Part shown: one piece after another, positions 1 to 64,000 of the stretch
Position numbering within the stretch: position 1 is the first letter of the stretch
How the letters are laid out: the number at the start of each line of letters is the position of its first letter
Assembly (NCBI RefSeq): GCF_038561955.2
Contig: NZ_CP138333.2
Location: 2,170,001-2,234,000 of the forward strand
Direction: 5' to 3'
From: Salinicoccus sp. Bachu38
Lineage (GTDB): Bacteria > Bacillota > Bacilli > Staphylococcales > Salinicoccaceae
DNA: 64,000 bases
Program-made: the position numbers and the translations under genes
Notes under the pieces: generated by a model
What the model was told of the DNA's origin: nothing
Databases searched by the model: none
Seen by the model: the letters and a program-made list of their open reading frames with translations, nothing else

Positions 1-1461
1 AATACATTCTGGGACTGGGTATCCGAAAATACCGAAAGTGCCCATATGGTCATGTGGCTGATGAGTGACCGTGCCCTCCCGAGAAGTCTCACAATGATGG
101 AAGGATTCGGTGTCCATACGTTCAGACTCGTTAATGCAGAAGGCAGGAGCCATTTCGTCAAATTCCACTGGAAGCCGAAATTCGGCACCCACCAGGTACT
201 GTGGGATGAGGCACAGATGATCAACGGCAAGAACATAGACTTCAACCGTATGGAGCTGTGGCAGAATATCGAAAAAGGCATCCCTGCTGAATTCGAACTG
301 GGTCTACAGGTCATCCCGGAAGAAGATGAATTCGAGATGGAATTCGATATCCTGGATCCAACCAAGCTCTGGCCGGAAGAGGAAGTGCCTGTACAGATTG
401 TCGGCAAACTGACATTGAACCAGAATGTGGACAACTACTTCGCAGAGACGGAGCAGGTCGCATTCCACCCTGGACATGTCGTTCCGGGCATCGACTTCAC
501 CAATGACCCATTGCTCCAGGGCAGACTGTTCTCCTACACGGATACACAGCTGATCCGTCTCGGCGGCCCGAACTTCCACCAGATTCCGATCAACCGTCCG
601 GTGTGTCCGTTCGCCAACAACCAGCGTGACGGCTATAACCAGATGTACATCCATAAAGGTAAAACCTCATACCATAAGAATGCCATAAACAACAATCAGC
701 CTGAACCATTGGCTGCTGAAAAAGGCGGATATGAGCATTACAGCGAAAAGGTCGAAGGCAGGAAGGTCCGTGCCAGAAGCGAAAGCTTTACAGACCACTT
801 CAGCCAGGCCAAGCTCTTCCTGAACTCCATGTCAGAGACTGAAAGACAGCATATATATGATGCACTCAGTTTCGAACTGGGCAAATGCGACATGGAAATC
901 CGGGAGAACGCCATCTATAAACTGCTGAACAAGATCGACCGTGACATGACGGAATATGTGGCAGACAGAGTGGGTGTGGAAGCACCACCGGAAGTGGAGG
1001 AATCCACCTACTCCAAACGCTCTCCTGCACTCAGCATGGAAAACACCGACTTCTCCCTTGAAACGCGCACAGTCGGTGTAATGCTGACACCGGATGTCGC
1101 AGAACAGACGCTGAAGGAGACCAAGTCCAAGCTTGAAGAACAGGGACTGCAGGTCACTTTCATATCCGATAAGATATACAAGATCGGAGACATCACCCTG
1201 GATGAGACATTCGACACTGTACACTGTGTACTTTTCGATTCAATAATCATATTGAAAGGTGAGGAAAAACCGCCTGCACCGGTCATCGAGAACCTGGAGA
1301 TCGCATATAAGCATAAAAAGGCGATCGGCTATGGCATAGACTCCGGGGATATCTTTGATATGCTCTCCTTCACCAAAAACGACAAAGGCGTCGCAGATAT
1401 CGAACAGGACCTTGATGACTTCCTCGAAGCCGTCAAAGGCCACAGGGTCTGGAACAGATAG
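1..1461 (+). CDS. katE: Catalase, large-subunit (HPII/KatE type), 5' truncated
   Basis: Haem catalase that disproportionates hydrogen peroxide in the cytoplasm. The reading frame is open from base 1, so the N-terminal part, including the catalytic His, lies outside the window; 486 residues are visible. The proximal haem-ligand signature is present as GRLFSYTDTQ, followed by the conserved segment GGPNFHQIPINRP typical of catalases. The protein continues for about 130 residues past the catalase core into a flavodoxin/class I GATase-like C-terminal domain (from about 1050 to the stop), which marks the large-subunit clade rather than the short staphylococcal KatA. A terminator follows directly, so it appears to be the last gene of its transcript. 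Confidence 0.93.
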   Translation, partial: NTFWDWVSENTESAHMVMWLMSDRALPRSLTMMEGFGVHTFRLVNAEGRSHFVKFHWKPKFGTHQVLWDEAQMINGKNIDFNRMELWQNIEKGIPAEFELGLQVIPEEDEFEMEFDILDPTKLWPEEEVPVQIVGKLTLNQNVDNYFAETEQVAFHPGHVVPGIDFTNDPLLQGRLFSYTDTQLIRLGGPNFHQIPINRPVCPFANNQRDGYNQMYIHKGKTSYHKNAINNNQPEPLAAEKGGYEHYSEKVEGRKVRARSESFTDHFSQAKLFLNSMSETERQHIYDALSFELGKCDMEIRENAIYKLLNKIDRDMTEYVADRVGVEAPPEVEESTYSKRSPALSMENTDFSLETRTVGVMLTPDVAEQTLKETKSKLEEQGLQVTFISDKIYKIGDITLDETFDTVHCVLFDSIIILKGEEKPPAPVIENLEIAYKHKKAIGYGIDSGDIFDMLSFTKNDKGVADIEQDLDDFLEAVKGHRVWNR

Positions 1462-1474
1462 TTTCCATGAACAT

Positions 1475-1504
1475 CCCCCTCCTATCCAGGAGGGGGTTTT
1501 TATT
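1475..1504 (+). terminator. Rho-independent terminator of catalase gene
   Basis: Perfect 9-bp stem (CCCCCTCCT / AGGAGGGGG) with a 4-base loop, followed by TTTTTATTT, 13 bp after the catalase stop codon. Confidence 0.92.
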
Positions 1505-1563
1505 TATGGACATGCCGATCATCATCCTCTGTGCTTCTTTGAAAAAGTGTCACATATTATCTT

Positions 1564-1592
1564 TTGACCGCCCCTCTCCTGCGTGATAGAAT
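1564..1592 (+). promoter_or_regulatory. Sigma-A promoter of the marR-MMPL operon
   Basis: TTGACC at 1564-1569 and TAGAAT at 1587-1592 with exact 17-bp spacing. Transcription would begin near 1599, just before the palindrome at 1610-1625. Confidence 0.75.
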
Positions 1593-1609
1593 ATGAAATG
1601 TTTCAATTA

Positions 1610-1625
1610 GTTGAGCATGCTCAAC
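1610..1625. promoter_or_regulatory. Palindromic operator candidate for the MarR regulator
   Basis: GTTGAGCATGCTCAAC is a perfect 16-bp palindrome a few bases downstream of the predicted transcription start and before the marR start codon. MarR proteins commonly bind such TTGA-N-TCAA palindromes and repress their own operon. It also argues against the upstream TTG at 1611 as translation start. Confidence 0.6.
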
Positions 1626-1646
1626 AATCAAGCGAGGTTCGATATT

Positions 1647-2111
1647 ATGAAGAGGAAAAATGACATCGTACATAACTTGAGGGATATATACGGCTACGGA
1701 TACACGAAAGTCTTCAGCGATGTGACGGATTCCGTCGCGCGCATGCATATTTCGAAGACCCAGATGGACATCATCAAGTATATCTACCTCAAAGGCCATG
1801 CAACGCCTTCTGCGCTTGCTTTGGAGCTGAATGTGCAAAGGAGTGCGATTACGCATACCGTCAAAAAGCTCGAACGCAAAAACCTGGTGACGGTCAAGCA
1901 GAACGAGCTGACGAATGACAGGCGCTCCAAGCTCGTCTATATGACCCAGGAGGCAGAGGAACTGCTGGAGGAATTCATGGACAACATCCTTGAAAAGATC
2001 AGGGAGGATGTCGGTGAACTGTCCCAGGAGGAAGAACGCACACTGCACGATGCCACACTTACAATATTGAAATACATACCTGGAGGTATACACGATGAAA
2101 CATATTCTTAA
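1647..2111 (+). CDS. MarR family transcriptional regulator
   Basis: Winged-helix DNA-binding protein of about 154 residues. The HTH core is recognisable (KGHATPSALALELNVQRSA followed by HTVKKLERKNLV) with the MarR wing (NELTNDRRSKLVYMTQEAEEL). I place the start at the ATG at 1647, after AGCGAGG; an in-frame TTG at 1611 would begin inside a perfect palindrome that is probably the operator. It overlaps the downstream MMPL exporter gene by 17 bp, so the two are co-transcribed and translationally coupled. A MarR-MMPL pair resembles ydgG-ydgH of Bacillus subtilis. The likely role is repression of the exporter until a lipophilic or toxic ligand binds. The ligand is unknown. Confidence 0.88.
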   Translation: MKRKNDIVHNLRDIYGYGYTKVFSDVTDSVARMHISKTQMDIIKYIYLKGHATPSALALELNVQRSAITHTVKKLERKNLVTVKQNELTNDRRSKLVYMTQEAEELLEEFMDNILEKIREDVGELSQEEERTLHDATLTILKYIPGGIHDETYS

Positions 2112-4737
2112 GTTCAAATGGCCGATTACGGCACTGATGCTCATTTTTGCCGTAACAACCTATATCCTTGCTCCCAACCTCACCCAATTGGCCGCAGAGA
2201 AGGGAGATGTCCAACTGTCCGACGATTCTCCAAGTGAACAGGCACGGCAGTTCCTTGAAGAATATGACCAGGACAAGGAGATGATGTCACTCGTCCTCGA
2301 ATTCGATGGTGAGGTCATGCCGAACGAAGCGGACATCCTTTCATACATCGATGAAATAGAGTCGGTTGAAGGTGTGGAAAATGTCATCAATCCTTTTGAG
2401 TTTGAAGATGACGTGCAGGAAAACTTCATCAATGACGAAAACGGCGTCATCATGATACCGATGGATTATGTTGGACCGGTCAATAATATCAGCAGTGCCG
2501 CTGATACCATCGAAGAGATGAATCCGACCGAAGCCGAGACGTCCATGACATCAAACGAGCTGATTCAGCATACGGTCGAGCAGGATGCCATGGAAGGCAT
2601 ACAGTCCACTGAAATGTTTACGGTGATCATCGTTGTCGCCGTACTGCTGCTCATGTTCCGATCCATCGTTACACCATTCATCCCTGTGGCGGTGGTCGGT
2701 GTGGCCTATCTGATCGGCCAGTCATTCGTTGCATGGTTCGTGGAATGGTTCGGCTTCCCGATTTCACCCCAGACACAGAGCTTCCTGATCGTCATCCTGT
2801 TCGGTATCGGAACCGACTACTGCATCCTCCTGCTCAACCGTTTCAGGGAGGAGCTCGAGCATCATGACAAATATGATGCCATTATCCGTACCTTCTCCAC
2901 CGGGGGCAAGACGGTCTTCATCAGCGGACTTTCCGGGGCGATCGTGTTCGGCGTACTCTATTTTGCAAACTTTGAGATATACCGTTCTGCAGTCGGCGTG
3001 GCACTTGGTGTCGTCTTCCTGCTGCTGTCTCTCTTCACCCTACTTCCCGCCCTCATGCATATGCTCGGCAAGTACATATTCTGGCCGAACATCAAGAAGA
3101 CGGAGTTCAAGGAAAGCAGATTATGGACGCCACTCGGCATATTCTCATTGAAATATCCGACCCGCATCATCTTCTCCATCTTCGCCATACTGATTGCGGT
3201 GGCGCTCTTCTATGATGACGAAGTGAACTTCGATTCAATCGAGGAACTGGACGATGAATACTCCGCAGTACACGCTACCAATGTCGTCAGCGAGAATTTC
3301 GACGAAGGCCAGCTGTTCCCGGTAGAAGTCATTCTCTCCAACGGGGACGACCTACTGACACAGGAGAGCCTTTCAAGACTCGATGCCGTAGCTTCCACAG
3401 TCTCAAGCCTTGAAGGCGTCCAGGAGGTGCAGACCATCACACGGCCGGCCGGCGAGGAGATCGAGGATCTTGGTGTCCGCAACCAGCTTGAGCAGGCCAA
3501 TGAAGGCATTGCCGACATGCAGGAAGGGCTGACCGAAATATCGGATGGGCTGACCGAAGCAAGTGAGAGCCTTGCCAACACCAACATGGAAGGTGGAGAC
3601 CTTTCCGAGCTCGGATCCGGCATCGATGAAATCAACAGCAATATCGGCCAGATCACCGAGTACATGACACAGACCGGCGATGTTGAAGGTGCTGCCCAGC
3701 AGCTGTCACAGGTACAGGAAGGGCTGGCAACTCTCTCCGGGGAAGTGTCTGCTGCCAATACACAGATGAGTGAACAGCAGGCAGCCGCCAATGAGCAGCT
3801 AACGGAGCTCTCCAACGGATTGAGTGGTTCCGCCGAAGGCATAGATGAGATACAGAGAGGACTCGAAGAAGTGTCCACCCTCCTTGGTGAAATCAGCGAC
3901 AATGAAGCCGTCGACCAGACGGGCATCCATGTACCACAGTCATTCATCGACAACGACGATGTACAGGACGCTGTCGATCAATATGCATTCGGCGATAATG
4001 AAGCACTGATCATGAACGTCATTCTGGCCGATGATCCATACAGCCATGAAGCCATGGCAACACTGAATGAGGTTGAGGAGACCGTGGATGGTGAACTCCA
4101 GCGTCTCGACCGTGAGGGGACTGATTTCTATTTCTCCGGTGTAACAAGCATGAACCGGGATCTGAACCAGATTTCAAATGACGACTACAATCGTGTCGTA
4201 ACGATATTCATACTGACACTGTTTGTCATTCTGGCCATCATCTTCAGATCCCTGATCCTGCCGATTTCGATGATCAGCTCCATATTCATCACCTATTTCG
4301 CATCTGTAACCATTACACAATGGCTGCTCGGGTTCTTCGGCTATGGTGAATTGAACTGGGCAGTGCCATTCTTCAGTCTGATCATATTCGCGGCACTCGG
4401 CATCGACTACTCCATATTCATCATCGACCGGTTCAGGGAGGAGCTTACGGGACGCAGCATACGGGACGCCATTGAACAGTCCATCAGACGCATGGGCGGT
4501 GTCGTCATAACAGCTGTCATCATCCTGTCCGGTACATTTGCCGCCCTGCTGCCATCCGGCATGATCATTCTGATCCAGGTCGCAAGCATCATCATATTCG
4601 CCCTGCTCTTCTATGCCTTCATCGTGCTGCCGCTTCTCGTGCCAGCGTTCGTGATCACATTCGGCCGCGGCAACTGGTGGCCATTCAGAATGCCAGGCGG
4701 CAGAGAACGTGAGAACAAGTTTAGGGACAAGGAATAA
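2095..4737 (+). CDS. MMPL/RND-family membrane exporter
   Basis: Integral membrane transporter of 880 residues in two homologous halves. The N-terminal TM helix (about residues 4-26) is followed by an extracytoplasmic domain, then a five-helix block with the MMPL signature FGIGTDYCILLLNRFREEL; the second half repeats this with AALGIDYSIFIIDRFREEL, whose buried Asp residues are the proton-relay positions of the family. Between the halves is a long extracytoplasmic region (about residues 460-600) rich in Gln, Glu, Ser and Gly and helical in pattern, probably a coiled coil. GGAGG at 2082-2086 precedes the ATG. The MarR partner suggests inducible export of a hydrophobic compound or lipid; the substrate cannot be read from the sequence. 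Confidence 0.9.
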   Translation: MKHILKFKWPITALMLIFAVTTYILAPNLTQLAAEKGDVQLSDDSPSEQARQFLEEYDQDKEMMSLVLEFDGEVMPNEADILSYIDEIESVEGVENVINPFEFEDDVQENFINDENGVIMIPMDYVGPVNNISSAADTIEEMNPTEAETSMTSNELIQHTVEQDAMEGIQSTEMFTVIIVVAVLLLMFRSIVTPFIPVAVVGVAYLIGQSFVAWFVEWFGFPISPQTQSFLIVILFGIGTDYCILLLNRFREELEHHDKYDAIIRTFSTGGKTVFISGLSGAIVFGVLYFANFEIYRSAVGVALGVVFLLLSLFTLLPALMHMLGKYIFWPNIKKTEFKESRLWTPLGIFSLKYPTRIIFSIFAILIAVALFYDDEVNFDSIEELDDEYSAVHATNVVSENFDEGQLFPVEVILSNGDDLLTQESLSRLDAVASTVSSLEGVQEVQTITRPAGEEIEDLGVRNQLEQANEGIADMQEGLTEISDGLTEASESLANTNMEGGDLSELGSGIDEINSNIGQITEYMTQTGDVEGAAQQLSQVQEGLATLSGEVSAANTQMSEQQAAANEQLTELSNGLSGSAEGIDEIQRGLEEVSTLLGEISDNEAVDQTGIHVPQSFIDNDDVQDAVDQYAFGDNEALIMNVILADDPYSHEAMATLNEVEETVDGELQRLDREGTDFYFSGVTSMNRDLNQISNDDYNRVVTIFILTLFVILAIIFRSLILPISMISSIFITYFASVTITQWLLGFFGYGELNWAVPFFSLIIFAALGIDYSIFIIDRFREELTGRSIRDAIEQSIRRMGGVVITAVIILSGTFAALLPSGMIILIQVASIIIFALLFYAFIVLPLLVPAFVITFGRGNWWPFRMPGGRERENKFRDKE

Positions 4738-4787
4738 CGGGTAAATATTAAAAGTTACGAATAAATGAATGATTGAGGAGTGAATAT

Positions 4788-5036
4788 ATGCCTTCGCAAA
4801 AAAGTCCAGGCATTGCAGCAGTCCTGAGCGCTCTGATCAGCGGGCTGGGACAGATCTATAACGGTCAGATCCTGAAAGGGATCATCATCATTCTCCTGCA
4901 AGTGATCAATGGCGCCCTGACAATCGTACTGATCGGCTACGTGTTCCTGCCAATAGTATGGTTATATGCAGTCATTGACGCGTACCGCAGTGCAGAAAAG
5001 ATAAACGCAAGAAACTTCCGCAGATATGGCAGATAA
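4788..5036 (+). CDS. Small membrane protein, TM2-like
   Basis: 82-residue protein with two hydrophobic segments separated by a short turn and the pattern SGLGQIYNGQILKG, which resembles the TM2-domain family motif of small two-helix proteins. The ATG at 4788 is preceded by GAGGAG with 7-bp spacing; an upstream alternative start overlaps that ribosome-binding site. It lies 50 bp after the MMPL gene and before a terminator, so it may be the third gene of that operon. No function can be assigned from sequence. Confidence 0.75.
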   Translation: MPSQKSPGIAAVLSALISGLGQIYNGQILKGIIIILLQVINGALTIVLIGYVFLPIVWLYAVIDAYRSAEKINARNFRRYGR

Positions 5037-5040
5037 ATAA

Positions 5041-5067
5041 AGCAGGCCCATGGCCTGCTTTTCTTTT
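5041..5067 (+). terminator. Rho-independent terminator
   Basis: AGCAGGCC / GGCCTGCT 8-bp stem with a CAT loop followed by TTTCTTTT, immediately after the small membrane protein. Confidence 0.85.
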
Positions 5068-5093
5068 ATCACAATATATGTGTATGGTATAAT
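5065..5093 (+). promoter_or_regulatory. Extended -10 promoter
   Basis: TGGTATAAT, an extended -10 (TATAAT at 5088-5093), with only a weak -35 (TTTATC at 5065-5070, 17-bp spacing), 24 bp before the start codon at 5117. Confidence 0.6.
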
Positions 5094-5116
5094 TTCACTG
5101 AAGGATGTGATTACGT

Positions 5117-5632
5117 ATGGAAATTTTCGGTCTTTTTGCAGGCCTTGCCATCATCGGCATACTGATTGCCATTTTCTTTTTCCTGCTCGGAATCGTCAAA
5201 TGGCTGTTGCAAGGGTACTTCCTTTTCCGCGTCGCGGAGAAGAAGAATCTGGATATGCCATGGCTCGGTTTTGTGCCGTTCGGCACGTTCTACCTGGGCG
5301 GGCAGATGTATGACGGCCATATAACAGGACGTGGCCAGTTCAATCCCAAGACCATCGGTCTCGTATTCGCGATCGTCGGCATCGTCATCTATATCATGGG
5401 GCTTTCCATCGGCGACATTGCGATCAGCTATATACTCATGGAATCCATTGTGTTCCTGGGCATATTCAAGGCATATACGAAGAACCTCGGCGTCGCTGTA
5501 CTGCTTGCCCTCTTGAACTTTGTGACTGCAGGCATCGCAGCCATCATCATCCTCTTCCTCTACAACCGTAAGCTGGAAGAAGATGCATTTGGTGTTGTGG
5601 ACGAAACAGGCGAACAGTATAAGAGCATTTAA
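5117..5632 (+). CDS. Four-helix membrane protein of unknown function
   Basis: 171-residue protein with about four hydrophobic stretches (residues roughly 4-30, 80-105, 108-120 and 125-150) and a charged tail ending EDAFGVVDETGEQYKSI. The segment KKNLDMPWLGFVPFGTFYLGGQ has the look of a conserved loop, but I cannot tie it to a named family. It has its own extended -10 promoter and a strong shared terminator downstream, so it is probably monocistronic. Confidence 0.75.
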   Translation: MEIFGLFAGLAIIGILIAIFFFLLGIVKWLLQGYFLFRVAEKKNLDMPWLGFVPFGTFYLGGQMYDGHITGRGQFNPKTIGLVFAIVGIVIYIMGLSIGDIAISYILMESIVFLGIFKAYTKNLGVAVLLALLNFVTAGIAAIIILFLYNRKLEEDAFGVVDETGEQYKSI

Positions 5633-5636
5633 CCGT

Positions 5637-5670
5637 AAAACGGTCCTGGCAATGGTCAGGACCGTTTTTT
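5637..5670. terminator. Bidirectional terminator between convergent genes
   Basis: 12-bp stem (AAAACGGTCCTG / CAGGACCGTTTT) with an 8-base loop and a T run on the + side; the A-rich 5' flank allows it to serve the leftward gene ending at 5681 as well. Confidence 0.85.
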
Positions 5671-5680
5671 ATATCATCCA

Positions 5681-6703
5681 TCATTCCACTTCCAGCTCAA
5701 GCAGCCGGTCATCATCCTCTGATGGACTCCCCCGGCCATCGGTATTATTCGTGATGGTGTAAAGCTGGTTTTCTTCCACTCGCACATCCCGCATCCTGCT
5801 GCCTTCGTCATAGAAAGTCGAGGGGGAATTCGATGACAGGTCGAAGGCGACGACTTCATTGCCCCTGAGCGTTGCGATATAGAGGGTGCCGTCATCATAG
5901 GCGATGCCTGAAGGGGCCCATGTGTCCGAACCTGTGTGGTAGATCGGCGTCTCCATCCCCTCCTCTTCCTCATCGCCTTCGATCAGCGGCCATCCATAGT
6001 TGGCGCCGGGTTCGATGACATTGATCTCATCATGACCGCTTGCCCCGTGCTCGGTGGCGTAAAGCGTACCTTCTTCATCCCATGCCAGACCCTGCGGGTT
6101 TCGATGCCCGTAACTGTACACTTCCGTATCAAACGGATTGTCTTCCGGGATGGAACCATCGAGTGCGACCCTCAATATCTTGCCCGCCAAACTGTTTCTG
6201 TCCTGGCTGTATTCTCCATTGCCGGCGTCTCCCGTTGTGATATAGAGGTGGCCGTCCGGCCCGATATCCACCCTTCCGCCGTTATGGATATTGCCTCCGG
6301 GGATATCTTCAACGATGACATCGGATTCGGACCAGGCAGATCCGTCCCGCTTCATCTCGACGACCCGGTTCTTCTCCCCGCCATCCGAATAGGTATGATA
6401 GAGAAAAGCAGTGTCAGGGTCATCGGGGTGCAGGATGAATCCGAGCAGTCCCCCTTCTCCGGATGCATGGGTCTCCTGCTCGAGTTTTAGGGACTGGACT
6501 GCGATCTCATCTTCAGTCACCCGTTTCAGCGTCCCTCCCCTTTCAGAAATATAGAAACCTTCTTCTGCCTTCTCGATCATCCAGGGCGTCTCGAGGTCCT
6601 CCGCCAGCGTTTCTGCCTCCCCCTCATCCGGGCCATTGCTCGCCGCTTCGTTGCTGCACGCTCCGAGCATGAGAATCATCAACAGAACAATTCCCCTCTT
6701 CAT
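5681..6703 (-). CDS. PQQ-dependent sugar dehydrogenase-like lipoprotein
   Basis: Secreted lipid-anchored protein of 340 residues. The signal peptide ends in the lipobox LGAC with Cys16. The rest is a six-bladed propeller of the soluble aldose sugar dehydrogenase (GdhB/YliI) family: NIHNGGRVDIGPDGHLYITTG carries the family's conserved His region, and GHRNPQGLAWD and GASGHDEINVIEPGANYGW are hallmark segments of the PQQ/calcium site. It would oxidise aldoses outside the membrane and pass electrons to the respiratory chain if PQQ is available; no pqq biosynthesis genes are visible, so it may scavenge PQQ or act otherwise. It follows the amidohydrolase gene by 21 bp, probably in one transcript. 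Confidence 0.85.
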   Translation of the reverse strand: MKRGIVLLMILMLGACSNEAASNGPDEGEAETLAEDLETPWMIEKAEEGFYISERGGTLKRVTEDEIAVQSLKLEQETHASGEGGLLGFILHPDDPDTAFLYHTYSDGGEKNRVVEMKRDGSAWSESDVIVEDIPGGNIHNGGRVDIGPDGHLYITTGDAGNGEYSQDRNSLAGKILRVALDGSIPEDNPFDTEVYSYGHRNPQGLAWDEEGTLYATEHGASGHDEINVIEPGANYGWPLIEGDEEEEGMETPIYHTGSDTWAPSGIAYDDGTLYIATLRGNEVVAFDLSSNSPSTFYDEGSRMRDVRVEENQLYTITNNTDGRGSPSEDDDRLLELEVE

Positions 6704-6724
6704 TGCATCCCCTCTTTCCCCAAA

Positions 6725-7831
6725 TTATTTTACATTCAATATCGCCTGGTACAATATCTCCGCCCCGTTCGCCAGTGCCGAGTGTTCGAATGTCATGTTC
6801 GGGTGATGGAGTCCCGGCTTCAGATCACAGCCGAGCCCGAGCATCGCCCCTTTGAGTTCGGGCATCTTGACCGTATAGTAGTGGAAATCATCGCCGCCGC
6901 TTGTAATGATCGGCTCGAGGCACTTCTCCTCTCCGAGCACATCGACGATTGATGTGCGCAGTACATCAATCGCATCCTGGTGGCTCTCACTCGCCACAAT
7001 ACCCGAGAACTCCATATCTTCGATCTTTACATCATAGAGTGCCTCGATGTTTTTGAGGATATTGAAGACACGTCCTTTCAGCTCCTCCATCTGCTCGTTG
7101 GTCTGGGCACGCATATCAATGCCGCATTCCGCATTCCCTGGTATGATGTTCAGCGACTTTCCACCGGCAAGGAACTGCGTCATCTTGACCGAGGAGGGGA
7201 TGACGGGATTGATGTGTATTTTGGAAAGCATATTGACGATGTCAGTGCCCACCTCGATGGCATTATGATTCAGGTGCGGTCTCGCTCCATGGGCATCTTC
7301 GCCGACGATCCTGAATTGAAGCGATCCGGCAGCCCCATGTTCAATGCTCGGTGCGGCATATCCATTGGTCGCCTCCTCTATCGGTCTCAAATGGATGCCG
7401 AAAAAGTAGTCCAGATCATCCACAACCCCTTCGTCGACGACGGACAGCGCACCCGTCCCGACCTCTTCGGCCGGCTGGAAAACGAACCGCACGCCTCTTG
7501 ATTCGAGCGCCGCGTCGTCCTTTATTTTCAGCATCGTGCCGATCACCATCGAAGTATGCGCATCATGTCCGCAGGAGTGGTTCGCCTGCTTGACGCCATC
7601 CACTTCCTGGAACAGTGCATCTATATCCGCCCGGACACCGATGATCGGATTTCCCGCATCAAAATTCCCTACGTCACAGTAGAGTCCCGTCGTATTGCTG
7701 AACTTTACAGGATTGAATCCGGCCTCCTGCAAATAATTGTATATGTACTCCGTCGTTTCGGTCTCCTCGTAGCTCAATTCCGGGTGTGCATGCATATGTT
7801 CAAAAACTTCCTTCATTTTTTCATCCATCAT
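6725..7831 (-). CDS. M20D family amidohydrolase (N-acyl-amino-acid hydrolase)
   Basis: Cytoplasmic zinc aminoacylase of 368 residues in the HipO/IAA-amino acid hydrolase group. Metal-site residues are visible: Asp71 in GVRADIDALF, and Cys87, His89 and His92 in HSCGHDAHTS; FQPAEEVGTGA carries the catalytic Glu pair and a central dimerisation domain follows. The ATG at 7831 is preceded by AAGGAG. It is divergent from a YfcC-type transporter and an N-acylamino-acid racemase-like enzyme. In Geobacillus an M20D desuccinylase acts with an N-succinylamino-acid racemase to turn D- into L-amino acids, and the same logic may apply here. The acyl group and amino acid are not known. Confidence 0.87.
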   Translation of the reverse strand: MMDEKMKEVFEHMHAHPELSYEETETTEYIYNYLQEAGFNPVKFSNTTGLYCDVGNFDAGNPIIGVRADIDALFQEVDGVKQANHSCGHDAHTSMVIGTMLKIKDDAALESRGVRFVFQPAEEVGTGALSVVDEGVVDDLDYFFGIHLRPIEEATNGYAAPSIEHGAAGSLQFRIVGEDAHGARPHLNHNAIEVGTDIVNMLSKIHINPVIPSSVKMTQFLAGGKSLNIIPGNAECGIDMRAQTNEQMEELKGRVFNILKNIEALYDVKIEDMEFSGIVASESHQDAIDVLRTSIVDVLGEEKCLEPIITSGGDDFHYYTVKMPELKGAMLGLGCDLKPGLHHPNMTFEHSALANGAEILYQAILNVK

Positions 7832-7857
7832 ATTTTAATCTCCTTCCATACAAATTA

Positions 7858-7886
7858 TTGAATATTCATTCACTCTTTATTATAAT
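7858..7886 (+). promoter_or_regulatory. Sigma-A promoter of the yfcC-like/racemase operon
   Basis: TTGAAT (7858-7863) and TATAAT (7881-7886) with 17-bp spacing. The -35 overlaps the inverted repeat TGAATATTCA. Confidence 0.75.
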
Positions 7887-7894
7887 ACATTATT

Positions 7895-7912
7895 AATTAC
7901 TTGAAAATTCAA
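7895..7912. promoter_or_regulatory. CodY-box-like site / TTGAA-N2-TTCAA inverted repeat
   Basis: AATTACTTGAAAATT (7895-7909) matches the CodY consensus AATTTTCWGAAAATT at 12 of 15 positions. The overlapping 7901-7912 element TTGAAAATTCAA is an inverted repeat resembling the one at 7858-7869, 43 bp centre to centre. Location just after the -10 fits a repressor site for a nutrient-uptake operon. Confidence 0.4.
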
Positions 7913-7929
7913 ACAGGGGGTATTTGATT

Positions 7930-9363
7930 GTGAAAAGCAAGGATTCAACCGAAGAAAACGACAGGAAGCGCGAGAAGAGGGGGTTCCGCCTGCCGGACGC
8001 CTATGCCATACTTTTTTTCTTCCTCGTCCTCGCAGCAGTCGCGACATACATAATTCCAGCCGGAACCTTTGAAACCGAGCAGTCTGCAGAAGGCATCGAT
8101 GTCATCGTCCCGGGCACCTACAGCATCATCGAATCGAACCCGGCCGGGTTCCTCGACATCTTCAGCGCAATTGTCGAAGGGCTCGTCAGTACAGCCAACC
8201 TGATCTTTCTCGTCCTGATCATCGGCGGCGTGTTCGCCGTCATCGAGAGGACCGGCGCCATCGATGCACTGGTAACGAAGATCATCCGCATCACCCAGAA
8301 TAAGGAATGGCTACTCATCGCCCTCGTCATGATCGTGTTCTCCATATTCGGCACGCTCGGCATCATCGTCAATGCAGTCATCGCCTTCATCCCGCTTGGC
8401 ATCATTCTTGCCCGCTCGATGAAGATGGATGCCATCATCGGCGTCTCCATCATCTATCTCGGTGCCTATGTCGGTTTCGGGGTGGCCATCCTCGACCCGC
8501 TCACCATCGGGTTTGCCCAGGAGATTGCTGAAATACCGCTCTTCTCCGGCGCACCGGAACGTGTCGTCATGTACATCATCACCCTTGTCGCGACCATGGC
8601 CTACGTCATCTGGTATGCGAACCGCATCAAGAAGGATCCGGAACGCGGTATATTGAAGGGCAATCCATTCCCGAAAAATCCGACGGAAGGACAGGATCTG
8701 GGCAAGCAGGATATGAAACTGAAGCATATCCTCGTGCTACTGGCCCTGGCAGGCGGCATCGGCGCCTATGTCACTGGCGTGTTCGTGGCGGAATGGAGCC
8801 TCGGCGAGATGTCCGCCGTATTCCTCGTCATCATGGTGGCCACGGCCATCATCGGCAGGATTCATGTGAACGAAATGATCTCCACTTTCATCGAAGGAGC
8901 AAACACCGTACTCTACGGCGCACTCATCATCGGGATGGCCCGCTCAATCGTGGTGCTGCTCGAGCAGGGCATGATCCTCGACAGCATCGTCAACTTCATG
9001 GCCATCATCATGGACCCCTTCTCCAGCACAATGGGGGCCATCATGATGTTCATCGCCAACGGCCTGTTCAACCTGATCGTCACTTCCGGCAGTGGCCAGG
9101 CGGCCATCGTCATGCCGATCATGGCACCGCTTGCCGACATCATGGACTTTCCACGCCAGATCGCCGTACAAGCCTATACGATGGGTGATGGCTTCACCAA
9201 CATCATCACCCCGCTATCGGGCGTACTGATGGCAAACCTTGCCATCGCAGGCGTCCCGTACACCAAATGGTTCAGGTTCGCCCTGCCGCTTGTACTTATG
9301 TGGTATGTCCTCGGCATTATCTATATAATTGTACTTGTAGCAATCAACTGGGGTCCAGTATAG
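7930..9363 (+). CDS. YfcC family membrane transporter
   Basis: Secondary transporter of about 477 residues with 11-13 hydrophobic helices, of the YfcC/arginine-ornithine antiporter-like group of the ion transporter superfamily. The N-terminal segment RLPDAYAILFFFLVLAAVATY and the motif IPAGTFE are typical. Near the C-terminus, NLIVTSGSGQAAIVMPIMAP is the characteristic conserved re-entrant segment. I choose the GTG at 7930, 9 bp after AGGGGG; the TTG at 7924 is too close to that site. The stop is 11 bp before the racemase-like gene, so uptake of an amino acid, peptide or acyl-amino acid followed by enzymatic conversion is a reasonable inference. The substrate is not known. Confidence 0.85.
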   Translation: MKSKDSTEENDRKREKRGFRLPDAYAILFFFLVLAAVATYIIPAGTFETEQSAEGIDVIVPGTYSIIESNPAGFLDIFSAIVEGLVSTANLIFLVLIIGGVFAVIERTGAIDALVTKIIRITQNKEWLLIALVMIVFSIFGTLGIIVNAVIAFIPLGIILARSMKMDAIIGVSIIYLGAYVGFGVAILDPLTIGFAQEIAEIPLFSGAPERVVMYIITLVATMAYVIWYANRIKKDPERGILKGNPFPKNPTEGQDLGKQDMKLKHILVLLALAGGIGAYVTGVFVAEWSLGEMSAVFLVIMVATAIIGRIHVNEMISTFIEGANTVLYGALIIGMARSIVVLLEQGMILDSIVNFMAIIMDPFSSTMGAIMMFIANGLFNLIVTSGSGQAAIVMPIMAPLADIMDFPRQIAVQAYTMGDGFTNIITPLSGVLMANLAIAGVPYTKWFRFALPLVLMWYVLGIIYIIVLVAINWGPV

Positions 9364-9374
9364 GAGGAAGATCA

Positions 9375-10514
9375 ATGAAGATTAAAGAAATAAAGCTGCA
9401 CCAGCTCCTGATGAAGATGAAGACGCCATTCACGACGAGCTTCGGCACACAGCAGGATCGCCACATCACGATCGTCGAAGCGATAGATGACACCGGCCGT
9501 TCCGGCTTCGGCGAATGCGTCTCTGGGGAAGATCCGCTCTATTCCGAGGAGTTCATGGATGCATCCATCATCGCGATGAAGAAATATTTCGCACCGCTCA
9601 TCATCCATGAGGAGATCGACCACCCGGATGATGTATGGGAACGGTTCAAACCGTTCAAGAGGAACAACATGGCCAAATCCGCAATCGAAGGAGCCGTCTG
9701 GGACCTCTATGCCAAGCAGAATGACATGACGCTTGCCGAAGTCATCGGAGGCAAAAAGCAGAAGGTCGAAGTCGGCGTTTCTTTAGGCCTCGAAGATACG
9801 GATGAACTGCTGCTGGAAAAAGTGAAGGAGAAGGTCGACGAAGGCTATAAGCGGATTAAAGTGAAGATCAAACCCGGACGCGACGTGGAAATGATCCGCA
9901 AGATCAGGGAGCGCTTCGGCGACATCCCGCTCATGGTGGATGCGAATTCCGCCTACACACTTGATGATATGAATACACTGCAGGCACTCGATGAATTCAA
10001 CCTGATGATGATCGAACAACCGCTCGCTGCCGGCGACCTCATCGACCATGCCAAACTGCAGAAGGAAATCAGCACGCCGGTATGCCTCGATGAAAGCATC
10101 GACTCCTATGAAGCCGCAAGCGGCGCCATCGAACTCGGCAGCTGCCGGATCATCAACGTAAAAGTCGGTCGTGTCGGTGGCATCACCCAATCCAAAAAGA
10201 TCCACGACCTGGCAGCACAGCATGACATGCCACTTTGGTGCGGCGGTATGCTCGAAGCAGGCGTTGGACGCCTGCACAACATCGCCATCACGACACTCGG
10301 CAACTTCACCCTGCCGGGCGATACTGCTTCTTCCAGCCGGTACTGGTATGAAGACATCATCACACCGGAAGTCGTTGCCGAAGATGGCATCGTGGAAATC
10401 AGCAAGGAACCGGGAATCGGTGCTGAAGTCGACTTCGGCAAAATGGAACAGTATCTCCAGAAGACGGACTCCATTACAGAAGAGGACACCGTCGATATGA
10501 TTTTCTATGATTGA
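9375..10514 (+). CDS. N-acylamino-acid racemase / o-succinylbenzoate synthase-like enolase-superfamily enzyme
   Basis: 379-residue enzyme of the muconate-lactonising subgroup of the enolase superfamily. The KxK catalytic motif (RIKVKIKPG), the metal ligands (Asp in LMVDANSAY, Glu in MMIEQPL, Asp in CLDES) and the second catalytic Lys (NVKVGRVGG) are all present. The C-terminal GGMLEAGVGRLHN and FTLPGDTASSSRYW are signatures of the NSAR/OSBS family. No other menaquinone genes are near; instead it follows a transporter gene by 11 bp and faces an M20D amidohydrolase, which favours N-acylamino-acid racemisation over menaquinone synthesis. The start ATG at 9375 has GGAGG 9 bp upstream; a longer upstream frame overlaps the transporter gene and is rejected. 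Confidence 0.85.
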   Translation: MKIKEIKLHQLLMKMKTPFTTSFGTQQDRHITIVEAIDDTGRSGFGECVSGEDPLYSEEFMDASIIAMKKYFAPLIIHEEIDHPDDVWERFKPFKRNNMAKSAIEGAVWDLYAKQNDMTLAEVIGGKKQKVEVGVSLGLEDTDELLLEKVKEKVDEGYKRIKVKIKPGRDVEMIRKIRERFGDIPLMVDANSAYTLDDMNTLQALDEFNLMMIEQPLAAGDLIDHAKLQKEISTPVCLDESIDSYEAASGAIELGSCRIINVKVGRVGGITQSKKIHDLAAQHDMPLWCGGMLEAGVGRLHNIAITTLGNFTLPGDTASSSRYWYEDIITPEVVAEDGIVEISKEPGIGAEVDFGKMEQYLQKTDSITEEDTVDMIFYD

Positions 10515-10527
10515 TTATTGGAACAAG

Positions 10528-10568
10528 AAAAGAACACGGATGGTGCATGCACCATCCGTGTTCTTTTT
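10528..10568. terminator. Strong palindromic terminator
   Basis: Perfect 20-bp arms centred between 10547 and 10548 (core CACGGATGGTGCATGCACC), ending in a T run on the + side. The symmetry and A-rich left flank allow action in both directions. Confidence 0.9.
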
Positions 10569-10593
10569 GTACTGGGTGATTGATGAGTGGACT

Positions 10594-10657
10594 CCCAACT
10601 CGCAGTCGTTTCTGCTGCGGTTGTGAATTAGACCCCCAACTTGCAGTCGTTTTCCTG
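10594..10657. repeat. Two-copy tandem intergenic repeat, STAR-like
   Basis: Two copies with core CCCAACTYGCAGTCGTTT start at 10594 and 10635 (41-bp period), each continuing into a CTG. On the minus strand the core reads TGCAAGTTGGG, which resembles the unit between GC-rich STAR-type repeats of staphylococcal intergenic DNA as I remember it. The repeat lies between a terminator and the 3' end of the lysE-like gene, and would be in the 3' UTR of that leftward transcript. Confidence 0.55.
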
Positions 10658-10679
10658 CCATGGCGCGTTGACACGTTTC

Positions 10680-11309
10680 CTAGGCTTCCAATGCCGTCCT
10701 GATGCCGAAGAGGATCAGGACCACACCGGCGCCTTTGGCGAGCCAATTCTGGAAGGTTCTGCTTTTGAGCCATCTCTTCATTATGTTGACAAGTTCGACG
10801 ACCACCAGGAACCACACTGTAGAAATGCCGATCAGTATGCCGGCGAGTATGACCAGCTGCTGGTTCTCCCCGATGCTGCCGCCGACTGTCATGAACTGCG
10901 GCATGATCGTAATATAGAGCAGCAGGACTTTCGGGTTGAAGATGTTGCTGATGAGCCCCTGCCTGAAGGACGCCTTCACATATCCCCTCACCGTGCGACT
11001 TCCGTCCTTCAGATCATCCATCGAGACGAGCTGCCCGGCTGTGAAGCTTTTGATGCCTATGTAGACGAGGTAGGCTGCACCGATGTATTTTATTGTGCTG
11101 AATAAAAGGATCGAGTTCGCAATGACGACCGCCAGGCCAATGACTGCTATGAATGTCCAGAACAGATGGCCGAGAATGATGCCGAGGATCGTCACCCTTC
11201 CGGCACCACTGCTGTAGTTCAGCGTATTCTTCATGATGATCATCATATCCGCGCCCGGCAGCATGGCCAGCACGAGCACGACTGTACTGTATGCGAGCAG
11301 ATTATCCAT
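10680..11309 (-). CDS. LysE/RhtB family amino-acid exporter
   Basis: 209-residue membrane protein with about six helices. The N-terminal LPGADMMIIMKNTLNYSSGAG is the classic LysE-family signature (normally PGP; here PGA) followed by GILGH-like residues in helix 2. It probably exports an amino acid or a small polar metabolite with the proton gradient. The start has AGGGGGT upstream. It lies 11 bp after the metallophosphoesterase gene, so both are likely on one message. Substrate unknown. Confidence 0.85.
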   Translation of the reverse strand: MDNLLAYSTVVLVLAMLPGADMMIIMKNTLNYSSGAGRVTILGIILGHLFWTFIAVIGLAVVIANSILLFSTIKYIGAAYLVYIGIKSFTAGQLVSMDDLKDGSRTVRGYVKASFRQGLISNIFNPKVLLLYITIMPQFMTVGGSIGENQQLVILAGILIGISTVWFLVVVELVNIMKRWLKSRTFQNWLAKGAGVVLILFGIRTALEA

Positions 11310-11320
11310 TGCGTCACCCC

Positions 11321-12160
11321 CTATTTTCTTTTCAGTTCCATCACGACAATTTCAGGATGGTTGAATATGCGGAATGGGAACCGGCTGTTTCCGAGCCCTC
11401 GGCTTACAACCATGCGCGTACCATTCCTCTCATGGATGCCTTCAGTGTATTTCGGCAGGACCCCCTGGTGCGGTGCATAAAGACCTTTGACGATCGGCAG
11501 CCGGATCTGTCCGCCATGCGCGTGTCCGGTGAATACAAGGTCTACCGGATATTTGCCGTATATATGAAGCAGTTCCGGACGGTGGGAGAGTACGATGGTG
11601 AAGCGGTCGCCCTTTCCTTCGAGACGGTGTTCGAGATCCATTTCAAAGTCTTCCACCACCTGATGGTCCCCGTCCTCTCCGTAGAACCATAGATCCTCCA
11701 TGCCGATCAGCCGGATATACTCATTGCCGATATAGAGGCGGTCGTTGCACTTGCTGATGTTTTTCATACCCGATACTTCAATCGCCTGCTCCAGCTTATG
11801 GAATCTTTTGTAGTGGGCTTCATGGTTTCCCGTCACGTAATAGGTCGGCAGAATTTCCACCAGCTGCCTGACCAGATTCATGGAACGCCGGAAGTTGGGC
11901 GTACGCCGGTCGACGATGTCGCCGGTAACGAATATCACATCTCCATCGATTTTTCTGATCTTCCTGATCAGTTTGGAAGAGCGCCAGCCGAACCAGCCGT
12001 TATGGAAATCCGAGACCTGGATGATCTTATAGCCATCAAATGCATACGGTACATGCCTGGACTCATGTGTGTAGTATGTAGTGACAATATCCTTATCCTC
12101 TTTATATAAAAAGCGTGCCAATGCTATAAAAAATCCTAACAGGATTTGAGAGATCCTCAT
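11321..12160 (-). CDS. Calcineurin-like metallophosphoesterase, YkuE/YaeI-like
   Basis: 279-residue protein with an N-terminal hydrophobic segment (MRISQILLGFFIALARFLY) that probably anchors it to the membrane. All dimetal motifs are visible in order: DFH (Asp51, His53), GDIVDRR, GNHEAHY, SHRPE and GHAHGGQ. Family members act on membrane-associated phosphoesters, for example UDP-diacylglucosamine hydrolase activity in YaeI. I choose the ATG at 12160 with GAGGT upstream; the longer reading frame starting at 12217 overlaps a promoter. Its own TATAAT promoter lies at 12186-12191. Confidence 0.85.
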   Translation of the reverse strand: MRISQILLGFFIALARFLYKEDKDIVTTYYTHESRHVPYAFDGYKIIQVSDFHNGWFGWRSSKLIRKIRKIDGDVIFVTGDIVDRRTPNFRRSMNLVRQLVEILPTYYVTGNHEAHYKRFHKLEQAIEVSGMKNISKCNDRLYIGNEYIRLIGMEDLWFYGEDGDHQVVEDFEMDLEHRLEGKGDRFTIVLSHRPELLHIYGKYPVDLVFTGHAHGGQIRLPIVKGLYAPHQGVLPKYTEGIHERNGTRMVVSRGLGNSRFPFRIFNHPEIVVMELKRK

Positions 12161-12185
12161 ATGGTTACCTCGATTTTTTATTCCC

Positions 12186-12214
12186 ATTATAGAGCATATT
12201 GGCACGCCTTGAAA
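12186..12214 (-). promoter_or_regulatory. Promoter of metallophosphoesterase-lysE operon
   Basis: On the minus strand, TATAAT (12186-12191) with a weak -35 TTTCAA (12209-12214) at 17-bp spacing, 26 bp upstream of the chosen start. Confidence 0.55.
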
Positions 12215-12222
12215 CATATATC

Positions 12223-13074
12223 CTATTTTTCTTCATCTACATATTTGCCGTGTGAAGGCAGCGCGATTTCATCAAAGTTGTTTACCAGCTTTTCAAGTCC
12301 TTCACGCAGCTCTTCATCCTGAAGCGGTTTCCCGTGTCCGAATACTGCCGTCTTCGACTCGATGGACTGCAGTTTTTCAACCGACGCGCGGGCCGCTTCC
12401 CAATCCGTCGTGAAATATACCGGTGGTCCCTGGATTTCCTTCTTCTGGACCATCGTCTTGTAGAGGGAGTCCTGCTGGACGGTCACAAATGCATCACCGA
12501 CAATCAATGTGCCATCGGACGAGCGGTAGAGGGATACATGCCCGTCAGTATGTCCCGGTGTGTGGATCCATTCGAAACCGGGCATATGCGGCACAGTGCC
12601 ATCTGCCGGCAGCGCCTGCACATTATCGGCAAGGTCGATCGGCTCTTTCGGGAACATTGCGGCCGTCTTCGCCATCATGCCGCCTTCGACGGTAGGGTCC
12701 GGATCCGAGTAGGGCTTCTGTCCGGTCAGATAAGGCAACTCTATTTTATGAGCATAGACAGGAACGTCCCATTTCTCGATCAGTTCTATGATTGAACCGA
12801 CATGGTCGAAGTGGCCATGCGTCAGGATGATCGCTTCCGGCCTTGCCCCTTCTCCAAAACGTGTTTCGACCGCTTTGATGATTTCATCCGCAGAATCCGG
12901 CAGCCCCGCATCCACCAGCACAAACTGCCTTTCGTCGGGATGCCCGACCATGTGCACATTCACTATCTTGTTCGTGTAAGTGCAAAGATCCGGAAGCACT
13001 TCCGTTACATTGCCACTTTCCTTCGAATACGCGGGCACTTTCTTATAGTCGCTACCATACTGCATTCTACTCAT
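12223..13074 (-). CDS. MBL-fold metallo-hydrolase
   Basis: Metallo-beta-lactamase-fold hydrolase of 283 residues. The dinuclear metal motif THGHFDH (His86, His88, Asp90, His91) is followed by HTPGHTDGH, VGDAFV and FGHGKPL, completing the ligand set of glyoxalase II-like and lactonase-like members. GGAGG lies directly against an upstream ATG (13080), so the ATG at 13074, 6 bp further, is the better start. It is cytoplasmic, with no signal peptide. The substrate cannot be inferred; the relatively open sequence resembles generic thioesterase/lactonase members. Confidence 0.85.
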   Translation of the reverse strand: MSRMQYGSDYKKVPAYSKESGNVTEVLPDLCTYTNKIVNVHMVGHPDERQFVLVDAGLPDSADEIIKAVETRFGEGARPEAIILTHGHFDHVGSIIELIEKWDVPVYAHKIELPYLTGQKPYSDPDPTVEGGMMAKTAAMFPKEPIDLADNVQALPADGTVPHMPGFEWIHTPGHTDGHVSLYRSSDGTLIVGDAFVTVQQDSLYKTMVQKKEIQGPPVYFTTDWEAARASVEKLQSIESKTAVFGHGKPLQDEELREGLEKLVNNFDEIALPSHGKYVDEEK

Positions 13075-13227
13075 AATCATCCTCCTTGTATTTTAAAGTA
13101 TCCAACATACATTTACCCGGTATCGGTCCGTCTATTCCAAAAATGAAAAACCGTCCGTATTTAGCGGATAGACTCGCATATTTAACCATGTCCCGCATAT
13201 GGTAGAATGTATTCGAGGTGATAGGAA

Positions 13228-14169
13228 ATGGAAAAGATCAAACTCGGTGGCTCATCACTTGAAGCCTCCCGAATCATACTCGGCTGCATGCGCATCGCTG
13301 ATATGGGTGACCCTGCACTCGCCAGCCATGTCAACAGGGCGATAGAATCGGGCATCAACCTGTTCGATCATGCGGATATTTATGGCGCCGGGGAGTGTGA
13401 ACGCAAGTTCAGCAAAGTACTCGCTTCGGAAGTGGACCGTGAAGATATACTGATCCAGAGCAAGTGCGGCATCCGCCATGCCGGAGGCAGCAATAGGAAA
13501 GAAAACCCGTACTACGACCTGTCCAGGGGTTATATCCTGGAGTCCGTCGATGGGATCCTCGAACGGCTCGGCACAGATTACCTGGATCTACTGATGCTGC
13601 ATCGTCCGGATGCACTGATGGAACCTGAAGAAATCGCAGAAGCCTTCGACCGGCTGCATGACAGTGGCAAAGTCAGGCACTTCGGACTCAGCAATTTCCA
13701 CGCCACACAGTTCGACTTTGTTCAGAAGCATACGGACCATAAGCTCATCACCAACCAGGTACAGTTCGGGGTTGGCGCACCGCATATGGTCAACAGCCGG
13801 ATGCAGGCCAACACGCCATTCGAAGGGGCCGGAGACCGGGATGGCGGACTGCTCGACCATTCCCGCATGAATGACGTCACACTGCAGGCATGGTCACCCT
13901 TCCATTACGGCTACTTCGAAGGCATCATAATGGATGACCCGAAATACAAAACACTCAACGACGTACTGGAAGATATCGGCCACTCCCATGGACTGACAAA
14001 AAATGCGGTCGCTGTCGCATGGATACTCAGGCACCCGGCCAACATGCAGACCATCATCGGCACGACGGACACTTCAAGACTTGAAGACATCGCAAAAGCC
14101 GGAGATGTTACATTAACCCGCGAAGAATGGTACCGCATCTATAAGGCTGCCGGCCATATATTGCCATAG
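13228..14169 (+). CDS. Aldo/keto reductase (YcsN/YdhF-like)
   Basis: NAD(P)H-dependent oxidoreductase of 313 residues with a TIM-barrel fold. The catalytic tetrad is readable as Asp47 and Tyr52 (FDHADIYG), Lys79 (QSKCG) and His125 (LMLHRPD); SNF and the C-terminal IIGTTDTSRLEDI form the cofactor site. It probably reduces small aldehydes or ketones. GAGGTGA precedes the ATG, and TAGAAT at 13203-13208 is a possible -10. A strong terminator follows, so it is probably monocistronic. Confidence 0.9.
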   Translation: MEKIKLGGSSLEASRIILGCMRIADMGDPALASHVNRAIESGINLFDHADIYGAGECERKFSKVLASEVDREDILIQSKCGIRHAGGSNRKENPYYDLSRGYILESVDGILERLGTDYLDLLMLHRPDALMEPEEIAEAFDRLHDSGKVRHFGLSNFHATQFDFVQKHTDHKLITNQVQFGVGAPHMVNSRMQANTPFEGAGDRDGGLLDHSRMNDVTLQAWSPFHYGYFEGIIMDDPKYKTLNDVLEDIGHSHGLTKNAVAVAWILRHPANMQTIIGTTDTSRLEDIAKAGDVTLTREEWYRIYKAAGHILP

Positions 14170-14172
14170 ACC

Positions 14173-14210
14173 AAAAAATCTCCCGCCAGAAAATTGGCGG
14201 GAGATTTTTT
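14173..14210. terminator. Bidirectional terminator
   Basis: 16-bp perfect stem (AAAAAATCTCCCGCCA / TGGCGGGAGATTTTTT) with a 6-base loop, 3 bp after the aldo/keto reductase stop. The remaining 82 bases to the next gene hold nothing I can identify beyond a weak resemblance (GCAGTTGTTTT) to the repeat at 10594. Confidence 0.93.
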
Positions 14211-14292
14211 GCTGATCCACAGCAGTTGTTTTGCTCAACTCCACTTTGCCCGCAAACCAAGTACAGTTACGCCATAATCCTGCGCGACCAAA

Positions 14293-15276
14293 CTACTTCC
14301 GGTCGGCCGGATAGGTAATTCCTGCACTCTTCCGTGCCTTTTCGAAGGTTTCCATCACAGCCACTGAATGAGCGAGCCATTCGGCTGACACCTCGTGGTT
14401 GCCCGACTGGTACACCGCTTCAAAGTCTTCAAGTTCGGCAACCATGTTATTCGGATTCTGTCCGAGATCGATCAGCTCTTCCTCCCCATCGATCACCACT
14501 TCGACCGAGTCGATGATATTGGCAGAACCGTTGACCTTGATGTATCCCGCATCCCCTTGGAGAAGGACGCTGTTTTCGCTTTTTGTATCCTTCGAGCCGA
14601 TGCATGTGGCGACACTATCCCTATACCGCAGCACGCAGGCACCGGATGTATCGACGCCCCCTTCAAATCTGTTCGGGACATAGACGACCTCTTCCGGCCG
14701 GCCCAGCAGCCTGATGATGAAATGCAGATTGTAGATGTTGAGGTCGGCGAGCGCCCCACCGGAGAATTCCAGATTGAACACGTTCGGGACCTCCCCGGCT
14801 TTCAGCTTGTCATAGCGGCTCGAGTACTGGGAATAGTTGGCCTGGATGATTTTAAGTTCCCCCACCCTATGCAGCTCCCGCTCTATCGCCTTGAAATGCG
14901 GCAGATGGATGCCTGTTACAGCTTCGAACAGGAACAGTCCCATCTCCCTTCCCAATTCGATGAGTGCTTCGAGTTCCTCCACGGTGGAAGTGAATGGCTT
15001 TTCACATATGACATGCTTGCCCGCTTCAAGCGCAGCTTTCGCATAAGTATAATGAAGGCTGTTCGGCGAAGCGACATAGACCGTGTCATATCCCCCATCA
15101 GCAAGCATCATCTCTGCATCCGTAAAGTAGTTCTGGACCGCATGCTTCTCCGCGAACGCTTTCGCCCGCTCCTCCGTGCGTGAATGGACACCGTATATTT
15201 CTATGCCCTCGACCTGTCCTGCCGCCTCCATGAAACGGTCTACGATGAAACCTGTACCGATCGTTGCTATTTTCAT
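14293..15276 (-). CDS. Gfo/Idh/MocA family oxidoreductase
   Basis: NAD(P)-dependent sugar or polyol dehydrogenase-like protein of 327 residues. The Rossmann motif GTGFIVDRF is at the N-terminus, followed by VYVASPNSLHY and the family's central catalytic motif GKHVICEKPFTSTVEE with the Lys of EKP. The C-terminal half is the alpha/beta oxidoreductase domain. The ATG at 15276 has AAGGAAGGG upstream; a longer in-frame extension to 15327 runs into the cadC promoter region and is rejected. Substrate unknown. Confidence 0.88.
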   Translation of the reverse strand: MKIATIGTGFIVDRFMEAAGQVEGIEIYGVHSRTEERAKAFAEKHAVQNYFTDAEMMLADGGYDTVYVASPNSLHYTYAKAALEAGKHVICEKPFTSTVEELEALIELGREMGLFLFEAVTGIHLPHFKAIERELHRVGELKIIQANYSQYSSRYDKLKAGEVPNVFNLEFSGGALADLNIYNLHFIIRLLGRPEEVVYVPNRFEGGVDTSGACVLRYRDSVATCIGSKDTKSENSVLLQGDAGYIKVNGSANIIDSVEVVIDGEEELIDLGQNPNNMVAELEDFEAVYQSGNHEVSAEWLAHSVAVMETFEKARKSAGITYPADRK

Positions 15277-15325
15277 TGGAACCCTTCCTTTTCTAGTTTT
15301 TCTATAGTTTAACACACCATGCATC

Positions 15326-15345
15326 ATTCAAATATAAGCTTGAAT
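15326..15345. promoter_or_regulatory. Second CadC-like operator half-site pair
   Basis: ATTCAA-N8-TTGAAT inverted repeat overlapping the -35 of the cadC promoter. It resembles but is weaker than the site at 15372-15387. Confidence 0.4.
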
Positions 15346-15367
15346 AACAGCAGGAATAAGATATAAT
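15340..15367 (+). promoter_or_regulatory. cadC-cadA promoter
   Basis: TTGAAT (15340-15345), 16-bp spacer, TATAAT (15362-15367). Confidence 0.75.
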
Positions 15368-15371
15368 ATAA

Positions 15372-15387
15372 TCAAATGGTCATTTGA
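15372..15387. promoter_or_regulatory. CadC/SmtB-type operator
   Basis: TCAAATG-GT-CATTTGA is a perfect 7-2-7 inverted repeat covering the expected transcription start. It closely resembles the CadC operator of staphylococcal plasmid pI258, which also has TCAAAT and ATTTGAAT arms. Confidence 0.8.
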
Positions 15388-15401
15388 ATGAGGAGGATAC
15401 G

Positions 15402-15770
15402 ATGGAAATAAAAACATGCGATATAGAAAGCGTTGATATCAACAAGGTTTCCCGCGTGAAAGAGAGTATTGACGAGGATGCAGTGGACAAAGTGGCTGCC
15501 ATCTTCAAGGCACTCGGCGAGGTGAACCGTACACGGATCGTCAAGGCTCTGAGCCTGGAAGAGGCCCTCTGTGTATGCGATATCGCCACCATCATCGATG
15601 CCACCATCGCCACGACTTCCCACCACCTGCGCTCATTGCACAGACAGGGCATCATAAAATCAAGAAAAGAAGGAAAGATGGTGTACTACAGTCTCGACGA
15701 TGACCATATCCGACAGATTGTCAGCATGGCCTTCCTTCATCAGGAGGAGTTGACCCACCATGGCGAATGA
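15402..15770 (+). CDS. cadC: ArsR/SmtB family metal sensor CadC
   Basis: Winged-helix repressor of 122 residues. Cys6 near the N-terminus and Cys57 and Cys59 in ALCVCDIA correspond to the Cys7/58/60 set with which CadC binds Cd, Pb and Zn. The recognition helix region is TTSHHLRSLHRQGIIKSRKEG. The ATG at 15402 has AGGAGG 5 bp upstream; an in-frame TTG at 15384 lies inside the operator. It overlaps cadA by 11 bp, so the two are translationally coupled, and metal binding would release the operator just upstream. Confidence 0.93.
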   Translation: MEIKTCDIESVDINKVSRVKESIDEDAVDKVAAIFKALGEVNRTRIVKALSLEEALCVCDIATIIDATIATTSHHLRSLHRQGIIKSRKEGKMVYYSLDDDHIRQIVSMAFLHQEELTHHGE

Positions 15771-17823
15771 CAAGACAACCTATCGTATCGATGGATTCTC
15801 CTGTGCCAATTGTGCCCGTACTTTCGAGAAGAATGTCCAGGAGATAAAAGGAGTCGAGGACGCCCAGGTCAATTTCGGGGCATCGAAAATAACCGTCCAG
15901 GGTGCTGCCACTGTGGAGGATATTGAAAAGGCAGGCGCCTTTGAACAGCTTAAAGTCGTGAATGCCAGCGGCCCAGCGCCAAAAAGGCAGTCTTTCTTCA
16001 AAAAACACCGTACGGTCATACTTTCAGCCATATTGATGCTCATCGGTTTCGGCCTCGTCGTCTACTATGGCGGACAGAATGCCGTGACCACAGGCTTCTT
16101 CCTGGCCTCTGTCGTCACAGGGGGCTACAGGATGTTCTGGACCGGCTTGAACAATCTGACAAGATTGCGTTTTGACATGAAGACACTGATGACCGTCGCC
16201 ATCATCGGCGCCGCCCTGATCGGCGAGTGGCCGGAAGCGGCAGTCGTCGTGGTGCTGTTTGCAGTCAGCGAGGCGCTTGAGAGGTACTCCATGGAAAAGG
16301 CCCGGACATCCATCCAGTCCCTTATGGAAATCGCTCCGAACACCGCTTCAGTGAAAATACAGGACGGCCTCCGTGAAGTTGAAGTCGGGGATGTACAGAT
16401 TGGAGACACCATCGTCGTCCGCCCAGGTGAAAAATTGCCGATGGACGGCGTAATATCCTCAGGACATTCAAGCATCAACCAGGCTGCCATTACGGGAGAA
16501 TCGCTGCCTGTTGAAGTATCCGGCGGTGAGGAAGTCTATGCCGGTACGCTCAATCAGAATGGATACTTGGAAATCGAAGTGACGAAGGACGCGGAAGATA
16601 CGACCATTGCGAAAATCATCCAGCTTGTGGAAGAGGCGCAGGAGAAGCGCGCCCCGGCACAGCAGTTCGTCGACCAATTTGCAAAATACTATACGCCGGC
16701 GATCATGGCGATTGCTGTACTGGTTGCAGTCATACCGCCACTAATATTCGGTGCTGAATGGATGACCTATATCTATCAGGGACTCGCGATACTCGTCGTC
16801 GGGTGCCCATGTGCCCTCGTCATCTCCACCCCGATTGCGATCGTCTCCGCCATCGGGAATGCGGCAAACAGAGGTGTATTGATCAAGGGCGGCGTACATC
16901 TGGAAAAGATCGGCCAAAGCAGCCTTGTCGCCTTTGATAAGACAGGCACATTGACGAAGGGCGAACCGCATGTCACCGACTTTGAAGCGGCTTCCGGCCA
17001 CTCCAGGGAAGAAGTGCTGGCCATCGCAGCTGCACTGGAATCCCAATCGGAACATCCAATTGCCCAGTCGGTCATCAATTACGCAGACTCGGAAGGCGTC
17101 CATTACCGTGATATCCATATCGACCGGTTCGAAGCCGTCACCGGCACAGGTATTTCCGGGGAAATAGGAGGCCACCTCTACGAAATCAGAAAGCCTGATG
17201 ATGATTCATCATCGGCACACTATCAGGAAGCCGGCAAGACTGCAATGATCATTACAGAGGACAGCCATATCATCGGCCATATTGCCGTGATGGATGAGCT
17301 GAGGGAATCAAGCAGGACAGCAATACAGAAACTTCATGATCTCGGCATCCAGACAGCCATGCTGACCGGTGACAATAGAAATACAGCCGGCACAATTGCA
17401 GGTACACTCGGCATCGACAAGGTGTATGCAGGCCTTATGCCCGAAGACAAGCTCAATACCATCGAGGGTCTGAAGAAGAACCATACTGTAGCAATGGTTG
17501 GTGACGGCATCAATGATGCACCTGCACTCGCCACCTCCAACGTCGGCATTGCCATGGGCAAAGGAACCGACACCGCCCTGGAGACTGCGGATATGGCACT
17601 GATGGGCAACAGTATCCACCATCTCCCATTTGCGATCGGATTGAGCAGAAAAACACTGAACATCATCAAAGCCAATATCTCCTTTGCGCTCATCATCAAA
17701 ATCATCGCGCTGCTGCTCGTCATTCCAGGCTGGCTGACACTATGGATCGCCATCCTGTCCGATATCGGAGCAACACTCGTCGTTGCATTGAACGGCCTCA
17801 GGCTGTTGCGCATGAAAGGGTGA
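15760..17823 (+). CDS. cadA: Cadmium/zinc/lead-exporting P1B-type ATPase CadA
   Basis: 687-residue heavy-metal pump. One N-terminal HMA domain has GFSCANC (Cys15, Cys18). Then come the paired N-terminal helices, the actuator motif TGESLPVEV, the transmembrane metal site GCPCALV, the phosphorylated Asp in DKTGTLTKG, the HP motif (SEHPIA) and the hinge MVGDGINDAPAL. The CPC motif plus Cys-rich HMA and the CadC partner favour divalent Cd/Zn/Pb export rather than copper. Co-transcribed with cadC and ends at a strong terminator. Confidence 0.95.
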   Translation: MANDKTTYRIDGFSCANCARTFEKNVQEIKGVEDAQVNFGASKITVQGAATVEDIEKAGAFEQLKVVNASGPAPKRQSFFKKHRTVILSAILMLIGFGLVVYYGGQNAVTTGFFLASVVTGGYRMFWTGLNNLTRLRFDMKTLMTVAIIGAALIGEWPEAAVVVVLFAVSEALERYSMEKARTSIQSLMEIAPNTASVKIQDGLREVEVGDVQIGDTIVVRPGEKLPMDGVISSGHSSINQAAITGESLPVEVSGGEEVYAGTLNQNGYLEIEVTKDAEDTTIAKIIQLVEEAQEKRAPAQQFVDQFAKYYTPAIMAIAVLVAVIPPLIFGAEWMTYIYQGLAILVVGCPCALVISTPIAIVSAIGNAANRGVLIKGGVHLEKIGQSSLVAFDKTGTLTKGEPHVTDFEAASGHSREEVLAIAAALESQSEHPIAQSVINYADSEGVHYRDIHIDRFEAVTGTGISGEIGGHLYEIRKPDDDSSSAHYQEAGKTAMIITEDSHIIGHIAVMDELRESSRTAIQKLHDLGIQTAMLTGDNRNTAGTIAGTLGIDKVYAGLMPEDKLNTIEGLKKNHTVAMVGDGINDAPALATSNVGIAMGKGTDTALETADMALMGNSIHHLPFAIGLSRKTLNIIKANISFALIIKIIALLLVIPGWLTLWIAILSDIGATLVVALNGLRLLRMKG

Positions 17824-17831
17824 TATATGCA

Positions 17832-17870
17832 AAAAAGGCGCTCATACCGATATGGTATGAGCGCCTTTTT
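17832..17870. terminator. Bidirectional terminator between cadA and the CNNM gene
   Basis: 17-bp perfect stem with the core GGCGCTCATACC / GGTATGAGCGCC and T runs on both strands, directly abutting the stop codon of the leftward gene at 17871. Confidence 0.93.
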
Positions 17871-19103
17871 CTATTCTTCCTGCTTGATGATATGCACTTT
17901 TCTGATCATCTGGTCTTCCATCACGATGACCTTGAACTTCAGGCCGACTTCTTCCAGTATATCCCCTTCACTTGGAAAGTCATTGAATTCCTTCAGCAGA
18001 AAGCCCGAAAGGGTATCTTCCTCTTCAGGAATGTCGGTATCGAAAATGGAATTCAGACGGTGAAGGGTGATTTTTCCGTCACAGACGATTTCTGTTTCAG
18101 TCAATGATTCAACCAAGGCATCATTCCTGAGGTCGGTCTCATCTTCGATTTCAAAGCCAAGCATGGATTCTATGATGTCCTCGTGTGTCAGGATGCCTTC
18201 CGTGCCACCGAACTCGTCAATGACAACAGCCAGATGACGTCTTTCCTTCGTCATCTTCCTCAATACATACTCGACCGGCTGGAACTCATGGACGGTCAAC
18301 GGATCGGCATCGCAGAAATCCAACAGGGGCCTCTCTGGATCTACAGACCATTGAAGCAGATATTTCGAATGGAAGACCCCGATGATATCATCCATATCTT
18401 CACCATATACCGGATAGCGTGTATACATATGGTTGATCACATGGTCGCGGACTTCCTCATATCCTGCAGTCGAGGATATGGCTTCCATCTCCGTTCTCGG
18501 CGTGGTCAGTACATCCTTTACATTCAGATGCCGAAAATCGAGCACACCTTTGATCCTGTAGGATTCATCCTTCGCCAGCATGCCTTCGGAATCGGCAATG
18601 TCCACGATGGTACGGAGCTCATCCTTCGACACGGTGGATGCACCTTCAAGCTCCCCTTTTGAGAGCACTCTTGCTATCGCATCTGTCAGCCAGTTCAGCA
18701 CTACTGTAATCGGCTTGAAAATGACGACAAAGAATGTGATGACAGGTGCTACTGTTTTGGAGATGGGTTCAGGAAATGTAGCTGCAATGGATTTGGGTAT
18801 GACTTCTGCAAATACAATGATCGTGATTGTGAGTACAGCTGATGCTATCGCCACACTGATACCGTAATCAAGTGCCATTGTGGTCACCAGTGTCGGCAGC
18901 AGGATGTTCGCTATATTATTACCGATGAGTATTGTGGTGATGAACACACTCGGTCTCGAGACCAGCCTGAGCAGCCGCTTGGCACTCGCATCCCCATTGT
19001 TTGCCCTCGACTGCAGCTTCATCTTATTCACTGCAGTCAGCGCGGTTTCACTCCCTGAAAAGAACAGGGAGACGAAAAGCAATATAATGATCGCAACGAT
19101 CAT
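17871..19103 (-). CDS. CNNM/CorC (HlyC) family transporter with CBS domains
   Basis: 410-residue membrane protein. The N-terminal DUF21/CNNM domain (about residues 1-180, three to four helices) has the conserved SGSETALTAVN and NNIANILL segments; two CBS domains follow (about 190-310, with TPRTEMEAI and DEFGGTEGILTHEDIIE), then a CorC/HlyC C-terminal domain. In staphylococci the related MpfA protects against magnesium excess, so Mg export is the best functional guess. AAGGAGG precedes the ATG. It sits between two metal-efflux loci but carries its own transcription unit. Confidence 0.9.
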   Translation of the reverse strand: MIVAIIILLFVSLFFSGSETALTAVNKMKLQSRANNGDASAKRLLRLVSRPSVFITTILIGNNIANILLPTLVTTMALDYGISVAIASAVLTITIIVFAEVIPKSIAATFPEPISKTVAPVITFFVVIFKPITVVLNWLTDAIARVLSKGELEGASTVSKDELRTIVDIADSEGMLAKDESYRIKGVLDFRHLNVKDVLTTPRTEMEAISSTAGYEEVRDHVINHMYTRYPVYGEDMDDIIGVFHSKYLLQWSVDPERPLLDFCDADPLTVHEFQPVEYVLRKMTKERRHLAVVIDEFGGTEGILTHEDIIESMLGFEIEDETDLRNDALVESLTETEIVCDGKITLHRLNSIFDTDIPEEEDTLSGFLLKEFNDFPSEGDILEEVGLKFKVIVMEDQMIRKVHIIKQEE

Positions 19104-19221
19104 TCTTTATCCTCCTTAAGTATGGAACTCTGATTATTTCATGATGCTTACTGTAAATGACTTTCTTCCAGTTTACCACTTATCAGCATAAATGTTTAAC
19201 CGTTCGACAACATTCCCTACA

Positions 19222-19253
19222 GAAAAAATAGCCTGCCCCATTCAGGAGCAGGC
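19222..19253 (-). terminator. Terminator of csoR-copA-copZ operon
   Basis: On the minus strand, a 9-bp stem GCCTGCTCC / GGGGCAGGC (one G-U pair), followed by TATTTTTT. Confidence 0.85.
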
Positions 19254-19265
19254 AGCATTTCCCGG

Positions 19266-19475
19266 TTATTGCCTGACGTCATATCCCTGATCTTCAATCG
19301 CTTCGACCATGGATGATTCCGTCACTTTCGATTCATCATATTCAACATTGACATTATTGGCGTCCAAGTTGACATCTGCAGATTTGACACCTTCCAGTTC
19401 TGAAAGGGCACCTTCTACAGAACTCTTGCAGTGTCCACATGTCATGCCTTCTACTTCAATTATCTTTTGAGCCAT
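19266..19475 (-). CDS. copZ: Copper chaperone CopZ
   Basis: 69-residue single-HMA protein with the Cu(I) site GMTCGHC (Cys13, Cys16) and the conserved GYDVRQ end. It carries Cu(I) to CopA in the cytoplasm. AGGAGG precedes the start. It is the last gene of the csoR-copA-copZ operon, 34 bp after copA. Confidence 0.96.
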   Translation of the reverse strand: MAQKIIEVEGMTCGHCKSSVEGALSELEGVKSADVNLDANNVNVEYDESKVTESSMVEAIEDQGYDVRQ

Positions 19476-19509
19476 TCGAAATCTCCTCCTAATTGTTTAC
19501 ATCCTTATA

Positions 19510-21894
19510 TTATATCTTTACCCGCTTCAACCTCAATGAATTCGTCACGACACTTACCGAACTGAATGCCATCGCTGCACCGGCCACCCATGGCGCAAGC
19601 AGGCCGAGCGCTGCAATCGGGATGCCTGCACTATTGTAGGCGAATGCCCAGAACAGGTTCTGTTTGATATTGCGGATGGTCTTATGGCTGAGCCGGATGG
19701 CTTTCGGTATCAGTGTCAGCTCTCCGCCAAGAATTGTAATGTCTGCAGCTTCGATGGCAACTTCCGTGCCGGTGCCGATGGCAATGCCGATATCTGCAGT
19801 TGCCAGGGCAGGTGCATCATTGACCCCATCACCGACCATTGCGACCGTTTTGCCCTCCTGCTGGACACTTTTCACCTTATCGGCTTTTTCTTCCGGCAGT
19901 ACTTCGGCTATGACATTGTCGATACCGACACTTCGCGCGATCGCCTGGGCAGTACGTGTGTTGTCCCCTGTCAGCATGATGACCTCAAGGCCTTCATTCT
20001 TGAGTGAGGCTATCGCTTCTGCAGCACTTTCCTTCACCGTGTCCATGACGGCCACGATACCCTTGATCCCGCCATCGACAGCGACGATCATCGCCGTCTT
20101 GCCATCATACTCGTACTGTTCCATTTCATTGGACACAGCTTCTTCGGCCATGCCGTTATCCATCATCAGCTTGCGTGTACCGACGAGCACTTTTCTGCCT
20201 TCGATAACCGCCTCTATACCGTGCCCCGGTATCGCTTCGAAGTCCTCGACCTCTCCCAGATCGACGCCCTGCTCTGCAGCATAGGCGACGATGGCTTCAG
20301 CCAACGGATGCTCAGATCCCTTCTCGGCAGTCGCAAGCAGCTTCAGTGTCTCGGCATCACCGGTAAAGTCGGTCACTTCCGGTTTACCTTTGGTGATTGT
20401 ACCCGTTTTATCCATAATTATTACATCCAGGGCATGGGTCTTTTCAAGATGCTCCCCACCTTTAAAGAGGATGCCGCTCTCGGCACCTTTGCCTGTGCCC
20501 ACCATGATGGATGTCGGTGTCGCGAGTCCAAGCGCACATGGACATGCGATGACCAGCACCGCAATGGACGCGACCAGGGCCGGTTCAATGTTGCCCGGTT
20601 GGACCAGGAAATACCATGCCAGGAAGGTGATGATGGCGATGCCGACCACAATCGGGACAAAGTAGCCGGAGATGATATCCGCCATACGCTGGATCGGCGC
20701 TTTCTGACCCTGCGCTTCCTCCACGACTTTGATGATGGAGGCGAGCGCCGTATCCTTGCCGACACGCGTCGCCTCGAATTCTATTGTGCCGTTGACGTTC
20801 AGCGTAGACCCGACCACTGCGCTCTCCGCTTCTTTCTCGATCGGGATGGATTCACCGGTGATCATCGATTCATCGATGGCCGTCCGTCCTTTGACGACGG
20901 TTCCATCGACCGGAATCTTTTCACCTGGTTTGACGACTATATGGTCCCCGACGATGACATCCTCCACGGGAATCATCATCTCGGCGCCATCCCTTACTAC
21001 CCGTGCCTGCTTCGCCTGCATATCGAGCAGCTTGGAGATCGCCGTCGTCGTTCTGGATTTTGCACGGTGCTCAAGATATTTACCGAAAAGGATCAATGTA
21101 ATGATCAGTGCACTCGTTTCAAAATACAGGTGCGGATGATGGCCGGAATCTGCCACCCATCTGGACATTTCATATATGCTGTAGAAGTATGCGGCGCTTG
21201 TTCCCATCGCAACCAGTACATCCATATTCGCACTGCCGTTACGGAGATTCTTGTAGGCGCCATCATAGAACTGCCAGCCGATGATGAACTGCACCGGTGT
21301 GGCGAGTGCGAGCTGGAACCATGGGTTCATCAGAATTGCCGGCATCTGCATGCCGAACAGATGGTCCAGCATCGTCACGAGCAGTGGCAGGGATAGGAGC
21401 ACCGAAATGATCAGTTTAACCTTCAGCCGGTTCAGCTGCCTGTCTTTCGCATTGCCCCTGTCCTCGGCACTCTGTTTCGGTTTTGCGCCATATCCAAGCT
21501 TTTCTACACGTGCAATCAGGTCCCTGTCCGTCAGCATGTTCGGGTTGTACTCGATGACTGCGTTTTCAGTCGTCAGGTTGACTGCTGCAGATTTCACGCC
21601 TTCCTGCTTGTTCAGCACCTTCTCAATACGGTTCGAACACGCTGCACATGTCATGCCGGTGATGTCGAACTCCGCCCGCTCCATTTCGACACCATAGCCC
21701 AGTTTCTCGATCTTCCCGGTGATATCGCTAATATTGACATTTTTACTATCATACTCGACCGTCGCCTTTTCGGTCGTCAGGTTGACCGAAGCATCGACAT
21801 TGTCCATCCTATTCAAAACCTTCTCTATCCGGCTCGAACATGCAGCGCATGTCATGCCCGTGATATTCAGGTTGACCTGCCTATCGTTGCTCAT
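19510..21894 (-). CDS. copA: Copper-exporting P1B-type ATPase CopA
   Basis: 794-residue Cu(I) pump with two N-terminal HMA domains, each with GMTCAAC (Cys16/Cys19 and Cys83/Cys86), the actuator TGESIPIEK, the transmembrane site [11 protein letters not shown], the phosphorylation motif [10 protein letters not shown], the HP motif (SEHPLAEA) and [12 protein letters not shown]. Length and the two-HMA layout match the Bacillus and Staphylococcus proteins. It follows csoR by 12 bp and precedes copZ, so copper induces all three through the operator at 22246. Confidence 0.96.
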
Positions 21895-21906
21895 TCCGTT
21901 TCCCTC

Positions 21907-22209
21907 CTATTTGGAGAACTGCTTGAGTACTGCCATCAGTTCTTCGATGGAATCTTCGCCTTCACCCTTGTTGATGGCATCTGTAACACAATGTTTCATG
22001 TGACGCTCCGTCACTGTATAGCCGACGTTTTTTAATGCCGACTGTATTGCGCTGATCTGGACGAGGATGTCCACACAATAGCGGTCCTCATCCACCATCT
22101 TCTGGATGCCCCGCACCTGCCCCTCAATCCGCTTCAGCCGGTTCATCACCTTGTCCTTCTCTTCGTCCGTGCGTGGCACTACAGCATGTTCATGGAGATG
22201 TTCACCCAT
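21907..22209 (-). CDS. csoR: Copper-sensing repressor CsoR
   Basis: 100-residue four-helix regulator of the CsoR/RcnR family. The Cu(I) ligands Cys45, His70 and Cys74 fall at exactly the positions found in Bacillus subtilis CsoR. The N-terminus has an extra His-rich stretch (MGEHLHEHAVVP). I choose the ATG at 22209 with AGGAAG upstream, because the longer frame to 22302 crosses the promoter and operator. It represses its own operon and is released by copper. Confidence 0.95.
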   Translation of the reverse strand: MGEHLHEHAVVPRTDEEKDKVMNRLKRIEGQVRGIQKMVDEDRYCVDILVQISAIQSALKNVGYTVTERHMKHCVTDAINKGEGEDSIEELMAVLKQFSK

Positions 22210-22242
22210 TATGATCACTTCCTTAGTTTTTTCCTTATGTAC

Positions 22243-22271
22243 ATCATACCCCCATAGGGTATAATTGTCAA
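22243..22271 (-). promoter_or_regulatory. csoR-copA-copZ promoter with embedded CsoR operator
   Basis: On the minus strand, TTGACA (22266-22271), 17-bp spacer, TATGAT (22243-22248). The spacer holds the inverted repeat ATACCC-N5-GGGTAT (22246-22262), the standard CsoR box, so the repressor would sit between the -35 and -10. Confidence 0.9.
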
Positions 22272-22298
22272 TAAAAAAATCCGGAACATCCGTCCCGG
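22272..22298 (-). terminator. Terminator of the P450 gene
   Basis: CCGGGAC / GTTCCGG stem with a GGAT loop and ATTTTTTTATT on the minus strand, starting directly at the P450 stop codon and ending one base before the csoR -35. Confidence 0.85.
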
Positions 22299-23549
22299 TC
22301 ATTTGGATCTGTAATTGTTTATTTTTATCTTGTCGTTCGGCACGGCAGGAATATCATTGAATTCAAAACTGAAATCCTGTTCCGGCACATCATATTCCAG
22401 TCTGTTGACGAGGAAATCAAGCGTCGCACGCATCATGACGATGGTCACGAACTCACCGGCACAGCGATGACCGAAATCGTAATCTCCACCGCCCTGGGGG
22501 ATGAAATTGAACGGCGTCTGCTGCCAACCCTCAAACCGTTCCGGCATGAATGTCTCCGGATGCACCCAATCCGCCGGGTGACGGTTTGTGCCATAGAGAT
22601 CGAGCAGTGTCAGAGTGCCTTCTTCGAAATGGTATCCCTGCCATTCAAAATCCACATCGGTTCTTGCAGCCGCAAACGGGAAGAACGGATAGTATCTGCG
22701 CACTTCCTGGATGAACCATTCAAGCCGCTCCTCGCCGGCGCCTGTAAGCTTCTCCCTTTCCTCCGGGAACTCATGCATCGCAAGTCCGATCATCGCAACC
22801 CATACACTGACTGCAGTCATCGGTCTCAGAAGATTGATGATTTCCACCGCTACAATTCCTTTATCCAGCAGCTCACCCTTTTCATCCCTGTGCCAGCTGA
22901 ATGTATGAAGTGCCTTTCCATTGTCGACTTCGAAGGCACCCGTCCTGACACCTTCCACAAGTCCTTCAATCCAGTCGTTCGCCTCAGAGCGTGCCCGTCT
23001 GCCCTTCCAGTGCTGAAGTCCCAGTGCCGCTGGGGATTCGAACAGATCTGAAATCTGTGCAGCGCGCTCCTCCGTCTCCGACTCTTCCAGCGGGACACCC
23101 GTCCATTTGGCTGCAACCTGAAGAAAGACGACTTTGGCCGCTTCATAGAGCTCCACCGTCTCCAGGCTGCCCGCCTCTTCAAAATATTGCTGCCAATAAT
23201 GGAGGACCAGCATTTCTATTTCTTCCATCGCTTCATTGTCCATCAGGGACATCAGCATGGCCTTTCTGTTTCTATGCTGTTCACCATCCAGTGTCTGCAC
23301 GGCACCTTTGCCAAATAAAGTCTTTTCAACCCGGGAGGGCGCAGCGTCCCTTCTTCTGAAGCGCGTATCATCATAGAACAGTTCTGCTGCTTCACTGCCC
23401 GTCAGACAGATTGCCTTTTCACCCATGATCCGTGTCTCAAACACATCCGAATTCAAGGATTCACTCCTGTTCATAATGAATTCATATCCTTCTTTCAGTA
23501 CACTCAATGTCCTGTCAAAGCCCGCATCTTCGGGCATGTTCTGCGCCAC
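22299..23549 (-). CDS. CYP152 cytochrome P450, fatty-acid hydroxylase (peroxygenase)
   Basis: 416-residue P450 that is very close in layout to P450-BSbeta: Phe79, Gln85, the carboxylate-binding Arg242-Pro243 and the haem-ligand Cys363 (in FGHRCAG) all fall at the same residue numbers. These enzymes use hydrogen peroxide directly to hydroxylate fatty acids at the alpha or beta carbon. Jeotgalicoccus OleT, a close relative, has His85 and makes terminal alkenes; Gln85 here predicts mainly hydroxylation. The start is GTG, with AGGAGGGG upstream. It is monocistronic. The physiological role in Gram-positives is unsettled; removal of peroxide or fatty acids is possible. Confidence 0.93.
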   Translation of the reverse strand: MAQNMPEDAGFDRTLSVLKEGYEFIMNRSESLNSDVFETRIMGEKAICLTGSEAAELFYDDTRFRRRDAAPSRVEKTLFGKGAVQTLDGEQHRNRKAMLMSLMDNEAMEEIEMLVLHYWQQYFEEAGSLETVELYEAAKVVFLQVAAKWTGVPLEESETEERAAQISDLFESPAALGLQHWKGRRARSEANDWIEGLVEGVRTGAFEVDNGKALHTFSWHRDEKGELLDKGIVAVEIINLLRPMTAVSVWVAMIGLAMHEFPEEREKLTGAGEERLEWFIQEVRRYYPFFPFAAARTDVDFEWQGYHFEEGTLTLLDLYGTNRHPADWVHPETFMPERFEGWQQTPFNFIPQGGGDYDFGHRCAGEFVTIVMMRATLDFLVNRLEYDVPEQDFSFEFNDIPAVPNDKIKINNYRSK

Positions 23550-23621
23550 ACTACCCCTCCTCGATCATTTATTATTGTACTCTTCCCGTTAATATACGCT
23601 TTATGCATGTAAATTAAAGTC

Positions 23622-23651
23622 AAAAAAGTAGACTTGATGCCAAGTCTACTT
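23622..23651 (-). terminator. Terminator after the small ORFs
   Basis: AAGTAGACTTG / CAAGTCTACTT 11-bp stem with a GCAT loop and TTTTTTG on the minus strand. The 5' arm includes the stop codon of the 49-residue ORF. Confidence 0.88.
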
Positions 23652-23795
23652 CTTATTTCCTTCCGGCCTGAACACGATGAAATTGGTAACAGCGAAAAAT
23701 AATCCTGCAATGATACCGAAAAGCCAATTCTCAAACATGATACCGAAAAGCAGCAGGAACAGTATTCCTGACCCCACGGTTATCGCAATGTGCAT
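23646..23795 (-). CDS. 49-residue membrane protein, unannotated small ORF
   Basis: Starts with MHIAITVGSGILFLLLFGIM and ends FRPEGNKK: two hydrophobic helices with a short turn (FENWLFG) and a basic tail, consistent with a tiny inner-membrane protein. AAGGTGA lies 7 bp before the ATG and the stop codon is inside the terminator stem, as expected of a genuine last gene. It lies 41 bp after the 48-residue ORF. No family recognised. Confidence 0.6.
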   Translation of the reverse strand: MHIAITVGSGILFLLLFGIMFENWLFGIIAGLFFAVTNFIVFRPEGNKK

Positions 23796-23836
23796 ACATC
23801 TTCACCTTTCCCTTGAACTGATGGCGGAAGCGCCTG

Positions 23837-23983
23837 CTACAGCGCACTGAATATGCCTCTGACAAGTCTGAAGACCAAGCCGACAGAGTTCAGAAACATT
23901 TCAAAAAGAAAACTGTACCAGTACTCATTACTATGAAGCGGCTCTTTACGATGGTCCTTTTCCCAATCTTTCGTCCCTCCCAC
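23837..23983 (-). CDS. 48-residue protein, unannotated small ORF
   Basis: Begins at a GTG with GGAGGAG about 8 bp upstream. The N-terminal half is charged (MGGTKDWEKDHRKEPLHSNE) and the C-terminal half is an amphipathic or hydrophobic helix (FLFEMFLNSVGLVFRLVRGI). It begins 56 bp after the S9 peptidase stop codon on the same strand, so it is probably co-transcribed. The pattern could be a small membrane-associated or regulatory protein. No family recognised. Confidence 0.55.
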   Translation of the reverse strand: MGGTKDWEKDHRKEPLHSNEYWYSFLFEMFLNSVGLVFRLVRGIFSAL

Positions 23984-24039
23984 AGCACATCTCCTCCATC
24001 CCACTCATTTTATTCTTCCATACCCGGAACCGGGCGTCT

Positions 24040-25824
24040 TTAATGGTGTTTCCCAAGAAACTCGAGCATGGTCCTGTAGACGTTGATTTCATTTTCCTTC
24101 TTTGAAAAGCCGTGGCCTTCATCATCCAGCACGAGATAGTCGATTTCCCTGCCGGCATTCCTCAGCTCCTCCACAATCTGATCCGATTCCTCTTTCACGA
24201 CCCTTGGGTCCTTCGCGCCCTGGATGACGAGCATCGGCCTCGACATCTTACTGAGATAGGTGATCGGCGAATCTTTTTCGAACCGCTCCCTGTCCCTCTC
24301 CGGATCGCCGACCCAGCGTGTCATGATGGGCTTCCAGTGCTCCGGAACCGAATTGTAGAAAGTGAAGAGGTTGGAGACGCCGAATATATCGACGACCGCC
24401 CTGAAGTATTCCGGATGTCTCCCGTGAAGGAGCAGTGCCATATAACCACCATAGCTGCCGCCGACAAGGAAGAGCTTCTCGGGAGACGAGATGCCGTTAT
24501 CGAACAGCCATCTGATGCCTTCCACATTATCGAGGCGTGGGCCTTCGCCCCAATCCTGTTCGACGCGTTTTACAAATGAAGCGCCATATCCCGTGCTGCC
24601 TCTGAAATTCGGACAGAAGATGTTGTAGCCGCGGTTCAGGAGCATCTGGAACATGGCACGATAGAACTTGCGCTCAGCCGCCTGCGGCCCGCCATGGGGC
24701 CAGAAGACCGTGTATCCATTCCGGTTCTCCTCTTTTGCGCGGAACAGCAGCGCTTCGATCTCCATTCCGTCAAAGGACTTGTAGCTTACGGTTTCAGGCT
24801 CCACCATGTCTTTTGAAGTGACTCCAAGCACCCGGTTCTTTGTAAGGGAGGTCCACTTCTCAAGCTGGTACTTCCATATGTTGAACGGCTCGGTCGCACT
24901 CCCGGCAAGTGCGTAGAGGCTCCCTCCTTTCGTCACGGCAAGCTGCCTGATGGCATCGAAGGGCGTTTTTATCTCATCAGAGATATCATGGTTTAGATCA
25001 TAGTAATACAGCCTGTCCGCCACACCCTTCTCCGTTGTGATGTACAGCATGTTCGTATGACGGTTGAACTGCAGCCCAGACACCGATTCCTCACCGAAAT
25101 CCATCACTTTCGAAAATTGCTTCTCCGTCAGATTGTATTTTGCCAGATAGTCGTATTCACTCTCATAGTTGGTGCTGAACCAGACCTCGTCATCCTTTAT
25201 GAACGTCATGTCACCCACCGTGTGGACCACTTCCGGGTCGGGTGTAATGTATTCCATCCCGTCCTTCGTTCTGATGAATCCGAGGATGTAGGTATTTGCA
25301 CGCACCTGCATATGTGCGCTGTTTTCTTCATCAACTGAGACATCCGTCAAATATGTCGGTGCCTCCTCCCCTTCATGGATCAGACGTTCCTCGCCCGTCC
25401 CGATATCAAGGACTTTCGCATTCAGAAAGCTCGGATTCCCTTCAGAAGTGACATAGTAGACCTTCCTGCCGTCCTGGGACAGTTTGGAGAAGAAATACTT
25501 TTCATCCGGTTCCCCTGTAATCAGGGGCTTCGGCACACCCCCGTCCGGACCGGTGGCGTAAATCTGGAAATTCTCATCTCCATCATGATCATAGCCTGAA
25601 AGTACGAAGCGGCTGTGCGGATCGTATTTGATGAAATTTGCATTCTGGTCCTTCTGGGCAAACAGGTAGGGATACGTCTCGGGGGTATCCATCGCCCAAA
25701 TATTCACTTTGCCGTTGATGTTCGTCGTGAACAGAATACGCTTCTCGTCCGGACTCACGGTAAAGTTGTTGATGTTGTAGGATGTGAAAAACTGTTCTAC
25801 TGTCGGTTTCGGAAATTCAATCAT
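24040..25824 (-). CDS. S9 family prolyl oligopeptidase-like serine peptidase
   Basis: 594-residue cytoplasmic peptidase. An N-terminal beta-propeller (about residues 1-340) contains repeated blade motifs such as VSPDEKRILFTTN and LSQDGRKVYYVTS. The C-terminal alpha/beta-hydrolase domain has the oxyanion-region FWPHGGPQAA, the nucleophile GGSYGGYMA, Asp in GAKDPRV and His in DEGHGFSKKEN. The propeller restricts substrates to short peptides, typical of acylaminoacyl peptidase or YuxL-like members. The ATG follows AAAGGGGTC. It likely heads a transcript with the two small ORFs downstream. Confidence 0.88.
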   Translation of the reverse strand: MIEFPKPTVEQFFTSYNINNFTVSPDEKRILFTTNINGKVNIWAMDTPETYPYLFAQKDQNANFIKYDPHSRFVLSGYDHDGDENFQIYATGPDGGVPKPLITGEPDEKYFFSKLSQDGRKVYYVTSEGNPSFLNAKVLDIGTGEERLIHEGEEAPTYLTDVSVDEENSAHMQVRANTYILGFIRTKDGMEYITPDPEVVHTVGDMTFIKDDEVWFSTNYESEYDYLAKYNLTEKQFSKVMDFGEESVSGLQFNRHTNMLYITTEKGVADRLYYYDLNHDISDEIKTPFDAIRQLAVTKGGSLYALAGSATEPFNIWKYQLEKWTSLTKNRVLGVTSKDMVEPETVSYKSFDGMEIEALLFRAKEENRNGYTVFWPHGGPQAAERKFYRAMFQMLLNRGYNIFCPNFRGSTGYGASFVKRVEQDWGEGPRLDNVEGIRWLFDNGISSPEKLFLVGGSYGGYMALLLHGRHPEYFRAVVDIFGVSNLFTFYNSVPEHWKPIMTRWVGDPERDRERFEKDSPITYLSKMSRPMLVIQGAKDPRVVKEESDQIVEELRNAGREIDYLVLDDEGHGFSKKENEINVYRTMLEFLGKHH

Positions 25825-25904
25825 TGGCCAGACCCCTTTTTGAAAAATTAACTTCTCCTACATTGTAGATTAAAATCATTTTTGTGACAATTTTGATAAA
25901 TCAC

Positions 25905-25980
25905 GAGGGGCTGGCTTCCGGTCCCCCCTCGCAGCAGGGAGGAAGGCGGGGTGAGCCGCCCCTTCCTACACCAGCCTCCC
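25905..25980. other. GC-rich foldable element (three-way junction candidate)
   Basis: Outer arms GAGGGGCTGG (25905-25914) and CCAGCCTCCC (25971-25980) pair over about nine positions. Inside, AGGAAGG (25940-25946) pairs with CCTTCCT (25961-25967) and extends to 10 of 12 pairs, and CCCT/AGGG makes a small second hairpin. The stretch is far richer in G+C than the flanking AT-rich DNA and contains no plausible ORF. It lies between the ptsG terminator and the S9 peptidase gene; direction of transcription, if any, is unclear. Confidence 0.45.
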
Positions 25981-25988
25981 CCGAAAGC

Positions 25989-26020
25989 AAAAAAGCAGCA
26001 TGCCCTTTGGCATGCTGCTT
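25989..26020 (-). terminator. Terminator of ptsG
   Basis: AAGCAGCATGCC / GGCATGCTGCTT 12-bp stem with an AAAG loop and TTTTTGC on the minus strand, 6 bp after the ptsG stop. Confidence 0.92.
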
Positions 26021-26026
26021 GGTCTA

Positions 26027-28066
26027 CTACTTGATATTGATGACGACGTCGTCATTTGTAACTGAACCGAGTTCCCTGGCAGCAATTTCTGTGCCGGCCG
26101 GTCCTGTAATGATGATTGGAGTGATGTCGCTCTTCGCGTTCTCCCTGATGTAGTCGAGGTCGACCTCCATCAATACGTCACCTTTTCTGATCTTGTCTCC
26201 GGCTGCAACTTTGAGGTCGAAGCCTTCGCCTTTCAGATTGACAGTATCGAGTCCGAAGTGGACGAGGAGTTCGAGTCCGCCTTCGTTCGTGAGTCCGAGT
26301 GCGTGTTTTGTCGGGAAGTCCGTAACGACTTCGCCGTCGAATGGTGCGCGGACGGTACCGCTTGTCGGCTTGACGGCCACACCATCGCCCATCATCTTCT
26401 CGCTGAAGACCTGGTCCGGCACTTCAGTAAGCTCGACTGCTTCACCTTCGATCGGGGAATAGATGTCCTTGTTGTCATCGTCCATCATCTGTGTTCCTTG
26501 GGCCTCTTCGACATTATCTTCCGTCGATTCCGTCACTGTCGCTTCGGCCGGCGAAGTGATTTCACCATCGATGATCCTCTGCATGTCATTTCTGATCTGA
26601 TCGGACTTCGGTCCGAAGATGGCCTGCATGTTCTTGCCGACCTTCATGACCCCGGAGGCACCAAGGGCTTTCAATTCTGCTTCATCGACGGCGGCGGTGT
26701 CATTGACTTCCACACGGAGACGTGTGATGCAGGCGTCGAGATGCTTGATGTTTTCTTCCCCACCCATCGCTGTGAGCACATTGAACGGCAGTTCCTGTGC
26801 TGTGGATGTGGATACTTCTGCACTTTCGTCTTCACGTCCCGGCGTCTTAAGGTTCAATGCCTGGATGAGCACCCTGAACACGACATAGTAGATGATTGCG
26901 TAGACGACACCTACGACAAGCACCCACCACCATTCCGTACGGTTCTGAAGAATACCGAACAGGAAGAAGTCGATGAATCCGCCCGAGAATGTATAACCGA
27001 GGTTCACATCAAGCAGGTAGAGAATCAGGAAGCTCAGGCCATCGAGCAGTGCGTGGATGACATAGAGCAGTGGTGCAACGAACAGGAATGAGAATTCCAG
27101 CGGCTCAGTGATGCCTGTCAGGAAGCTTGTCAGTGCTGCAGATATCATGATGCCGGCAACGTACTTTTTGCGTTCAGGGCGTGCGGCATGGTACATCGCC
27201 AGTGCCGCAGCCGGCAGACCGAACATCATGACCGGGAATTCACCCTGCATGAAGTTGCCGGCAGTCAGTTCGACGCCGTCACGCAGCTGGGCGAAGAAGA
27301 TGTTCAGGTCGCCACGCACGATTTCTCCGGCTGCATTCGTATACGTACCGAATTCAAACCAGAATGGTGCGTGGAATATGTGGTGCAGTCCGAATGGAAT
27401 GAGCAGGCGTTTGATCGTACCGAATGCAAATACGCCGATTGCCGTATTTTCCTCCATCAGCCAGAGTGAGACTTCGTTCATCCCACTTTGGATCGGCGGC
27501 CAGATGACGAACATCGCCAGACCGATTATGAATGAGAATACCGCTGTCACAATCGGCACAAATCGCTTCCCTGCAAAGAACCCAAGGAAGTCGGGCAGAT
27601 TGATGTTGTAGTATCTGTTGTAGGCCCAGGCAGCGATGACACCGATGATGATACCACCGAATACACCCGTCTGGATTGTCGGGATGCCGAGCACGTTGGC
27701 ATAGGCAGGGTCTTCCGCTGCCATTTCCGGTGTCACTCCGGCAATCTGTCCCATTGTAACGTTCATGATCATGTAACCGACGAAGGCTGCAACGGCTGCA
27801 ACACCGTCACCTCTCGCGAGTCCCACGGCTACACCGAGTGCGAACAGCAGGGCCAGGTTGTCGAAGACGACGCCACCAGCCGCCTGGAGCATATCGGATA
27901 GGGCGACGAGCCAGCCGGCTTCAAGGAATGGAAGCCAGTCGACCATTGCTTCAGTCTGCATTGCGGCACCGATACCGAGCATGAGGCCGGCAGCAGGCAG
28001 GATCGCAACCGGGAGCATCAATGCTTTACCGATGCGCTGCAGCTGTCCAAAAAGCTTTTTGAACAT
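26027..28066 (-). CDS. ptsG: PTS glucose-specific permease EIICBA
   Basis: 679-residue three-domain sugar permease. The EIIC membrane domain (about residues 1-410) has [16 protein letters not shown] and [14 protein letters not shown] (about 435-520) has the phosphorylated Cys in [14 protein letters not shown] (about 545-670) has the phosphorylated His in [12 protein letters not shown]. It imports and phosphorylates glucose using HPr-phosphate. GlcT is encoded just upstream, and a RAT/terminator switch lies in the leader, so expression should depend on glucose. A terminator follows. Confidence 0.95.
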
Positions 28067-28114
28067 AATTATTTCCTCCTAGTATGAATATTATTGTTTC
28101 ATGAAGAATCCACA

Positions 28115-28176
28115 GAAAAAAGGGCATGAGGATACAGGGATAGTTAAATAAACTATTCCTATAAACTCATGCCCTT
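28115..28176 (-). terminator. Leader terminator of ptsG, antitermination target
   Basis: Long hairpin: outer arms AAGGGCATGAG / CTCATGCCCTT and inner arms AGGAATAGTT / AACTATCCCT (one mismatch), ending in TTTTTTCTG on the minus strand. Its 5' arm overlaps the RAT sequence. Confidence 0.85.
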
Positions 28177-28188
28177 CCGGTAACACGT
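28159..28188 (-). promoter_or_regulatory. RAT site for GlcT antitermination
   Basis: Directly after the glcT stop codon the transcript reads ACGTGTTACCGGAAGGGCAT then GAG. ACGTGTTAC and GGCATGAG match the Bacillus subtilis ptsG RAT as I remember it. RAT folding and terminator folding are mutually exclusive because they share GGGCATGAG. Confidence 0.75.
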
Positions 28189-29016
28189 CTATTTAGAATA
28201 ATGCTTGAAATGCTGTATGTGCATCGTAAGATAGACGACCTCCGAGTCGTACACCTTGCGCTGCAATTTGTTCTGTATCATCTTCACGATTTTTACAGAT
28301 ATATTATAGCACACGGGATATTCCGCTTTCAATAGTGAATCGAAAGCATCCTGCGCCGGCACACTCTCATCATTCATCACCCGCTGGACACAGAAGCTGA
28401 TATGGCGCACGAAGCGGTCATACTGTATGGAGGACTGGTCGATTGTCGTATCGAGCCCCTGTTCGATGATGACGATCGCCTGATGGACGACTTCCGACAA
28501 TACATTCATATCCCGGAGCGAGCGGTTGTATATGGAAGAATGTACATGGAGGGCGATGAAGCCGACTTCCGCCTCCGGGAGGTGGATGCCATATTTCCTG
28601 TTGAACATCTCCACGACCGCTTCGGCGATGCGGAACTCCTTCGGATAGAGCGCCTTCGTCTCATTGACGAACGGGTTGCTGATGTCGATGCCCTCTTCCA
28701 GCCGCTTCATGGCAAACAGCAGATGGTCCGTCAGCGACAGCAGGATTCTGTTGTTGATGTCTTCCGTCGTCATATCATCAATCAGCTCGATGGCTTCGAG
28801 CGTCGACTGGAACAGTTTTTCATCCGCCATGGTCAGGAGCGTCTGGTACCTGCTCGTATCCTGCTGGCCTTCAAGCTTGTATACCTTGTCCGCTTCTTCG
28901 ATTTCGAGCGTATCGCCCTGTTTCCTGCCGAAACCGATTCCGCGCCCAATCAGCACGACTTCTTCAAATTCATCTTTCCCGATCACAACATTATTGTTCA
29001 GTGCCTTTTCAATCAT
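28189..29016 (-). CDS. glcT: GlcT transcription antiterminator (BglG family)
   Basis: 275-residue RNA-binding antiterminator. The N-terminal CAT domain (KALNNNVVIGKDEFEEVVLI, then GRGIGFGRKQG) binds the RAT RNA; PRD1 (about residues 65-170, with His in SLTDHLLFA and in ALHVHSS) and PRD2 (about 175-275) receive PTS phosphates. I choose the ATG at 29016; an in-frame TTG at 29022 has a slightly better spaced GGGA and cannot be excluded. It lies immediately upstream of ptsG and its RAT leader, so the pair forms the glucose switch seen in B. subtilis and S. carnosus. Confidence 0.93.
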   Translation of the reverse strand: MIEKALNNNVVIGKDEFEEVVLIGRGIGFGRKQGDTLEIEEADKVYKLEGQQDTSRYQTLLTMADEKLFQSTLEAIELIDDMTTEDINNRILLSLTDHLLFAMKRLEEGIDISNPFVNETKALYPKEFRIAEAVVEMFNRKYGIHLPEAEVGFIALHVHSSIYNRSLRDMNVLSEVVHQAIVIIEQGLDTTIDQSSIQYDRFVRHISFCVQRVMNDESVPAQDAFDSLLKAEYPVCYNISVKIVKMIQNKLQRKVYDSEVVYLTMHIQHFKHYSK

Positions 29017-29098
29017 TACCAAGTGAATATCCCACTTTCCTCATCTGCTACCCCAAATGTTATAGCAGCACCCACCTGGAAGCAAGAGACACGACTGA

Positions 29099-29123
29099 AT
29101 AAAAAACCGCAATCATCGGTTTT
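29099..29123 (-). terminator. Terminator of M20 amidohydrolase gene
   Basis: AAAACCG / CGGTTTT stem with a 7-base loop and TTTTTTATTC on the minus strand. Confidence 0.8.
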
Positions 29124-29127
29124 CTTT

Positions 29128-30291
29128 CTAATGCGCTTTTGTAGCGAAGTTGACCAGTGCCCGGATGCCCGTTTCCATACTCTTTTCGGAGAATATGATT
29201 TCAGGACTGTGGAGTGAATATCCGCTCTTCTCCTCCTCCTTCATCCTAGTGCCGACGCGGAAGGCGGCACCGACATAATCCTGCATGTAGAATGCAAAAT
29301 CCTCGGAACCCATGGATGGCTCCTTGAGCTCGTGGAATTTCACATCGTCACCACTGTTGATGAAATCATCCACGAGTTCCGGATTATTGATGACCGGCGG
29401 GCAGTAGCGGCTGAATTCGACGTGGCACCCGGCATCTGCCATCTTCATCAGGCCGCTTGTGTAGTTCTCGATCATCTCCTGTGCCAGTTCAAGCGACTTC
29501 TCGGAGAAGCTGCGAATCGTCCCGCCAAACTTGCATTCATCCGGGATGACATTATTCTTCTCTCCGGCATGGATCTGTCCGACTGTGATGACGACGGGCG
29601 TCGCCGGATTATTGAAGCGTGACGCGACCCCCTGCATGAACTGGATGATGTTCGTCGCAAGGTACACCGGATCCGCCGTCTTTTCCGGGTGGGCGGCGTG
29701 GCCGCCCTTCACCTTCAGTGTAACATCGAAACCGATGGACCCCGCCATCATTTCGTCTTCCCTGTATCCAACGAGACCTTCCTCAAGGTTCGGCCATGTA
29801 TGATACATGATCATCTTGTCTATCGGCACCTCGAGACGTTTCAGCTCTTCTTTGATATATTCGGCGCCACCCAGCACTTCTTCAGCAGGCTGGAAGATGA
29901 AGACGAGGTTATATTTGAGATCATCATAAAGGTCATCGATCACCTTGGCAAAGCCGTAGATGATGCTTGTATGGATATCGTGGCCGCATGCATGCATGAC
30001 CCCTTCGTTTTCCGACTTGAAATCAAGGTCCGTCTGCTCGGTGATCGGTAGTGCGTCCATATCCGCACGCACGCCGATATATTCATAGCTCGGATCCTTC
30101 TCGAGCATGCCGATCAGACCCGTCTTCTCCGACAGCTCATAAAATTCGATGCGCGTATCTTCGAGTCCATTTGCGACAAGCTTCGTCGTCTCATATTCCT
30201 CAAAACTGAGTTCCGGCGCCTGATGGAGCCTTCTCCTGAAATTGGTCACGTGCTTCATGTGCTTGCCGATTGCATCGTCTTTTGCAGTCAT
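29128..30291 (-). CDS. M20D family amidohydrolase
   Basis: 387-residue zinc hydrolase paralogous to the one at 6725. Metal-site residues: Asp in GVRADMDAL, and Cys102, His104 and His107 in HACGHDIHTS; catalytic Glu pair in FQPAEEVLGG; dimerisation-domain segment KGGHAAHPEKTADP and C-terminal MGSEDFAFYM, typical of N-acetyldiaminopimelate deacetylase and aminoacylase relatives. The ATG at 30291 has AAGGTGG 8 bp upstream; the longer frame to 30330 lacks a ribosome site. It is monocistronic and divergent from hxlR. Substrate not determinable; dapL-type lysine genes are not nearby. Confidence 0.86.
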   Translation of the reverse strand: MTAKDDAIGKHMKHVTNFRRRLHQAPELSFEEYETTKLVANGLEDTRIEFYELSEKTGLIGMLEKDPSYEYIGVRADMDALPITEQTDLDFKSENEGVMHACGHDIHTSIIYGFAKVIDDLYDDLKYNLVFIFQPAEEVLGGAEYIKEELKRLEVPIDKMIMYHTWPNLEEGLVGYREDEMMAGSIGFDVTLKVKGGHAAHPEKTADPVYLATNIIQFMQGVASRFNNPATPVVITVGQIHAGEKNNVIPDECKFGGTIRSFSEKSLELAQEMIENYTSGLMKMADAGCHVEFSRYCPPVINNPELVDDFINSGDDVKFHELKEPSMGSEDFAFYMQDYVGAAFRVGTRMKEEEKSGYSLHSPEIIFSEKSMETGIRALVNFATKAH

Positions 30292-30357
30292 TGAATATCC
30301 ACCTTCTTCATTTATATTTAGTCCGTCCATAAAATGGTATACATATAATGTTTAGCC

Positions 30358-30387
30358 GATTCAGAAGTACTTAAACGCCCCTGAATC
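30358..30387. promoter_or_regulatory. Inverted repeat in divergent intergenic region
   Basis: GATTCAG-N16-CTGAATC with AAGTACTT in the middle, between the M20 gene and hxlR. It could be a regulator site for either gene. Confidence 0.35.
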
Positions 30388-30417
30388 ATTTTATATCTGG
30401 GCGATGCTTTCAAACAT

Positions 30418-30447
30418 TTGTAATATGGAGGAAAAAAGAGGTATACT
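30418..30447 (+). promoter_or_regulatory. Promoter of HxlR regulator gene
   Basis: TTGTAA (30418-30423), 18-bp spacer, TATACT (30442-30447), 20 bp before the GAGGAG site and ATG at 30468. Confidence 0.55.
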
Positions 30448-30467
30448 GTTTCTCGAGGAGTGATGAT

Positions 30468-30788
30468 ATGGATTATTCGATCTGTCCCAAATTTGAAAAC
30501 GCCATGGGTGTTCTCGGCCAGAGGTGGACAGGGCTCATCATCCATCAGCTAATGGATGGACCTAAACGTTTCTGCAACCTTGAATCGTCCATGGGCGTCA
30601 GTGGCCGTGTCCTTTCGGAGCGTTTGAAAACGCTCGAAAAAGAAAACATCGTCAAGCGTGAAGTCTACCCGGAAACCCCGGTCAGAATAGAGTATATGCT
30701 TACCGACAAAGGCAAGGCAATGGAGCCTTTCATGAATGAACTCCAGAAGTGGGCAGAGGAATGGTTCGAAGTTCCCCAGAATGCCTGA
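30468..30788 (+). CDS. HxlR family transcriptional regulator
   Basis: 106-residue winged-helix protein. Cys6 in SICPKFE corresponds to the redox- or electrophile-sensing Cys6 of YodB/HypR-type HxlR proteins; the core VLGQRWTGLIIHQLMDGPKRF and SGRVLSERLKTLEKENIVKR form the HTH. It probably senses thiol-reactive compounds. A perfect palindromic terminator follows. Its target is uncertain, either the divergent amidohydrolase or itself. Confidence 0.9.
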   Translation: MDYSICPKFENAMGVLGQRWTGLIIHQLMDGPKRFCNLESSMGVSGRVLSERLKTLEKENIVKREVYPETPVRIEYMLTDKGKAMEPFMNELQKWAEEWFEVPQNA

Positions 30789-30806
30789 TGCCTTGTGGCC
30801 TTCAAC

Positions 30807-30844
30807 AAAAACAGCGTGTGTCCAATTGGACACACGCTGTTTTT
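30807..30844. terminator. Palindromic bidirectional terminator
   Basis: Perfect palindrome over 38 bp centred on AATT (core AGCGTGTGTCCAATTGGACA) with A and T runs at the ends. The last base overlaps the stop codon of the leftward transporter gene. Confidence 0.93.
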
Positions 30845-32283
30845 TATGGCCATAGACCGAAAAAATTCCAGAATGTAAACGCGACAAGGATTGTGGCGAG
30901 GGCACTGATGACCGTGATGACGATGCCCGGCTTCACAAGGTCCTTCTGCCTGATGCGCCCCTCATTGTAGATGATAACGTTCGGCATCGACTGGATGGCC
31001 AGGATGAAGCCGAACAGCAGGGTGATGGATGTAACGAAAGTCATCATGACCGGATTGAGGCCCACTTCGACTGAAATCGTGATGATGATCGGCACAAGTG
31101 TGACGACGGCAGTCGAGATATTGGTGACGACCATATGATAGAGCTGCGAGATGATGATCACCGTCACCATCGCGACCCAGGGGTTCGAGAACAGCTGGAT
31201 GAGGGTGTCCGTGAGCAGGGCGTCCGTCAGGACATCCAGCGCACCGGATTCGGTCAGGGCATAGCCGAGTGACAGTGACGCGCCGATCAGCAGGATGAGG
31301 TCGAAATTGATGTTGACGACCTCCTTCCATTTTACGAATCCGATCTTCGGCAGTGTAATCAGGACGACCGCAAGCATCGCCGGGATGACCGGATGGAAGC
31401 CATGCACGGACTCGAGTGTCCACAATACGACCGTGAGGATGAGCACGGCGATGCATTTCCATTCGGCCCCGGACAGTTCCCCGAATTCCTTGTAGGAGGT
31501 TTCCATCTCTTTATGTAATGACTCCGTATCCACTTCTTCCGGCGGATAGAACCACAGCAGGACGAACGGAATGACGATCGTCAGTATCACCCACAGCGGC
31601 AGGGCGTAGAGGAACCATTGGAGATAGGTGATGCTGTACTCCGTATAGGTGTTCAGCAGCTCGACTGCAAGTATGTTGCTGACGGCGCCGGTCAGTACAC
31701 CGACGGCACTGAGATTGGTGGCGAAAGCGATGCCGACCATGATCAGCTTGTTGTAGTTCGATGTCTCCCCCGCGCCGATGCTGTCCACCACCCGCGTCGC
31801 CAATGGCAACAGGAGCGTGGCCCGTACACTGTTGGTCGGGATGAAGAATGCAAGGAACTGGATCAGCACGAATATTCCGATGAAGAGCCTTCTGAGCGAG
31901 GTTCCGAGCCTATAGACGAGGCCATATGAAATCCTCGGAATCAGCGTCGTCTGGCTGACCCCCTGGACAAGCATGACTCCGGCGACCACGAGGAAGACGG
32001 CCGGCGAGGAGAACCCGGAGAGCATGACATCGATGCTTACGGTCTGCAGCATGACAAGCAGGACCATGATGACCATCGACGTCATGCCGAAAGGGATCGG
32101 TTCGAAAGCCCATAGTATGAGGCCAAGCAGCAGAATCGACAGGGCACTGCCTGCCGTCCAGCTGACATCCGGAGTGAGGGCGGCATAGACCAGTGAAACG
32201 AGGAACACGGCAGCCGCTATCGACAATATGATATTCTGGCGGGTGATGACGGATTCCGTCAAAAATTTATGACCGTTTTTCAC
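30844..32283 (-). CDS. DASS/SLC13 family anion transporter
   Basis: 479-residue secondary transporter with about 11-12 helices. Family motifs include the Na/substrate site NSVRATLLLP, ATNLSAVGVLTGAVSNILAV and a second repeat with VTNISTAVVTL and IQSMPNVIIY. It imports dicarboxylates, citrate or similar anions with sodium. Start is GTG at 32283 with GAGAT upstream, 18 bp after the MFS gene stop, so both are co-transcribed. It is a paralogue of the gene at 43578; substrate not identifiable. Confidence 0.88.
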   Translation of the reverse strand: MKNGHKFLTESVITRQNIILSIAAAVFLVSLVYAALTPDVSWTAGSALSILLLGLILWAFEPIPFGMTSMVIMVLLVMLQTVSIDVMLSGFSSPAVFLVVAGVMLVQGVSQTTLIPRISYGLVYRLGTSLRRLFIGIFVLIQFLAFFIPTNSVRATLLLPLATRVVDSIGAGETSNYNKLIMVGIAFATNLSAVGVLTGAVSNILAVELLNTYTEYSITYLQWFLYALPLWVILTIVIPFVLLWFYPPEEVDTESLHKEMETSYKEFGELSGAEWKCIAVLILTVVLWTLESVHGFHPVIPAMLAVVLITLPKIGFVKWKEVVNINFDLILLIGASLSLGYALTESGALDVLTDALLTDTLIQLFSNPWVAMVTVIIISQLYHMVVTNISTAVVTLVPIIITISVEVGLNPVMMTFVTSITLLFGFILAIQSMPNVIIYNEGRIRQKDLVKPGIVITVISALATILVAFTFWNFFGLWP

Positions 32284-32301
32284 ATGATCATCTCTTTTTC
32301 G

Positions 32302-33489
32302 TCATTGATAGTTTTTAATGGATGATGCGTTTCTGCCCTCATGCCTGCCATATACCATGTAGTATACGATGGCGCCCGCCACCACAAGCAGGACCATTGA
32401 ACTGTACAGGCCGCTGTAGCCGAGGATCGGCACCAGCGTCCCAAGAATGTAGGAACCCACACCGAGGCCGAAGTCGAGGGCGATGAAATAGGTGGATGTC
32501 GCAAGCCCGACATTCTTTGCATCCGCCACCTTGATGCAGAGTGCCTGGGTGATCGACTGGAAGTTCCCGTATCCGAAGCCGAGCAGCACCCCTGACAGGA
32601 GCAGCATGAAGCCGGAAGTCGTCTGGCCGAGCACCAGATATCCGATGGCCAGCACGACAAACGCCGGATAGATGACGATGTTCGCCCCCTTCTGATCCAT
32701 GAGGCGTCCCGTCACGGGCCGTGTGATCAGTATGACGATGGCATAGACGAGAAAGAAGTAGCTCGAGGCGGCGACGAGATTCTGTTCTTCTGCAAACAGG
32801 GCGATGAAGGAGAGCACCGTCGAATACGTCATGCAGATGATCAGCACCACAATGCCGATCGGCATGGCGTTCCTGTCGATCCATTCAAATTTCGGCTTCG
32901 GCTCTTTTGAGAGGTCGATCGTCGTGTTGTCGGTCCTGATGAAGATGGTGAACACGCTGGCGATCAGGACGAGTGTGAACACGATCAGAAACAGCATCTG
33001 ATAGCTGATATGCTGGAGCAGGAAGAAGGCCATGAAGGGTCCGAGGGCCGTCGCCATGACGAAACTCAGGCTGAAGTAGCTGATTCCTTCCCCCCTGCGC
33101 GATCTGGGCAGGGCGAGTGCTGCAATCGTGCCGACCGCCGTCGTCGCAACTCCGTTGGCCAGTCCGTTGAAGAAGCGGACGATCAGCAGCAGCTGAAGAT
33201 TGCCGGCGACAAAATACAGGCCATAGGTGACGATGAACATGGCGGTACCGATATACATGATCTTTTTGGCGCCCATCAGGCTCAGCTGATGCCCGGTCAG
33301 CACCCTGCCGATCAGCGATCCAACGATGAAGATGCCGGCGACCAGTCCGGCAGTACTGGTCGACACGCCAAACTCATCCACTGCGTAGCCACTGATTGTG
33401 ACCATCAGCAGGAACATCGCAAGCATGATGAAGAAGTTGAATATGAATACAATGATAAAATCCTTCGTCCAGAGACGTTCTCTATCCAT
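32302..33489 (-). CDS. Major facilitator superfamily transporter
   Basis: 395-residue, 12-helix MFS protein. The loop 2-3 motif appears as LTGHQLSLMGAKK, with motif A-like GRLMDQKGAN in the second half. Family position resembles drug- or small-molecule exporters of the YfcJ/arabinose-efflux type, but the substrate cannot be stated. AAGGAA precedes the ATG. An extended -10 and a palindrome lie just upstream. Confidence 0.87.
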   Translation of the reverse strand: MDRERLWTKDFIIVFIFNFFIMLAMFLLMVTISGYAVDEFGVSTSTAGLVAGIFIVGSLIGRVLTGHQLSLMGAKKIMYIGTAMFIVTYGLYFVAGNLQLLLIVRFFNGLANGVATTAVGTIAALALPRSRRGEGISYFSLSFVMATALGPFMAFFLLQHISYQMLFLIVFTLVLIASVFTIFIRTDNTTIDLSKEPKPKFEWIDRNAMPIGIVVLIICMTYSTVLSFIALFAEEQNLVAASSYFFLVYAIVILITRPVTGRLMDQKGANIVIYPAFVVLAIGYLVLGQTTSGFMLLLSGVLLGFGYGNFQSITQALCIKVADAKNVGLATSTYFIALDFGLGVGSYILGTLVPILGYSGLYSSMVLLVVAGAIVYYMVYGRHEGRNASSIKNYQ

Positions 33490-33521
33490 TTGACCATTCC
33501 TTAATATGTAAGACTCTTTGA

Positions 33522-33541
33522 ATATGATTAGTCATATCATA
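33522..33541 (-). promoter_or_regulatory. Extended -10 promoter and palindromic operator candidate of MFS-DASS operon
   Basis: Minus strand TGGTATGAT (TATGAT at 33536-33541) with no clear -35. The palindrome ATATGA-N4-TCATAT (33522-33537) overlaps the -10 and the expected start. Confidence 0.45.
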
Positions 33542-33562
33542 CCATAATTGCCCATCGGAGCA

Positions 33563-33589
33563 GAAAAAATACCGGCTCGATGAGCCGGC
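33563..33589 (-). terminator. Terminator of gltBD operon
   Basis: CCGGCTC / GAGCCGG stem with an ATC loop, followed by TATTTTTTCTG on the minus strand. Confidence 0.88.
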
Positions 33590-33596
33590 ATTCCAC

Positions 33597-35057
33597 TTAT
33601 GAGTATATTTTATTCTGCACTGCAAATTTATGTGCTGCACGGGCCACTTCGCGCCCTTCCTTGATCGCCCATACGACGAGGCTCTGCCCACGTCTTGCAT
33701 CTCCAGCAGCGAAGACCTTCCTTTTGTTCGTCTTGTAGTCGCTGTCGTCAGCTGCGATCTTGTTATTCGTCATCTGCAGCTGGAATGCTTTCGGCAATTT
33801 GCTCTCCACGCCTTCAAAACCGATGGAAAGGAGTACAAGGTCCGCCTTGAAATAGCGTTCCTGGTCTTCCATCGTGATATCATTCAAAGGCTGCTGGCTG
33901 AGCACCTGCGTATTGATTCCCTTCAGGTCACCAATGAGATCGACATCATATGCCATCGTCTGCACACCATAGGCACGCGGCTCCTGGCCGAACGCCCCCT
34001 CGTATTCAGCATGGGCATAGTCGAGCTTGAAGACCTGCTTCTGAAGCGGCCAGAACGGATTTCCATCCACCTTGTCCGGCAGACGGTCATATTTGTTCAG
34101 CTGGAAAACGGATTTGCATCCTTCCCTCAGCGACATCGCTACACAGTCGGCTCCGGTATCTCCCCCGCCGATGACGATGACATGCTTGTCCTTGGCCGTG
34201 ATGGATGGTTCTTCTATCTCACCGAACTGGTGCTGCGTCTGTTCAGTCAGGTAGTCCATTGCGAACTGTATATCCTTGCTCTGTCTGCCTTCAAGTTTCA
34301 GGTCCCTCTGCTTGCGGGCACCGGTCGCAACAATGATGGCATCGTACTTTTCATCAAGTTCTTCATATGTTACATCTTTGCCGACGTTGACATCACAGAT
34401 GAATTTGACACCTGCAGCCTCCATCAGTTCCACTCTGCGTTCCACTACAGCCTTATCCAGCTTCATGTTCGGAATGCCGTATCTGAGCAGGCCACCAGGT
34501 TTGATGTCCCTTTCGTAGACGTCGACATTGTGTCCCCACGAATTCAGCTCATCTGCAGCAGTCAGGCCGGCAGGCCCGCTGCCGATGATGGCAATGCGTG
34601 TATCCAGCCTGTGGTTCGGCGTCCTCGGCTCGACCCATCCCTGCTCAAAGGCTTCATCGATGATTGTGCGTTCGATGCCCTTGATTGCAACCGGATCATT
34701 GTTGATGGAGAGCACACATGAAGATTCACAGGGCGCCGGACATACATTTCCGGTGAATTCCGGAAAGTTGTTTGTTTCCGAAAGGCGTCTGTAAGCCTCC
34801 TTGAACTGCCCTTTATAGACAAGATCGTTCCATTCAGGAATGTAGTTGCCGATCGGGCAGCCGACGGTCTCCTTCCCTACACCGACACCCGTCTGGCAGA
34901 ATGGCGTGCCGCATTCCATGCAGCGCGCCCCCTGCTCCTGAGCATCTTCATTACAGAAGCGATGCTGGAACGCCTCATAATTCGAAACTCTTGCTTTCAG
35001 ATCTTCTTCCGACTGAGACTTTCTCTGATGTTTCATAAATCCTTTAAACTCACCCAT
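33597..35057 (-). CDS. gltD: Glutamate synthase small subunit GltD
   Basis: 486-residue FAD/NADPH subunit. The N-terminal Cys-rich Fe-S domain (RCMECGTPFC, GCPIGN, NVCPAPCESSC) is followed by the FAD-binding GSGPAGLTAADEL and NADPH-binding VIGGGDTGADCVAM, with a final AAGDARRGQSLVVWAI. It supplies electrons to GltB for NADPH-dependent glutamate formation from glutamine and 2-oxoglutarate. AAGGAGCG precedes the ATG, 16 bp after gltB. Confidence 0.95.
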   Translation of the reverse strand: MGEFKGFMKHQRKSQSEEDLKARVSNYEAFQHRFCNEDAQEQGARCMECGTPFCQTGVGVGKETVGCPIGNYIPEWNDLVYKGQFKEAYRRLSETNNFPEFTGNVCPAPCESSCVLSINNDPVAIKGIERTIIDEAFEQGWVEPRTPNHRLDTRIAIIGSGPAGLTAADELNSWGHNVDVYERDIKPGGLLRYGIPNMKLDKAVVERRVELMEAAGVKFICDVNVGKDVTYEELDEKYDAIIVATGARKQRDLKLEGRQSKDIQFAMDYLTEQTQHQFGEIEEPSITAKDKHVIVIGGGDTGADCVAMSLREGCKSVFQLNKYDRLPDKVDGNPFWPLQKQVFKLDYAHAEYEGAFGQEPRAYGVQTMAYDVDLIGDLKGINTQVLSQQPLNDITMEDQERYFKADLVLLSIGFEGVESKLPKAFQLQMTNNKIAADDSDYKTNKRKVFAAGDARRGQSLVVWAIKEGREVARAAHKFAVQNKIYS

Positions 35058-35073
35058 CTCACATCGCTCCTTC

Positions 35074-38000
35074 CTAGAATATATTCATCTTCTCGAGTTC
35101 TTTGTCCTCGACCGTCAATTCACCATTGAACGCCTTCAGTTCGGCGTCCTTCAGGGAATGCCTGTTCTCGAGGCCGTACCTGATCTTCTGCTGCATCTTC
35201 CTGTATTCGACAGGGATGACTTTGATGACTTCAATTTCACCGGATTCGATTTTCGCAATCGCATCCTGGGCCCTGCCGCTATTCGTGAAGTACTGGTGTC
35301 CATAGAGGAGATGTTTCACCTTCTCCATTTCTTCACGGTCCTCCACCAGGCCGACTTCGATCATTTCATGGTTCATGTTGACCTGGTTTTCAATGACCGA
35401 CTTCTCATTTATGATATAGGCGATACCACCGCTCATGCCTGCAGCGAAATTCTTCCCGATATCCCCGATGATGACGACACGGCCACCGGTCATATATTCC
35501 AGTCCGTGGTCTCCAATGCCTTCTACGACCACTTCCGCGCCACTGTTCCTGACGCCGAAACGCTCTCCGGCGACGCCGTTGATGAATACCTGGCCACCGA
35601 TGGCGCCATACAGGCAGACATTCCCGACGATGATGTCATGACTTCTTTCCTTGATCGGCGCCTGGACGATGACACGTCCGCCGGATATGCCTTTGCCGAC
35701 GTAGTCGTTCAAGTCGCCCACATGGTGCATCGTCAGACCTTGTGGAATGAAGGCACCATAGCTCTGTCCGGCATGGCCGAATGTATTGACCTTGTATGTG
35801 TCATGGTCGAGCGTCTTCATGCCCTGGACGTTTGTAATCAGACTGCCGAGCTGTGTACCGATGTTCCTGTGCCTGTTTTTGACATGATAGGCCGCTTCAT
35901 GCGGTTCTCCCGCTTCCACTTTCCCTTTGAAGTCAGGCAGAAGGTTGAGGTCATCGAGAGACCATTCGAATGGATGCTTCTGCACGTCCACTTTCCTTCT
36001 GTCCCCATCGATAGGTGTCAGTATCGGCGAGAGATCGAGCTCACCGAGATGATGATTCGCCGTCTTCTCCTTGTCCACTTCCAGGTGCTCTACGGCACCG
36101 ACGAGATCGTCCATGGATTTCAGTCCGAGTTCCGCCAGTATTTCACGGATATCTTCAGCAATGAAGTGCATGAAGTTGACTACATGCTCCGCCTTTCCGG
36201 TATACAGCTGGCGCAGATCGCCATTCTGTGTGGCGATGCCGACCGGACACGTATCCTTGTGGCACACACGCATCATGATACAGCCGAGTACGACAAGCGG
36301 CGCTGTCGCAAACGCGAATTCCTCGGCACCGAGTGCACATGCGATCGCAACGTCCCTGCCCGTCATGAGCTTGCCATCCGTCTCCAAAGTCACCCTGGAC
36401 CTCAGACCATTGAGCTGCAGCGTCTGATGCGCTTCTGTCAGGCCGAGTTCCCAAGGCAGCCCGGCGTGCTGGATGCTTGTCAGGGGTGATGCACCTGTCC
36501 CGCCATCAAACCCGCTGATGACGATTTTGTCTGCATAGGCTTTCGCAACACCTGCCGCAATCGTTCCGACGCCGTTTTTGGCAACCAGTTTTACGGAAAT
36601 ATCCGCTTCCTTGTTGGCATTCTTAAGGTCATGTATCAGCTGTGCCAGGTCCTCGATGGAATAGATGTCATGGTGCGGCGGTGGTGAGATGAGTCCGACA
36701 CCCGGTGTTGAGTTCCTGATTTCAGCAACCCAGGGATATACTTTCTGCCCCGGCAGCTGTCCACCTTCACCCGGTTTCGCCCCCTGTGCCACCTTTATCT
36801 GGATTTCCTTCGCACTGTTCAAATATTCGCTGTTCACGCCGAATCGGCCCGAGGCCACCTGTTTGATGGCACTGTTCAAGTTTCTGCCATCCTCTTTCGG
36901 TTCAAACCGTTCCGGATTCTCTCCACCCTCGCCACTGTTGCTGCGTCCACCGATCTGGTTCATCGCTTCGGCAAGCGTTTCGTGGGCTTCCTGCGACAGG
37001 GAACCGAAACTCATCGCACCCGTTTTGAAACGTTTGACGATTTCCTCCTTCGGTTCCACCTGGTCGATTGGAATCGGTCGGCGGGACTTGAACTTCAGCA
37101 GATGACGGATGCTGGAATGATGGCTGTCATGCATATGCTCCCTGTACTCCTCATATGCCTTCTTGTCATTCGTCCGGCATGCCGCCTGAAGCAGGCGGAT
37201 GGAATTCGGGTTGATGACATGATCCTCACCCTGCTGGCGCCACTGGAATCTGCTTCCGGACTCCAGATACTCGAGTCTCCTGTCCTGCATCTTTTTATTT
37301 CTGAAATCGATATCCTCTATCGACAGCCCACCGATCTTCGATGTTGCATCCCCGAAGTACTCGCGCATGACCGACTTCCCGAGACCGACGGCTTCGAATA
37401 CCTGGGCGCCATGGTAGCTCTGCACCGTTGATATGCCCATCTTCGCCATGACTTTGATGAGTCCCTCGGTCAATGCCTTGTTGTAGGTGCCGACCACCGT
37501 TTCATCCCCTTCTGACACGGAGACGAGCGTCTCCTGGGCAATATGCGGATAGACTGCATTGGCACCGAAGCCGATCAGTGTCGCCACATGATGCACTTCG
37601 CGCACTTCGGCCGTCTTCACGACGATACTCGTCAGCGTACGGCTTTCGTGGTCAATCAGTGCCTGGTGTACGGCACTTGTTGCAAGGAGTGAAGGAATGG
37701 CATACCGTTCCTCTTCCTCAAGGATGCGTGCATCCGTCAGTACGAGCACACCATGTTTTTCAGCCAGCTCTGCAGCCTGTGTCTGGATATGTGACAATGC
37801 ATCCTTCAATGCACCTGTATACGTGATGTCGATTTCAGCAATCCCGAGTCGTTTCGCATCTTCACGCGCGAGCACCCGCCCGTCGATGACAGGCAGTTCC
37901 AGCTGCACACGGTCGACCGCCTTGACACCGGGGTCGAGCAGGTGCCCTTCCCTGCCGAGATATGTGATTTCACTCGTGACGATCTTCTCGCGGTAGGAAT

Positions 38001-39543
38001 CGAGTGGCGGATTGGTGACCTGCGCAAAGTGCTGCTTGAAATAGTCGAACAGCAGCTTGGAATGACTCGACAGGAATGCGAGCGGCTGGTCGAAGCCCAT
38101 CGCCCCGATCGGGTCCTTCACCTGTGAAGTCAGAGGTTTCATGTATTTCTCTATATCCTCTTTCGTATATCCGAAGCGTACGAGTACATTGTGCAATGTA
38201 TCCTTGTCCACTGGATTGCGCCTGAATGGTGCCGGCTCAATTTTTTCGCTGCGCTTCTGGGACATCCATTCACTGTATGGTTTCGATGTTGCGATGCCGT
38301 GCTTCAGCTCATCGTTCTCAATGATTTTCGACTGGTCGAAATCGACAAGCAGCAGCTTGCCCGGACTGAGCTGCCCTTTATAGAGGATTTCGGACTCCTC
38401 CATGTCCACGACACCCACTTCCGAGGAGTAGATGATTTCATTGCTTTTCGTTACATAATATCGTCCCGGACGCAGACCGTTGCGGTCTGTCAGCGCACCG
38501 AGCTTATGGTTGTCACAGAAGCTGATCATCGTCGGTCCGTCCCATGGCTCCATGAGATAGCTGTAGAACTCATAGAAATCCTTGATGACCGGATTGTCGT
38601 AATCCTGATATTTCCATGGTTCGGGAATCATGATCATCGCTGCCTGTTCAGGTGGCATGGAGAGGCTCAGGAACTCCATGACATTATCGACGATGGCGGA
38701 GTCACTGCCCGATTCGTCAATGATCGCTTCGATCCTCCTGCCCTTTTCACCGAACGTGTCCACCAGCCACTGCTTCGTACGCGCCTTCATCCAGTTCGAG
38801 TTGCCTTTGATGGTATTGATCTCACCGTTGTGCATCAGAAGACGGTTTGGATGGGCCCTCGCCCAGCTTGGGAATGTATTCGTACTGAAGCGGGAGTGGA
38901 CGGAACCGAATTTCGATACATAGCGCGGATCGCTGAGATCCACATAGAACTGCCTGATCTGGTCCGAACGCAGCCATCCCTTATAGACGATCGTCTCATT
39001 GGAGAAGGAAGCGACGTAATGCTCGATATCTGCCGCTTCAAGCGCCTGTTCGATCATTTTCCTCATAAAATAGAGATCGAGGGCATCACTGCAGTCGGTA
39101 ATCACCTGCATGAACTGCGGCAGTGTTTCACGGACATTATCCGCCAGAGCACCTTCGTCGACCGGAAGCTCCCTGAAGGAGATTACATGCTGGCCTTCCG
39201 CTTCCACTGCCTTCTCTACAACTTCCCTGAAAGTTTCAAGAGATTCCTGACTGTTGATCAGGTACATCCCGACAGAGTATTGACCGAATTCCGGCAGAGC
39301 CTCCACTTCCTCTTTCAGAAGCGCATGCGGAATTTCAGTCATGATACCAGCACCATCACCAGTGATGCCGTCAGCGCCGACACCTCCTCGATGATCTAAC
39401 CTCTCTAACATTTCAAGAGATTTGATGACAATCCCATGGGAGCGCACATTATCCATATTGGCATAGAATCCAATACCACATGCATCATGCTCATTCATGA
39501 AATGATATAAACCTTCTTGTTTGATTGGCTGATACAAACTCAT
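35074..39543 (-). CDS. gltB: Glutamate synthase large subunit GltB
   Basis: 1489-residue subunit. Cys22 (ACGIGF) is the class II glutaminase nucleophile that becomes N-terminal after removal of a 21-residue propeptide. The glutamine amidotransferase domain covers about residues 22-430, the central domain 430-800, the FMN-binding TIM barrel 820-1200 (GAKPGEGGQLPGQKVYPWV, with the 3Fe-4S Cys cluster CIMMRVCHKDTCPVG) and the beta-helix to the end. It makes two glutamates in the nitrogen-assimilation cycle with glutamine synthetase. Transcribed with gltD and facing gltC. Confidence 0.96.
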   Translation of the reverse strand: MSLYQPIKQEGLYHFMNEHDACGIGFYANMDNVRSHGIVIKSLEMLERLDHRGGVGADGITGDGAGIMTEIPHALLKEEVEALPEFGQYSVGMYLINSQESLETFREVVEKAVEAEGQHVISFRELPVDEGALADNVRETLPQFMQVITDCSDALDLYFMRKMIEQALEAADIEHYVASFSNETIVYKGWLRSDQIRQFYVDLSDPRYVSKFGSVHSRFSTNTFPSWARAHPNRLLMHNGEINTIKGNSNWMKARTKQWLVDTFGEKGRRIEAIIDESGSDSAIVDNVMEFLSLSMPPEQAAMIMIPEPWKYQDYDNPVIKDFYEFYSYLMEPWDGPTMISFCDNHKLGALTDRNGLRPGRYYVTKSNEIIYSSEVGVVDMEESEILYKGQLSPGKLLLVDFDQSKIIENDELKHGIATSKPYSEWMSQKRSEKIEPAPFRRNPVDKDTLHNVLVRFGYTKEDIEKYMKPLTSQVKDPIGAMGFDQPLAFLSSHSKLLFDYFKQHFAQVTNPPLDSYREKIVTSEITYLGREGHLLDPGVKAVDRVQLELPVIDGRVLAREDAKRLGIAEIDITYTGALKDALSHIQTQAAELAEKHGVLVLTDARILEEEERYAIPSLLATSAVHQALIDHESRTLTSIVVKTAEVREVHHVATLIGFGANAVYPHIAQETLVSVSEGDETVVGTYNKALTEGLIKVMAKMGISTVQSYHGAQVFEAVGLGKSVMREYFGDATSKIGGLSIEDIDFRNKKMQDRRLEYLESGSRFQWRQQGEDHVINPNSIRLLQAACRTNDKKAYEEYREHMHDSHHSSIRHLLKFKSRRPIPIDQVEPKEEIVKRFKTGAMSFGSLSQEAHETLAEAMNQIGGRSNSGEGGENPERFEPKEDGRNLNSAIKQVASGRFGVNSEYLNSAKEIQIKVAQGAKPGEGGQLPGQKVYPWVAEIRNSTPGVGLISPPPHHDIYSIEDLAQLIHDLKNANKEADISVKLVAKNGVGTIAAGVAKAYADKIVISGFDGGTGASPLTSIQHAGLPWELGLTEAHQTLQLNGLRSRVTLETDGKLMTGRDVAIACALGAEEFAFATAPLVVLGCIMMRVCHKDTCPVGIATQNGDLRQLYTGKAEHVVNFMHFIAEDIREILAELGLKSMDDLVGAVEHLEVDKEKTANHHLGELDLSPILTPIDGDRRKVDVQKHPFEWSLDDLNLLPDFKGKVEAGEPHEAAYHVKNRHRNIGTQLGSLITNVQGMKTLDHDTYKVNTFGHAGQSYGAFIPQGLTMHHVGDLNDYVGKGISGGRVIVQAPIKERSHDIIVGNVCLYGAIGGQVFINGVAGERFGVRNSGAEVVVEGIGDHGLEYMTGGRVVIIGDIGKNFAAGMSGGIAYIINEKSVIENQVNMNHEMIEVGLVEDREEMEKVKHLLYGHQYFTNSGRAQDAIAKIESGEIEVIKVIPVEYRKMQQKIRYGLENRHSLKDAELKAFNGELTVEDKELEKMNIF

Positions 39544-39555
39544 ATCAGGTCACCT

Positions 39556-39570
39556 CTTTTTCAGAATATT
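39556..39570 (-). promoter_or_regulatory. CodY-box-like site in gltB leader
   Basis: Minus strand AATATTCTGAAAAAG matches the CodY consensus at 12 of 15 positions, between the start codon and the -10 (TATACT at 39577-39582). Confidence 0.4.
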
Positions 39571-39612
39571 TTAGTAAGTATATACTACCATTAAACCTAC
39601 CTATACAATCAA

Positions 39613-39627
39613 TATATCAATGATATA
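39613..39627. promoter_or_regulatory. GltC-type binding site overlapping the gltC -10
   Basis: TATATCA-A-TGATATA is a perfect dyad with T-N11-A symmetry as expected for LysR proteins. It overlaps TATAAT (39624-39629), the gltC -10, and lies about 40-50 bp upstream of the gltB start, so it could mediate both autorepression and gltB activation. Confidence 0.6.
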
Positions 39628-39661
39628 ATATTCATATCAGAATTAGATTGATGGTGAAAAT

Positions 39662-40543
39662 ATGGAGATCAAACAGTTGAAATACTTTATAGAAACCGCC
39701 CGACAGGAACATATGACAGAGGCTGCCCTGTCCTTGAACGTCGCCCAGTCGGCACTTTCAAGACAGATTGGACTGTTGGAGGAAGATCTGGGGGTCAAGC
39801 TTTTCAAAAGGGTCGGCCGGAACATCAAATTGACAGATGAAGGAAAAATATTTTTTGAAGATGCAGTCAATATCTTAGAATCGGTGGAAAAATCGAGGGA
39901 GAAACTGAATGAAGAAGCCATCCAGAAAAGATATACATTAAATATCCACCTCACCCGTTCGGACATGACCTCCAAGGTACTGCAGTCGCTGAATCAGTTT
40001 CTGAGACAGAATGAAGAGATTGAATTCAACATCCACACACTGGATGAATCTTCCATTGAAGACAGGCTGCTGGACGAAACACTCGATATCGTCATTTCGG
40101 CCCAAAGATCTGAAGACCCGCTCATACAGAGTGCCCTGCTGTTCGAACAGAACTATCATTATGTCTTCCGGGAAAGCAACAGGGTCCAGCTGCCGACACA
40201 GGCTTCCCTGAATGAGCTGGAGGAATTTCCGCTCATCACCTTCCAGCCCGTATTCGACATCAGCCAGATGTTCAAGAAGCGCGGCATCGAAATATACCAG
40301 GATATGACCATCATCCAGCATCTGCTGATCGAACATGGACATGTGGCGATACTCACCCGTGAAGAGGCAAAGCAGCTCACCTACAGCTATCCGAAGTTCA
40401 CCGTCCACAGCCTCAACCATCTGAACATCAAGCATCCCATGTATGTCAGCATGCGCAAGGATAATCAGAAGCCCTTCGTGAAGAGATGGTATAACCAGCT
40501 GCGCCAGACCTTCAGTCCTTTATTCAACCCCTATTCGGATTAG
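39662..40543 (+). CDS. gltC: LysR family regulator GltC
   Basis: 293-residue LysR protein. The N-terminal HTH (MEIKQLKYFIETARQEHMTE, then AALSLNVAQSALSRQIGLLE) and the inducer-binding domain are complete. The divergent position next to gltBD and its length match GltC, which activates glutamate synthase when 2-oxoglutarate is high. GGTGA lies 5 bp before the ATG. Confidence 0.9.
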   Translation: MEIKQLKYFIETARQEHMTEAALSLNVAQSALSRQIGLLEEDLGVKLFKRVGRNIKLTDEGKIFFEDAVNILESVEKSREKLNEEAIQKRYTLNIHLTRSDMTSKVLQSLNQFLRQNEEIEFNIHTLDESSIEDRLLDETLDIVISAQRSEDPLIQSALLFEQNYHYVFRESNRVQLPTQASLNELEEFPLITFQPVFDISQMFKKRGIEIYQDMTIIQHLLIEHGHVAILTREEAKQLTYSYPKFTVHSLNHLNIKHPMYVSMRKDNQKPFVKRWYNQLRQTFSPLFNPYSD

Positions 40544-40586
40544 AAGACCCAAGAATCGGGTAGAAGGGATACAGTTATCGAATAGG
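40530..40586 (+). other. Inverted repeat spanning gltC end and next ribosome-binding site
   Basis: CCTATTCG (40530-40537) and CGAATAGG (40579-40586) are perfect complements. The 3' arm abuts AGGAGGG, the ribosome site of the next gene; an inner CCC-N7-GGG pairing is also possible. The fold could limit translation of the downstream gene on gltC read-through transcripts. Confidence 0.35.
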
Positions 40587-40596
40587 AGGGAATTTC

Positions 40597-41025
40597 ATGA
40601 ACAGGGAAGAATTCAAAGATACGCTGAAAGAAATTCTGGACAACAATAATATCGGTACGATGGCGACGATCCGTGACAATAAACCGATGAGCCGCTACAT
40701 GTATTTCTATAATGATGGCCTCACATTGTACACCTATACGAGAAAAGATACGTACAAGATTGATGATCTGGAGGAAAACCCATACGCCCATATTCTTCTG
40801 GGATATGAGGAAAGGGAAGGCAAGGGAGAACGCTATGTGGAAATTCTCGGCAAGGCCAGCCTGCCTGAGGAAGTCACGCCTGATGTTGACGAAATGCTTG
40901 CCAAAGTCGGCAACCTCTATCAGAAATTGAAGGGCGAAGACGATCTCCAGGCGATAAAGATCGATATTGAAACGGCACGGATCATGAATGATGATGACAA
41001 GGAACCCGATACGGTTCAACTGTAG
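40597..41025 (+). CDS. Pyridoxamine 5'-phosphate oxidase-fold protein (general stress protein 26-like)
   Basis: 142-residue split-barrel protein. Segments TLKEILDNNNIGTMATIRDNKPMSR and YTRKDTYKIDDLEENPYAHIL resemble general stress protein 26/YzzA proteins that bind FMN or F420 without PNPOx activity. GGAGGG precedes the ATG. The gene follows gltC by 53 bp but is probably unrelated in function. Exact ligand unknown. Confidence 0.8.
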   Translation: MNREEFKDTLKEILDNNNIGTMATIRDNKPMSRYMYFYNDGLTLYTYTRKDTYKIDDLEENPYAHILLGYEEREGKGERYVEILGKASLPEEVTPDVDEMLAKVGNLYQKLKGEDDLQAIKIDIETARIMNDDDKEPDTVQL

Positions 41026-41034
41026 ACCATTTCA

Positions 41035-41068
41035 AAAAGCCTGCCCCCATTGGAAGGGGCAGGCTTTT
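41035..41068. terminator. Bidirectional terminator
   Basis: AAAAGCCTGCCCC / GGGGCAGGCTTTT 13-bp stem with an 8-base loop between convergent genes. Confidence 0.9.
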
Positions 41069-41090
41069 GTCATGTGCATGGGACATATTT

Positions 41091-41540
41091 CTAGATGATG
41101 CCCTGTATTCTTAGGACCACTTCTGCAATCAGGGCCGATCCGAGGAAAGTGCCGATGAATACCAGTATGGCTACGACAAGGGAGCGCCATCCCATATCCT
41201 TGAAATCGGTCCAGTTCCGTCCGATGGATATGCCTGCATAGGCCAGAATCGGTGTGGTGATGGCCAGCAGTTCCACCTGGCTCGTCCACTGGACGACATA
41301 ATCCGACCCGGGAAACCAGGGAACGGAAACGATGATGCCGATCAGGGCGATGTATCCGACCGCAGGGATGTTGACAGGTATGTATTCCTCCATGATCATG
41401 CCGAGAAGCGCTATGGCAATAAGAACAAGGATGCCCGGCACGGCTGCCCAGGAATAGATGTCATAGCCTATCATGTTGCCGAGCAGCGTCACACCGGCGA
41501 ATATCAAAAGTATCAGCGTCCAGTCTATTATCTTCTTCAT
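41091..41540 (-). CDS. Membrane protein, second subunit of a DUF3100-like pair
   Basis: 149-residue protein with four to five hydrophobic helices. The ATG at 41540 lies 4 bp after the stop of the preceding gene, whose last codons contain its ribosome site GGAGGAG, so the two are tightly coupled. I do not recognise a named family; PAVGYIALIGIIVSVPWFPG and ITTPILAYAGISIGRNW look like conserved loops. It may form one permease with the upstream protein. Confidence 0.75.
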   Translation of the reverse strand: MKKIIDWTLILLIFAGVTLLGNMIGYDIYSWAAVPGILVLIAIALLGMIMEEYIPVNIPAVGYIALIGIIVSVPWFPGSDYVVQWTSQVELLAITTPILAYAGISIGRNWTDFKDMGWRSLVVAILVFIGTFLGSALIAEVVLRIQGII

Positions 41541-41544
41541 CCCT

Positions 41545-42345
41545 CTATTCTCCTCCGGCTTCATTTTTATTCATTACGGCATAGATCTTATTTGCCAGCG
41601 GCAGCCCGATGAACATGCTGACATACAGTCCGGTTGCCAGTGAAATCAGATTGCTGGCACCCGCCAGCGCAATGATCTGCGACTCAAGATCGGGATAGGC
41701 CGCGATGAGCGTCCCGCTTCCAGCCGCCATCATGCTGCCGCTGCCCACACCGGAAGCCAGTGCAAAGGATAACGGATGTATCGGTGTCAGTGTAGCCAGC
41801 AGTCCGGCGATGAGACCGAGGAAGATTGCACCGAATACGGTACCGAAAATATACATTGTCATAACCCCTCTGCCTTCCGGCGAATTGAAGCCGTACCGGT
41901 CCATGATCAGACCTACATTCGGCTCCCTGCCGATGGAGTGGGTCATCCCCACGCTTTCCCGCTTCATTCCGAGCCATATCGCCACAGGCAAGGCCAGAAG
42001 GATGGTTCCCAGATTGCCGAGCTCCTGCAGAAGGAGTGCCGGCCCGACAGCAAGCAGCTCCTGGATCTGCGGTCCGATGACCACACCGATTTTGGCTATC
42101 AGGACGCCCACACCCATTACGATGAGCGGTTCGGCGTTCTTCGACTGCTTCTTTGAAATGACAGGTGTGAAATAAAGGCCGAATCCGATGACCAGTGCAT
42201 ACAGCATCGGCAGCAGCAGGATGGCCCCGGGTCCGACAGGTATCGAAATCTGACCGATCAGTTCCGTCAGCACTACAATGGCCAGTACAACGGCATGCAG
42301 GCGCCAATCCTTAAGAATCGATTTCAAATCCGCTTTTTCGCTCAT
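41545..42345 (-). CDS. DUF3100-like membrane protein
   Basis: 266-residue membrane protein with about seven helices. The segments GREPNVGLIMDRYGFNSPEG and ALASGVGSGSMMAAGSGTLIA are the parts that suggest DUF3100; the Gly-rich ASGVGSGSMMAAGSG has the look of a substrate-binding re-entrant loop in a transporter. The ATG at 42345 has GGGGA 7 bp upstream. It is paired with the 149-residue membrane gene and lies next to carboxylate-metabolism genes; transport of an organic acid or amino acid is possible but not shown. Confidence 0.72.
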   Translation of the reverse strand: MSEKADLKSILKDWRLHAVVLAIVVLTELIGQISIPVGPGAILLLPMLYALVIGFGLYFTPVISKKQSKNAEPLIVMGVGVLIAKIGVVIGPQIQELLAVGPALLLQELGNLGTILLALPVAIWLGMKRESVGMTHSIGREPNVGLIMDRYGFNSPEGRGVMTMYIFGTVFGAIFLGLIAGLLATLTPIHPLSFALASGVGSGSMMAAGSGTLIAAYPDLESQIIALAGASNLISLATGLYVSMFIGLPLANKIYAVMNKNEAGGE

Positions 42346-42448
42346 GACATATCCCCTTTTCCGTCTGATATCCATGCTGTTTGCAATACCCGACATTCAT
42401 TAATCTGAATATTACCATAAGTATTGTGCCACCACAATTTGCTTTCAG

Positions 42449-42478
42449 AAAAAAAGAATGACCAGCCCGGTCATTCTT
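42449..42478 (-). terminator. Terminator of the dehydrogenase gene
   Basis: AAGAATGACC / GGTCATTCTT stem with a 5-base loop and TTTTTC on the minus strand. Confidence 0.88.
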
Positions 42479-42491
42479 CAAAGTTTCATCA

Positions 42492-43550
42492 TTAATTTGC
42501 CTTCAGCCTCCGGATCAGCTCTTCCGTGACTTCCTCCGTCTTCTTGCCACCGCCGACATCCGGTGTCAGGAAGCCATCTGCTGTCACACGTTCCATCGTA
42601 TCAAGAAGCAGCGTGCCCATCTCCTCCTCGCCGTGATGGTCGAGCAGCAGCCTGGCAGTCCAGATCTGCCCGATCGGATTGGCGATCCCTTTGCCGACAA
42701 TGTCCGGCGCCGAACCGTGCACGGGCTCGAACATTGAAGGATGCTGCCCGTTCAGGTTGAGATTGGCTGATGGTGCGATGCCAATGCTTCCCATGATCGC
42801 CGCCCCAACATCGGTCAGGACGTCGCCGAACAGGTTGCTTGCGACGATGACATCATAGCGCTCCGGATGGGTGACGAATGTCGCGGCGAGCGCATCGATG
42901 TGCTGGGAGGATGTTTCAATATTCCCATGCTTTTCTGCAGTCTCCTTGAATACTTCATCCCAGAATGGCATGGAGTGGAAGATACCATTGGACTTCGTCG
43001 CACTGGTCACATGTTTGCGTCGGGATTTTGCCAGTTCGAATGCATGCTCCATTGCCTGTTTTGTTGCACGTCTCGAGAAGACATTGTTCTGTATGGCGAT
43101 TTCGTTGTCACCCTGGTACATCCGCCCACCGACGGAACTGTATTCCCCTTCGCTGTTCTCACGGACGACCACCAGATCGAAGTCCTTCGGATTCAGCAAT
43201 GGGGACCTTATGCCTTCGAACACTTTCGCAGGACGCACATTGATTTCAAGTTCGAACTCCCGTCTGATCTTGAGCAGCAGCCCCCATAGGGAAATGTGGT
43301 CCGGCACTTTTGAAATGTCGCCGACAGCCCCCAGAAAGACGCTGTCCGACTGGCCGAGCCGATCCAGTCCGTCTTCAGCCATCATGGCCCCATGCTTGAA
43401 ATAGTAGTCACATCCATAGTCGAAATGCTCATATTCGAATGCCAGTCCCCCATGCAGTTCTGCAATGGTGTCCAAAACCTTCAGGGAGTGCGGGACGACT
43501 TCTGTTCCGATGCCGTCACCCGGCACTACGGCAAGTTTTATCTTTTTCAT
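42492..43550 (-). CDS. Tartrate/D-malate dehydrogenase-like beta-decarboxylating dehydrogenase
   Basis: 352-residue enzyme of the isocitrate/isopropylmalate dehydrogenase superfamily. VVPGDGIGTEVVPHSLKVLD, YGCDYYFKHGAMM, VGDISKVPDHISLWGLLLKI and RENSEGEYSSVGGR are typical of the TtuC/YeaU (DmlA) group that oxidatively decarboxylates D-malate or L-tartrate with NAD, rather than of LeuB. TSATKSNGIF and DVGAAIMGSIGIAPSANLN form the cofactor and dimer sites. It follows the DASS transporter gene by 27 bp, suggesting import and oxidation of one hydroxydicarboxylate. 3-methylmalate and related substrates of such enzymes are also possible. Confidence 0.87.
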   Translation of the reverse strand: MKKIKLAVVPGDGIGTEVVPHSLKVLDTIAELHGGLAFEYEHFDYGCDYYFKHGAMMAEDGLDRLGQSDSVFLGAVGDISKVPDHISLWGLLLKIRREFELEINVRPAKVFEGIRSPLLNPKDFDLVVVRENSEGEYSSVGGRMYQGDNEIAIQNNVFSRRATKQAMEHAFELAKSRRKHVTSATKSNGIFHSMPFWDEVFKETAEKHGNIETSSQHIDALAATFVTHPERYDVIVASNLFGDVLTDVGAAIMGSIGIAPSANLNLNGQHPSMFEPVHGSAPDIVGKGIANPIGQIWTARLLLDHHGEEEMGTLLLDTMERVTADGFLTPDVGGGKKTEEVTEELIRRLKAN

Positions 43551-43577
43551 AATTCCCTCCTGTTTGTCTATGTTGGA

Positions 43578-45008
43578 TTATGGCCAGAAACCGATCCATC
43601 TCCAATAAGTATACGCGATGACGATCATGATTGCGATGCTCGCAAGCGTCAGCCACAGGCCCGGCCATAGAAAATCCTTCTGGCTGACCCTGCCTGTACT
43701 GTGTACCACGACATTCGGCATGGTTTCCACTATCAGAAGAAATCCGAGCAGCATTGATATGGCTGAAGCGAAGACGATGACCACCGGATCCACACCGGAC
43801 TGTACGGACAGGCTGATCAGCACAGGCATGAGGGTGATGACCGCCGTGGATACATTCGTGACTCCCAGATGATAGATCTGGGACACGATGATGGTGATGG
43901 GGATGGCGAGCCAGGGATTGCTGAAGATGTCCAGCACAATCTGCGGAGATACCAGTACTTCCAAAAGGTCGATCGCCCCGGATTCTATCAATGAATAGCC
44001 CAAAGAGAGCGTCGCCCCGATCAGCAGCACCATGCCGAAGTTGATGTCCAGCATCTTCTTCCAGGCCGCAAAACCTGTCACCGGTATAGCCATCAATATG
44101 ACAGCAAGCAATGCACCGAATGTCGGATGATATCCGTGCCAGGACTCGGTAAACCAGATCAGTATGGTAACCACCAGTATCCCGATGCATTTCTTTTCAT
44201 CAATCGACAGACTGCCCAGCGAATCATATTTGCTCTTCATTTCAATCTGCAGCTTTTCGAATGAGTATGATTCCGGCGGATAGCATTTCCATACGATGTA
44301 CATCGTCGCCAGGACAAGAAGGATCCACATTGGTGCAGCATATATGAACCATTGAAGATAGGATATCGACACGCCTTCATACAACCTCAGGATTTCAACT
44401 GCCAGAATGTTCCCTATTGCCGCTGTAAGCACCACCGCTCCGCTCACATTTCCTCCGAAAGCGGCGCCGATATACATCAGCTTATTGAAGTTGGATCTTT
44501 CATCCATGCCAGTCTCCTCTATGATATTGCTCAATATCGGAAGCATCAGGGAGGCCCGGACAGCAGTTGCAGGAATGAAGAAGGCCTGCACCTGCATCAG
44601 GATGAAAAACCCGATATAGATTCCCTTGGCCGACTTCCCCATGAGTGAGAGCAGAAAATAGGTCATCCGCTTGACGAGCAGCGTCTGGTTCACCCCCACT
44701 GCCATCATCATGCCGCCGATGATGAGAAAGACGGCCGGAGACGCGAATCCGCTCAGGATTACATCCATCTCGACCGGTTTCATCACGATGAGCAGGACGA
44801 TGATGATGATTGAAGTCAACTCGATCGGGATGGGCGCAAAAGCCCAAAGAACAAGACCGAACACCATGATGGCAATCGTACTCCTGGCGGGCCAGGGAAC
44901 TGTTTCAGGCAAAAATGCGAGAACCGCCAGGAAGAGCAGTATGGCCGAAGCGAAAACGGCAGCCTGACCCCATCTTATACCGTTGGTATGCTTATATTTT
45001 TCCGCCAT
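43578..45008 (-). CDS. DASS/SLC13 family dicarboxylate transporter
   Basis: 476-residue sodium-coupled anion transporter with about 12 helices, clearly paralogous to the one at 30844: ATAVRASLMLP, GNVSGAVVLTAAIGNILAVE, VTNVSTAVITL and VETMPNVVVH match motif by motif. It sits 27 bp before the dehydrogenase gene, so D-malate, tartrate or another dicarboxylate is the likely cargo. GGAGG lies 9 bp before the ATG. It is downstream of the TRAP operon but separated by a hairpin. Confidence 0.88.
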   Translation of the reverse strand: MAEKYKHTNGIRWGQAAVFASAILLFLAVLAFLPETVPWPARSTIAIMVFGLVLWAFAPIPIELTSIIIIVLLIVMKPVEMDVILSGFASPAVFLIIGGMMMAVGVNQTLLVKRMTYFLLSLMGKSAKGIYIGFFILMQVQAFFIPATAVRASLMLPILSNIIEETGMDERSNFNKLMYIGAAFGGNVSGAVVLTAAIGNILAVEILRLYEGVSISYLQWFIYAAPMWILLVLATMYIVWKCYPPESYSFEKLQIEMKSKYDSLGSLSIDEKKCIGILVVTILIWFTESWHGYHPTFGALLAVILMAIPVTGFAAWKKMLDINFGMVLLIGATLSLGYSLIESGAIDLLEVLVSPQIVLDIFSNPWLAIPITIIVSQIYHLGVTNVSTAVITLMPVLISLSVQSGVDPVVIVFASAISMLLGFLLIVETMPNVVVHSTGRVSQKDFLWPGLWLTLASIAIMIVIAYTYWRWIGFWP

Positions 45009-45041
45009 CTCATCGATCCTCCATAAGACATTTTACGATAT

Positions 45042-45071
45042 AAAGAAATGCAGCATGGTATGCTGCATTTC
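45042..45071 (-). terminator. Terminator after TRAP permease gene
   Basis: GAAATGCAGCAT / ATGCTGCATTTC 12-bp stem followed by TTTATATCG on the minus strand. The U tract is short, so some read-through into the DASS gene is possible. Confidence 0.7.
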
Positions 45072-45079
45072 CGGCCATT

Positions 45080-47152
45080 CTATGTCATATTCATCTGCTT
45101 GCCGCTTCTAGTGGTGTTACGGGACTTTTTTTCCCGTGTTTTCGGTTTGCCCTTATTGATGTATTTCTGCATCAGTATCGCAACGGCGATCAGACCGACC
45201 GCCACAATATCGGTATACAGGCTGGACAGCATCAGCAGTACCGCAATGACGAGCAGGACGCCACGGACATACCACGGCGACAGTTTCCTGAAGAACCACC
45301 CTTGAACGGCCGCCGACAGGAAGTAGACGCCCACCAGTGCTGTAATTGTTGCGATCACAATGCTCAGGGTGCTGTCGCTCAGCAGCAGCAGCTCCGGACT
45401 GTAGAACATCATGAAAGGTACGATGAATGCCGCAAGTCCGATTTTGAAGGCTTCACCTGCCGTCTTCATCGGGTTGGTCCCTGTAATGCCTGCAGCCGCA
45501 AATGCTGCAAGGGCCACCGGAGGTGTGATTGCAGAGATGACCGCGTAATAGAAGACGAACATATGCGCCAGGATCGGTTCCATGCCCATCCTTACAAGAC
45601 CTGGTGCCACTACCGATGCTGCAACGGCATACGCTGCCGTTGTGGGCATGCCCATTCCCAGGATGATTGAAAGTATCATCGCAAAGACCAGGGCAATCAG
45701 CATATTGCTGTCAGCAATGGTAAGCAGCATCGTACTGAAACGCTGGCCGACACCAGTCAATGCAATGACACCGACGATGATACCGGCACATGCAACAATC
45801 GCAATCAGCTGCAGTGCATTCTTCATTCCAAGTTCAAATGCTTCCAGCACTTTCATGAACCCCATGCGTGTCTCCTTGCTGACCAGACTGAGCAGGAAAC
45901 AGACTACAATGCCGGCCGTACCTGCAAAGATTACACTGTAACCGCTTACAAGAAGACCTATAAGAAGTACGATCGGAATGAAAAGATATGCCTTCTTGAG
46001 CAGATACATCTTGTCGGGAAGCATTTTCAGCGGCAGACCCTTGAGTCCTTCTTTAAGTGCCTGGAAGTCGACCATGAAATACACCGACACAAAATAGAGG
46101 ATTGCCGGAATCGTCGCAGCCAGAATGACTTCCGAATAGGGAATGCCGGTAATCTCAGCCATCAGGAAGGCGCCGGCACCCATGATCGGTGGCAGCAGCT
46201 GTCCGCCGGCAGAAGCAGTTGCTTCGGTTGCTGCAGCGAAACGTGCCCTGTACCCCGTCTTCTTCATGAGGGGGATCGTGAGCGACCCTGTTGCGACAAC
46301 ATTGCCTGCAGAAGTCCCATTGATCATTCCCATCAGACCGGAAGAGAACACGGCGACCTTCGCAGGTCCGCCCCTCATCCAGCCCGCAAGCCGGAAGGCG
46401 ACATCAATGAAGTATTGACCGACACCCGACATCTGGAGGAAAGCGCCAAAGATGATGAAGAGAATGATGTATTTGGAAGATACATCCGTCGTCACACCGA
46501 ATACGCCGTCCAGCCCATAGATATAAGTGACAAACCTTTCAAAGGAATAGCCGTTATGATTCAGTATCCCGGGCAGGTATGGACCTGCAAAGGAATAGAG
46601 GATGAATACACCCGCCAGAATGGGAAGTGTCCAACCGCTTGTCCTTCTTGTTATTTCCAGCACGAGCAGTATACCTACTGTTGCGACAACCACATCAAGC
46701 GTCGTCGGTGTCACCCCAAATCGGAACACGAGTGTCGAAAGGTTGGCAAATATATAATAGCCGACAAACACTGCAGCGCCAATCAGAATCCAATCCAGAA
46801 TCGGTATCCGATTCGATTCCGTCTTCCAGCCTTTATAGAACATCACTGTCAATACGGTTCCAAACAGGATGTGTGTACTTCTGAACACCCATGGATCTAT
46901 CGGGTTGAAGTTCAGGATATAAAGGTGGTACAGGGCACCTGCCACAGCAATGATCATGAAAGTGTATCTCTTCCATCCAGTGAAGTTTCTGGTCTTGGGT
47001 GATGCTTCCAATGCATCTTCAGCCACTTCCGTATCCAGTTTGCCATCTTCCTCAATATCCGGATCTTTTTCAAGCTCCCTCAGATCATTCTCATCTCTCG
47101 GTTCACGCCGGTCCTCATGCTCATTCTCTTCATGCAAATCTTTCCTGGACAT
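45080..47152 (-). CDS. TRAP transporter permease, fused 4TM/12TM subunits
   Basis: 690-residue fused membrane component. An acidic, coil-like cytoplasmic N-terminus (about 60 residues, very rich in Glu, Asp and Arg) is followed by the small four-helix subunit and then the 12-helix DctM-like part with MSGVGQYFIDVAFRLAG, GMINGTSAGNVVATGSLTIP and the family hallmark LGMGMPTTAAYAVAASVVAP. It pairs with the TAXI receptor encoded just upstream and imports carboxylates with the sodium gradient. I choose the ATG at 47152 with GGGGGGA upstream. Its place at the end of the C5-acid operon makes it the probable substrate importer. Confidence 0.9.
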   Translation of the reverse strand: MSRKDLHEENEHEDRREPRDENDLRELEKDPDIEEDGKLDTEVAEDALEASPKTRNFTGWKRYTFMIIAVAGALYHLYILNFNPIDPWVFRSTHILFGTVLTVMFYKGWKTESNRIPILDWILIGAAVFVGYYIFANLSTLVFRFGVTPTTLDVVVATVGILLVLEITRRTSGWTLPILAGVFILYSFAGPYLPGILNHNGYSFERFVTYIYGLDGVFGVTTDVSSKYIILFIIFGAFLQMSGVGQYFIDVAFRLAGWMRGGPAKVAVFSSGLMGMINGTSAGNVVATGSLTIPLMKKTGYRARFAAATEATASAGGQLLPPIMGAGAFLMAEITGIPYSEVILAATIPAILYFVSVYFMVDFQALKEGLKGLPLKMLPDKMYLLKKAYLFIPIVLLIGLLVSGYSVIFAGTAGIVVCFLLSLVSKETRMGFMKVLEAFELGMKNALQLIAIVACAGIIVGVIALTGVGQRFSTMLLTIADSNMLIALVFAMILSIILGMGMPTTAAYAVAASVVAPGLVRMGMEPILAHMFVFYYAVISAITPPVALAAFAAAGITGTNPMKTAGEAFKIGLAAFIVPFMMFYSPELLLLSDSTLSIVIATITALVGVYFLSAAVQGWFFRKLSPWYVRGVLLVIAVLLMLSSLYTDIVAVGLIAVAILMQKYINKGKPKTREKKSRNTTRSGKQMNMT

Positions 47153-47173
47153 CTTATCCCCCCTTGAATGCTC

Positions 47174-47196
47174 CCGCACCCGGCTTCCGGATGCGG
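47174..47196 (-). other. Intercistronic hairpin between receptor and permease genes
   Basis: CCGCATCCGG / CCGGGTGCGG 10-bp stem (one U-G pair) with a 3-base loop and no U tract, between the TAXI receptor and the TRAP permease. It may stabilise the upstream receptor message, giving more receptor than permease. Confidence 0.5.
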
Positions 47197-47217
47197 AAAC
47201 AGTTAAGCTATGGTCAG

Positions 47218-48261
47218 TTATTCACTGCTTTCTTCCCATTCAGCCGGATATACTTCCTCCGGAAGTTCTACGCCGATCTCTTCATAGTAGCGGATCGCGC
47301 CCGGGTGCATCGGATAGTCGGTATTGTTCAGAATCGCTTCAGGATCCTCAGCTTCTTCAGCCGAGCTGTGCGTATTGATCATCTGGTCGATATTCTCGTG
47401 ATACATCTTCACAAGATCATAGACGAAGTCGGAGTTCGCTTCCTTCTGCACTACACCGAAGTTGAACTGGGCGATCGTTTCAATCGGCCCTTCCTGGGAA
47501 TCATAGGTACCTTCCGGGATGGTGAACTCCTTGAAATAGCTGAGCTCCTCCATGATCGTGTCACGATTTTCCCCTTCGATGCCATAGATGTTGATATCCG
47601 TCTGTGTCTCAGCCTCGACTACAGCCGAAATCGGGATGCCCGCCGAGAAACCGATATGCTCAAGCTGGCCATCCAGCATCTGTGAAACCATGTCACTGGC
47701 TCCAGCAGCCACCTGTTCCCCGGTTTCAATTCCAAGCGTTTCATAGATGATCGGGTTGTACGTACCTGGTGTTCCTCCGGCTGGACCGACACCGACACGC
47801 TCCCCTTCATGCTCCTCTATGCTGGTGACTCCTGTGGATTCGAGCGAGAACCAGTTGAACGGTGTATCATACATCGGGAAAATGACACGGATATCCTGGT
47901 ATTCCTTTTCCGCCCATTCCCCTTCACCGGTATAGCCTTCATACAATGGACCTTCAGTCACCATGCCAAGTTGGACATCATCCGCATCCAACAGCTGGAT
48001 GTTGTGGACCGGTCCGCCCGTCACTTCGACATTCGATGTCACATCGAGATGTTCCTCAAGCATCGTGGCAAAGCCGCCACCCCAGATATAGTAGGTACCG
48101 CCCTGTGAAGCTGTACCGATCGTCACCGTGCTCGGATATTCATTCTCTTCAAAATCAGCTTCGGCTTCTTCACCGCCTCCGCTGTCTCCGCCGTTGCCCC
48201 CACATGCTGCCATTACGCCAACTGTCAGAATGAGCATCATCACAAACCATAACTTTTTCAT
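47218..48261 (-). CDS. TAXI family TRAP transporter solute-binding lipoprotein
   Basis: 347-residue extracytoplasmic receptor. The signal peptide ends in the lipobox MAAC (Cys20), followed by a Gly/Glu-rich linker. The mature part has the TAXI signature TVTIGTASQGGTYYIWGGGFA, and VGPAGGTPGTYNP and DIRVIFPMY are typical of the family. It delivers substrate to the fused TRAP permease 65 bp downstream. Genomic context predicts a C5 dicarboxylate such as itaconate, mesaconate or citramalate. Confidence 0.92.
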   Translation of the reverse strand: MKKLWFVMMLILTVGVMAACGGNGGDSGGGEEAEADFEENEYPSTVTIGTASQGGTYYIWGGGFATMLEEHLDVTSNVEVTGGPVHNIQLLDADDVQLGMVTEGPLYEGYTGEGEWAEKEYQDIRVIFPMYDTPFNWFSLESTGVTSIEEHEGERVGVGPAGGTPGTYNPIIYETLGIETGEQVAAGASDMVSQMLDGQLEHIGFSAGIPISAVVEAETQTDINIYGIEGENRDTIMEELSYFKEFTIPEGTYDSQEGPIETIAQFNFGVVQKEANSDFVYDLVKMYHENIDQMINTHSSAEEAEDPEAILNNTDYPMHPGAIRYYEEIGVELPEEVYPAEWEESSE

Positions 48262-48286
48262 AAATGTTATCCCCTTTGCTTAATGT

Positions 48287-49483
48287 TTAGTAAGATCTCG
48301 GCATGCCCAGCACATGCTGTCCAATGTAGGAAAGGATCATGTTATTGTTCACTGGCGCCACCTGATACATCCGCGTCTCCCTGAACTTCCGTTCTATGTC
48401 GTACTCATCCACGAAACCATTTCCCCCATAAGTATTGATGGCAACGTTGGCTGCCTCCCAACTTGCCTCACTGGATATCAGCTTGGCCGTATTCGCCTCT
48501 TCTCCACAATTTTCACCCGTATCGAACTTTTCAGCCGCCTTGTATCTCAATGCATCCGCCGCTTTGATGGAGGCATACGCTCTGGCGATTGGAAACTGGA
48601 CCCCCTGGTTCTCTCCGATTTTCTTGTTGAACACCTCCCTTTCGCTTGCATAGCCCGTTGCCCTGTCAATGAAGAAATAGCCATCTCCGATGCTCTCCGA
48701 AGCCAGCAGGATACGCTCGGCATTCATGCCGTCGAGCACATACTTGAAGCCCTTCCCCTCCTCACCGATAAGACTGTCGGCAGGGATTTTCATATCCTTG
48801 TACCAGATCTTGTTCGTTGCATAGTTGAACATCGTCCTTACCGGCTCCACCTCAAGCGATTCCGGCTGTTTTTCCCTGATTTCACGCAGGTCGACCAGGA
48901 AGAGCGTCATTCCGTGGGACTTCTTCTCTACTTCTTCGAGCGGCGTCGTACGGGCCAGAAGGAGCAGGAGGTCGGACTGCAGGATGCGGCTCGTCCAGTT
49001 CTTGTGTCCGTTGATGACGTATCCGTCCTCCTTCTTCTCGGCGAAGGTGGTGATTGCCGTCGTATTGGATCCCGCTTCAGGCTCGGTGATCGAAAAGGCC
49101 TGCATGCGTATTTCACCACTTGCAATGCCGGGAAGGTATTTTTCCTTCTGTTCCTTGCTTCCGTGCCTGAGCAGCGAGCCCATCGTATACATCTGGGCGT
49201 GGCAGGCAGCAGCATGCCCCCCTGCCCTGTGTATCTCTTCGAGGATGATCGTCGCTTCAGTGAGGCCGTATCCCTTGCCTCCATATTCCGGAGGAATGAG
49301 CACGGACAGGTAGCCCTCTTCAGTCAGTGCATCCACGAACGCCTGTGGATATTCCCTGTCCGGATCGAGCCGCCTCCAGTATTCATTGCCGAATGAATCG
49401 CACAGCGCCCTCACTTTAAGACGCAGGCCCTCCCTTTCCGCTTCACTCAAAGTAATCGTTTCAGTACCAATCAATTCACTCAT
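48287..49483 (-). CDS. Acyl-CoA dehydrogenase
   Basis: 398-residue FAD enzyme with the standard three-domain layout: QAFSITEPEAGSNTTAI is the FAD/substrate loop, MNAERILLASES starts the C-terminal helical domain, and INTYGGNGFVDEYDIERKFRE holds the catalytic-Glu region. Within an itaconate/mesaconate-type operon a likely substrate is a methylsuccinyl-CoA-like or other branched C5 acyl-CoA, giving mesaconyl-CoA; Pseudomonas itaconate clusters also carry an acyl-CoA dehydrogenase. Assignment of substrate is inference. 14 bp after the fumarase beta gene. Confidence 0.9.
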   Translation of the reverse strand: MSELIGTETITLSEAEREGLRLKVRALCDSFGNEYWRRLDPDREYPQAFVDALTEEGYLSVLIPPEYGGKGYGLTEATIILEEIHRAGGHAAACHAQMYTMGSLLRHGSKEQKEKYLPGIASGEIRMQAFSITEPEAGSNTTAITTFAEKKEDGYVINGHKNWTSRILQSDLLLLLARTTPLEEVEKKSHGMTLFLVDLREIREKQPESLEVEPVRTMFNYATNKIWYKDMKIPADSLIGEEGKGFKYVLDGMNAERILLASESIGDGYFFIDRATGYASEREVFNKKIGENQGVQFPIARAYASIKAADALRYKAAEKFDTGENCGEEANTAKLISSEASWEAANVAINTYGGNGFVDEYDIERKFRETRMYQVAPVNNNMILSYIGQHVLGMPRSY

Positions 49484-49497
49484 TGCTGCATCCCCTT

Positions 49498-50058
49498 TTA
49501 TTGGTTTGATGATTCTTCAAATTGCTTGTGTGCTTCCTTGTACCAGTCATTTCCATGACTGTCGTTTATGACGATGCATGGAAAGTCCTCAACTTCCAGC
49601 TTCCTGATTGCTTCCGTCCCGAGATCTTCATAGGCGATCACCTCGGAGGAGAGGATCTTTTGGGCAAGCAGTGCACCTGTTCCTCCAATCGCCGCTATAT
49701 AGACTGCAGAATGCTTCTTTATCGATGCAACCACTTCCGCGCTTCTGTAGCCTTTGCCGATCATACCTTTCAAGCCTTCTTCCATCAGTCTGGGCGCATA
49801 GGCATCCATACGGCTGCTTGTCGTCGGGCCGGCGGAACCGATGACACTATCGGGTTTGTTCGGTGTGGGGCCGACATAATAGATGACCTGGCCTTCCAGC
49901 CCGACGGGCAAAGACTCCCCCTTTTCCAGCTGTTCCACCATCCGCTTGTGTGCTGCATCCCGCGCCGTATAGAGTGTTCCTGTCAACAGTACCTGTTCAC
50001 CACTTCTCAGTTTCTCGACTGCCCCTGCTTCAAAAGGGACCTTCAGTCTGATGCTCAT
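49498..50058 (-). CDS. Class I fumarase/tartrate dehydratase/mesaconase beta subunit
   Basis: 186-residue small subunit of a two-subunit Fe-S hydro-lyase. VLLTGTLYTARDAAHKRM and IGSAGPTTSSRMDAYAPRL are the substrate-binding signatures; IAAIGGTGALLAQKI and CIVINDSHGNDWY complete the domain. It pairs with the alpha subunit gene 12 bp upstream. Fumarase, L-tartrate dehydratase and mesaconase are all known in the family; the adjacent CoA-transferase, MaoC and lyase genes favour mesaconate hydration to citramalate. Confidence 0.92.
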   Translation of the reverse strand: MSIRLKVPFEAGAVEKLRSGEQVLLTGTLYTARDAAHKRMVEQLEKGESLPVGLEGQVIYYVGPTPNKPDSVIGSAGPTTSSRMDAYAPRLMEEGLKGMIGKGYRSAEVVASIKKHSAVYIAAIGGTGALLAQKILSSEVIAYEDLGTEAIRKLEVEDFPCIVINDSHGNDWYKEAHKQFEESSNQ

Positions 50059-50070
50059 GCTTTCTCCTCC

Positions 50071-50913
50071 CTACATCACGAAATGCTTATGTCGGCTCGC
50101 ATGGCAGTTCAGGTTTACAGCAACGGGCAATGCCGCAATATGGCATGGTGCCGTTTCCACTTTGATGTCGAGCGCCGTCGTGCTGCCTCCCATGCCCTGT
50201 GGGCCGATGCCAAGCTTATTGACTTCCGTCATCAGTTCTTCTTCCAGCCCGGCGATTTCAGGGTCTTCATGCCTCTCGCCGACAGGGCGGAACAATGATT
50301 TCTTTGCAAGATATGGAGAAACTTCGAAGTTACCGCCGATGCCGATGCCGATCACCAGCGGCGGACAGGCATTCGGTCCCGCTTCACGGACGGTGTCCAG
50401 AATGAATTTCTTGACCCCTTCGATTCCCGCGCTTGGAGTAAGCATCTTCATTGCACTCATGTTCTCTGCGCCGCCCCCTTTGGCGGACATCTGAACTTCG
50501 AGGTCCTCCCCTTCCACAAGTTCAATATGGATGACGGCAGGGGTATTGTCTCCGGTATTCCTGCGATTGATCGGGTCGTCCACTATGGAATACCTCAGGT
50601 ATCCTTCATCATAGCCCTTTTTGACCCCTTCGTTGATGGCCTCCTGCAGAGACCCTCCGGCAATATGGCAGTCCTGTCCAAGTTTTACTATGAAGACCGA
50701 TACGCCGGTATCCTGGCACATGGGCACCCTGTTGGAAGTGGCGATATCCGCATTTTCTATCAACTGGTTCAGAATCGATTTGCCGGCCTCGGACTTCTCG
50801 GTCCTGACCGATTCCTTGAAGGCATTGACTACATCCTCCCCCAGGTCGTAGTTCGCTTCCTGACATATCCTGGCCACTTCATCGACGATATCCTGATATG
50901 CTATCTCTTTCAT
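50071..50913 (-). CDS. Class I fumarase/tartrate dehydratase/mesaconase alpha subunit
   Basis: 280-residue Fe-S subunit. Cys66 (MCQDTG), Cys183 (NACPP) and Cys270 (NCHASR) are the three 4Fe-4S ligands, spaced 117 and 87 residues as in characterised class I two-subunit fumarases. KGGGAENMSAMKML is also conserved. Oxygen-labile hydration of fumarate, mesaconate or tartrate is expected. Class I fumarase with mesaconase activity supports mesaconate growth in Burkholderia xenovorans, which fits this operon. Confidence 0.93.
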   Translation of the reverse strand: MKEIAYQDIVDEVARICQEANYDLGEDVVNAFKESVRTEKSEAGKSILNQLIENADIATSNRVPMCQDTGVSVFIVKLGQDCHIAGGSLQEAINEGVKKGYDEGYLRYSIVDDPINRRNTGDNTPAVIHIELVEGEDLEVQMSAKGGGAENMSAMKMLTPSAGIEGVKKFILDTVREAGPNACPPLVIGIGIGGNFEVSPYLAKKSLFRPVGERHEDPEIAGLEEELMTEVNKLGIGPQGMGGSTTALDIKVETAPCHIAALPVAVNLNCHASRHKHFVM

Positions 50914-50925
50914 CCTCTACCTCCT

Positions 50926-51450
50926 TCACTGTCCTTTCTGGCCGTCGAGCACCTTCTGCAGGAGTTCGTCGCCTTGCTTCGGTGCCTGGTCCCTCTTATA
51001 GACCATCATCGTCCTTTTGAATGATATGACCACTTCGCCCCTCTGGTTATAGCCGAAAGTCTTCACATTGACGATGCCGACATGGGGACGGGATTTTGAT
51101 TCCCTGAGTCCGGTCACTTCCGAATAGGAGTAGATGGTGTCCCCTTCAAACACCGGGTTGGGAAGCTTGATATCGTCCCATCCGAGATTCGCCATCGCAT
51201 TCTGCGAAATGTCGGTGACCGACTGGCCGGTGACCAGTGCCAGTGTGAATGTAGAATCGACAAGCGGCTGTCCGAAGTCCGTCTGTTCTGCATAATAGTC
51301 GTCAAAATGGATTGGATTCGTGTTCTGGGTCAAAAGCGTCATATAGATGTTGTCCGTCTTTGTCACCGTCCTGCCCAGTGGGTGAGGATAGATATCCCCT
51401 TCGGAAAAGTCCTCATAATACCTGCCTGTCCAGCCCTGTTGAATACTCAT
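50926..51450 (-). CDS. MaoC-family enoyl-CoA hydratase (itaconyl/mesaconyl-CoA hydratase candidate)
   Basis: 174-residue hot-dog-fold hydratase. GRYYEDFSEGDIYPHPLGRT, TLLTQNTNPIHFDDYYA (catalytic Asp/His hydratase motif) and SQNAMANLGWDDIKLPNPVF are typical of MaoC enzymes linked to mesaconyl-CoA or itaconyl-CoA hydration. In Pseudomonas the Ich enzyme of itaconate degradation is of this family. It would make citramalyl-CoA for the lyase encoded two genes upstream. 10 bp after the CoA-transferase gene. Confidence 0.88.
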   Translation of the reverse strand: MSIQQGWTGRYYEDFSEGDIYPHPLGRTVTKTDNIYMTLLTQNTNPIHFDDYYAEQTDFGQPLVDSTFTLALVTGQSVTDISQNAMANLGWDDIKLPNPVFEGDTIYSYSEVTGLRESKSRPHVGIVNVKTFGYNQRGEVVISFKRTMMVYKRDQAPKQGDELLQKVLDGQKGQ

Positions 51451-51460
51451 GAATTTCCTC

Positions 51461-52618
51461 CTATTTATTGAATGTTTCAGATTTCAGTCCAAGTTCCTCC
51501 AAAATGCTGTCCGTATGCTCACCGAGGCCCGGCACCGGCTTCATCACTGCTTCGAAGCCGTTCATTGTCACTGGTGGCACAAGCGCACTGATTCGCCCTT
51601 CCGGTGTTTCCACGTCCTTCCAGCGGCTTCTTGCCTTCAGTTGAGGATGTTCGAAGAAATCCTTCATTGTATTGAGTCTTGCATTGGCGATTTTTGCATT
51701 TTCGACACGTTCAATGACAGTTTCGGATGTGAGTTCTGCAAACTGCTCCTCGATCAGTGCCTTCAAGGCTGCCCTGTTCTCCGAGCGCAGCGAATTCGTG
51801 TTGAACCGTGCATCGTTTTTAAGTTCCGGGTCACCCAGCACCTTGTCACAGAACTGCGCCCACTCGCGTTCGTTCTGCAGGCCGATGAACACGGTCTTGC
51901 CATCCCCACAGATGAATGGTCCATAGGGGTAGATGGTCGAATGGCTCGCCCCGGTACGTTTCGGCTCTTTGTTTCCGTAGGCGGCATAGTATGTGGGATA
52001 GCCCATCCATTCGCCGAGCGCCTCCAGCATGGAGACTTCCATGACCGTCCCCCTGCCCGTCTTCATACGGTTCATCAAAGCGGTGAGCACGCCCGTATAG
52101 GCGTACATGCCTGATGCAATATCCGCGATGGATATGCCCGCTTTGGACGGCTCCTCTTCCGTCCCTGTCACCGATACGAGCCCCGCTTCACACTGGACCA
52201 GCAGGTCATAGGCTTTCTTCTGTTCATATGGACCGCCCTTGCCGTAGCCCGACAGGCTGCAGACAACGAGCTCCGGGTGTTTTTCAACCAGTTCTTCAGG
52301 GATGAACCCCATGCGCTCAAGGGCTCCGGGAGCCAGGTTCTGTATCAGTACATCCGCTTTTCCGATCAGCTTTGACAATGCATCCTTTCCTTCGTCCGAC
52401 TTGAGATCGAGGGCAATCGACTCCTTCGAACGGTTGCACCATACGAAATGGCTCGACATTCCATTGACGGTCGTATCGTATCCTCTGGCGAAATCACCGA
52501 CATCAGGCCTCTCGACCTTTATTACTCTTGCCCCAAGATCCGCAAGCTGTCTCGTTGCGAATGGGACGGCAATGGCCTGCTCCAAAGAGACGACCGTTAT
52601 ACCTTCCAGTGGCAGCAT
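51461..52618 (-). CDS. Class III CoA-transferase (CaiB/BaiF), itaconate/citramalate CoA-transferase candidate
   Basis: 385-residue family III enzyme. The catalytic Asp166 lies in KAGISIADIASGMYAYTG. LPLEGITVVSLEQAIAVPFA, ADLGARVIKVERPDVGDFAR and QNLAPGALERMGF are typical. The overall sequence looks like the Pseudomonas itaconate CoA-transferase group rather than formyl-CoA transferase, from memory. It would activate itaconate, mesaconate or citramalate with succinyl-CoA. ATG at 52618 with GGAGGAGGAG upstream; the longer frame to 52660 overlaps the lyase gene. Confidence 0.9.
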   Translation of the reverse strand: MLPLEGITVVSLEQAIAVPFATRQLADLGARVIKVERPDVGDFARGYDTTVNGMSSHFVWCNRSKESIALDLKSDEGKDALSKLIGKADVLIQNLAPGALERMGFIPEELVEKHPELVVCSLSGYGKGGPYEQKKAYDLLVQCEAGLVSVTGTEEEPSKAGISIADIASGMYAYTGVLTALMNRMKTGRGTVMEVSMLEALGEWMGYPTYYAAYGNKEPKRTGASHSTIYPYGPFICGDGKTVFIGLQNEREWAQFCDKVLGDPELKNDARFNTNSLRSENRAALKALIEEQFAELTSETVIERVENAKIANARLNTMKDFFEHPQLKARSRWKDVETPEGRISALVPPVTMNGFEAVMKPVPGLGEHTDSILEELGLKSETFNK

Positions 52619-52637
52619 GAAACTCCTCCTCCATATT

Positions 52638-53492
52638 CTAGTAAACGCTTTCATTTTCAAGTAATTTTTTAGCCCTCTCAGCTACAGGGGCATCTATCAT
52701 CTTTCCATTCACTTGCAGGGCGCCATCGCCTTCATTGAATGACGCTTCATATGCTTCGACGATTTCTCTCGCTTCCTCGATTTCACGGTCTGTCGGGGCA
52801 AATACTTCATTGATCGTTTCCAGCTGCTTGGGGTGGATGACCAGCCTGCCCTGGAAACCGGCGCCTCTGCTTCTTATCGAAGCGGCTTTCAGGCCCTCCG
52901 GATCATTGAAATCCGTATAGACCGAATCAATCGGCGGGGCGATGCCGGCAGCACTCGATGCTGTCACCAGCATGGAGCGTGCATAAAGCAGTGCATCTCC
53001 TTCATCTTTCGGGATGCTGACATCAAGCATGTAATCCTCGGCACCGAATGCCAATGCTTCAATGCGTTCGGCGGATTGTGCAATATCGGCAGCATTGATG
53101 ATGCCCTTCCCCGTCTCAATCAATGGAACAATGCTGATCGATCCTGGCGCCAGACCATTTGCCCTCTCATAGTGACTGAGCAGAAAATCCGCTATCATCA
53201 TTTCATCCCGGGTGTCCACCTTCGGGATGACGATGCCGTCAGGAGCAGCCCCTGCAAGTGTTGCGATATCATCGATGAAGAATGGACTATGGACATCATT
53301 CACACGTACAAACCTTCTATTTTTCGATGTTGGCTGTCCAAGGGCCGCCTCCACCATTCCCCTTGCTTCCTTCTTATCTTTGGGAACGACACTATCCTCA
53401 AGATCAAAGATGAGTACATCGGCCCTAAGCTCCTTTGCCTTATCAAGGAACTTCTCTTTGGCGCCAGGGATGAAAATCCATGTTTTATTCAT
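52638..53492 (-). CDS. HpcH/HpaI/CitE-like acyl-CoA lyase (citramalyl-CoA lyase candidate)
   Basis: 284-residue TIM-barrel lyase. WIFIPGAKEKFLDKA, DVLIFDLEDSV, RFVRVND, IVPLIETGKGI (metal-ligand Glu) and ALAFGAEDYMLD (metal-ligand Asp) are the CitE/malyl-CoA lyase signatures; GRLVIHPKQLETINEVF closes the active site. In itaconate catabolism this enzyme (Ccl) splits (S)-citramalyl-CoA into acetyl-CoA and pyruvate. No CitD or CitF genes are nearby, so it is not citrate lyase. ATG at 53492 with GAGGGG 8 bp upstream; first gene after an internal promoter. Confidence 0.91.
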   Translation of the reverse strand: MNKTWIFIPGAKEKFLDKAKELRADVLIFDLEDSVVPKDKKEARGMVEAALGQPTSKNRRFVRVNDVHSPFFIDDIATLAGAAPDGIVIPKVDTRDEMMIADFLLSHYERANGLAPGSISIVPLIETGKGIINAADIAQSAERIEALAFGAEDYMLDVSIPKDEGDALLYARSMLVTASSAAGIAPPIDSVYTDFNDPEGLKAASIRSRGAGFQGRLVIHPKQLETINEVFAPTDREIEEAREIVEAYEASFNEGDGALQVNGKMIDAPVAERAKKLLENESVY

Positions 53493-53514
53493 TGTGCGCC
53501 CCCTCGTCTTGGAT

Positions 53515-53544
53515 ATTGTAGATTGGATACAATTAAAGTGTAAA
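53515..53544 (-). promoter_or_regulatory. Promoter of citE-like gene with GntR operator in spacer
   Basis: Minus strand TTTACA (53539-53544), 18-bp spacer, TACAAT (53515-53520). The spacer contains ATTGTATCCAAT (plus strand ATTGGATACAAT, 53522-53533), identical to the site at 55670-55681. Confidence 0.75.
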
Positions 53545-53592
53545 ATAAATCCAACCCGTTGTAAATATAGTTTTTGCAATTTATTGATTTTT

Positions 53593-54249
53593 CTATTTAT
53601 TTATCTTCTGTGCCTTCAGAACTTCTATCAGATCTTCGCGTGTCCGGTTGATGTGATGGGAGAGTTCGTTTGCCGCCCTCTCTGCGTCCTTGTTTGAGAT
53701 GGCTTCCAGGATGATGCCATGCTCCCTGTTGGACTTTTCGATCTGGCCGGGGATTACATATGGCGTATCCTTCGCAATTCCATGGGACACCCTTGCCATC
53801 AGACTATGCACTCTCTTGCTCTTGCACCCGCTGAGTGAAATGGTATGGAATCTTCTGTTCAAATCCACATATTCCTCCTTCTCGAATGTATCCAGCATTT
53901 TCAAGTGCAGCTTCTGCATCTCATCAAGTGCTTCATCTGTCAGGTGCGGGATGCTCTTTTTAAGGGCAAGGGACTCGAGCATCGTACGCAGTTCGTATAT
54001 TTCATCGATATCGTCGATTGTCAGTTCATTGACTACAGCCCCCTTGTGCGGTTCAAGTGTAATCAAACCCTCCATTTCCAGCGTCTTCAGCGCTTCTCTG
54101 ACAGGCATCCTGCTTACCCCGAGCTGCTCTGCCAATTCAGCCTGCACCAGATGCTGCCCAGGTTCCAGATCCCCTTTCAGAATCGCCTGCCTCAAAATCG
54201 TCGTTACAGAATTCGGCAGTACTTCCCTTTGTGCCATCTCAAGTTTCAT
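53593..54249 (-). CDS. GntR family regulator with FCD domain
   Basis: 218-residue regulator. The winged HTH has QAELAEQLGVSRMPVREALK and KTLEMEGLITLEPHKGAVV; the C-terminal all-helical FCD ligand domain has the metal/ligand residues Asp in LNRRFHTISL and His in SHHINRTR. The ATG at 54249 has AAGGTGA at correct spacing; a GTG at 54258 overlaps it. It lies inside the C5-acid operon after the MmgE/PrpD gene, and the shared ATTGGATACAAT sites in both operon promoters are its probable operators, with a pathway metabolite as inducer. Confidence 0.9.
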   Translation of the reverse strand: MKLEMAQREVLPNSVTTILRQAILKGDLEPGQHLVQAELAEQLGVSRMPVREALKTLEMEGLITLEPHKGAVVNELTIDDIDEIYELRTMLESLALKKSIPHLTDEALDEMQKLHLKMLDTFEKEEYVDLNRRFHTISLSGCKSKRVHSLMARVSHGIAKDTPYVIPGQIEKSNREHGIILEAISNKDAERAANELSHHINRTREDLIEVLKAQKINK

Positions 54250-54278
54250 AACGCTCACCTTTTCCTATATCTTGTTAA

Positions 54279-55637
54279 TTATTTTATATCTACCCGGTTC
54301 TTAGGAAAAAGCATTTCCAAATCTTCAACTTCCTCAAGTGAAAGTATCTTCTGGGCGATTCTTTCACGCTCAGATTGATCTACTTTCCGACTCAGCTGCA
54401 TGAATTTATCCACTAGCTCATCCTTCGTCACCGGCTGCTCCGGATCTCCTTTTGGATAGTCCGTATCGAGCTCAATGTGCTCTCCATTTTTCAATATTAC
54501 CTTCGCAAGCGCCCCCCACTGGTTCGGATAGGCGCCATCTTTGGCCGAATCGACATATATCCTGACCTTGGACATCAATCCCCTTATTTCTTCATTCCAC
54601 AAGTTTTCCTCGTTGAATGTGTTGAGGCTGCCCTCCTGCATCACAAAAGCATGCGCCGTACAGTACTGGAGGCTGAACTTGCCCTGATAGACGGTCACCG
54701 GGTTGTCATTATCCGTAATGTTGATGGCCACCTGATATGTGCCAACCTCGATGCTTTCAATGTCCTCTGCATCCAGCCCCCGCTCCCTGGACAGTTCGGC
54801 GACGATGTCCATCGCGTGATGGGTATGCCTGCAGGAGGCATGGACCTTGAAGGAGTTCTCCATTATCTTGTATGTCTCCCCGAGCCCCTCCGTCACTTTT
54901 GAAACATCGTACGCATCACTCATCGCTTCGAAGAACCCGCGGTTCCCCTCCAGTATACGGCTTGCTGCAGTGAAGTCCTTCTGGGACAGGAGCCCGGCAA
55001 TCACTCCGTTCATCGCCGCTTTTCCGGGATGCAGCTGCTTCGACATCGCACCATCTTCGATGAACTCCCATAAACCGGCTGCCTGCGTTCCCGCACTGCC
55101 GAGCGCATGGACGATCTGCTCTTCGGACAGATCGAGCAGTTTTGCCACAGCCGCCGCTGCACCAAACGTACCGCATGTCGCAGTGTTATGCCAGTAGTAG
55201 TAGTGGGAAGGGGTCACTGCCTCACCGATTCTGAAGCATACCTCATAGCCGGCAACTACGGCAGTAATCAGATCCTTGCCCGAAAGATCATCCCGTTCGG
55301 CAATCGCCAGTGCAGCCGGGATGACGACAGTCGCTGCATGGATGATGGACCCCTTATGGATATCATCCTGTTCGACGATGTGGCTTGATGCACCATTGAG
55401 CAGTGCTGCATTCGTCACGGACGACTTCCCACCCGTAATCAAAGTCGCCTGCTCATGCCCTCCGAGTTCCCTGACCATCTCCTCCACCTTCGCAACCGGT
55501 GGCGTATCAGACCCGGCAATGGCAGAGCTGAAATAGTCGAGAATGCAGAGCTTCGTAAATTCTACAACGTCATCCGGCAGCTGCTCGTAGGAGACCGACC
55601 GGATATATGATGCGAGTGACTCACTTAATTTCATCAT
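54279..55637 (-). CDS. MmgE/PrpD family protein (cis-aconitate decarboxylase/methylcitrate dehydratase superfamily)
   Basis: 452-residue protein of the MmgE/PrpD superfamily. GASSHIVEQDDIHKGSIIHA, KQLHPGKAAMNG and FKVHASCRHTHHAMD hold the conserved His and Lys residues; CTAHAFVMQ is in the second domain. The family includes 2-methylcitrate dehydratase and cis-aconitate decarboxylase (itaconate synthase). The Pseudomonas itaconate cluster also carries a homologue, so a role in C5 acid handling (isomerisation, hydration or decarboxylation) is likely here. First gene of the cluster; ATG at 55637 or 55634 after AGGGGTG. Confidence 0.88.
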   Translation of the reverse strand: MMKLSESLASYIRSVSYEQLPDDVVEFTKLCILDYFSSAIAGSDTPPVAKVEEMVRELGGHEQATLITGGKSSVTNAALLNGASSHIVEQDDIHKGSIIHAATVVIPAALAIAERDDLSGKDLITAVVAGYEVCFRIGEAVTPSHYYYWHNTATCGTFGAAAAVAKLLDLSEEQIVHALGSAGTQAAGLWEFIEDGAMSKQLHPGKAAMNGVIAGLLSQKDFTAASRILEGNRGFFEAMSDAYDVSKVTEGLGETYKIMENSFKVHASCRHTHHAMDIVAELSRERGLDAEDIESIEVGTYQVAINITDNDNPVTVYQGKFSLQYCTAHAFVMQEGSLNTFNEENLWNEEIRGLMSKVRIYVDSAKDGAYPNQWGALAKVILKNGEHIELDTDYPKGDPEQPVTKDELVDKFMQLSRKVDQSERERIAQKILSLEEVEDLEMLFPKNRVDIK

Positions 55638-55664
55638 GACACCCCTTTGTTTGAAGTTAACCCC

Positions 55665-55693
55665 ATTATATTGGATACAATAGCCAATATCAA
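55665..55693 (-). promoter_or_regulatory. Main promoter of the C5-acid operon with GntR operator
   Basis: Minus strand TTGATA (55688-55693), 17-bp spacer, TATAAT (55665-55670), with ATTGTATCCAAT (55670-55681) filling the spacer up to the -10. Same 12-mer as in the second promoter at 53522. Confidence 0.85.
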
Positions 55694-55716
55694 ATATTTT
55701 CTGAAAACTCCACCAA

Positions 55717-55744
55717 TATAAAAAGACTTCGCCGAAGCAAAGCC
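55717..55744 (-). terminator. Terminator with UUCG tetraloop
   Basis: GGCTTTGC / GCGAAGTC 8-bp stem (two G-U pairs) closing a TTCG loop, then TTTTTATATT on the minus strand; ends the lactate permease-lqo transcript. The 75 bases between it and the lqo stop hold no convincing gene. Confidence 0.85.
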
Positions 55745-55819
55745 TTCTATATCATTCATTTTCCACTACTACATAAGGCGCATGGATCGGACCATGCACA
55801 CCGACGGTCAGTTTCATTT

Positions 55820-57301
55820 CTATTCCAAACCAAGCTCTTGGGAAGTTGCCTTCCGGATTTCTTTTAACAAGGCACTGTCTTCTATTAAGGAGTGGCCATA
55901 TGAAGGAATGATCTCTTTTATTCTAGGCTCCCATTTTTCCATATATTGCGGGAAGTTTTTTTCAAAGACCTCCAGCGCAACAGATACAGACGTAGAAGCG
56001 CCTGGAGATTCTCCTAACAAGGCCATGACAGATTTGTCCTCAGAATGAACAACCTCTGTTCCAAATTGAATATATCCTTTCCCATACTCTTCGGTATCTT
56101 TGATTACCTGCACACGTTTTCCAGCTATAATTAAATCCCAGTCCTCGTCTTTTGCTTCAGGAACAAATTTTCTCAGCTCCTTCATCCGGTCTTCCTTGTC
56201 CATCATGACCTGCTGAATAGAATATTTAACCAGTGGCACGTTCTTAGCGCCGGCAGATAACATAGTCAATACGTTACTCGGATTAATGGATCTGAAAAGG
56301 TCCAGATTGGAACCATTCTTCAGGAATTTAGGGCCTATAGCCGCAAAAGGCCCAAATAATAGACTCTGGTCACCTTGAATATACCGCCTATCCAAATGGG
56401 GCACAGTCATCGGCGGCGTGTTTGGGGGTTCTTTCCCATAAACTTTGGCACCATGCCGGTTTACTATTTCCGAATTTGTACAAACTAAAAATGCACCGCT
56501 TATCGGGAAACCGCCAAGATTTCTGCTCTCAGGAATTTTTGTTTTTTGCAGCAGCGGAATTGCATTACCTCCAGCTCCAATAAAGATATAATCCGCTACA
56601 TGGTATTCAACCTTATCATCTTCAAGGTTATGGATCTTAACGCCCCATTTGCTGTCTCTTCTTCTTTCGAAATCAAGCACCTCGTGATTATAATGCACTT
56701 CTGCGTTATCATGTTCACTGATGTTTTCCATCATTTTTCGAGTAAGTTCACCGAAATTGACATCAGTTCCTGTGTCTATTTTACTCGCAGCAACAACTGC
56801 ATCTGATGTACGCCCTTCTGTCATTAAAGGGATCCACTTTTCCAATTCATTAAGGTCCTCTGAATACTCCATGCCTTCAAACATCGGTAATGGGGATAAT
56901 GCCTCATACCGCTTCCTTAGGAAATTCACATTATCCGTACCCTGTACAAAACTGATATGAGGTAATGGACGAATAAATTCCTCCGGATTTTGTATTTCTT
57001 TATTTTTGACCAGATAGGACCAGAATTGCTTGGAAACTTCAAATTGTTCATTTATTTCTTTTGCCTTTTCAATATCTATCGATCCGTCTTCTTGTTCAAC
57101 TGTATAATTCAATTCACATAACGCAGCATGGCCTGTTCCGGCATTATTTCTTTCGTTTGAACTTTCTATCGCTGGTTTATCCAATCTTTCAAACAGTTTA
57201 ATATTCCAATCCGGCTCTATATTTTTTAAAAACGAACCAAAAGTACTGCTCAAAATACCAGCACCTATCAGGATGACTTTTTTCGGTTCTGTGTTATCCA
57301 T
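55820..57301 (-). CDS. lqo: Lactate/malate:quinone oxidoreductase (Mqo/Lqo family)
   Basis: 493-residue FAD-dependent membrane-associated oxidoreductase. VILIGAGILSSTFGSFL is the FAD-binding motif, and SNERNNAGTGHAALCELNYT and LLGESPGASTSVSVALEVFE are Mqo signatures. In S. aureus one Mqo paralogue (Lqo) oxidises L-lactate with quinone; the position 52 bp after a lactate permease gene favours Lqo here, though malate activity cannot be excluded. The gene is visibly more AT-rich than its neighbours (for example 18 G/C in 57181-57240), suggesting acquisition from a low-G+C relative. AAAGGTGA precedes the ATG. Confidence 0.88.
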   Translation of the reverse strand: MDNTEPKKVILIGAGILSSTFGSFLKNIEPDWNIKLFERLDKPAIESSNERNNAGTGHAALCELNYTVEQEDGSIDIEKAKEINEQFEVSKQFWSYLVKNKEIQNPEEFIRPLPHISFVQGTDNVNFLRKRYEALSPLPMFEGMEYSEDLNELEKWIPLMTEGRTSDAVVAASKIDTGTDVNFGELTRKMMENISEHDNAEVHYNHEVLDFERRRDSKWGVKIHNLEDDKVEYHVADYIFIGAGGNAIPLLQKTKIPESRNLGGFPISGAFLVCTNSEIVNRHGAKVYGKEPPNTPPMTVPHLDRRYIQGDQSLLFGPFAAIGPKFLKNGSNLDLFRSINPSNVLTMLSAGAKNVPLVKYSIQQVMMDKEDRMKELRKFVPEAKDEDWDLIIAGKRVQVIKDTEEYGKGYIQFGTEVVHSEDKSVMALLGESPGASTSVSVALEVFEKNFPQYMEKWEPRIKEIIPSYGHSLIEDSALLKEIRKATSQELGLE

Positions 57302-57353
57302 TTTACGGTCACCTTTCCATTTTAAAATAATCCATTTTAATAATAATTTTCTC

Positions 57354-59096
57354 CTAATTTGTTTCGGCCAGCTTCCGGGAACGTAAAATCATTGAGAATA
57401 TGGCTGCCAATATAGCGATGATAAGAAAAATCCCTATATTCAAGCCTAAACCGTTCACCCATACATATCCGACAGCCCCTGCAAGCACTAGGTAGAATAC
57501 TGTTGGAATGAGCAGGCGGGAAATCAGTGTCCCCTCCTTGCCGATGAGTCCTGCGGCCGCACTGGCTGCAACGACGTTATGCACACAGATCATATTGCCT
57601 GCTGCACCCCCGACTGCCTGGAGTGCGACGATATAGAGCGGATTGGCACCAATCTCGTCGGCCACCCCGAACTGGAACAAACCGAACATCATGTTGCTGA
57701 CCGTATTGCTGCCGGCGGCAAAGGCACCCATCGCCCCGATTGCCGGAGAGATCAGCGGCCAGCTGTCACCGAAGAGGCTTGCAGCCCCTTGGGCCAGCAC
57801 GAGCGGCATGGAATCGAACCCGGCATTGTTGATGCCCGAATTGATGAACACCTGTACAAGGGGGACGGAAACGATCAATGCAGCCATGGCGGCAAGAATC
57901 GTCCTGCCTGATACTTTGAATGCATTGGCCATCCCTTTTCCATCGACCCTGTGCAGCCAGCCTGTAAACACCGCTACTATTATGAATACTACACCGGGAA
58001 TCATGAACGGGGTAAGGCTGTGGCTGATTCCTGTCCCGAGGATATCTTCAAAGGCGACCACCCAGCCTGAAACAAGCGGTTTCAATCCCAGCGCCTCCAC
58101 ACGCGTGACGACAAGCAGCAGTGCAACCAGTACATACGGCAGCCAGGCCTTGATCATTGAAATCTCTTTCGTCGGCCTCACTTCTGCAGAAATGTCACTG
58201 AACCAGGATTTCTCCCATGTCTCCCGGGGTTCGAAGTCGAATGTTTCCTTCGGCATGAGGAATCCTTTCTTCGCCAGAGGAATGACAATCGCCATACCGA
58301 CCAGTCCGCCCAGCAGCGACGGGAACTCCGGTCCCAGGAAATTGGCGACCAGTGTAAATGGAATGACGAAGGCCAGGCCTGCAAAAATGGCAAACGGCCA
58401 TACGGCGAAACCTTCCCTGAAGCTTCTGTTCCTGCCGAAGAATTTTGTCAGCATGGCCGACATGAGTAGCGGGATGAACAACCCGACCATGGCATGGAAT
58501 ATCGATACCTGGCCGCCCACATCAAAGATGAAGCTGGACATCTCCTGTCCGTTGCTTCCTATGTAACTGTTCACCACCGGCTGGTTTTCAAGGCTCGTAT
58601 TTACACCGACGAGTATCGGCGTCCCCACCGCGCCATATGAAACCGGTGTGGACTGCAGCATCAGCGCAATCATTACCGCAGCAAGTGCGGGAAATCCAAG
58701 AGCGATTAGAAGCGGTCCGATGATCGTTGCCGGTGCTCCCCACCCTGCAGCCCCCTCAAGAAATGTTCCGAAGAGCCATGCAACGATGATGGCCTGTACC
58801 CTTCTGTCCGGTGAAATGCTCGTAAATGAAGAGCGGATGGTATCCACTGCACCGCTTTCCTTCAATACATTCAGCAGCAGTACCGCACCGAAGACGATGA
58901 CACCGACTTCAAGCGCAGTCATGACCCCTTTCAGTGAAGCAGCTGTAATGCTGACCGCCCCCATCTGCCAGCCGAAGTAGGCGATGAGCACGGTGATGAT
59001 GAAGCTGTAGAGCATCCCCTTTTTGGCGGACCACCTCAATATGACGAGAAAGAAGAAAATCGATAGTATCGGCAAAAGACTTAATAGAACCAGCAT
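57354..59096 (-). CDS. lctP: L-lactate permease (LctP/LldP family)
   Basis: About 580-residue lactate:proton symporter with 12-14 helices. WLFGTFLEGAAGWGAPATIIGPLLIALGF (start at the LFGTFLEGAAGWGAPA segment) and GAMGAFAAGSNTVSNMMFG are family hallmarks. I choose the ATG at 59096 after GGGGGT; the longer frame begins inside the promoter palindrome. It imports lactate for oxidation by the downstream Lqo. A palindromic operator and a cre-like site lie upstream. Confidence 0.92.
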   Translation of the reverse strand: MLVLLSLLPILSIFFFLVILRWSAKKGMLYSFIITVLIAYFGWQMGAVSITAASLKGVMTALEVGVIVFGAVLLLNVLKESGAVDTIRSSFTSISPDRRVQAIIVAWLFGTFLEGAAGWGAPATIIGPLLIALGFPALAAVMIALMLQSTPVSYGAVGTPILVGVNTSLENQPVVNSYIGSNGQEMSSFIFDVGGQVSIFHAMVGLFIPLLMSAMLTKFFGRNRSFREGFAVWPFAIFAGLAFVIPFTLVANFLGPEFPSLLGGLVGMAIVIPLAKKGFLMPKETFDFEPRETWEKSWFSDISAEVRPTKEISMIKAWLPYVLVALLLVVTRVEALGLKPLVSGWVVAFEDILGTGISHSLTPFMIPGVVFIIVAVFTGWLHRVDGKGMANAFKVSGRTILAAMAALIVSVPLVQVFINSGINNAGFDSMPLVLAQGAASLFGDSWPLISPAIGAMGAFAAGSNTVSNMMFGLFQFGVADEIGANPLYIVALQAVGGAAGNMICVHNVVAASAAAGLIGKEGTLISRLLIPTVFYLVLAGAVGYVWVNGLGLNIGIFLIIAILAAIFSMILRSRKLAETN

Positions 59097-59118
59097 AAAC
59101 AACCCCCATGTCCCAAGT

Positions 59119-59150
59119 TTGATTATAATCAACTAGTCATCAGATGACTA
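59119..59150 (-). promoter_or_regulatory. lctP promoter with palindromic operator
   Basis: Minus strand TATAAT (59122-59127) with TAGTCA (59145-59150) as -35, 17-bp spacing. TAGTCATC-A-GATGACTA (59134-59150) is a perfect 8-1-8 palindrome over the -35 region, as bound by FadR/LutR-type GntR repressors; TTGATTATAATCAA (59119-59132) is a second palindrome over the -10. Confidence 0.7.
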
Positions 59151-59171
59151 TATCTCTCTTCTAGTATTTTA

Positions 59172-59185
59172 TGAAAACGGTTTCC
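59172..59185. promoter_or_regulatory. cre-like catabolite repression site
   Basis: TGAAAACGGTTTCC matches the cre consensus TGWAANCGNTNWCA at 13 of 14 positions, just upstream of the lctP promoter. CcpA control of lactate use would be expected. Confidence 0.6.
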
Positions 59186-59203
59186 AAATGTCAAACTTTT
59201 TTC

Positions 59204-59230
59204 GAAAAAAAAGAGACCTTGCGGTCCCTC
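59204..59230 (-). terminator. Terminator of GntR gene
   Basis: AGGGACC / GGTCTCT stem (one G-U) with a GCAA loop and TTTTTTTT on the minus strand; it overlaps the end of the coding region's downstream flank. Confidence 0.75.
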
Positions 59231-59231
59231 T

Positions 59232-59924
59232 TCATTTATGGTGCCTCAGTAATACCGACTCCACTTCATTCAGATGCGTAAGCATCGTGTCGATTGCTCC
59301 CTCTGCATCTTTTCTTTCAATCGCTTCATATATGGATTTGTGCTCATCATAGATCTTTCTGATGGATTTTTTCTCTTCATAAAGCCAGATCCTTCTTGTT
59401 TCCTTCATCGTCTCCAGCATTTTTTCAGAAACATCATCCAGCAGGGTTACGAGCATCTGGTTGCCTGTCGCTTCTGCAATCGCCATATGGAATTCATAAT
59501 CCGCCTGTTCCCCGAGTTCATTGTTCATGACCGCCGTCTGCATTTTTTCCAGAGCCTCATGGAGCTTCTCCAGATCTTTTTCATCTGCACGGCTGCAGGC
59601 CAGTTCGACGCAGCCGACTTCGATGATCTTTCTGAGGCCGAGAAGGTTTTCGATATCCTTTCTCGTAATGATTTCGAATTCATGTTCGAAACCGAGCGGC
59701 ATCCTTTCCTTTACATATGACCCCTGTCCGTGTTTTACTTCAATGACATCCATTACCCTGAGCGTATTCAGCGCTTCCCTTATGGAAGCCGAAGACACTT
59801 GATACGATTCCGCCATCCTGCTGATCGATGGCAGCTTGTCTCCAGGGTTCAATATGCCATTTTTTATATCTTCCATGATCAGGTCTGCAATCTCTTCATG
59901 TACTTTTTTTCTGGAAATACCCAT
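59232..59924 (-). CDS. GntR family regulator (FadR/LutR type)
   Basis: 230-residue winged-helix regulator with FCD domain. HTH: NPGDKLPSISRMAESYQVSS, then ASIREALNTLRVMDVIEVKHGQGSYV (start at ASIREALNTLRVMD); FCD domain with EFHMAIAEATGN and DEHKSIYEAIERKD. Best neighbour-based role is lactate-responsive repression of lctP-lqo through the palindrome at 59134, as LutR or LldR do elsewhere. The cstA gene is divergent and could also be a target. Confidence 0.88.
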   Translation of the reverse strand: MGISRKKVHEEIADLIMEDIKNGILNPGDKLPSISRMAESYQVSSASIREALNTLRVMDVIEVKHGQGSYVKERMPLGFEHEFEIITRKDIENLLGLRKIIEVGCVELACSRADEKDLEKLHEALEKMQTAVMNNELGEQADYEFHMAIAEATGNQMLVTLLDDVSEKMLETMKETRRIWLYEEKKSIRKIYDEHKSIYEAIERKDAEGAIDTMLTHLNEVESVLLRHHK

Positions 59925-60048
59925 TTGGATTTACCTCTTTTACATTATTAATGTCCATATATGATAGCACAAAACCAATAATTACAGTAATTTATCATTA
60001 TATGAATATTTTGTAATGAAAATGAAATCGAAATTGTCTGAAAACATA

Positions 60049-60086
60049 TTGATTTATGTCGCCAAAATTGATAAGATGTATACAAT
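60049..60086 (+). promoter_or_regulatory. cstA-ilvE promoter with possible GntR site
   Basis: TTGATT (60049-60054), 17-bp spacer, TAAGAT (60072-60077). GATGTATACAAT (60075-60086) matches ATTGGATACAAT of the C5-acid operon at 9 of 12 positions. The preceding stretch to 59925 is AT-rich with no further clear signal. Confidence 0.55.
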
Positions 60087-60112
60087 TTTTAAATGCAGGG
60101 AGGCATTCGATT

Positions 60113-61552
60113 ATGTTGACACTCACTTTTTCAATCCTACTACTCATACTCGGTTATATGGTGTATGGAAAGATTGTTGAGAGGATTTTTGTCATCGATG
60201 ATAGCAACGAGACGCCGGCTTACAAAAGCGGCGATGGTGTCGATTATATTCCAATGCACCCGATCAAAGGCTGGCTGGTACAGTTACTTAACATCGCAGG
60301 GCTTGGTCCTGTGTTCGGCGCAGTGGCGGGTGCACTTTATGGACCTGTCGCACTCATTTGGATTGTAGTTGGCTGTATCTTCGCTGGCGCAGTACACGAT
60401 TATTTTTCAGGAATGCTGAGCATTCGCAATAACGGCTCGCAATTTCCTGCACTTGTTGAGAAATACCTGGGAAAAAGCGTCAAGCTTTTCATCTATGTTG
60501 TTTCTTTGGCACTCATGATTCTGGTTACAGCAGCCTTCACCGCTGGACCTGCTGAACTGATATCGATAAAAACAGGTGGAGCCATTCCATTCTTTGTCGC
60601 ACTCGTACTCATTTTTGCGTATTTCCTGCTTGCAGCACTGCTGCCGATCAACAAGATCATCGGCAAGATATACCCGATTTTTGGTGCCATACTGATCATC
60701 ATGGCCCTTGCCGTATTCGGCGGGCTCCTCATATCCGGAGCCCAGATACCGAATCTGACACTATCCACGGCACATCCTGAGGAGCTGCCTGTATGGCCGC
60801 TGCTCATGGTCACAATATCATGCGGGGCCATCTCGGGCTTCCACTCCACCCAGAGCCCGATCATCGCGCGTACGGTGAGAAAGGAATCTGAAGGACGCAA
60901 AGTCTTCTTCGGCGCCATGATTGCCGAAGGCATCATCGCACTTATCTGGGCCACAGCCGGGATGACATTCTTCGGCGGCACGAACGGCCTCGGAGCAGCA
61001 CTGGCGAACGGCGGACCTGCGGGCGTCATCGATTCCATTTCAATCGGCTACCTTGGCACTGCCGGGGCCTTCCTGGCGTTCATGGGAGCCATCGTACTGC
61101 CAATCACAACCGGGGACACTGCACTCCGTTCATCCAGGATGATCCTGACTGAAGCAACAGGGAAATTCGTTAAAGTCGGCGTCAGGCCAAAACTGCTCAT
61201 CATGACAGCCTGCGTCGCAATTCCTTCGTTCCTGCTTGCTACGATCGACTATTCCTTCTTATGGAGGTACTTGGGATTCACAAACCAGACGGTTTCAGCA
61301 ACAATGCTGTGGGTAGCAGCCGCCTACCTGATCAAGGAAGAGAAATTGCACTTCATTGCAGGCATTCCTGCAATATTCATGACTGGTGTAGTCGGAACCT
61401 ACTTCTTCTACGCCCCGGAGACGTTGAATATGGACTATGAAATTTCACTCGTTCTCGGAATGATTCCGGTCATCGCCACAACAGCACTATATGTTAGGGC
61501 TGTGTACAGACAGAAAGCCAGAAGCGTTGCTGAACCCACACATATCGGTTAA
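60113..61552 (+). CDS. cstA: CstA family carbon starvation protein (pyruvate/peptide transporter)
   Basis: 479-residue membrane protein with about 12-14 helices, of the short CstA form (E. coli CstA is about 700 residues). DGVDYIPMHPIKGWLVQLLNI (start VDYIPMHPIKGW), AGAVHDYFSGMLSIRNNGSQ and FHSTQSPIIARTV are strong family motifs. Related proteins import pyruvate or peptides during carbon limitation. ATG at 60113 after GGGAGG. Co-transcribed with the aminotransferase gene 20 bp downstream, linking uptake to pyruvate or branched-chain amino acid metabolism. Confidence 0.9.
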   Translation: MLTLTFSILLLILGYMVYGKIVERIFVIDDSNETPAYKSGDGVDYIPMHPIKGWLVQLLNIAGLGPVFGAVAGALYGPVALIWIVVGCIFAGAVHDYFSGMLSIRNNGSQFPALVEKYLGKSVKLFIYVVSLALMILVTAAFTAGPAELISIKTGGAIPFFVALVLIFAYFLLAALLPINKIIGKIYPIFGAILIIMALAVFGGLLISGAQIPNLTLSTAHPEELPVWPLLMVTISCGAISGFHSTQSPIIARTVRKESEGRKVFFGAMIAEGIIALIWATAGMTFFGGTNGLGAALANGGPAGVIDSISIGYLGTAGAFLAFMGAIVLPITTGDTALRSSRMILTEATGKFVKVGVRPKLLIMTACVAIPSFLLATIDYSFLWRYLGFTNQTVSATMLWVAAAYLIKEEKLHFIAGIPAIFMTGVVGTYFFYAPETLNMDYEISLVLGMIPVIATTALYVRAVYRQKARSVAEPTHIG

Positions 61553-61571
61553 TTATTAAGGAGGAATTAAT

Positions 61572-62636
61572 ATGGGACAAACATTACAGATAGAACGGGC
61601 AAATCACTTGAAGGAAAAACCGGATGTTTCCACAGTAAAATTTGGAACGGTTTTTACAGACTATATGTTCACGAATAGATATACGCCGGAATATGGGTGG
61701 TCTGAGCCTTCCATCATCCCCTATCAGAACCTGGTACTCTCCCCAAGCTGCCAGGCCATCCATTATGGGCAGTCGGTATTTGAAGGACTTAAAGCATACA
61801 AGAGCGGTGAAGATGTACTTCTCTTCAGACCGGATGAAAACTTCAAACGGATGAACCAGTCACTCTCCCGCCTGTCCATGCCGGAAATCAACGAAGAGAA
61901 TGCACTCGAAGCACTCTACGAATTGCTGAAGGTCGAACGCGACTGGGTGCCGGACGGCCCAGGTCAGTCACTGTATGTGAGGCCTTTCGTATTTGCTGAC
62001 GAACCATTCCTTGGTGTCAGACCATCTGAAACTTACCAGTTCAACATCATCCTCTCCCCTGTCGCAAGCTATTATGGCGGCCAGGCTGATCCGACCAGCA
62101 TCTATGTTGAAGACGATTTCGTCCGTTCCGTACGTGGCGGCGTCGGTTCTGCGAAAGTCAGCGGCAACTATGCGGCCAGCCTGCTTGCCCAGAAGAAGGC
62201 CAACGAACTTGGATATGAACAGGTACTCTGGCTCGATGGCGTCGATCAGAAATATGTTGAAGAAGTCGGCAGCATGAACATCTTCTTCGTACGCGATGGC
62301 GAACTCGTCACACCTAAACTGAACGGTTCCATCCTGCCGGGCATCACACGAAAATCGATCATCGAACTCGCCAAATACAAGGGATATACCGTAAGGGAAG
62401 AGAAGATCCACATCGACGACCTTGCCAATGATCTGCACAGCGGCAGAATCACGGAAGTGTTCGGTGCAGGGACTGCGGTAGTCATCTCCCCTGTCGGCAA
62501 GCTCAATATCCACGGTGTCGACCATATCGTCAATGAAAACCAGGTCGGCCCGATCTCCCAGGAGCTTTATGACAACCTGACGGATATCCAGTACGGTCGT
62601 GCAGAAGACCCATTCGGCTGGGTTGTAAGGATATAG
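61572..62636 (+). CDS. ilvE: Branched-chain amino acid aminotransferase
   Basis: 354-residue fold-type IV PLP enzyme. AIHYGQSVFEGLKAYK, SLYVRPFVFADEP, GSAKVSGNYAASLLAQKKAN (PLP Lys in SAKVSGNYA) and VEEVGSMNIFFV are the BCAT signatures, and EVFGAGTAVVISPVG binds the PLP phosphate. It transfers amino groups between glutamate and the keto acids of Ile, Leu and Val. AGGAGG precedes the ATG. Length and form match the large (class II-like) staphylococcal type. Confidence 0.95.
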   Translation: MGQTLQIERANHLKEKPDVSTVKFGTVFTDYMFTNRYTPEYGWSEPSIIPYQNLVLSPSCQAIHYGQSVFEGLKAYKSGEDVLLFRPDENFKRMNQSLSRLSMPEINEENALEALYELLKVERDWVPDGPGQSLYVRPFVFADEPFLGVRPSETYQFNIILSPVASYYGGQADPTSIYVEDDFVRSVRGGVGSAKVSGNYAASLLAQKKANELGYEQVLWLDGVDQKYVEEVGSMNIFFVRDGELVTPKLNGSILPGITRKSIIELAKYKGYTVREEKIHIDDLANDLHSGRITEVFGAGTAVVISPVGKLNIHGVDHIVNENQVGPISQELYDNLTDIQYGRAEDPFGWVVRI

Positions 62637-62641
62637 AACGC

Positions 62642-62680
62642 AAAAAGTGGCATGTGAGTAGATCTCACATGCCACTTTTT
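62642..62680. terminator. Bidirectional terminator
   Basis: 17-bp perfect stem (AAAAAGTGGCATGTGAG and its complement) with a 5-base loop between convergent genes. Confidence 0.93.
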
Positions 62681-62712
62681 TATTGAATCAGCCTTCCATG
62701 GCCGATGACATC

Positions 62713-63459
62713 CTACTGACTGACTTTAAAAACCACTTCTCCGACATTTTCATATTCGGCCCTATATGTCCCAGTTTTCAGCGGCACTGGCAGATTGAAA
62801 GTGCCTGAAGAGACGAAAATTCCAGGGCTCAATGTCTTCCCCCGGGCTGCAAGGGCACCGGCCAGCCACTTCACCGCACTGGCGGGATGACCGAGCACTT
62901 CCGTCGAAGCCCCTTCCTTGATGACGATTCCATCGTGCGATAATGTGCCTTTGATGGAATCGAGTGCAGCATAATCATAGCTTTTCGCCTCGCCATATAC
63001 CACTGCACCGTTCACTGCACCGTCGGCGATGATTTCGGTCAGGGCAGCATTCGGAAACCAGTCCTTATACCGGCCATCCGGCACTTCCGCACCCGGAGCC
63101 ACTCTGCATTTCTTCATGATATCCGCCTCCGTGTCTTCCGGGAATATCTCTTCATCGACCAGAAAGACCAGTTCCATTTCAAGGAGCGGGATATTATAGT
63201 CGCCCAGATTGATTTCTTTCTGCACCGTACGGTCGGTCATGGCGCCATATAAAGGCGAATCACTGCGGAAAAGATCCTGGGTCTCGCGGCTCGTCAGGCT
63301 GATTTTGTAGCCCATGTGGACTTCACCATTCTCCTCCTTCAATTTCAGCACGTCATCCTGTATGGCATAGGCGGCCTCTTTCGATCCAATATCAAGTACA
63401 CCCAATTCCAATGGTTCATTTGCTGCGTACGCAGTGTATAGCTGTTCGACAGTCGACAT
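62713..63459 (-). CDS. 2-keto-4-pentenoate hydratase family protein (MhpD-like)
   Basis: 248-residue protein of the fumarylacetoacetate hydrolase superfamily, hydratase branch. MGYKISLTSRETQDLF and PLYGAMTDRTV are near the N-terminus; LEMELVFLVDEEIF holds the metal-binding Glu pair (MELVF), and APGAEVPDGRYKDW and VLGHPASAVKWLAGALAARG complete the family pattern. It would hydrate 2-oxopent-4-enoate or a related dienoate. No aldolase or dehydrogenase of the meta-cleavage pathway is nearby, so the real substrate is unclear. AAAGGAGG precedes the ATG. Confidence 0.87.
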   Translation of the reverse strand: MSTVEQLYTAYAANEPLELGVLDIGSKEAAYAIQDDVLKLKEENGEVHMGYKISLTSRETQDLFRSDSPLYGAMTDRTVQKEINLGDYNIPLLEMELVFLVDEEIFPEDTEADIMKKCRVAPGAEVPDGRYKDWFPNAALTEIIADGAVNGAVVYGEAKSYDYAALDSIKGTLSHDGIVIKEGASTEVLGHPASAVKWLAGALAARGKTLSPGIFVSSGTFNLPVPLKTGTYRAEYENVGEVVFKVSQ

Positions 63460-63475
63460 GAAAATCCTCCTTTAT

Positions 63476-63504
63476 TTTATACTAAATATAACACAGCTTT
63501 CCAA
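63476..63504 (-). promoter_or_regulatory. Promoter of hydratase gene
   Basis: Minus strand TTGGAA (63499-63504), 17-bp spacer, TATAAA (63476-63481), 17 bp before the start codon. Confidence 0.6.
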
Positions 63505-63531
63505 AATCTTTTTCTGCAGTTAATTTAATCT

Positions 63532-63593
63532 TTAACTGTTTTTTACATCCAATTAACATTCTTAGTTCGGAGTTAATATCCCATTGCTATGAT
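63532..63593 (+). promoter_or_regulatory. PhoP-box repeats and extended -10 promoter of alkaline phosphatase
   Basis: TTAACT (63532), TTTACA (63542) and TTAACA (63553) are spaced 10-11 bp apart, with TTAATA at 63573; this is the direct-repeat pattern of Firmicutes PhoP boxes. Downstream is TGCTATGAT, an extended -10 (TATGAT at 63588-63593) with no good -35, as expected for an activator-dependent promoter. Confidence 0.7.
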
Positions 63594-63626
63594 GGAATCA
63601 TCTTGAAGAGGAGGAGATACTTACTT

Positions 63627-64000
63627 ATGAAAAAATGGTTTACAGCTTCACTTCTAACTTTATTTGTTCTGGCATCCGTCTTCGGTTCCAGCCCGGTTAC
63701 AGCTGCTGGAGGAGGATCCGGTTCGCAGGGTGCGGATCAGGATACTGACACGCCAAAAAACGTGATATACCTGATTGGTGACGGGATGGGTGTTACATAC
63801 AATACCGCCTACAGATACTATAAGAATGGCGGGTTTTCGGAAGATATGGTCGATACTGAATTCGACCATCATCTTGTCGGACAGCAGAAGACACATCCGC
63901 ATGATGAAGAGGAAAACATCACAGATTCAGCCGCTTCTGCCACAGCGATGGCTACAGGCTCCAAAACCTACAATAACGCCATTGCCGTCGACCATGAACT
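63627..64000 (+). CDS. phoA: Alkaline phosphatase, secreted, 3' truncated by window end
   Basis: First 124 residues of a PhoA/PhoB-type alkaline phosphatase. A Sec signal peptide (MKKWFTASLLTLFVLASVFG, then SSPVTAAGG) with cleavage near VTA-A is followed by a Gly/Ser-rich segment. NVIYLIGDGMGVTYNTAYRY holds the metal-ligand Asp, and DSAASATAMATGSKT has the phosphorylated Ser. GAGGAGGAG precedes the ATG. PhoP-box-like repeats upstream predict induction by phosphate starvation. Confidence 0.93.
   Translation, partial: MKKWFTASLLTLFVLASVFGSSPVTAAGGGSGSQGADQDTDTPKNVIYLIGDGMGVTYNTAYRYYKNGGFSEDMVDTEFDHHLVGQQKTHPHDEEENITDSAASATAMATGSKTYNNAIAVDHE

Follow-up and report, generated by a model that had tools for sequence, protein, structure and literature searches.

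A probable operon for branched C5-dicarboxylate catabolism, with a predicted GntR-type repressor, in Salinicoccus sp. Bachu38 and relatives

The itaconate/methylsuccinate cluster of Pseudomonas aeruginosa, PA0878-PA0886, comprises ich-mcd-VOC-msi-ict-ccl followed by TRAP genes; the latter, PA0884-0886, are annotated as a DctP-type TRAP system in a plasmid copy, and are reported to speed up growth on these acids (PMC9875883). Work on Pseudomonas and Cupriavidus in 2025 defined a dehydrogenase and an MmgE/PrpD gene as the methylsuccinate branch, and placed 96.2% of methylsuccinate isomerases in Pseudomonadota; the words Bacillota, Firmicutes, Bacilli, and Gram-positive do not occur in its main text (PMC12290011). 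An Ict-Ich-Ccl route has been published for Mycobacterium tuberculosis (PMC13307414), as has itaconate dissimilation by the same species (PMC6689899). For soil Bacillus, mesaconate and beta-methylmalate metabolism was reported in 1976-77, as related in PMC4682846. Our literature searches turned up no description of such an operon from Bacilli.

We analyzed a stretch of 64,000 nucleotides of the Salinicoccus sp. Bachu38 genome (the window). Between positions 45080 and 55637 of its minus strand lie ten intact ORFs with short gaps, and every family that an earlier note had assigned to them is backed by Pfam or NCBIfam models. From high to low coordinates, the features of the locus are as follows (identities are to the P. 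aeruginosa proteins).

55665..55693, minus strand: promoter candidate TTGATA-17-TATAAT, 11 of 12 matches, from a scan at chance level overall (21 sites in the window against 21.0 in shuffles)
55670..55681, minus strand: operator candidate 1, ATTGTATCCAAT, at the candidate prpD promoter and likewise placed in all six family loci
54279..55637, minus strand: MmgE/PrpD protein, predicted (S)-(R)-methylsuccinate isomerase, Msi-like (39% to Msi)
53593..54258, minus strand: GntR/FCD regulator, predicted local repressor (Pfam GntR and FCD)
53522..53533, minus strand: operator candidate 2, ATTGTATCCAAT, about 30 bp upstream of the citE-like ATG, in 6 of 6 family loci
52638..53492, minus strand: CitE/HpcH-type CoA-ester lyase, predicted (S)-citramalyl-CoA lyase (citE 222 bits, RipC_Ccl 191 bits, both below cut-off)
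51461..52618, minus strand: class III CoA-transferase, predicted succinyl-CoA:itaconate/(R)-methylsuccinate CoA-transferase, Ict (60% to Ict, inside the Ict clade)
50926..51450, minus strand: MaoC hydratase, predicted mesaconyl-C4-CoA hydratase/itaconyl-CoA isomerase, RipB/Ich-like (RipB_Ich 200 bits, cut-off 340)
50071..50913, minus strand: class I fumarase alpha, predicted mesaconase (NF004885 419.7 bits, cut-off 276)
49498..50058, minus strand: class I fumarase beta (NF005310 276.1 bits, cut-off 238)
48287..49483, minus strand: acyl-CoA dehydrogenase (ACAD), predicted methylsuccinyl-C4-CoA dehydrogenase, Mcd-like (57% to Mcd)
47218..48261, minus strand: TAXI-family TRAP solute receptor (TIGR02122 203.4 bits, cut-off 84.35), with a lipoprotein-like N-terminus by eye
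45080..47179, minus strand: fused TRAP permease (TIGR02123 707.4 bits, cut-off 320.65)
45045..45071, minus strand: hairpin in the gap separating the permease gene from DASS, a candidate terminator or attenuator (z -4.34)
43578..45008, minus strand: DASS (SLC13-type) anion symporter, 11th gene (TIGR00785 206.3, cut-off 198.6)
42492..43550, minus strand: tartrate/D-malate-dehydrogenase-type enzyme (TtuC), possible 12th gene (TIGR02089 562.6, cut-off 470.4)

Like the Pseudomonas cluster, the locus has a TRAP importer and a CitE-like lyase (34%), along with homologues of Ict, Mcd, and Msi at the identities listed. It differs in its MaoC protein, which is of another type (174 aa, compared with 275 aa for Ich), in its regulator (GntR, where Pseudomonas has LysR), in its importers (TAXI/fused TRAP and DASS, where Pseudomonas has DctPQM), in the fumarase genes inside the operon, and in lacking a VOC gene. 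Gene order is identical in all six family loci (the window and L011-L015), found in 6 of the 33 genomes of the family, and the ten genes are under purifying selection (dN/dS 0.012-0.117, window versus L011). Together with the enrichment of certain neighbors at Ict-like genes described below, this shared order and selection show that the cluster is not a chance arrangement.

We regard the locus as most likely a GntR-controlled operon for branched C5-dicarboxylate catabolism that ends in acetyl-CoA and pyruvate. Methylsuccinate, itaconate, mesaconate, or citramalate would enter the cell through the TAXI-TRAP system, the DASS symporter, or both. The two methylsuccinate enantiomers, (S) and (R), would be interconverted by the MmgE/PrpD protein, and the CoA-transferase would use succinyl-CoA as the CoA donor for (R)-methylsuccinate, itaconate, or (S)-citramalate. 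Methylsuccinyl-C4-CoA would then be oxidized to mesaconyl-C4-CoA by the acyl-CoA dehydrogenase; MaoC would hydrate this ester and isomerize itaconyl-CoA, both to (S)-citramalyl-CoA, which the CitE-like lyase would split into acetyl-CoA and pyruvate. Free mesaconate would be converted by the class I fumarase to (S)-citramalate, entering through the CoA-transferase. The earlier note had likewise proposed that itaconate, mesaconate, and citramalate are taken up by an importer of their own and broken down to acetyl-CoA and pyruvate, a class I fumarase acting as mesaconase. This remains the best-supported reading, although the hydratase is of another type than the one invoked, the lyase is a CitE-like enzyme matched at the family level, and methylsuccinate, which its title omitted despite the Mcd-like and Msi-like genes, has to be added to the substrates.

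The unit is larger than the ten genes originally counted, which had been taken to end at 45080. The DASS gene follows the permease gene in 6 of 6 family loci and is its 11th member; it had been overlooked. The TAXI receptor and the fused permease, the two parts of a TAXI-TRAP transporter, both exceed their cut-offs. The TtuC-type gene may be a 12th member. It follows DASS in the window and in L011, and homologues with 62-66% identity occur in the C5 clusters L036, L040, L144, and L145; it was not seen in genus g2, where L033 and L034 cover about 2 kb past DASS and L012-L015 about 0.8-1.1 kb. The hairpin ahead of DASS is kept in all six family loci, with a paired difference, G-C in the window and L011 and A-T in the four g2 loci, and is absent from the terminator-scan list for the window. 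Importer types are swapped among related clusters, with TAXI in L143 and L036 and DctP/DctM in L148, L150, L156, and L159.

The CoA-transferase more likely starts at the ATG at 52618 (385 aa). Its phylogeny had been named beforehand as a possible refutation and did not refute the reading; the enzyme groups with Ict, in a clade of 106 rows with all 31 paralogue rows across the root. This tree, like all others here except the MmgE tree and the 34-row ACAD tree, is a quick one. The assayed Cupriavidus necator Ict is also 60% identical to PA0882 (PMC12290011). The window protein scores below the cut-offs of the NCBIfam CoA-transferase models. Since Ict and Ccl of P. aeruginosa likewise fall short of their own cut-offs, we dropped the NCBIfam cut-offs as evidence against function.

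A class-wide search gave, among the matches listed, 19 sites in genomes other than that of the window where an Ict-like gene is at least 50% identical over most of its length (G226 is counted in two pieces; a partial 55% match in G367 is left out). A CitE-like lyase gene lies near 16 of these 19 genes and near 1 of 20 paralogous CoA-transferase genes; for FumB the counts are 13 of 19 and 1 of 20, and FumA is near 11 of the 19. The comparison set comprised these 20 paralogues plus three from the family, and several loci end at contig borders. Several of the Bacilli Ict-like loci have no MaoC, PrpD, or ACAD homologue within the stretch compared, and L036 carries an enoyl-CoA-hydratase-family gene between the CoA-transferase and dehydrogenase genes. 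An unrelated acyl-CoA pathway that draws on these enzyme families, for example for another dicarboxylate or an aromatic side product, would find support in Rubrobacter, Natronorubrum, and Deinococcus, where cassettes of MaoC, ACAD, and MmgE, with or without CaiB, stand beside other enzymes and no CitE-like gene lies within the stretch compared. For the window we consider it highly improbable, given that the CoA-transferase resembles Ict and is accompanied by lyase and fumarase genes.

The next two enzymes had been expected to correspond to Pseudomonas Ich and Ccl. The MaoC family stands, but the type is RipB-like: tblastn between the window MaoC and P. aeruginosa Ich or its locus gave no match at 1e-6, and Ich itself matched no model at 1e-10. 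Locus L048 combines an Msi 66% identical to that of P. aeruginosa with a window-type MaoC and no match to the Pseudomonas-type Ich, so the window-type MaoC seems to serve where Ich does elsewhere. The lyase (start more likely ATG 53492, 284 aa) likewise belongs to the CitE-like family, while its identity as Ccl could not be demonstrated: it is 34% identical to P. aeruginosa Ccl, which itself reaches 158 bits on RipC_Ccl (cut-off 375), and the Bacilli lyases fall outside the P. aeruginosa Ccl clade in a quick tree with weak deep support, E. coli citrate-lyase CitE being placed among them in a weakly supported part. With a RipB-like hydratase and a lyase matched at the family level, the operon is thus a mosaic. 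The Yersinia-type rip operon (RipA-RipB-RipC) was compared through NCBIfam models alone, on which MaoC (200 bits) and the lyase (191 bits) score below the cut-offs of 340 and 375; the window has additional methylsuccinate and mesaconate genes, and the rip-operon CoA-transferase belongs to another class.

The closest solved relatives of both proteins point to a different ester. For MaoC this is, by sequence, the beta-methylmalyl-CoA dehydratase 8hgn, twice as long, whose second domain shares the motif QNTxxxHFD (132 bits); we take 8hgn, a mesaconyl-CoA hydratase/beta-methylmalyl-CoA dehydratase, to act on a C1 ester in other pathways. For the lyase it is a malyl-CoA/beta-methylmalyl-CoA lyase. 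A mesaconyl-C1-CoA route resembling the ethylmalonyl-CoA and methylaspartate cycles, with MaoC forming beta-methylmalyl-CoA and the lyase releasing propionyl-CoA and glyoxylate from it, is nevertheless very unlikely. MaoC scores 200 bits on RipB_Ich against 90 on the haloarchaeal 2-methylfumaryl-CoA hydratase model, the lyase 191 on RipC_Ccl against 78 on the haloarchaeal L-malyl-CoA/beta-methylmalyl-CoA lyase model, and C. necator Ict yields the C4 ester of methylsuccinate (PMC12290011). A genome search found no malate synthase, methylmalonyl-CoA mutase, or second PrpD to use the products, and propionyl-CoA/glyoxylate formation was rejected as the main route.

The MmgE/PrpD protein, the single one found in the genome, is predicted from its sequence to be a methylsuccinate isomerase. 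It has 7 of 7 proposed Msi residues (H86, E89, H100, Y146, H150, K200, K264), which non-Msi members keep too. The 16 MmgE proteins of Bacilli clusters are sister to, not inside, 27 Msi-like rows (96/92); the tree has just 6 further rows, and three long MmgE rows (L045, L038_17370, L023) were left out of it. The closest solved structure is the Bacillus subtilis MmgE/IRG1 homologue (168 bits), left without an assigned function in PMC12290011. The acyl-CoA dehydrogenase shares a 34-row group with Mcd that is separated from 22 other ACADs (100/100), and it lies next to and not inside the Mcd subgroup. Because rows for both trees, and for two of the quick ones, were picked by score, the groups partly reflect how the rows were selected.

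PF01012 had no match in the genome, while the same search was positive in 10 of 14 control genomes. With no electron-transferring flavoprotein (ETF) found, the dehydrogenase step would lack its usual electron acceptor. Tentatively, and as a minority option, the enzyme of Salinicoccus and its relatives may work without ETF, by using oxygen directly, by passing electrons to another acceptor, or as a redox-neutral mesaconyl/itaconyl-CoA isomerase.

Both class I fumarase subunits also exceed the cut-offs of the heterodimeric-subunit models TIGR00722 and TIGR00723, and the enzyme is predicted to act as mesaconase. Outside the operon, the genome has a gene of class II fumarase/aspartase type (the fumarase-C search cannot split class II fumarase from aspartase), which suggests that the class I enzyme is not the only fumarase. 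A version of the preferred reading, not exclusive of it, takes free mesaconate, citramalate, or 3-methylmalate as the main substrate and itaconate and methylsuccinate as side substrates, with the TtuC-type dehydrogenase acting on a 3-methylmalate isomer next to the fumarase branch. FumA and FumB in all six family loci and near 11 and 13 of the 19 other Bacilli genes speak for it, as does the TtuC-type gene in the window and the four C5 clusters named above. We nonetheless consider it somewhat unlikely, as the Mcd-like and Msi-like genes would have no role in a purely mesaconate/citramalate pathway and yet all six family loci retain them.

Identical palindromes precede two parts of the operon, a pair that the earlier note had missed. 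Exact copies of ATTGTATCCAAT number three in the 2.62-Mb genome; the two at the operon are the sole intergenic ones, and the third lies inside a coding gene and was ruled out as a regulon member. Position 55693, the upper limit stated earlier for the operon, is the start of the promoter-like site TTGATA-17-TATAAT, and a promoter-like TTTACA/TACACT (TAAACT in L015) adjoins operator candidate 2 in the family loci. The GntR/FCD protein is probably a repressor acting on these candidate operators; it would silence both promoters until an acid or CoA-ester of the pathway appears.

Clusters of this type are also found in other Bacilli and on a plasmid of Thermus, which rules out an operon unique to Staphylococcaceae. 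Thermus thermophilus pAA2-2c (L022) resembles the window in its GntR, CitE-like, FumA, FumB, and TAXI-TRAP genes and in its ACAD (58%), CaiB (60%), and MaoC (69%); it differs in having two transcription directions and no MmgE/PrpD gene in the stretch compared, and identities are low for the lyase (30%), TAXI receptor (23%), and permease (32%). A scan of genome contigs returned at least 597 stretches and at least 595 relatives, of which the best 80 were kept, and gives no frequency. No link of the operon to animal hosts emerged from the distribution data.

These clusters point to a Bacilli branch of this metabolism in which hydratase, lyase, and importer have been exchanged, mesaconase genes are part of the set, and the regulatory site can be read from the sequence. 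The operon context provides a substrate guess for a TAXI-TRAP system, and the Bacilli clusters supply candidate genes for the soil-Bacillus mesaconate and beta-methylmalate metabolism reported in 1976-77, as related in PMC4682846. The missing ETF raises the question of what re-oxidizes the acyl-CoA dehydrogenases of this order, in which ETF is nearly absent. A dehydrogenase working without ETF, if true, would mean that the methylsuccinate step, and perhaps acyl-CoA dehydrogenases across the order, run by another chemistry.

All ten genes of the C5-dicarboxylate catabolism operon proposed in the earlier note were found on the minus strand at 45080-55637, and Pfam and NCBIfam searches upheld the family name given to each. 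The order PrpD-GntR-CitE-CoA-transferase-MaoC-FumA-FumB-acyl-CoA dehydrogenase-TAXI-TRAP is uninterrupted in L011, a locus of the same genus group, and in four loci of genus group g2; a DASS symporter gene comes next after the TRAP permease gene in each family locus compared. Between the window and L011, dN/dS ranges from 0.012 (FumA) to 0.117 (CitE-like lyase), with 0.021 for the dehydrogenase. The operon has a scattered distribution, being present in 6 of the family's 33 genomes. A tartrate dehydrogenase-type (TtuC) gene located downstream of the DASS gene (42492-43550) scores over its model cut-off and has counterparts in four other Bacilli C5 clusters. At 41091-42396, a DUF3100 membrane protein gene and a short neighbor with a weak, sub-threshold LysO match are preceded by a terminator-like hairpin. 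Upstream of the operon (55820-59132), the gene for an Mqo-family protein adjoins a lactate permease gene and another GntR gene; the Mqo-family protein scores highest with a lactate-quinone oxidoreductase model (860, below the cut-off of 915) and exceeds the cut-offs of several malate:quinone models, and it may act on either malate or lactate.

Reference enzymes were taken from the copy of the known cluster on a Pseudomonas aeruginosa plasmid. The CoA-transferase is 60% identical to P. aeruginosa Ict, the CoA-transferase of that cluster, and C. necator Ict is likewise 60% identical to PA0882 (PMC12290011). A quick tree places the window CoA-transferase within a clade of 106 rows (support 99, branch 0.52); the 31 paralogue rows all fall on the opposite side of the root, together with 3 additional weak rows. 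The dehydrogenase shares 57% identity with Mcd and, in trees, groups with Bacilli/Arthrobacter rows adjoining Mcd, not within it. The MmgE protein shares 39% identity with the isomerase Msi and keeps 7 of 7 proposed Msi residues; 16 Bacilli MmgE proteins form a single clade, sister to 27 Msi-like rows in a tree with only 6 other rows as the outgroup. Its top solved-structure match is B. subtilis MmgE/IRG1, described in PMC12290011 as being of undetermined function.

No tblastn match was obtained between the MaoC protein and the P. aeruginosa hydratase Ich; the protein matches the RipB_Ich hydratase model below cut-off. It has a QNTxxxHFD motif in common with beta-methylmalyl-CoA dehydratase, in the latter's second domain, at a place where other (R)-hydratases generally carry D-x-N-P-x-H. 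Judged by sequence, the CitE-like lyase is a match at the family level only; in the alignment it retains acidic positions that we take to be metal ligands. The operon includes class I fumarase genes, and a class II fumarase/aspartase-type gene (two types that the search cannot separate) is present elsewhere in the genome. Class I fumarases hydrate mesaconate (PMC4682846).

The neighborhoods of 19 Ict-like genes from other Bacilli were compared with those of 20 paralogous CoA-transferases (34-40% identity). Neighbors of the Ict-like genes versus the paralogues were CitE-like (16/19 versus 1/20), FumA (11/19 versus 1/20), FumB (13/19 versus 1/20), Mcd-like (12/19 versus 2/20), GntR (12/19 versus 3/20), Msi-like (6/19 versus 2/20), MaoC (6/19 versus 0/20), and DASS (3/19 versus 0/20). 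Among the controls, L173 has Mcd-like and Msi-like genes, and L176 also proved to be a C5 cluster, one whose CoA-transferase differs. Three CoA-transferase paralogues in the window's own family have, between them, one GntR gene nearby and none of the other neighbor types. Importer type varies from cluster to cluster, and in L036 a crotonase-family protein occupies the hydratase position. Mandelate racemase-family genes lie within or adjoining the Bacilli C5 clusters L144 and L036, and L144 also has a methyltransferase-domain gene. In 398 genomes sampled evenly across the class Bacilli and searched with the window CoA-transferase, an Ict-like gene with at least 50% identity across most of its length occurs in at least 20, the window genome included; one further genome, G367, has a partial 55% match, and weaker paralogues are widespread (at least 178 genomes at E 0.001). 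A Thermus plasmid carries the whole set minus MmgE/PrpD.

Two copies of a 12-base palindrome, ATTGTATCCAAT, are kept in all six family loci:

55670-55681, copy 1, at the prpD promoter candidate
53522-53533, copy 2, directly upstream of the lyase gene

The entire 2.62-Mb genome holds three exact copies, the third within a coding gene. Of 25 other Bacilli Ict-like loci, 5 (L035, L036, L039, L144, and L145) contain the exact 12-mer, each time outside open reading frames (ORFs) of at least 100 aa; so do 3 of 20 control loci, within ORFs in L171 and L172 and outside them in the C5 cluster L176. Since the exact palindrome is absent from the remaining 20 of the 25 loci searched, it is a trait of some relatives only. 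The GntR/FCD gene is located between the two copies, and its product would be their obvious reader. Three hairpins (z of -4.1 to -4.3) lie upstream of the prpD promoter, 3' of the TtuC-type gene, and in the gap that separates the permease gene from the DASS gene. Because the last of these (45045-45071) is conserved in all six family loci and shows a paired base change, expression of the DASS gene may be attenuated there instead of the gene being simply co-transcribed.

An electron-transfer flavoprotein (ETF) is assumed to be the acceptor in the published Pseudomonas work (PMC12290011). A domain search of the window genome, which has three acyl-CoA dehydrogenase C-domains, found no ETF. Among 47 genomes searched, ETF was found in 0 of 26 from the family, 0 of 2 from a sister family, and 19 of 19 other Bacilli bearing an Ict-like gene. 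In the order as a whole ETF is very rare: 3 of 150 genomes have a match, 2 of them over the cut-off. The operon's dehydrogenase need not be a special enzyme, since its closest relatives outside the family (L144, L145, and L158) sit in ETF-bearing genomes. With substrates, repression, and import that are putative, the operon is a new version of the itaconate/methylsuccinate pathway already known, one of shared logic and mosaic parts.
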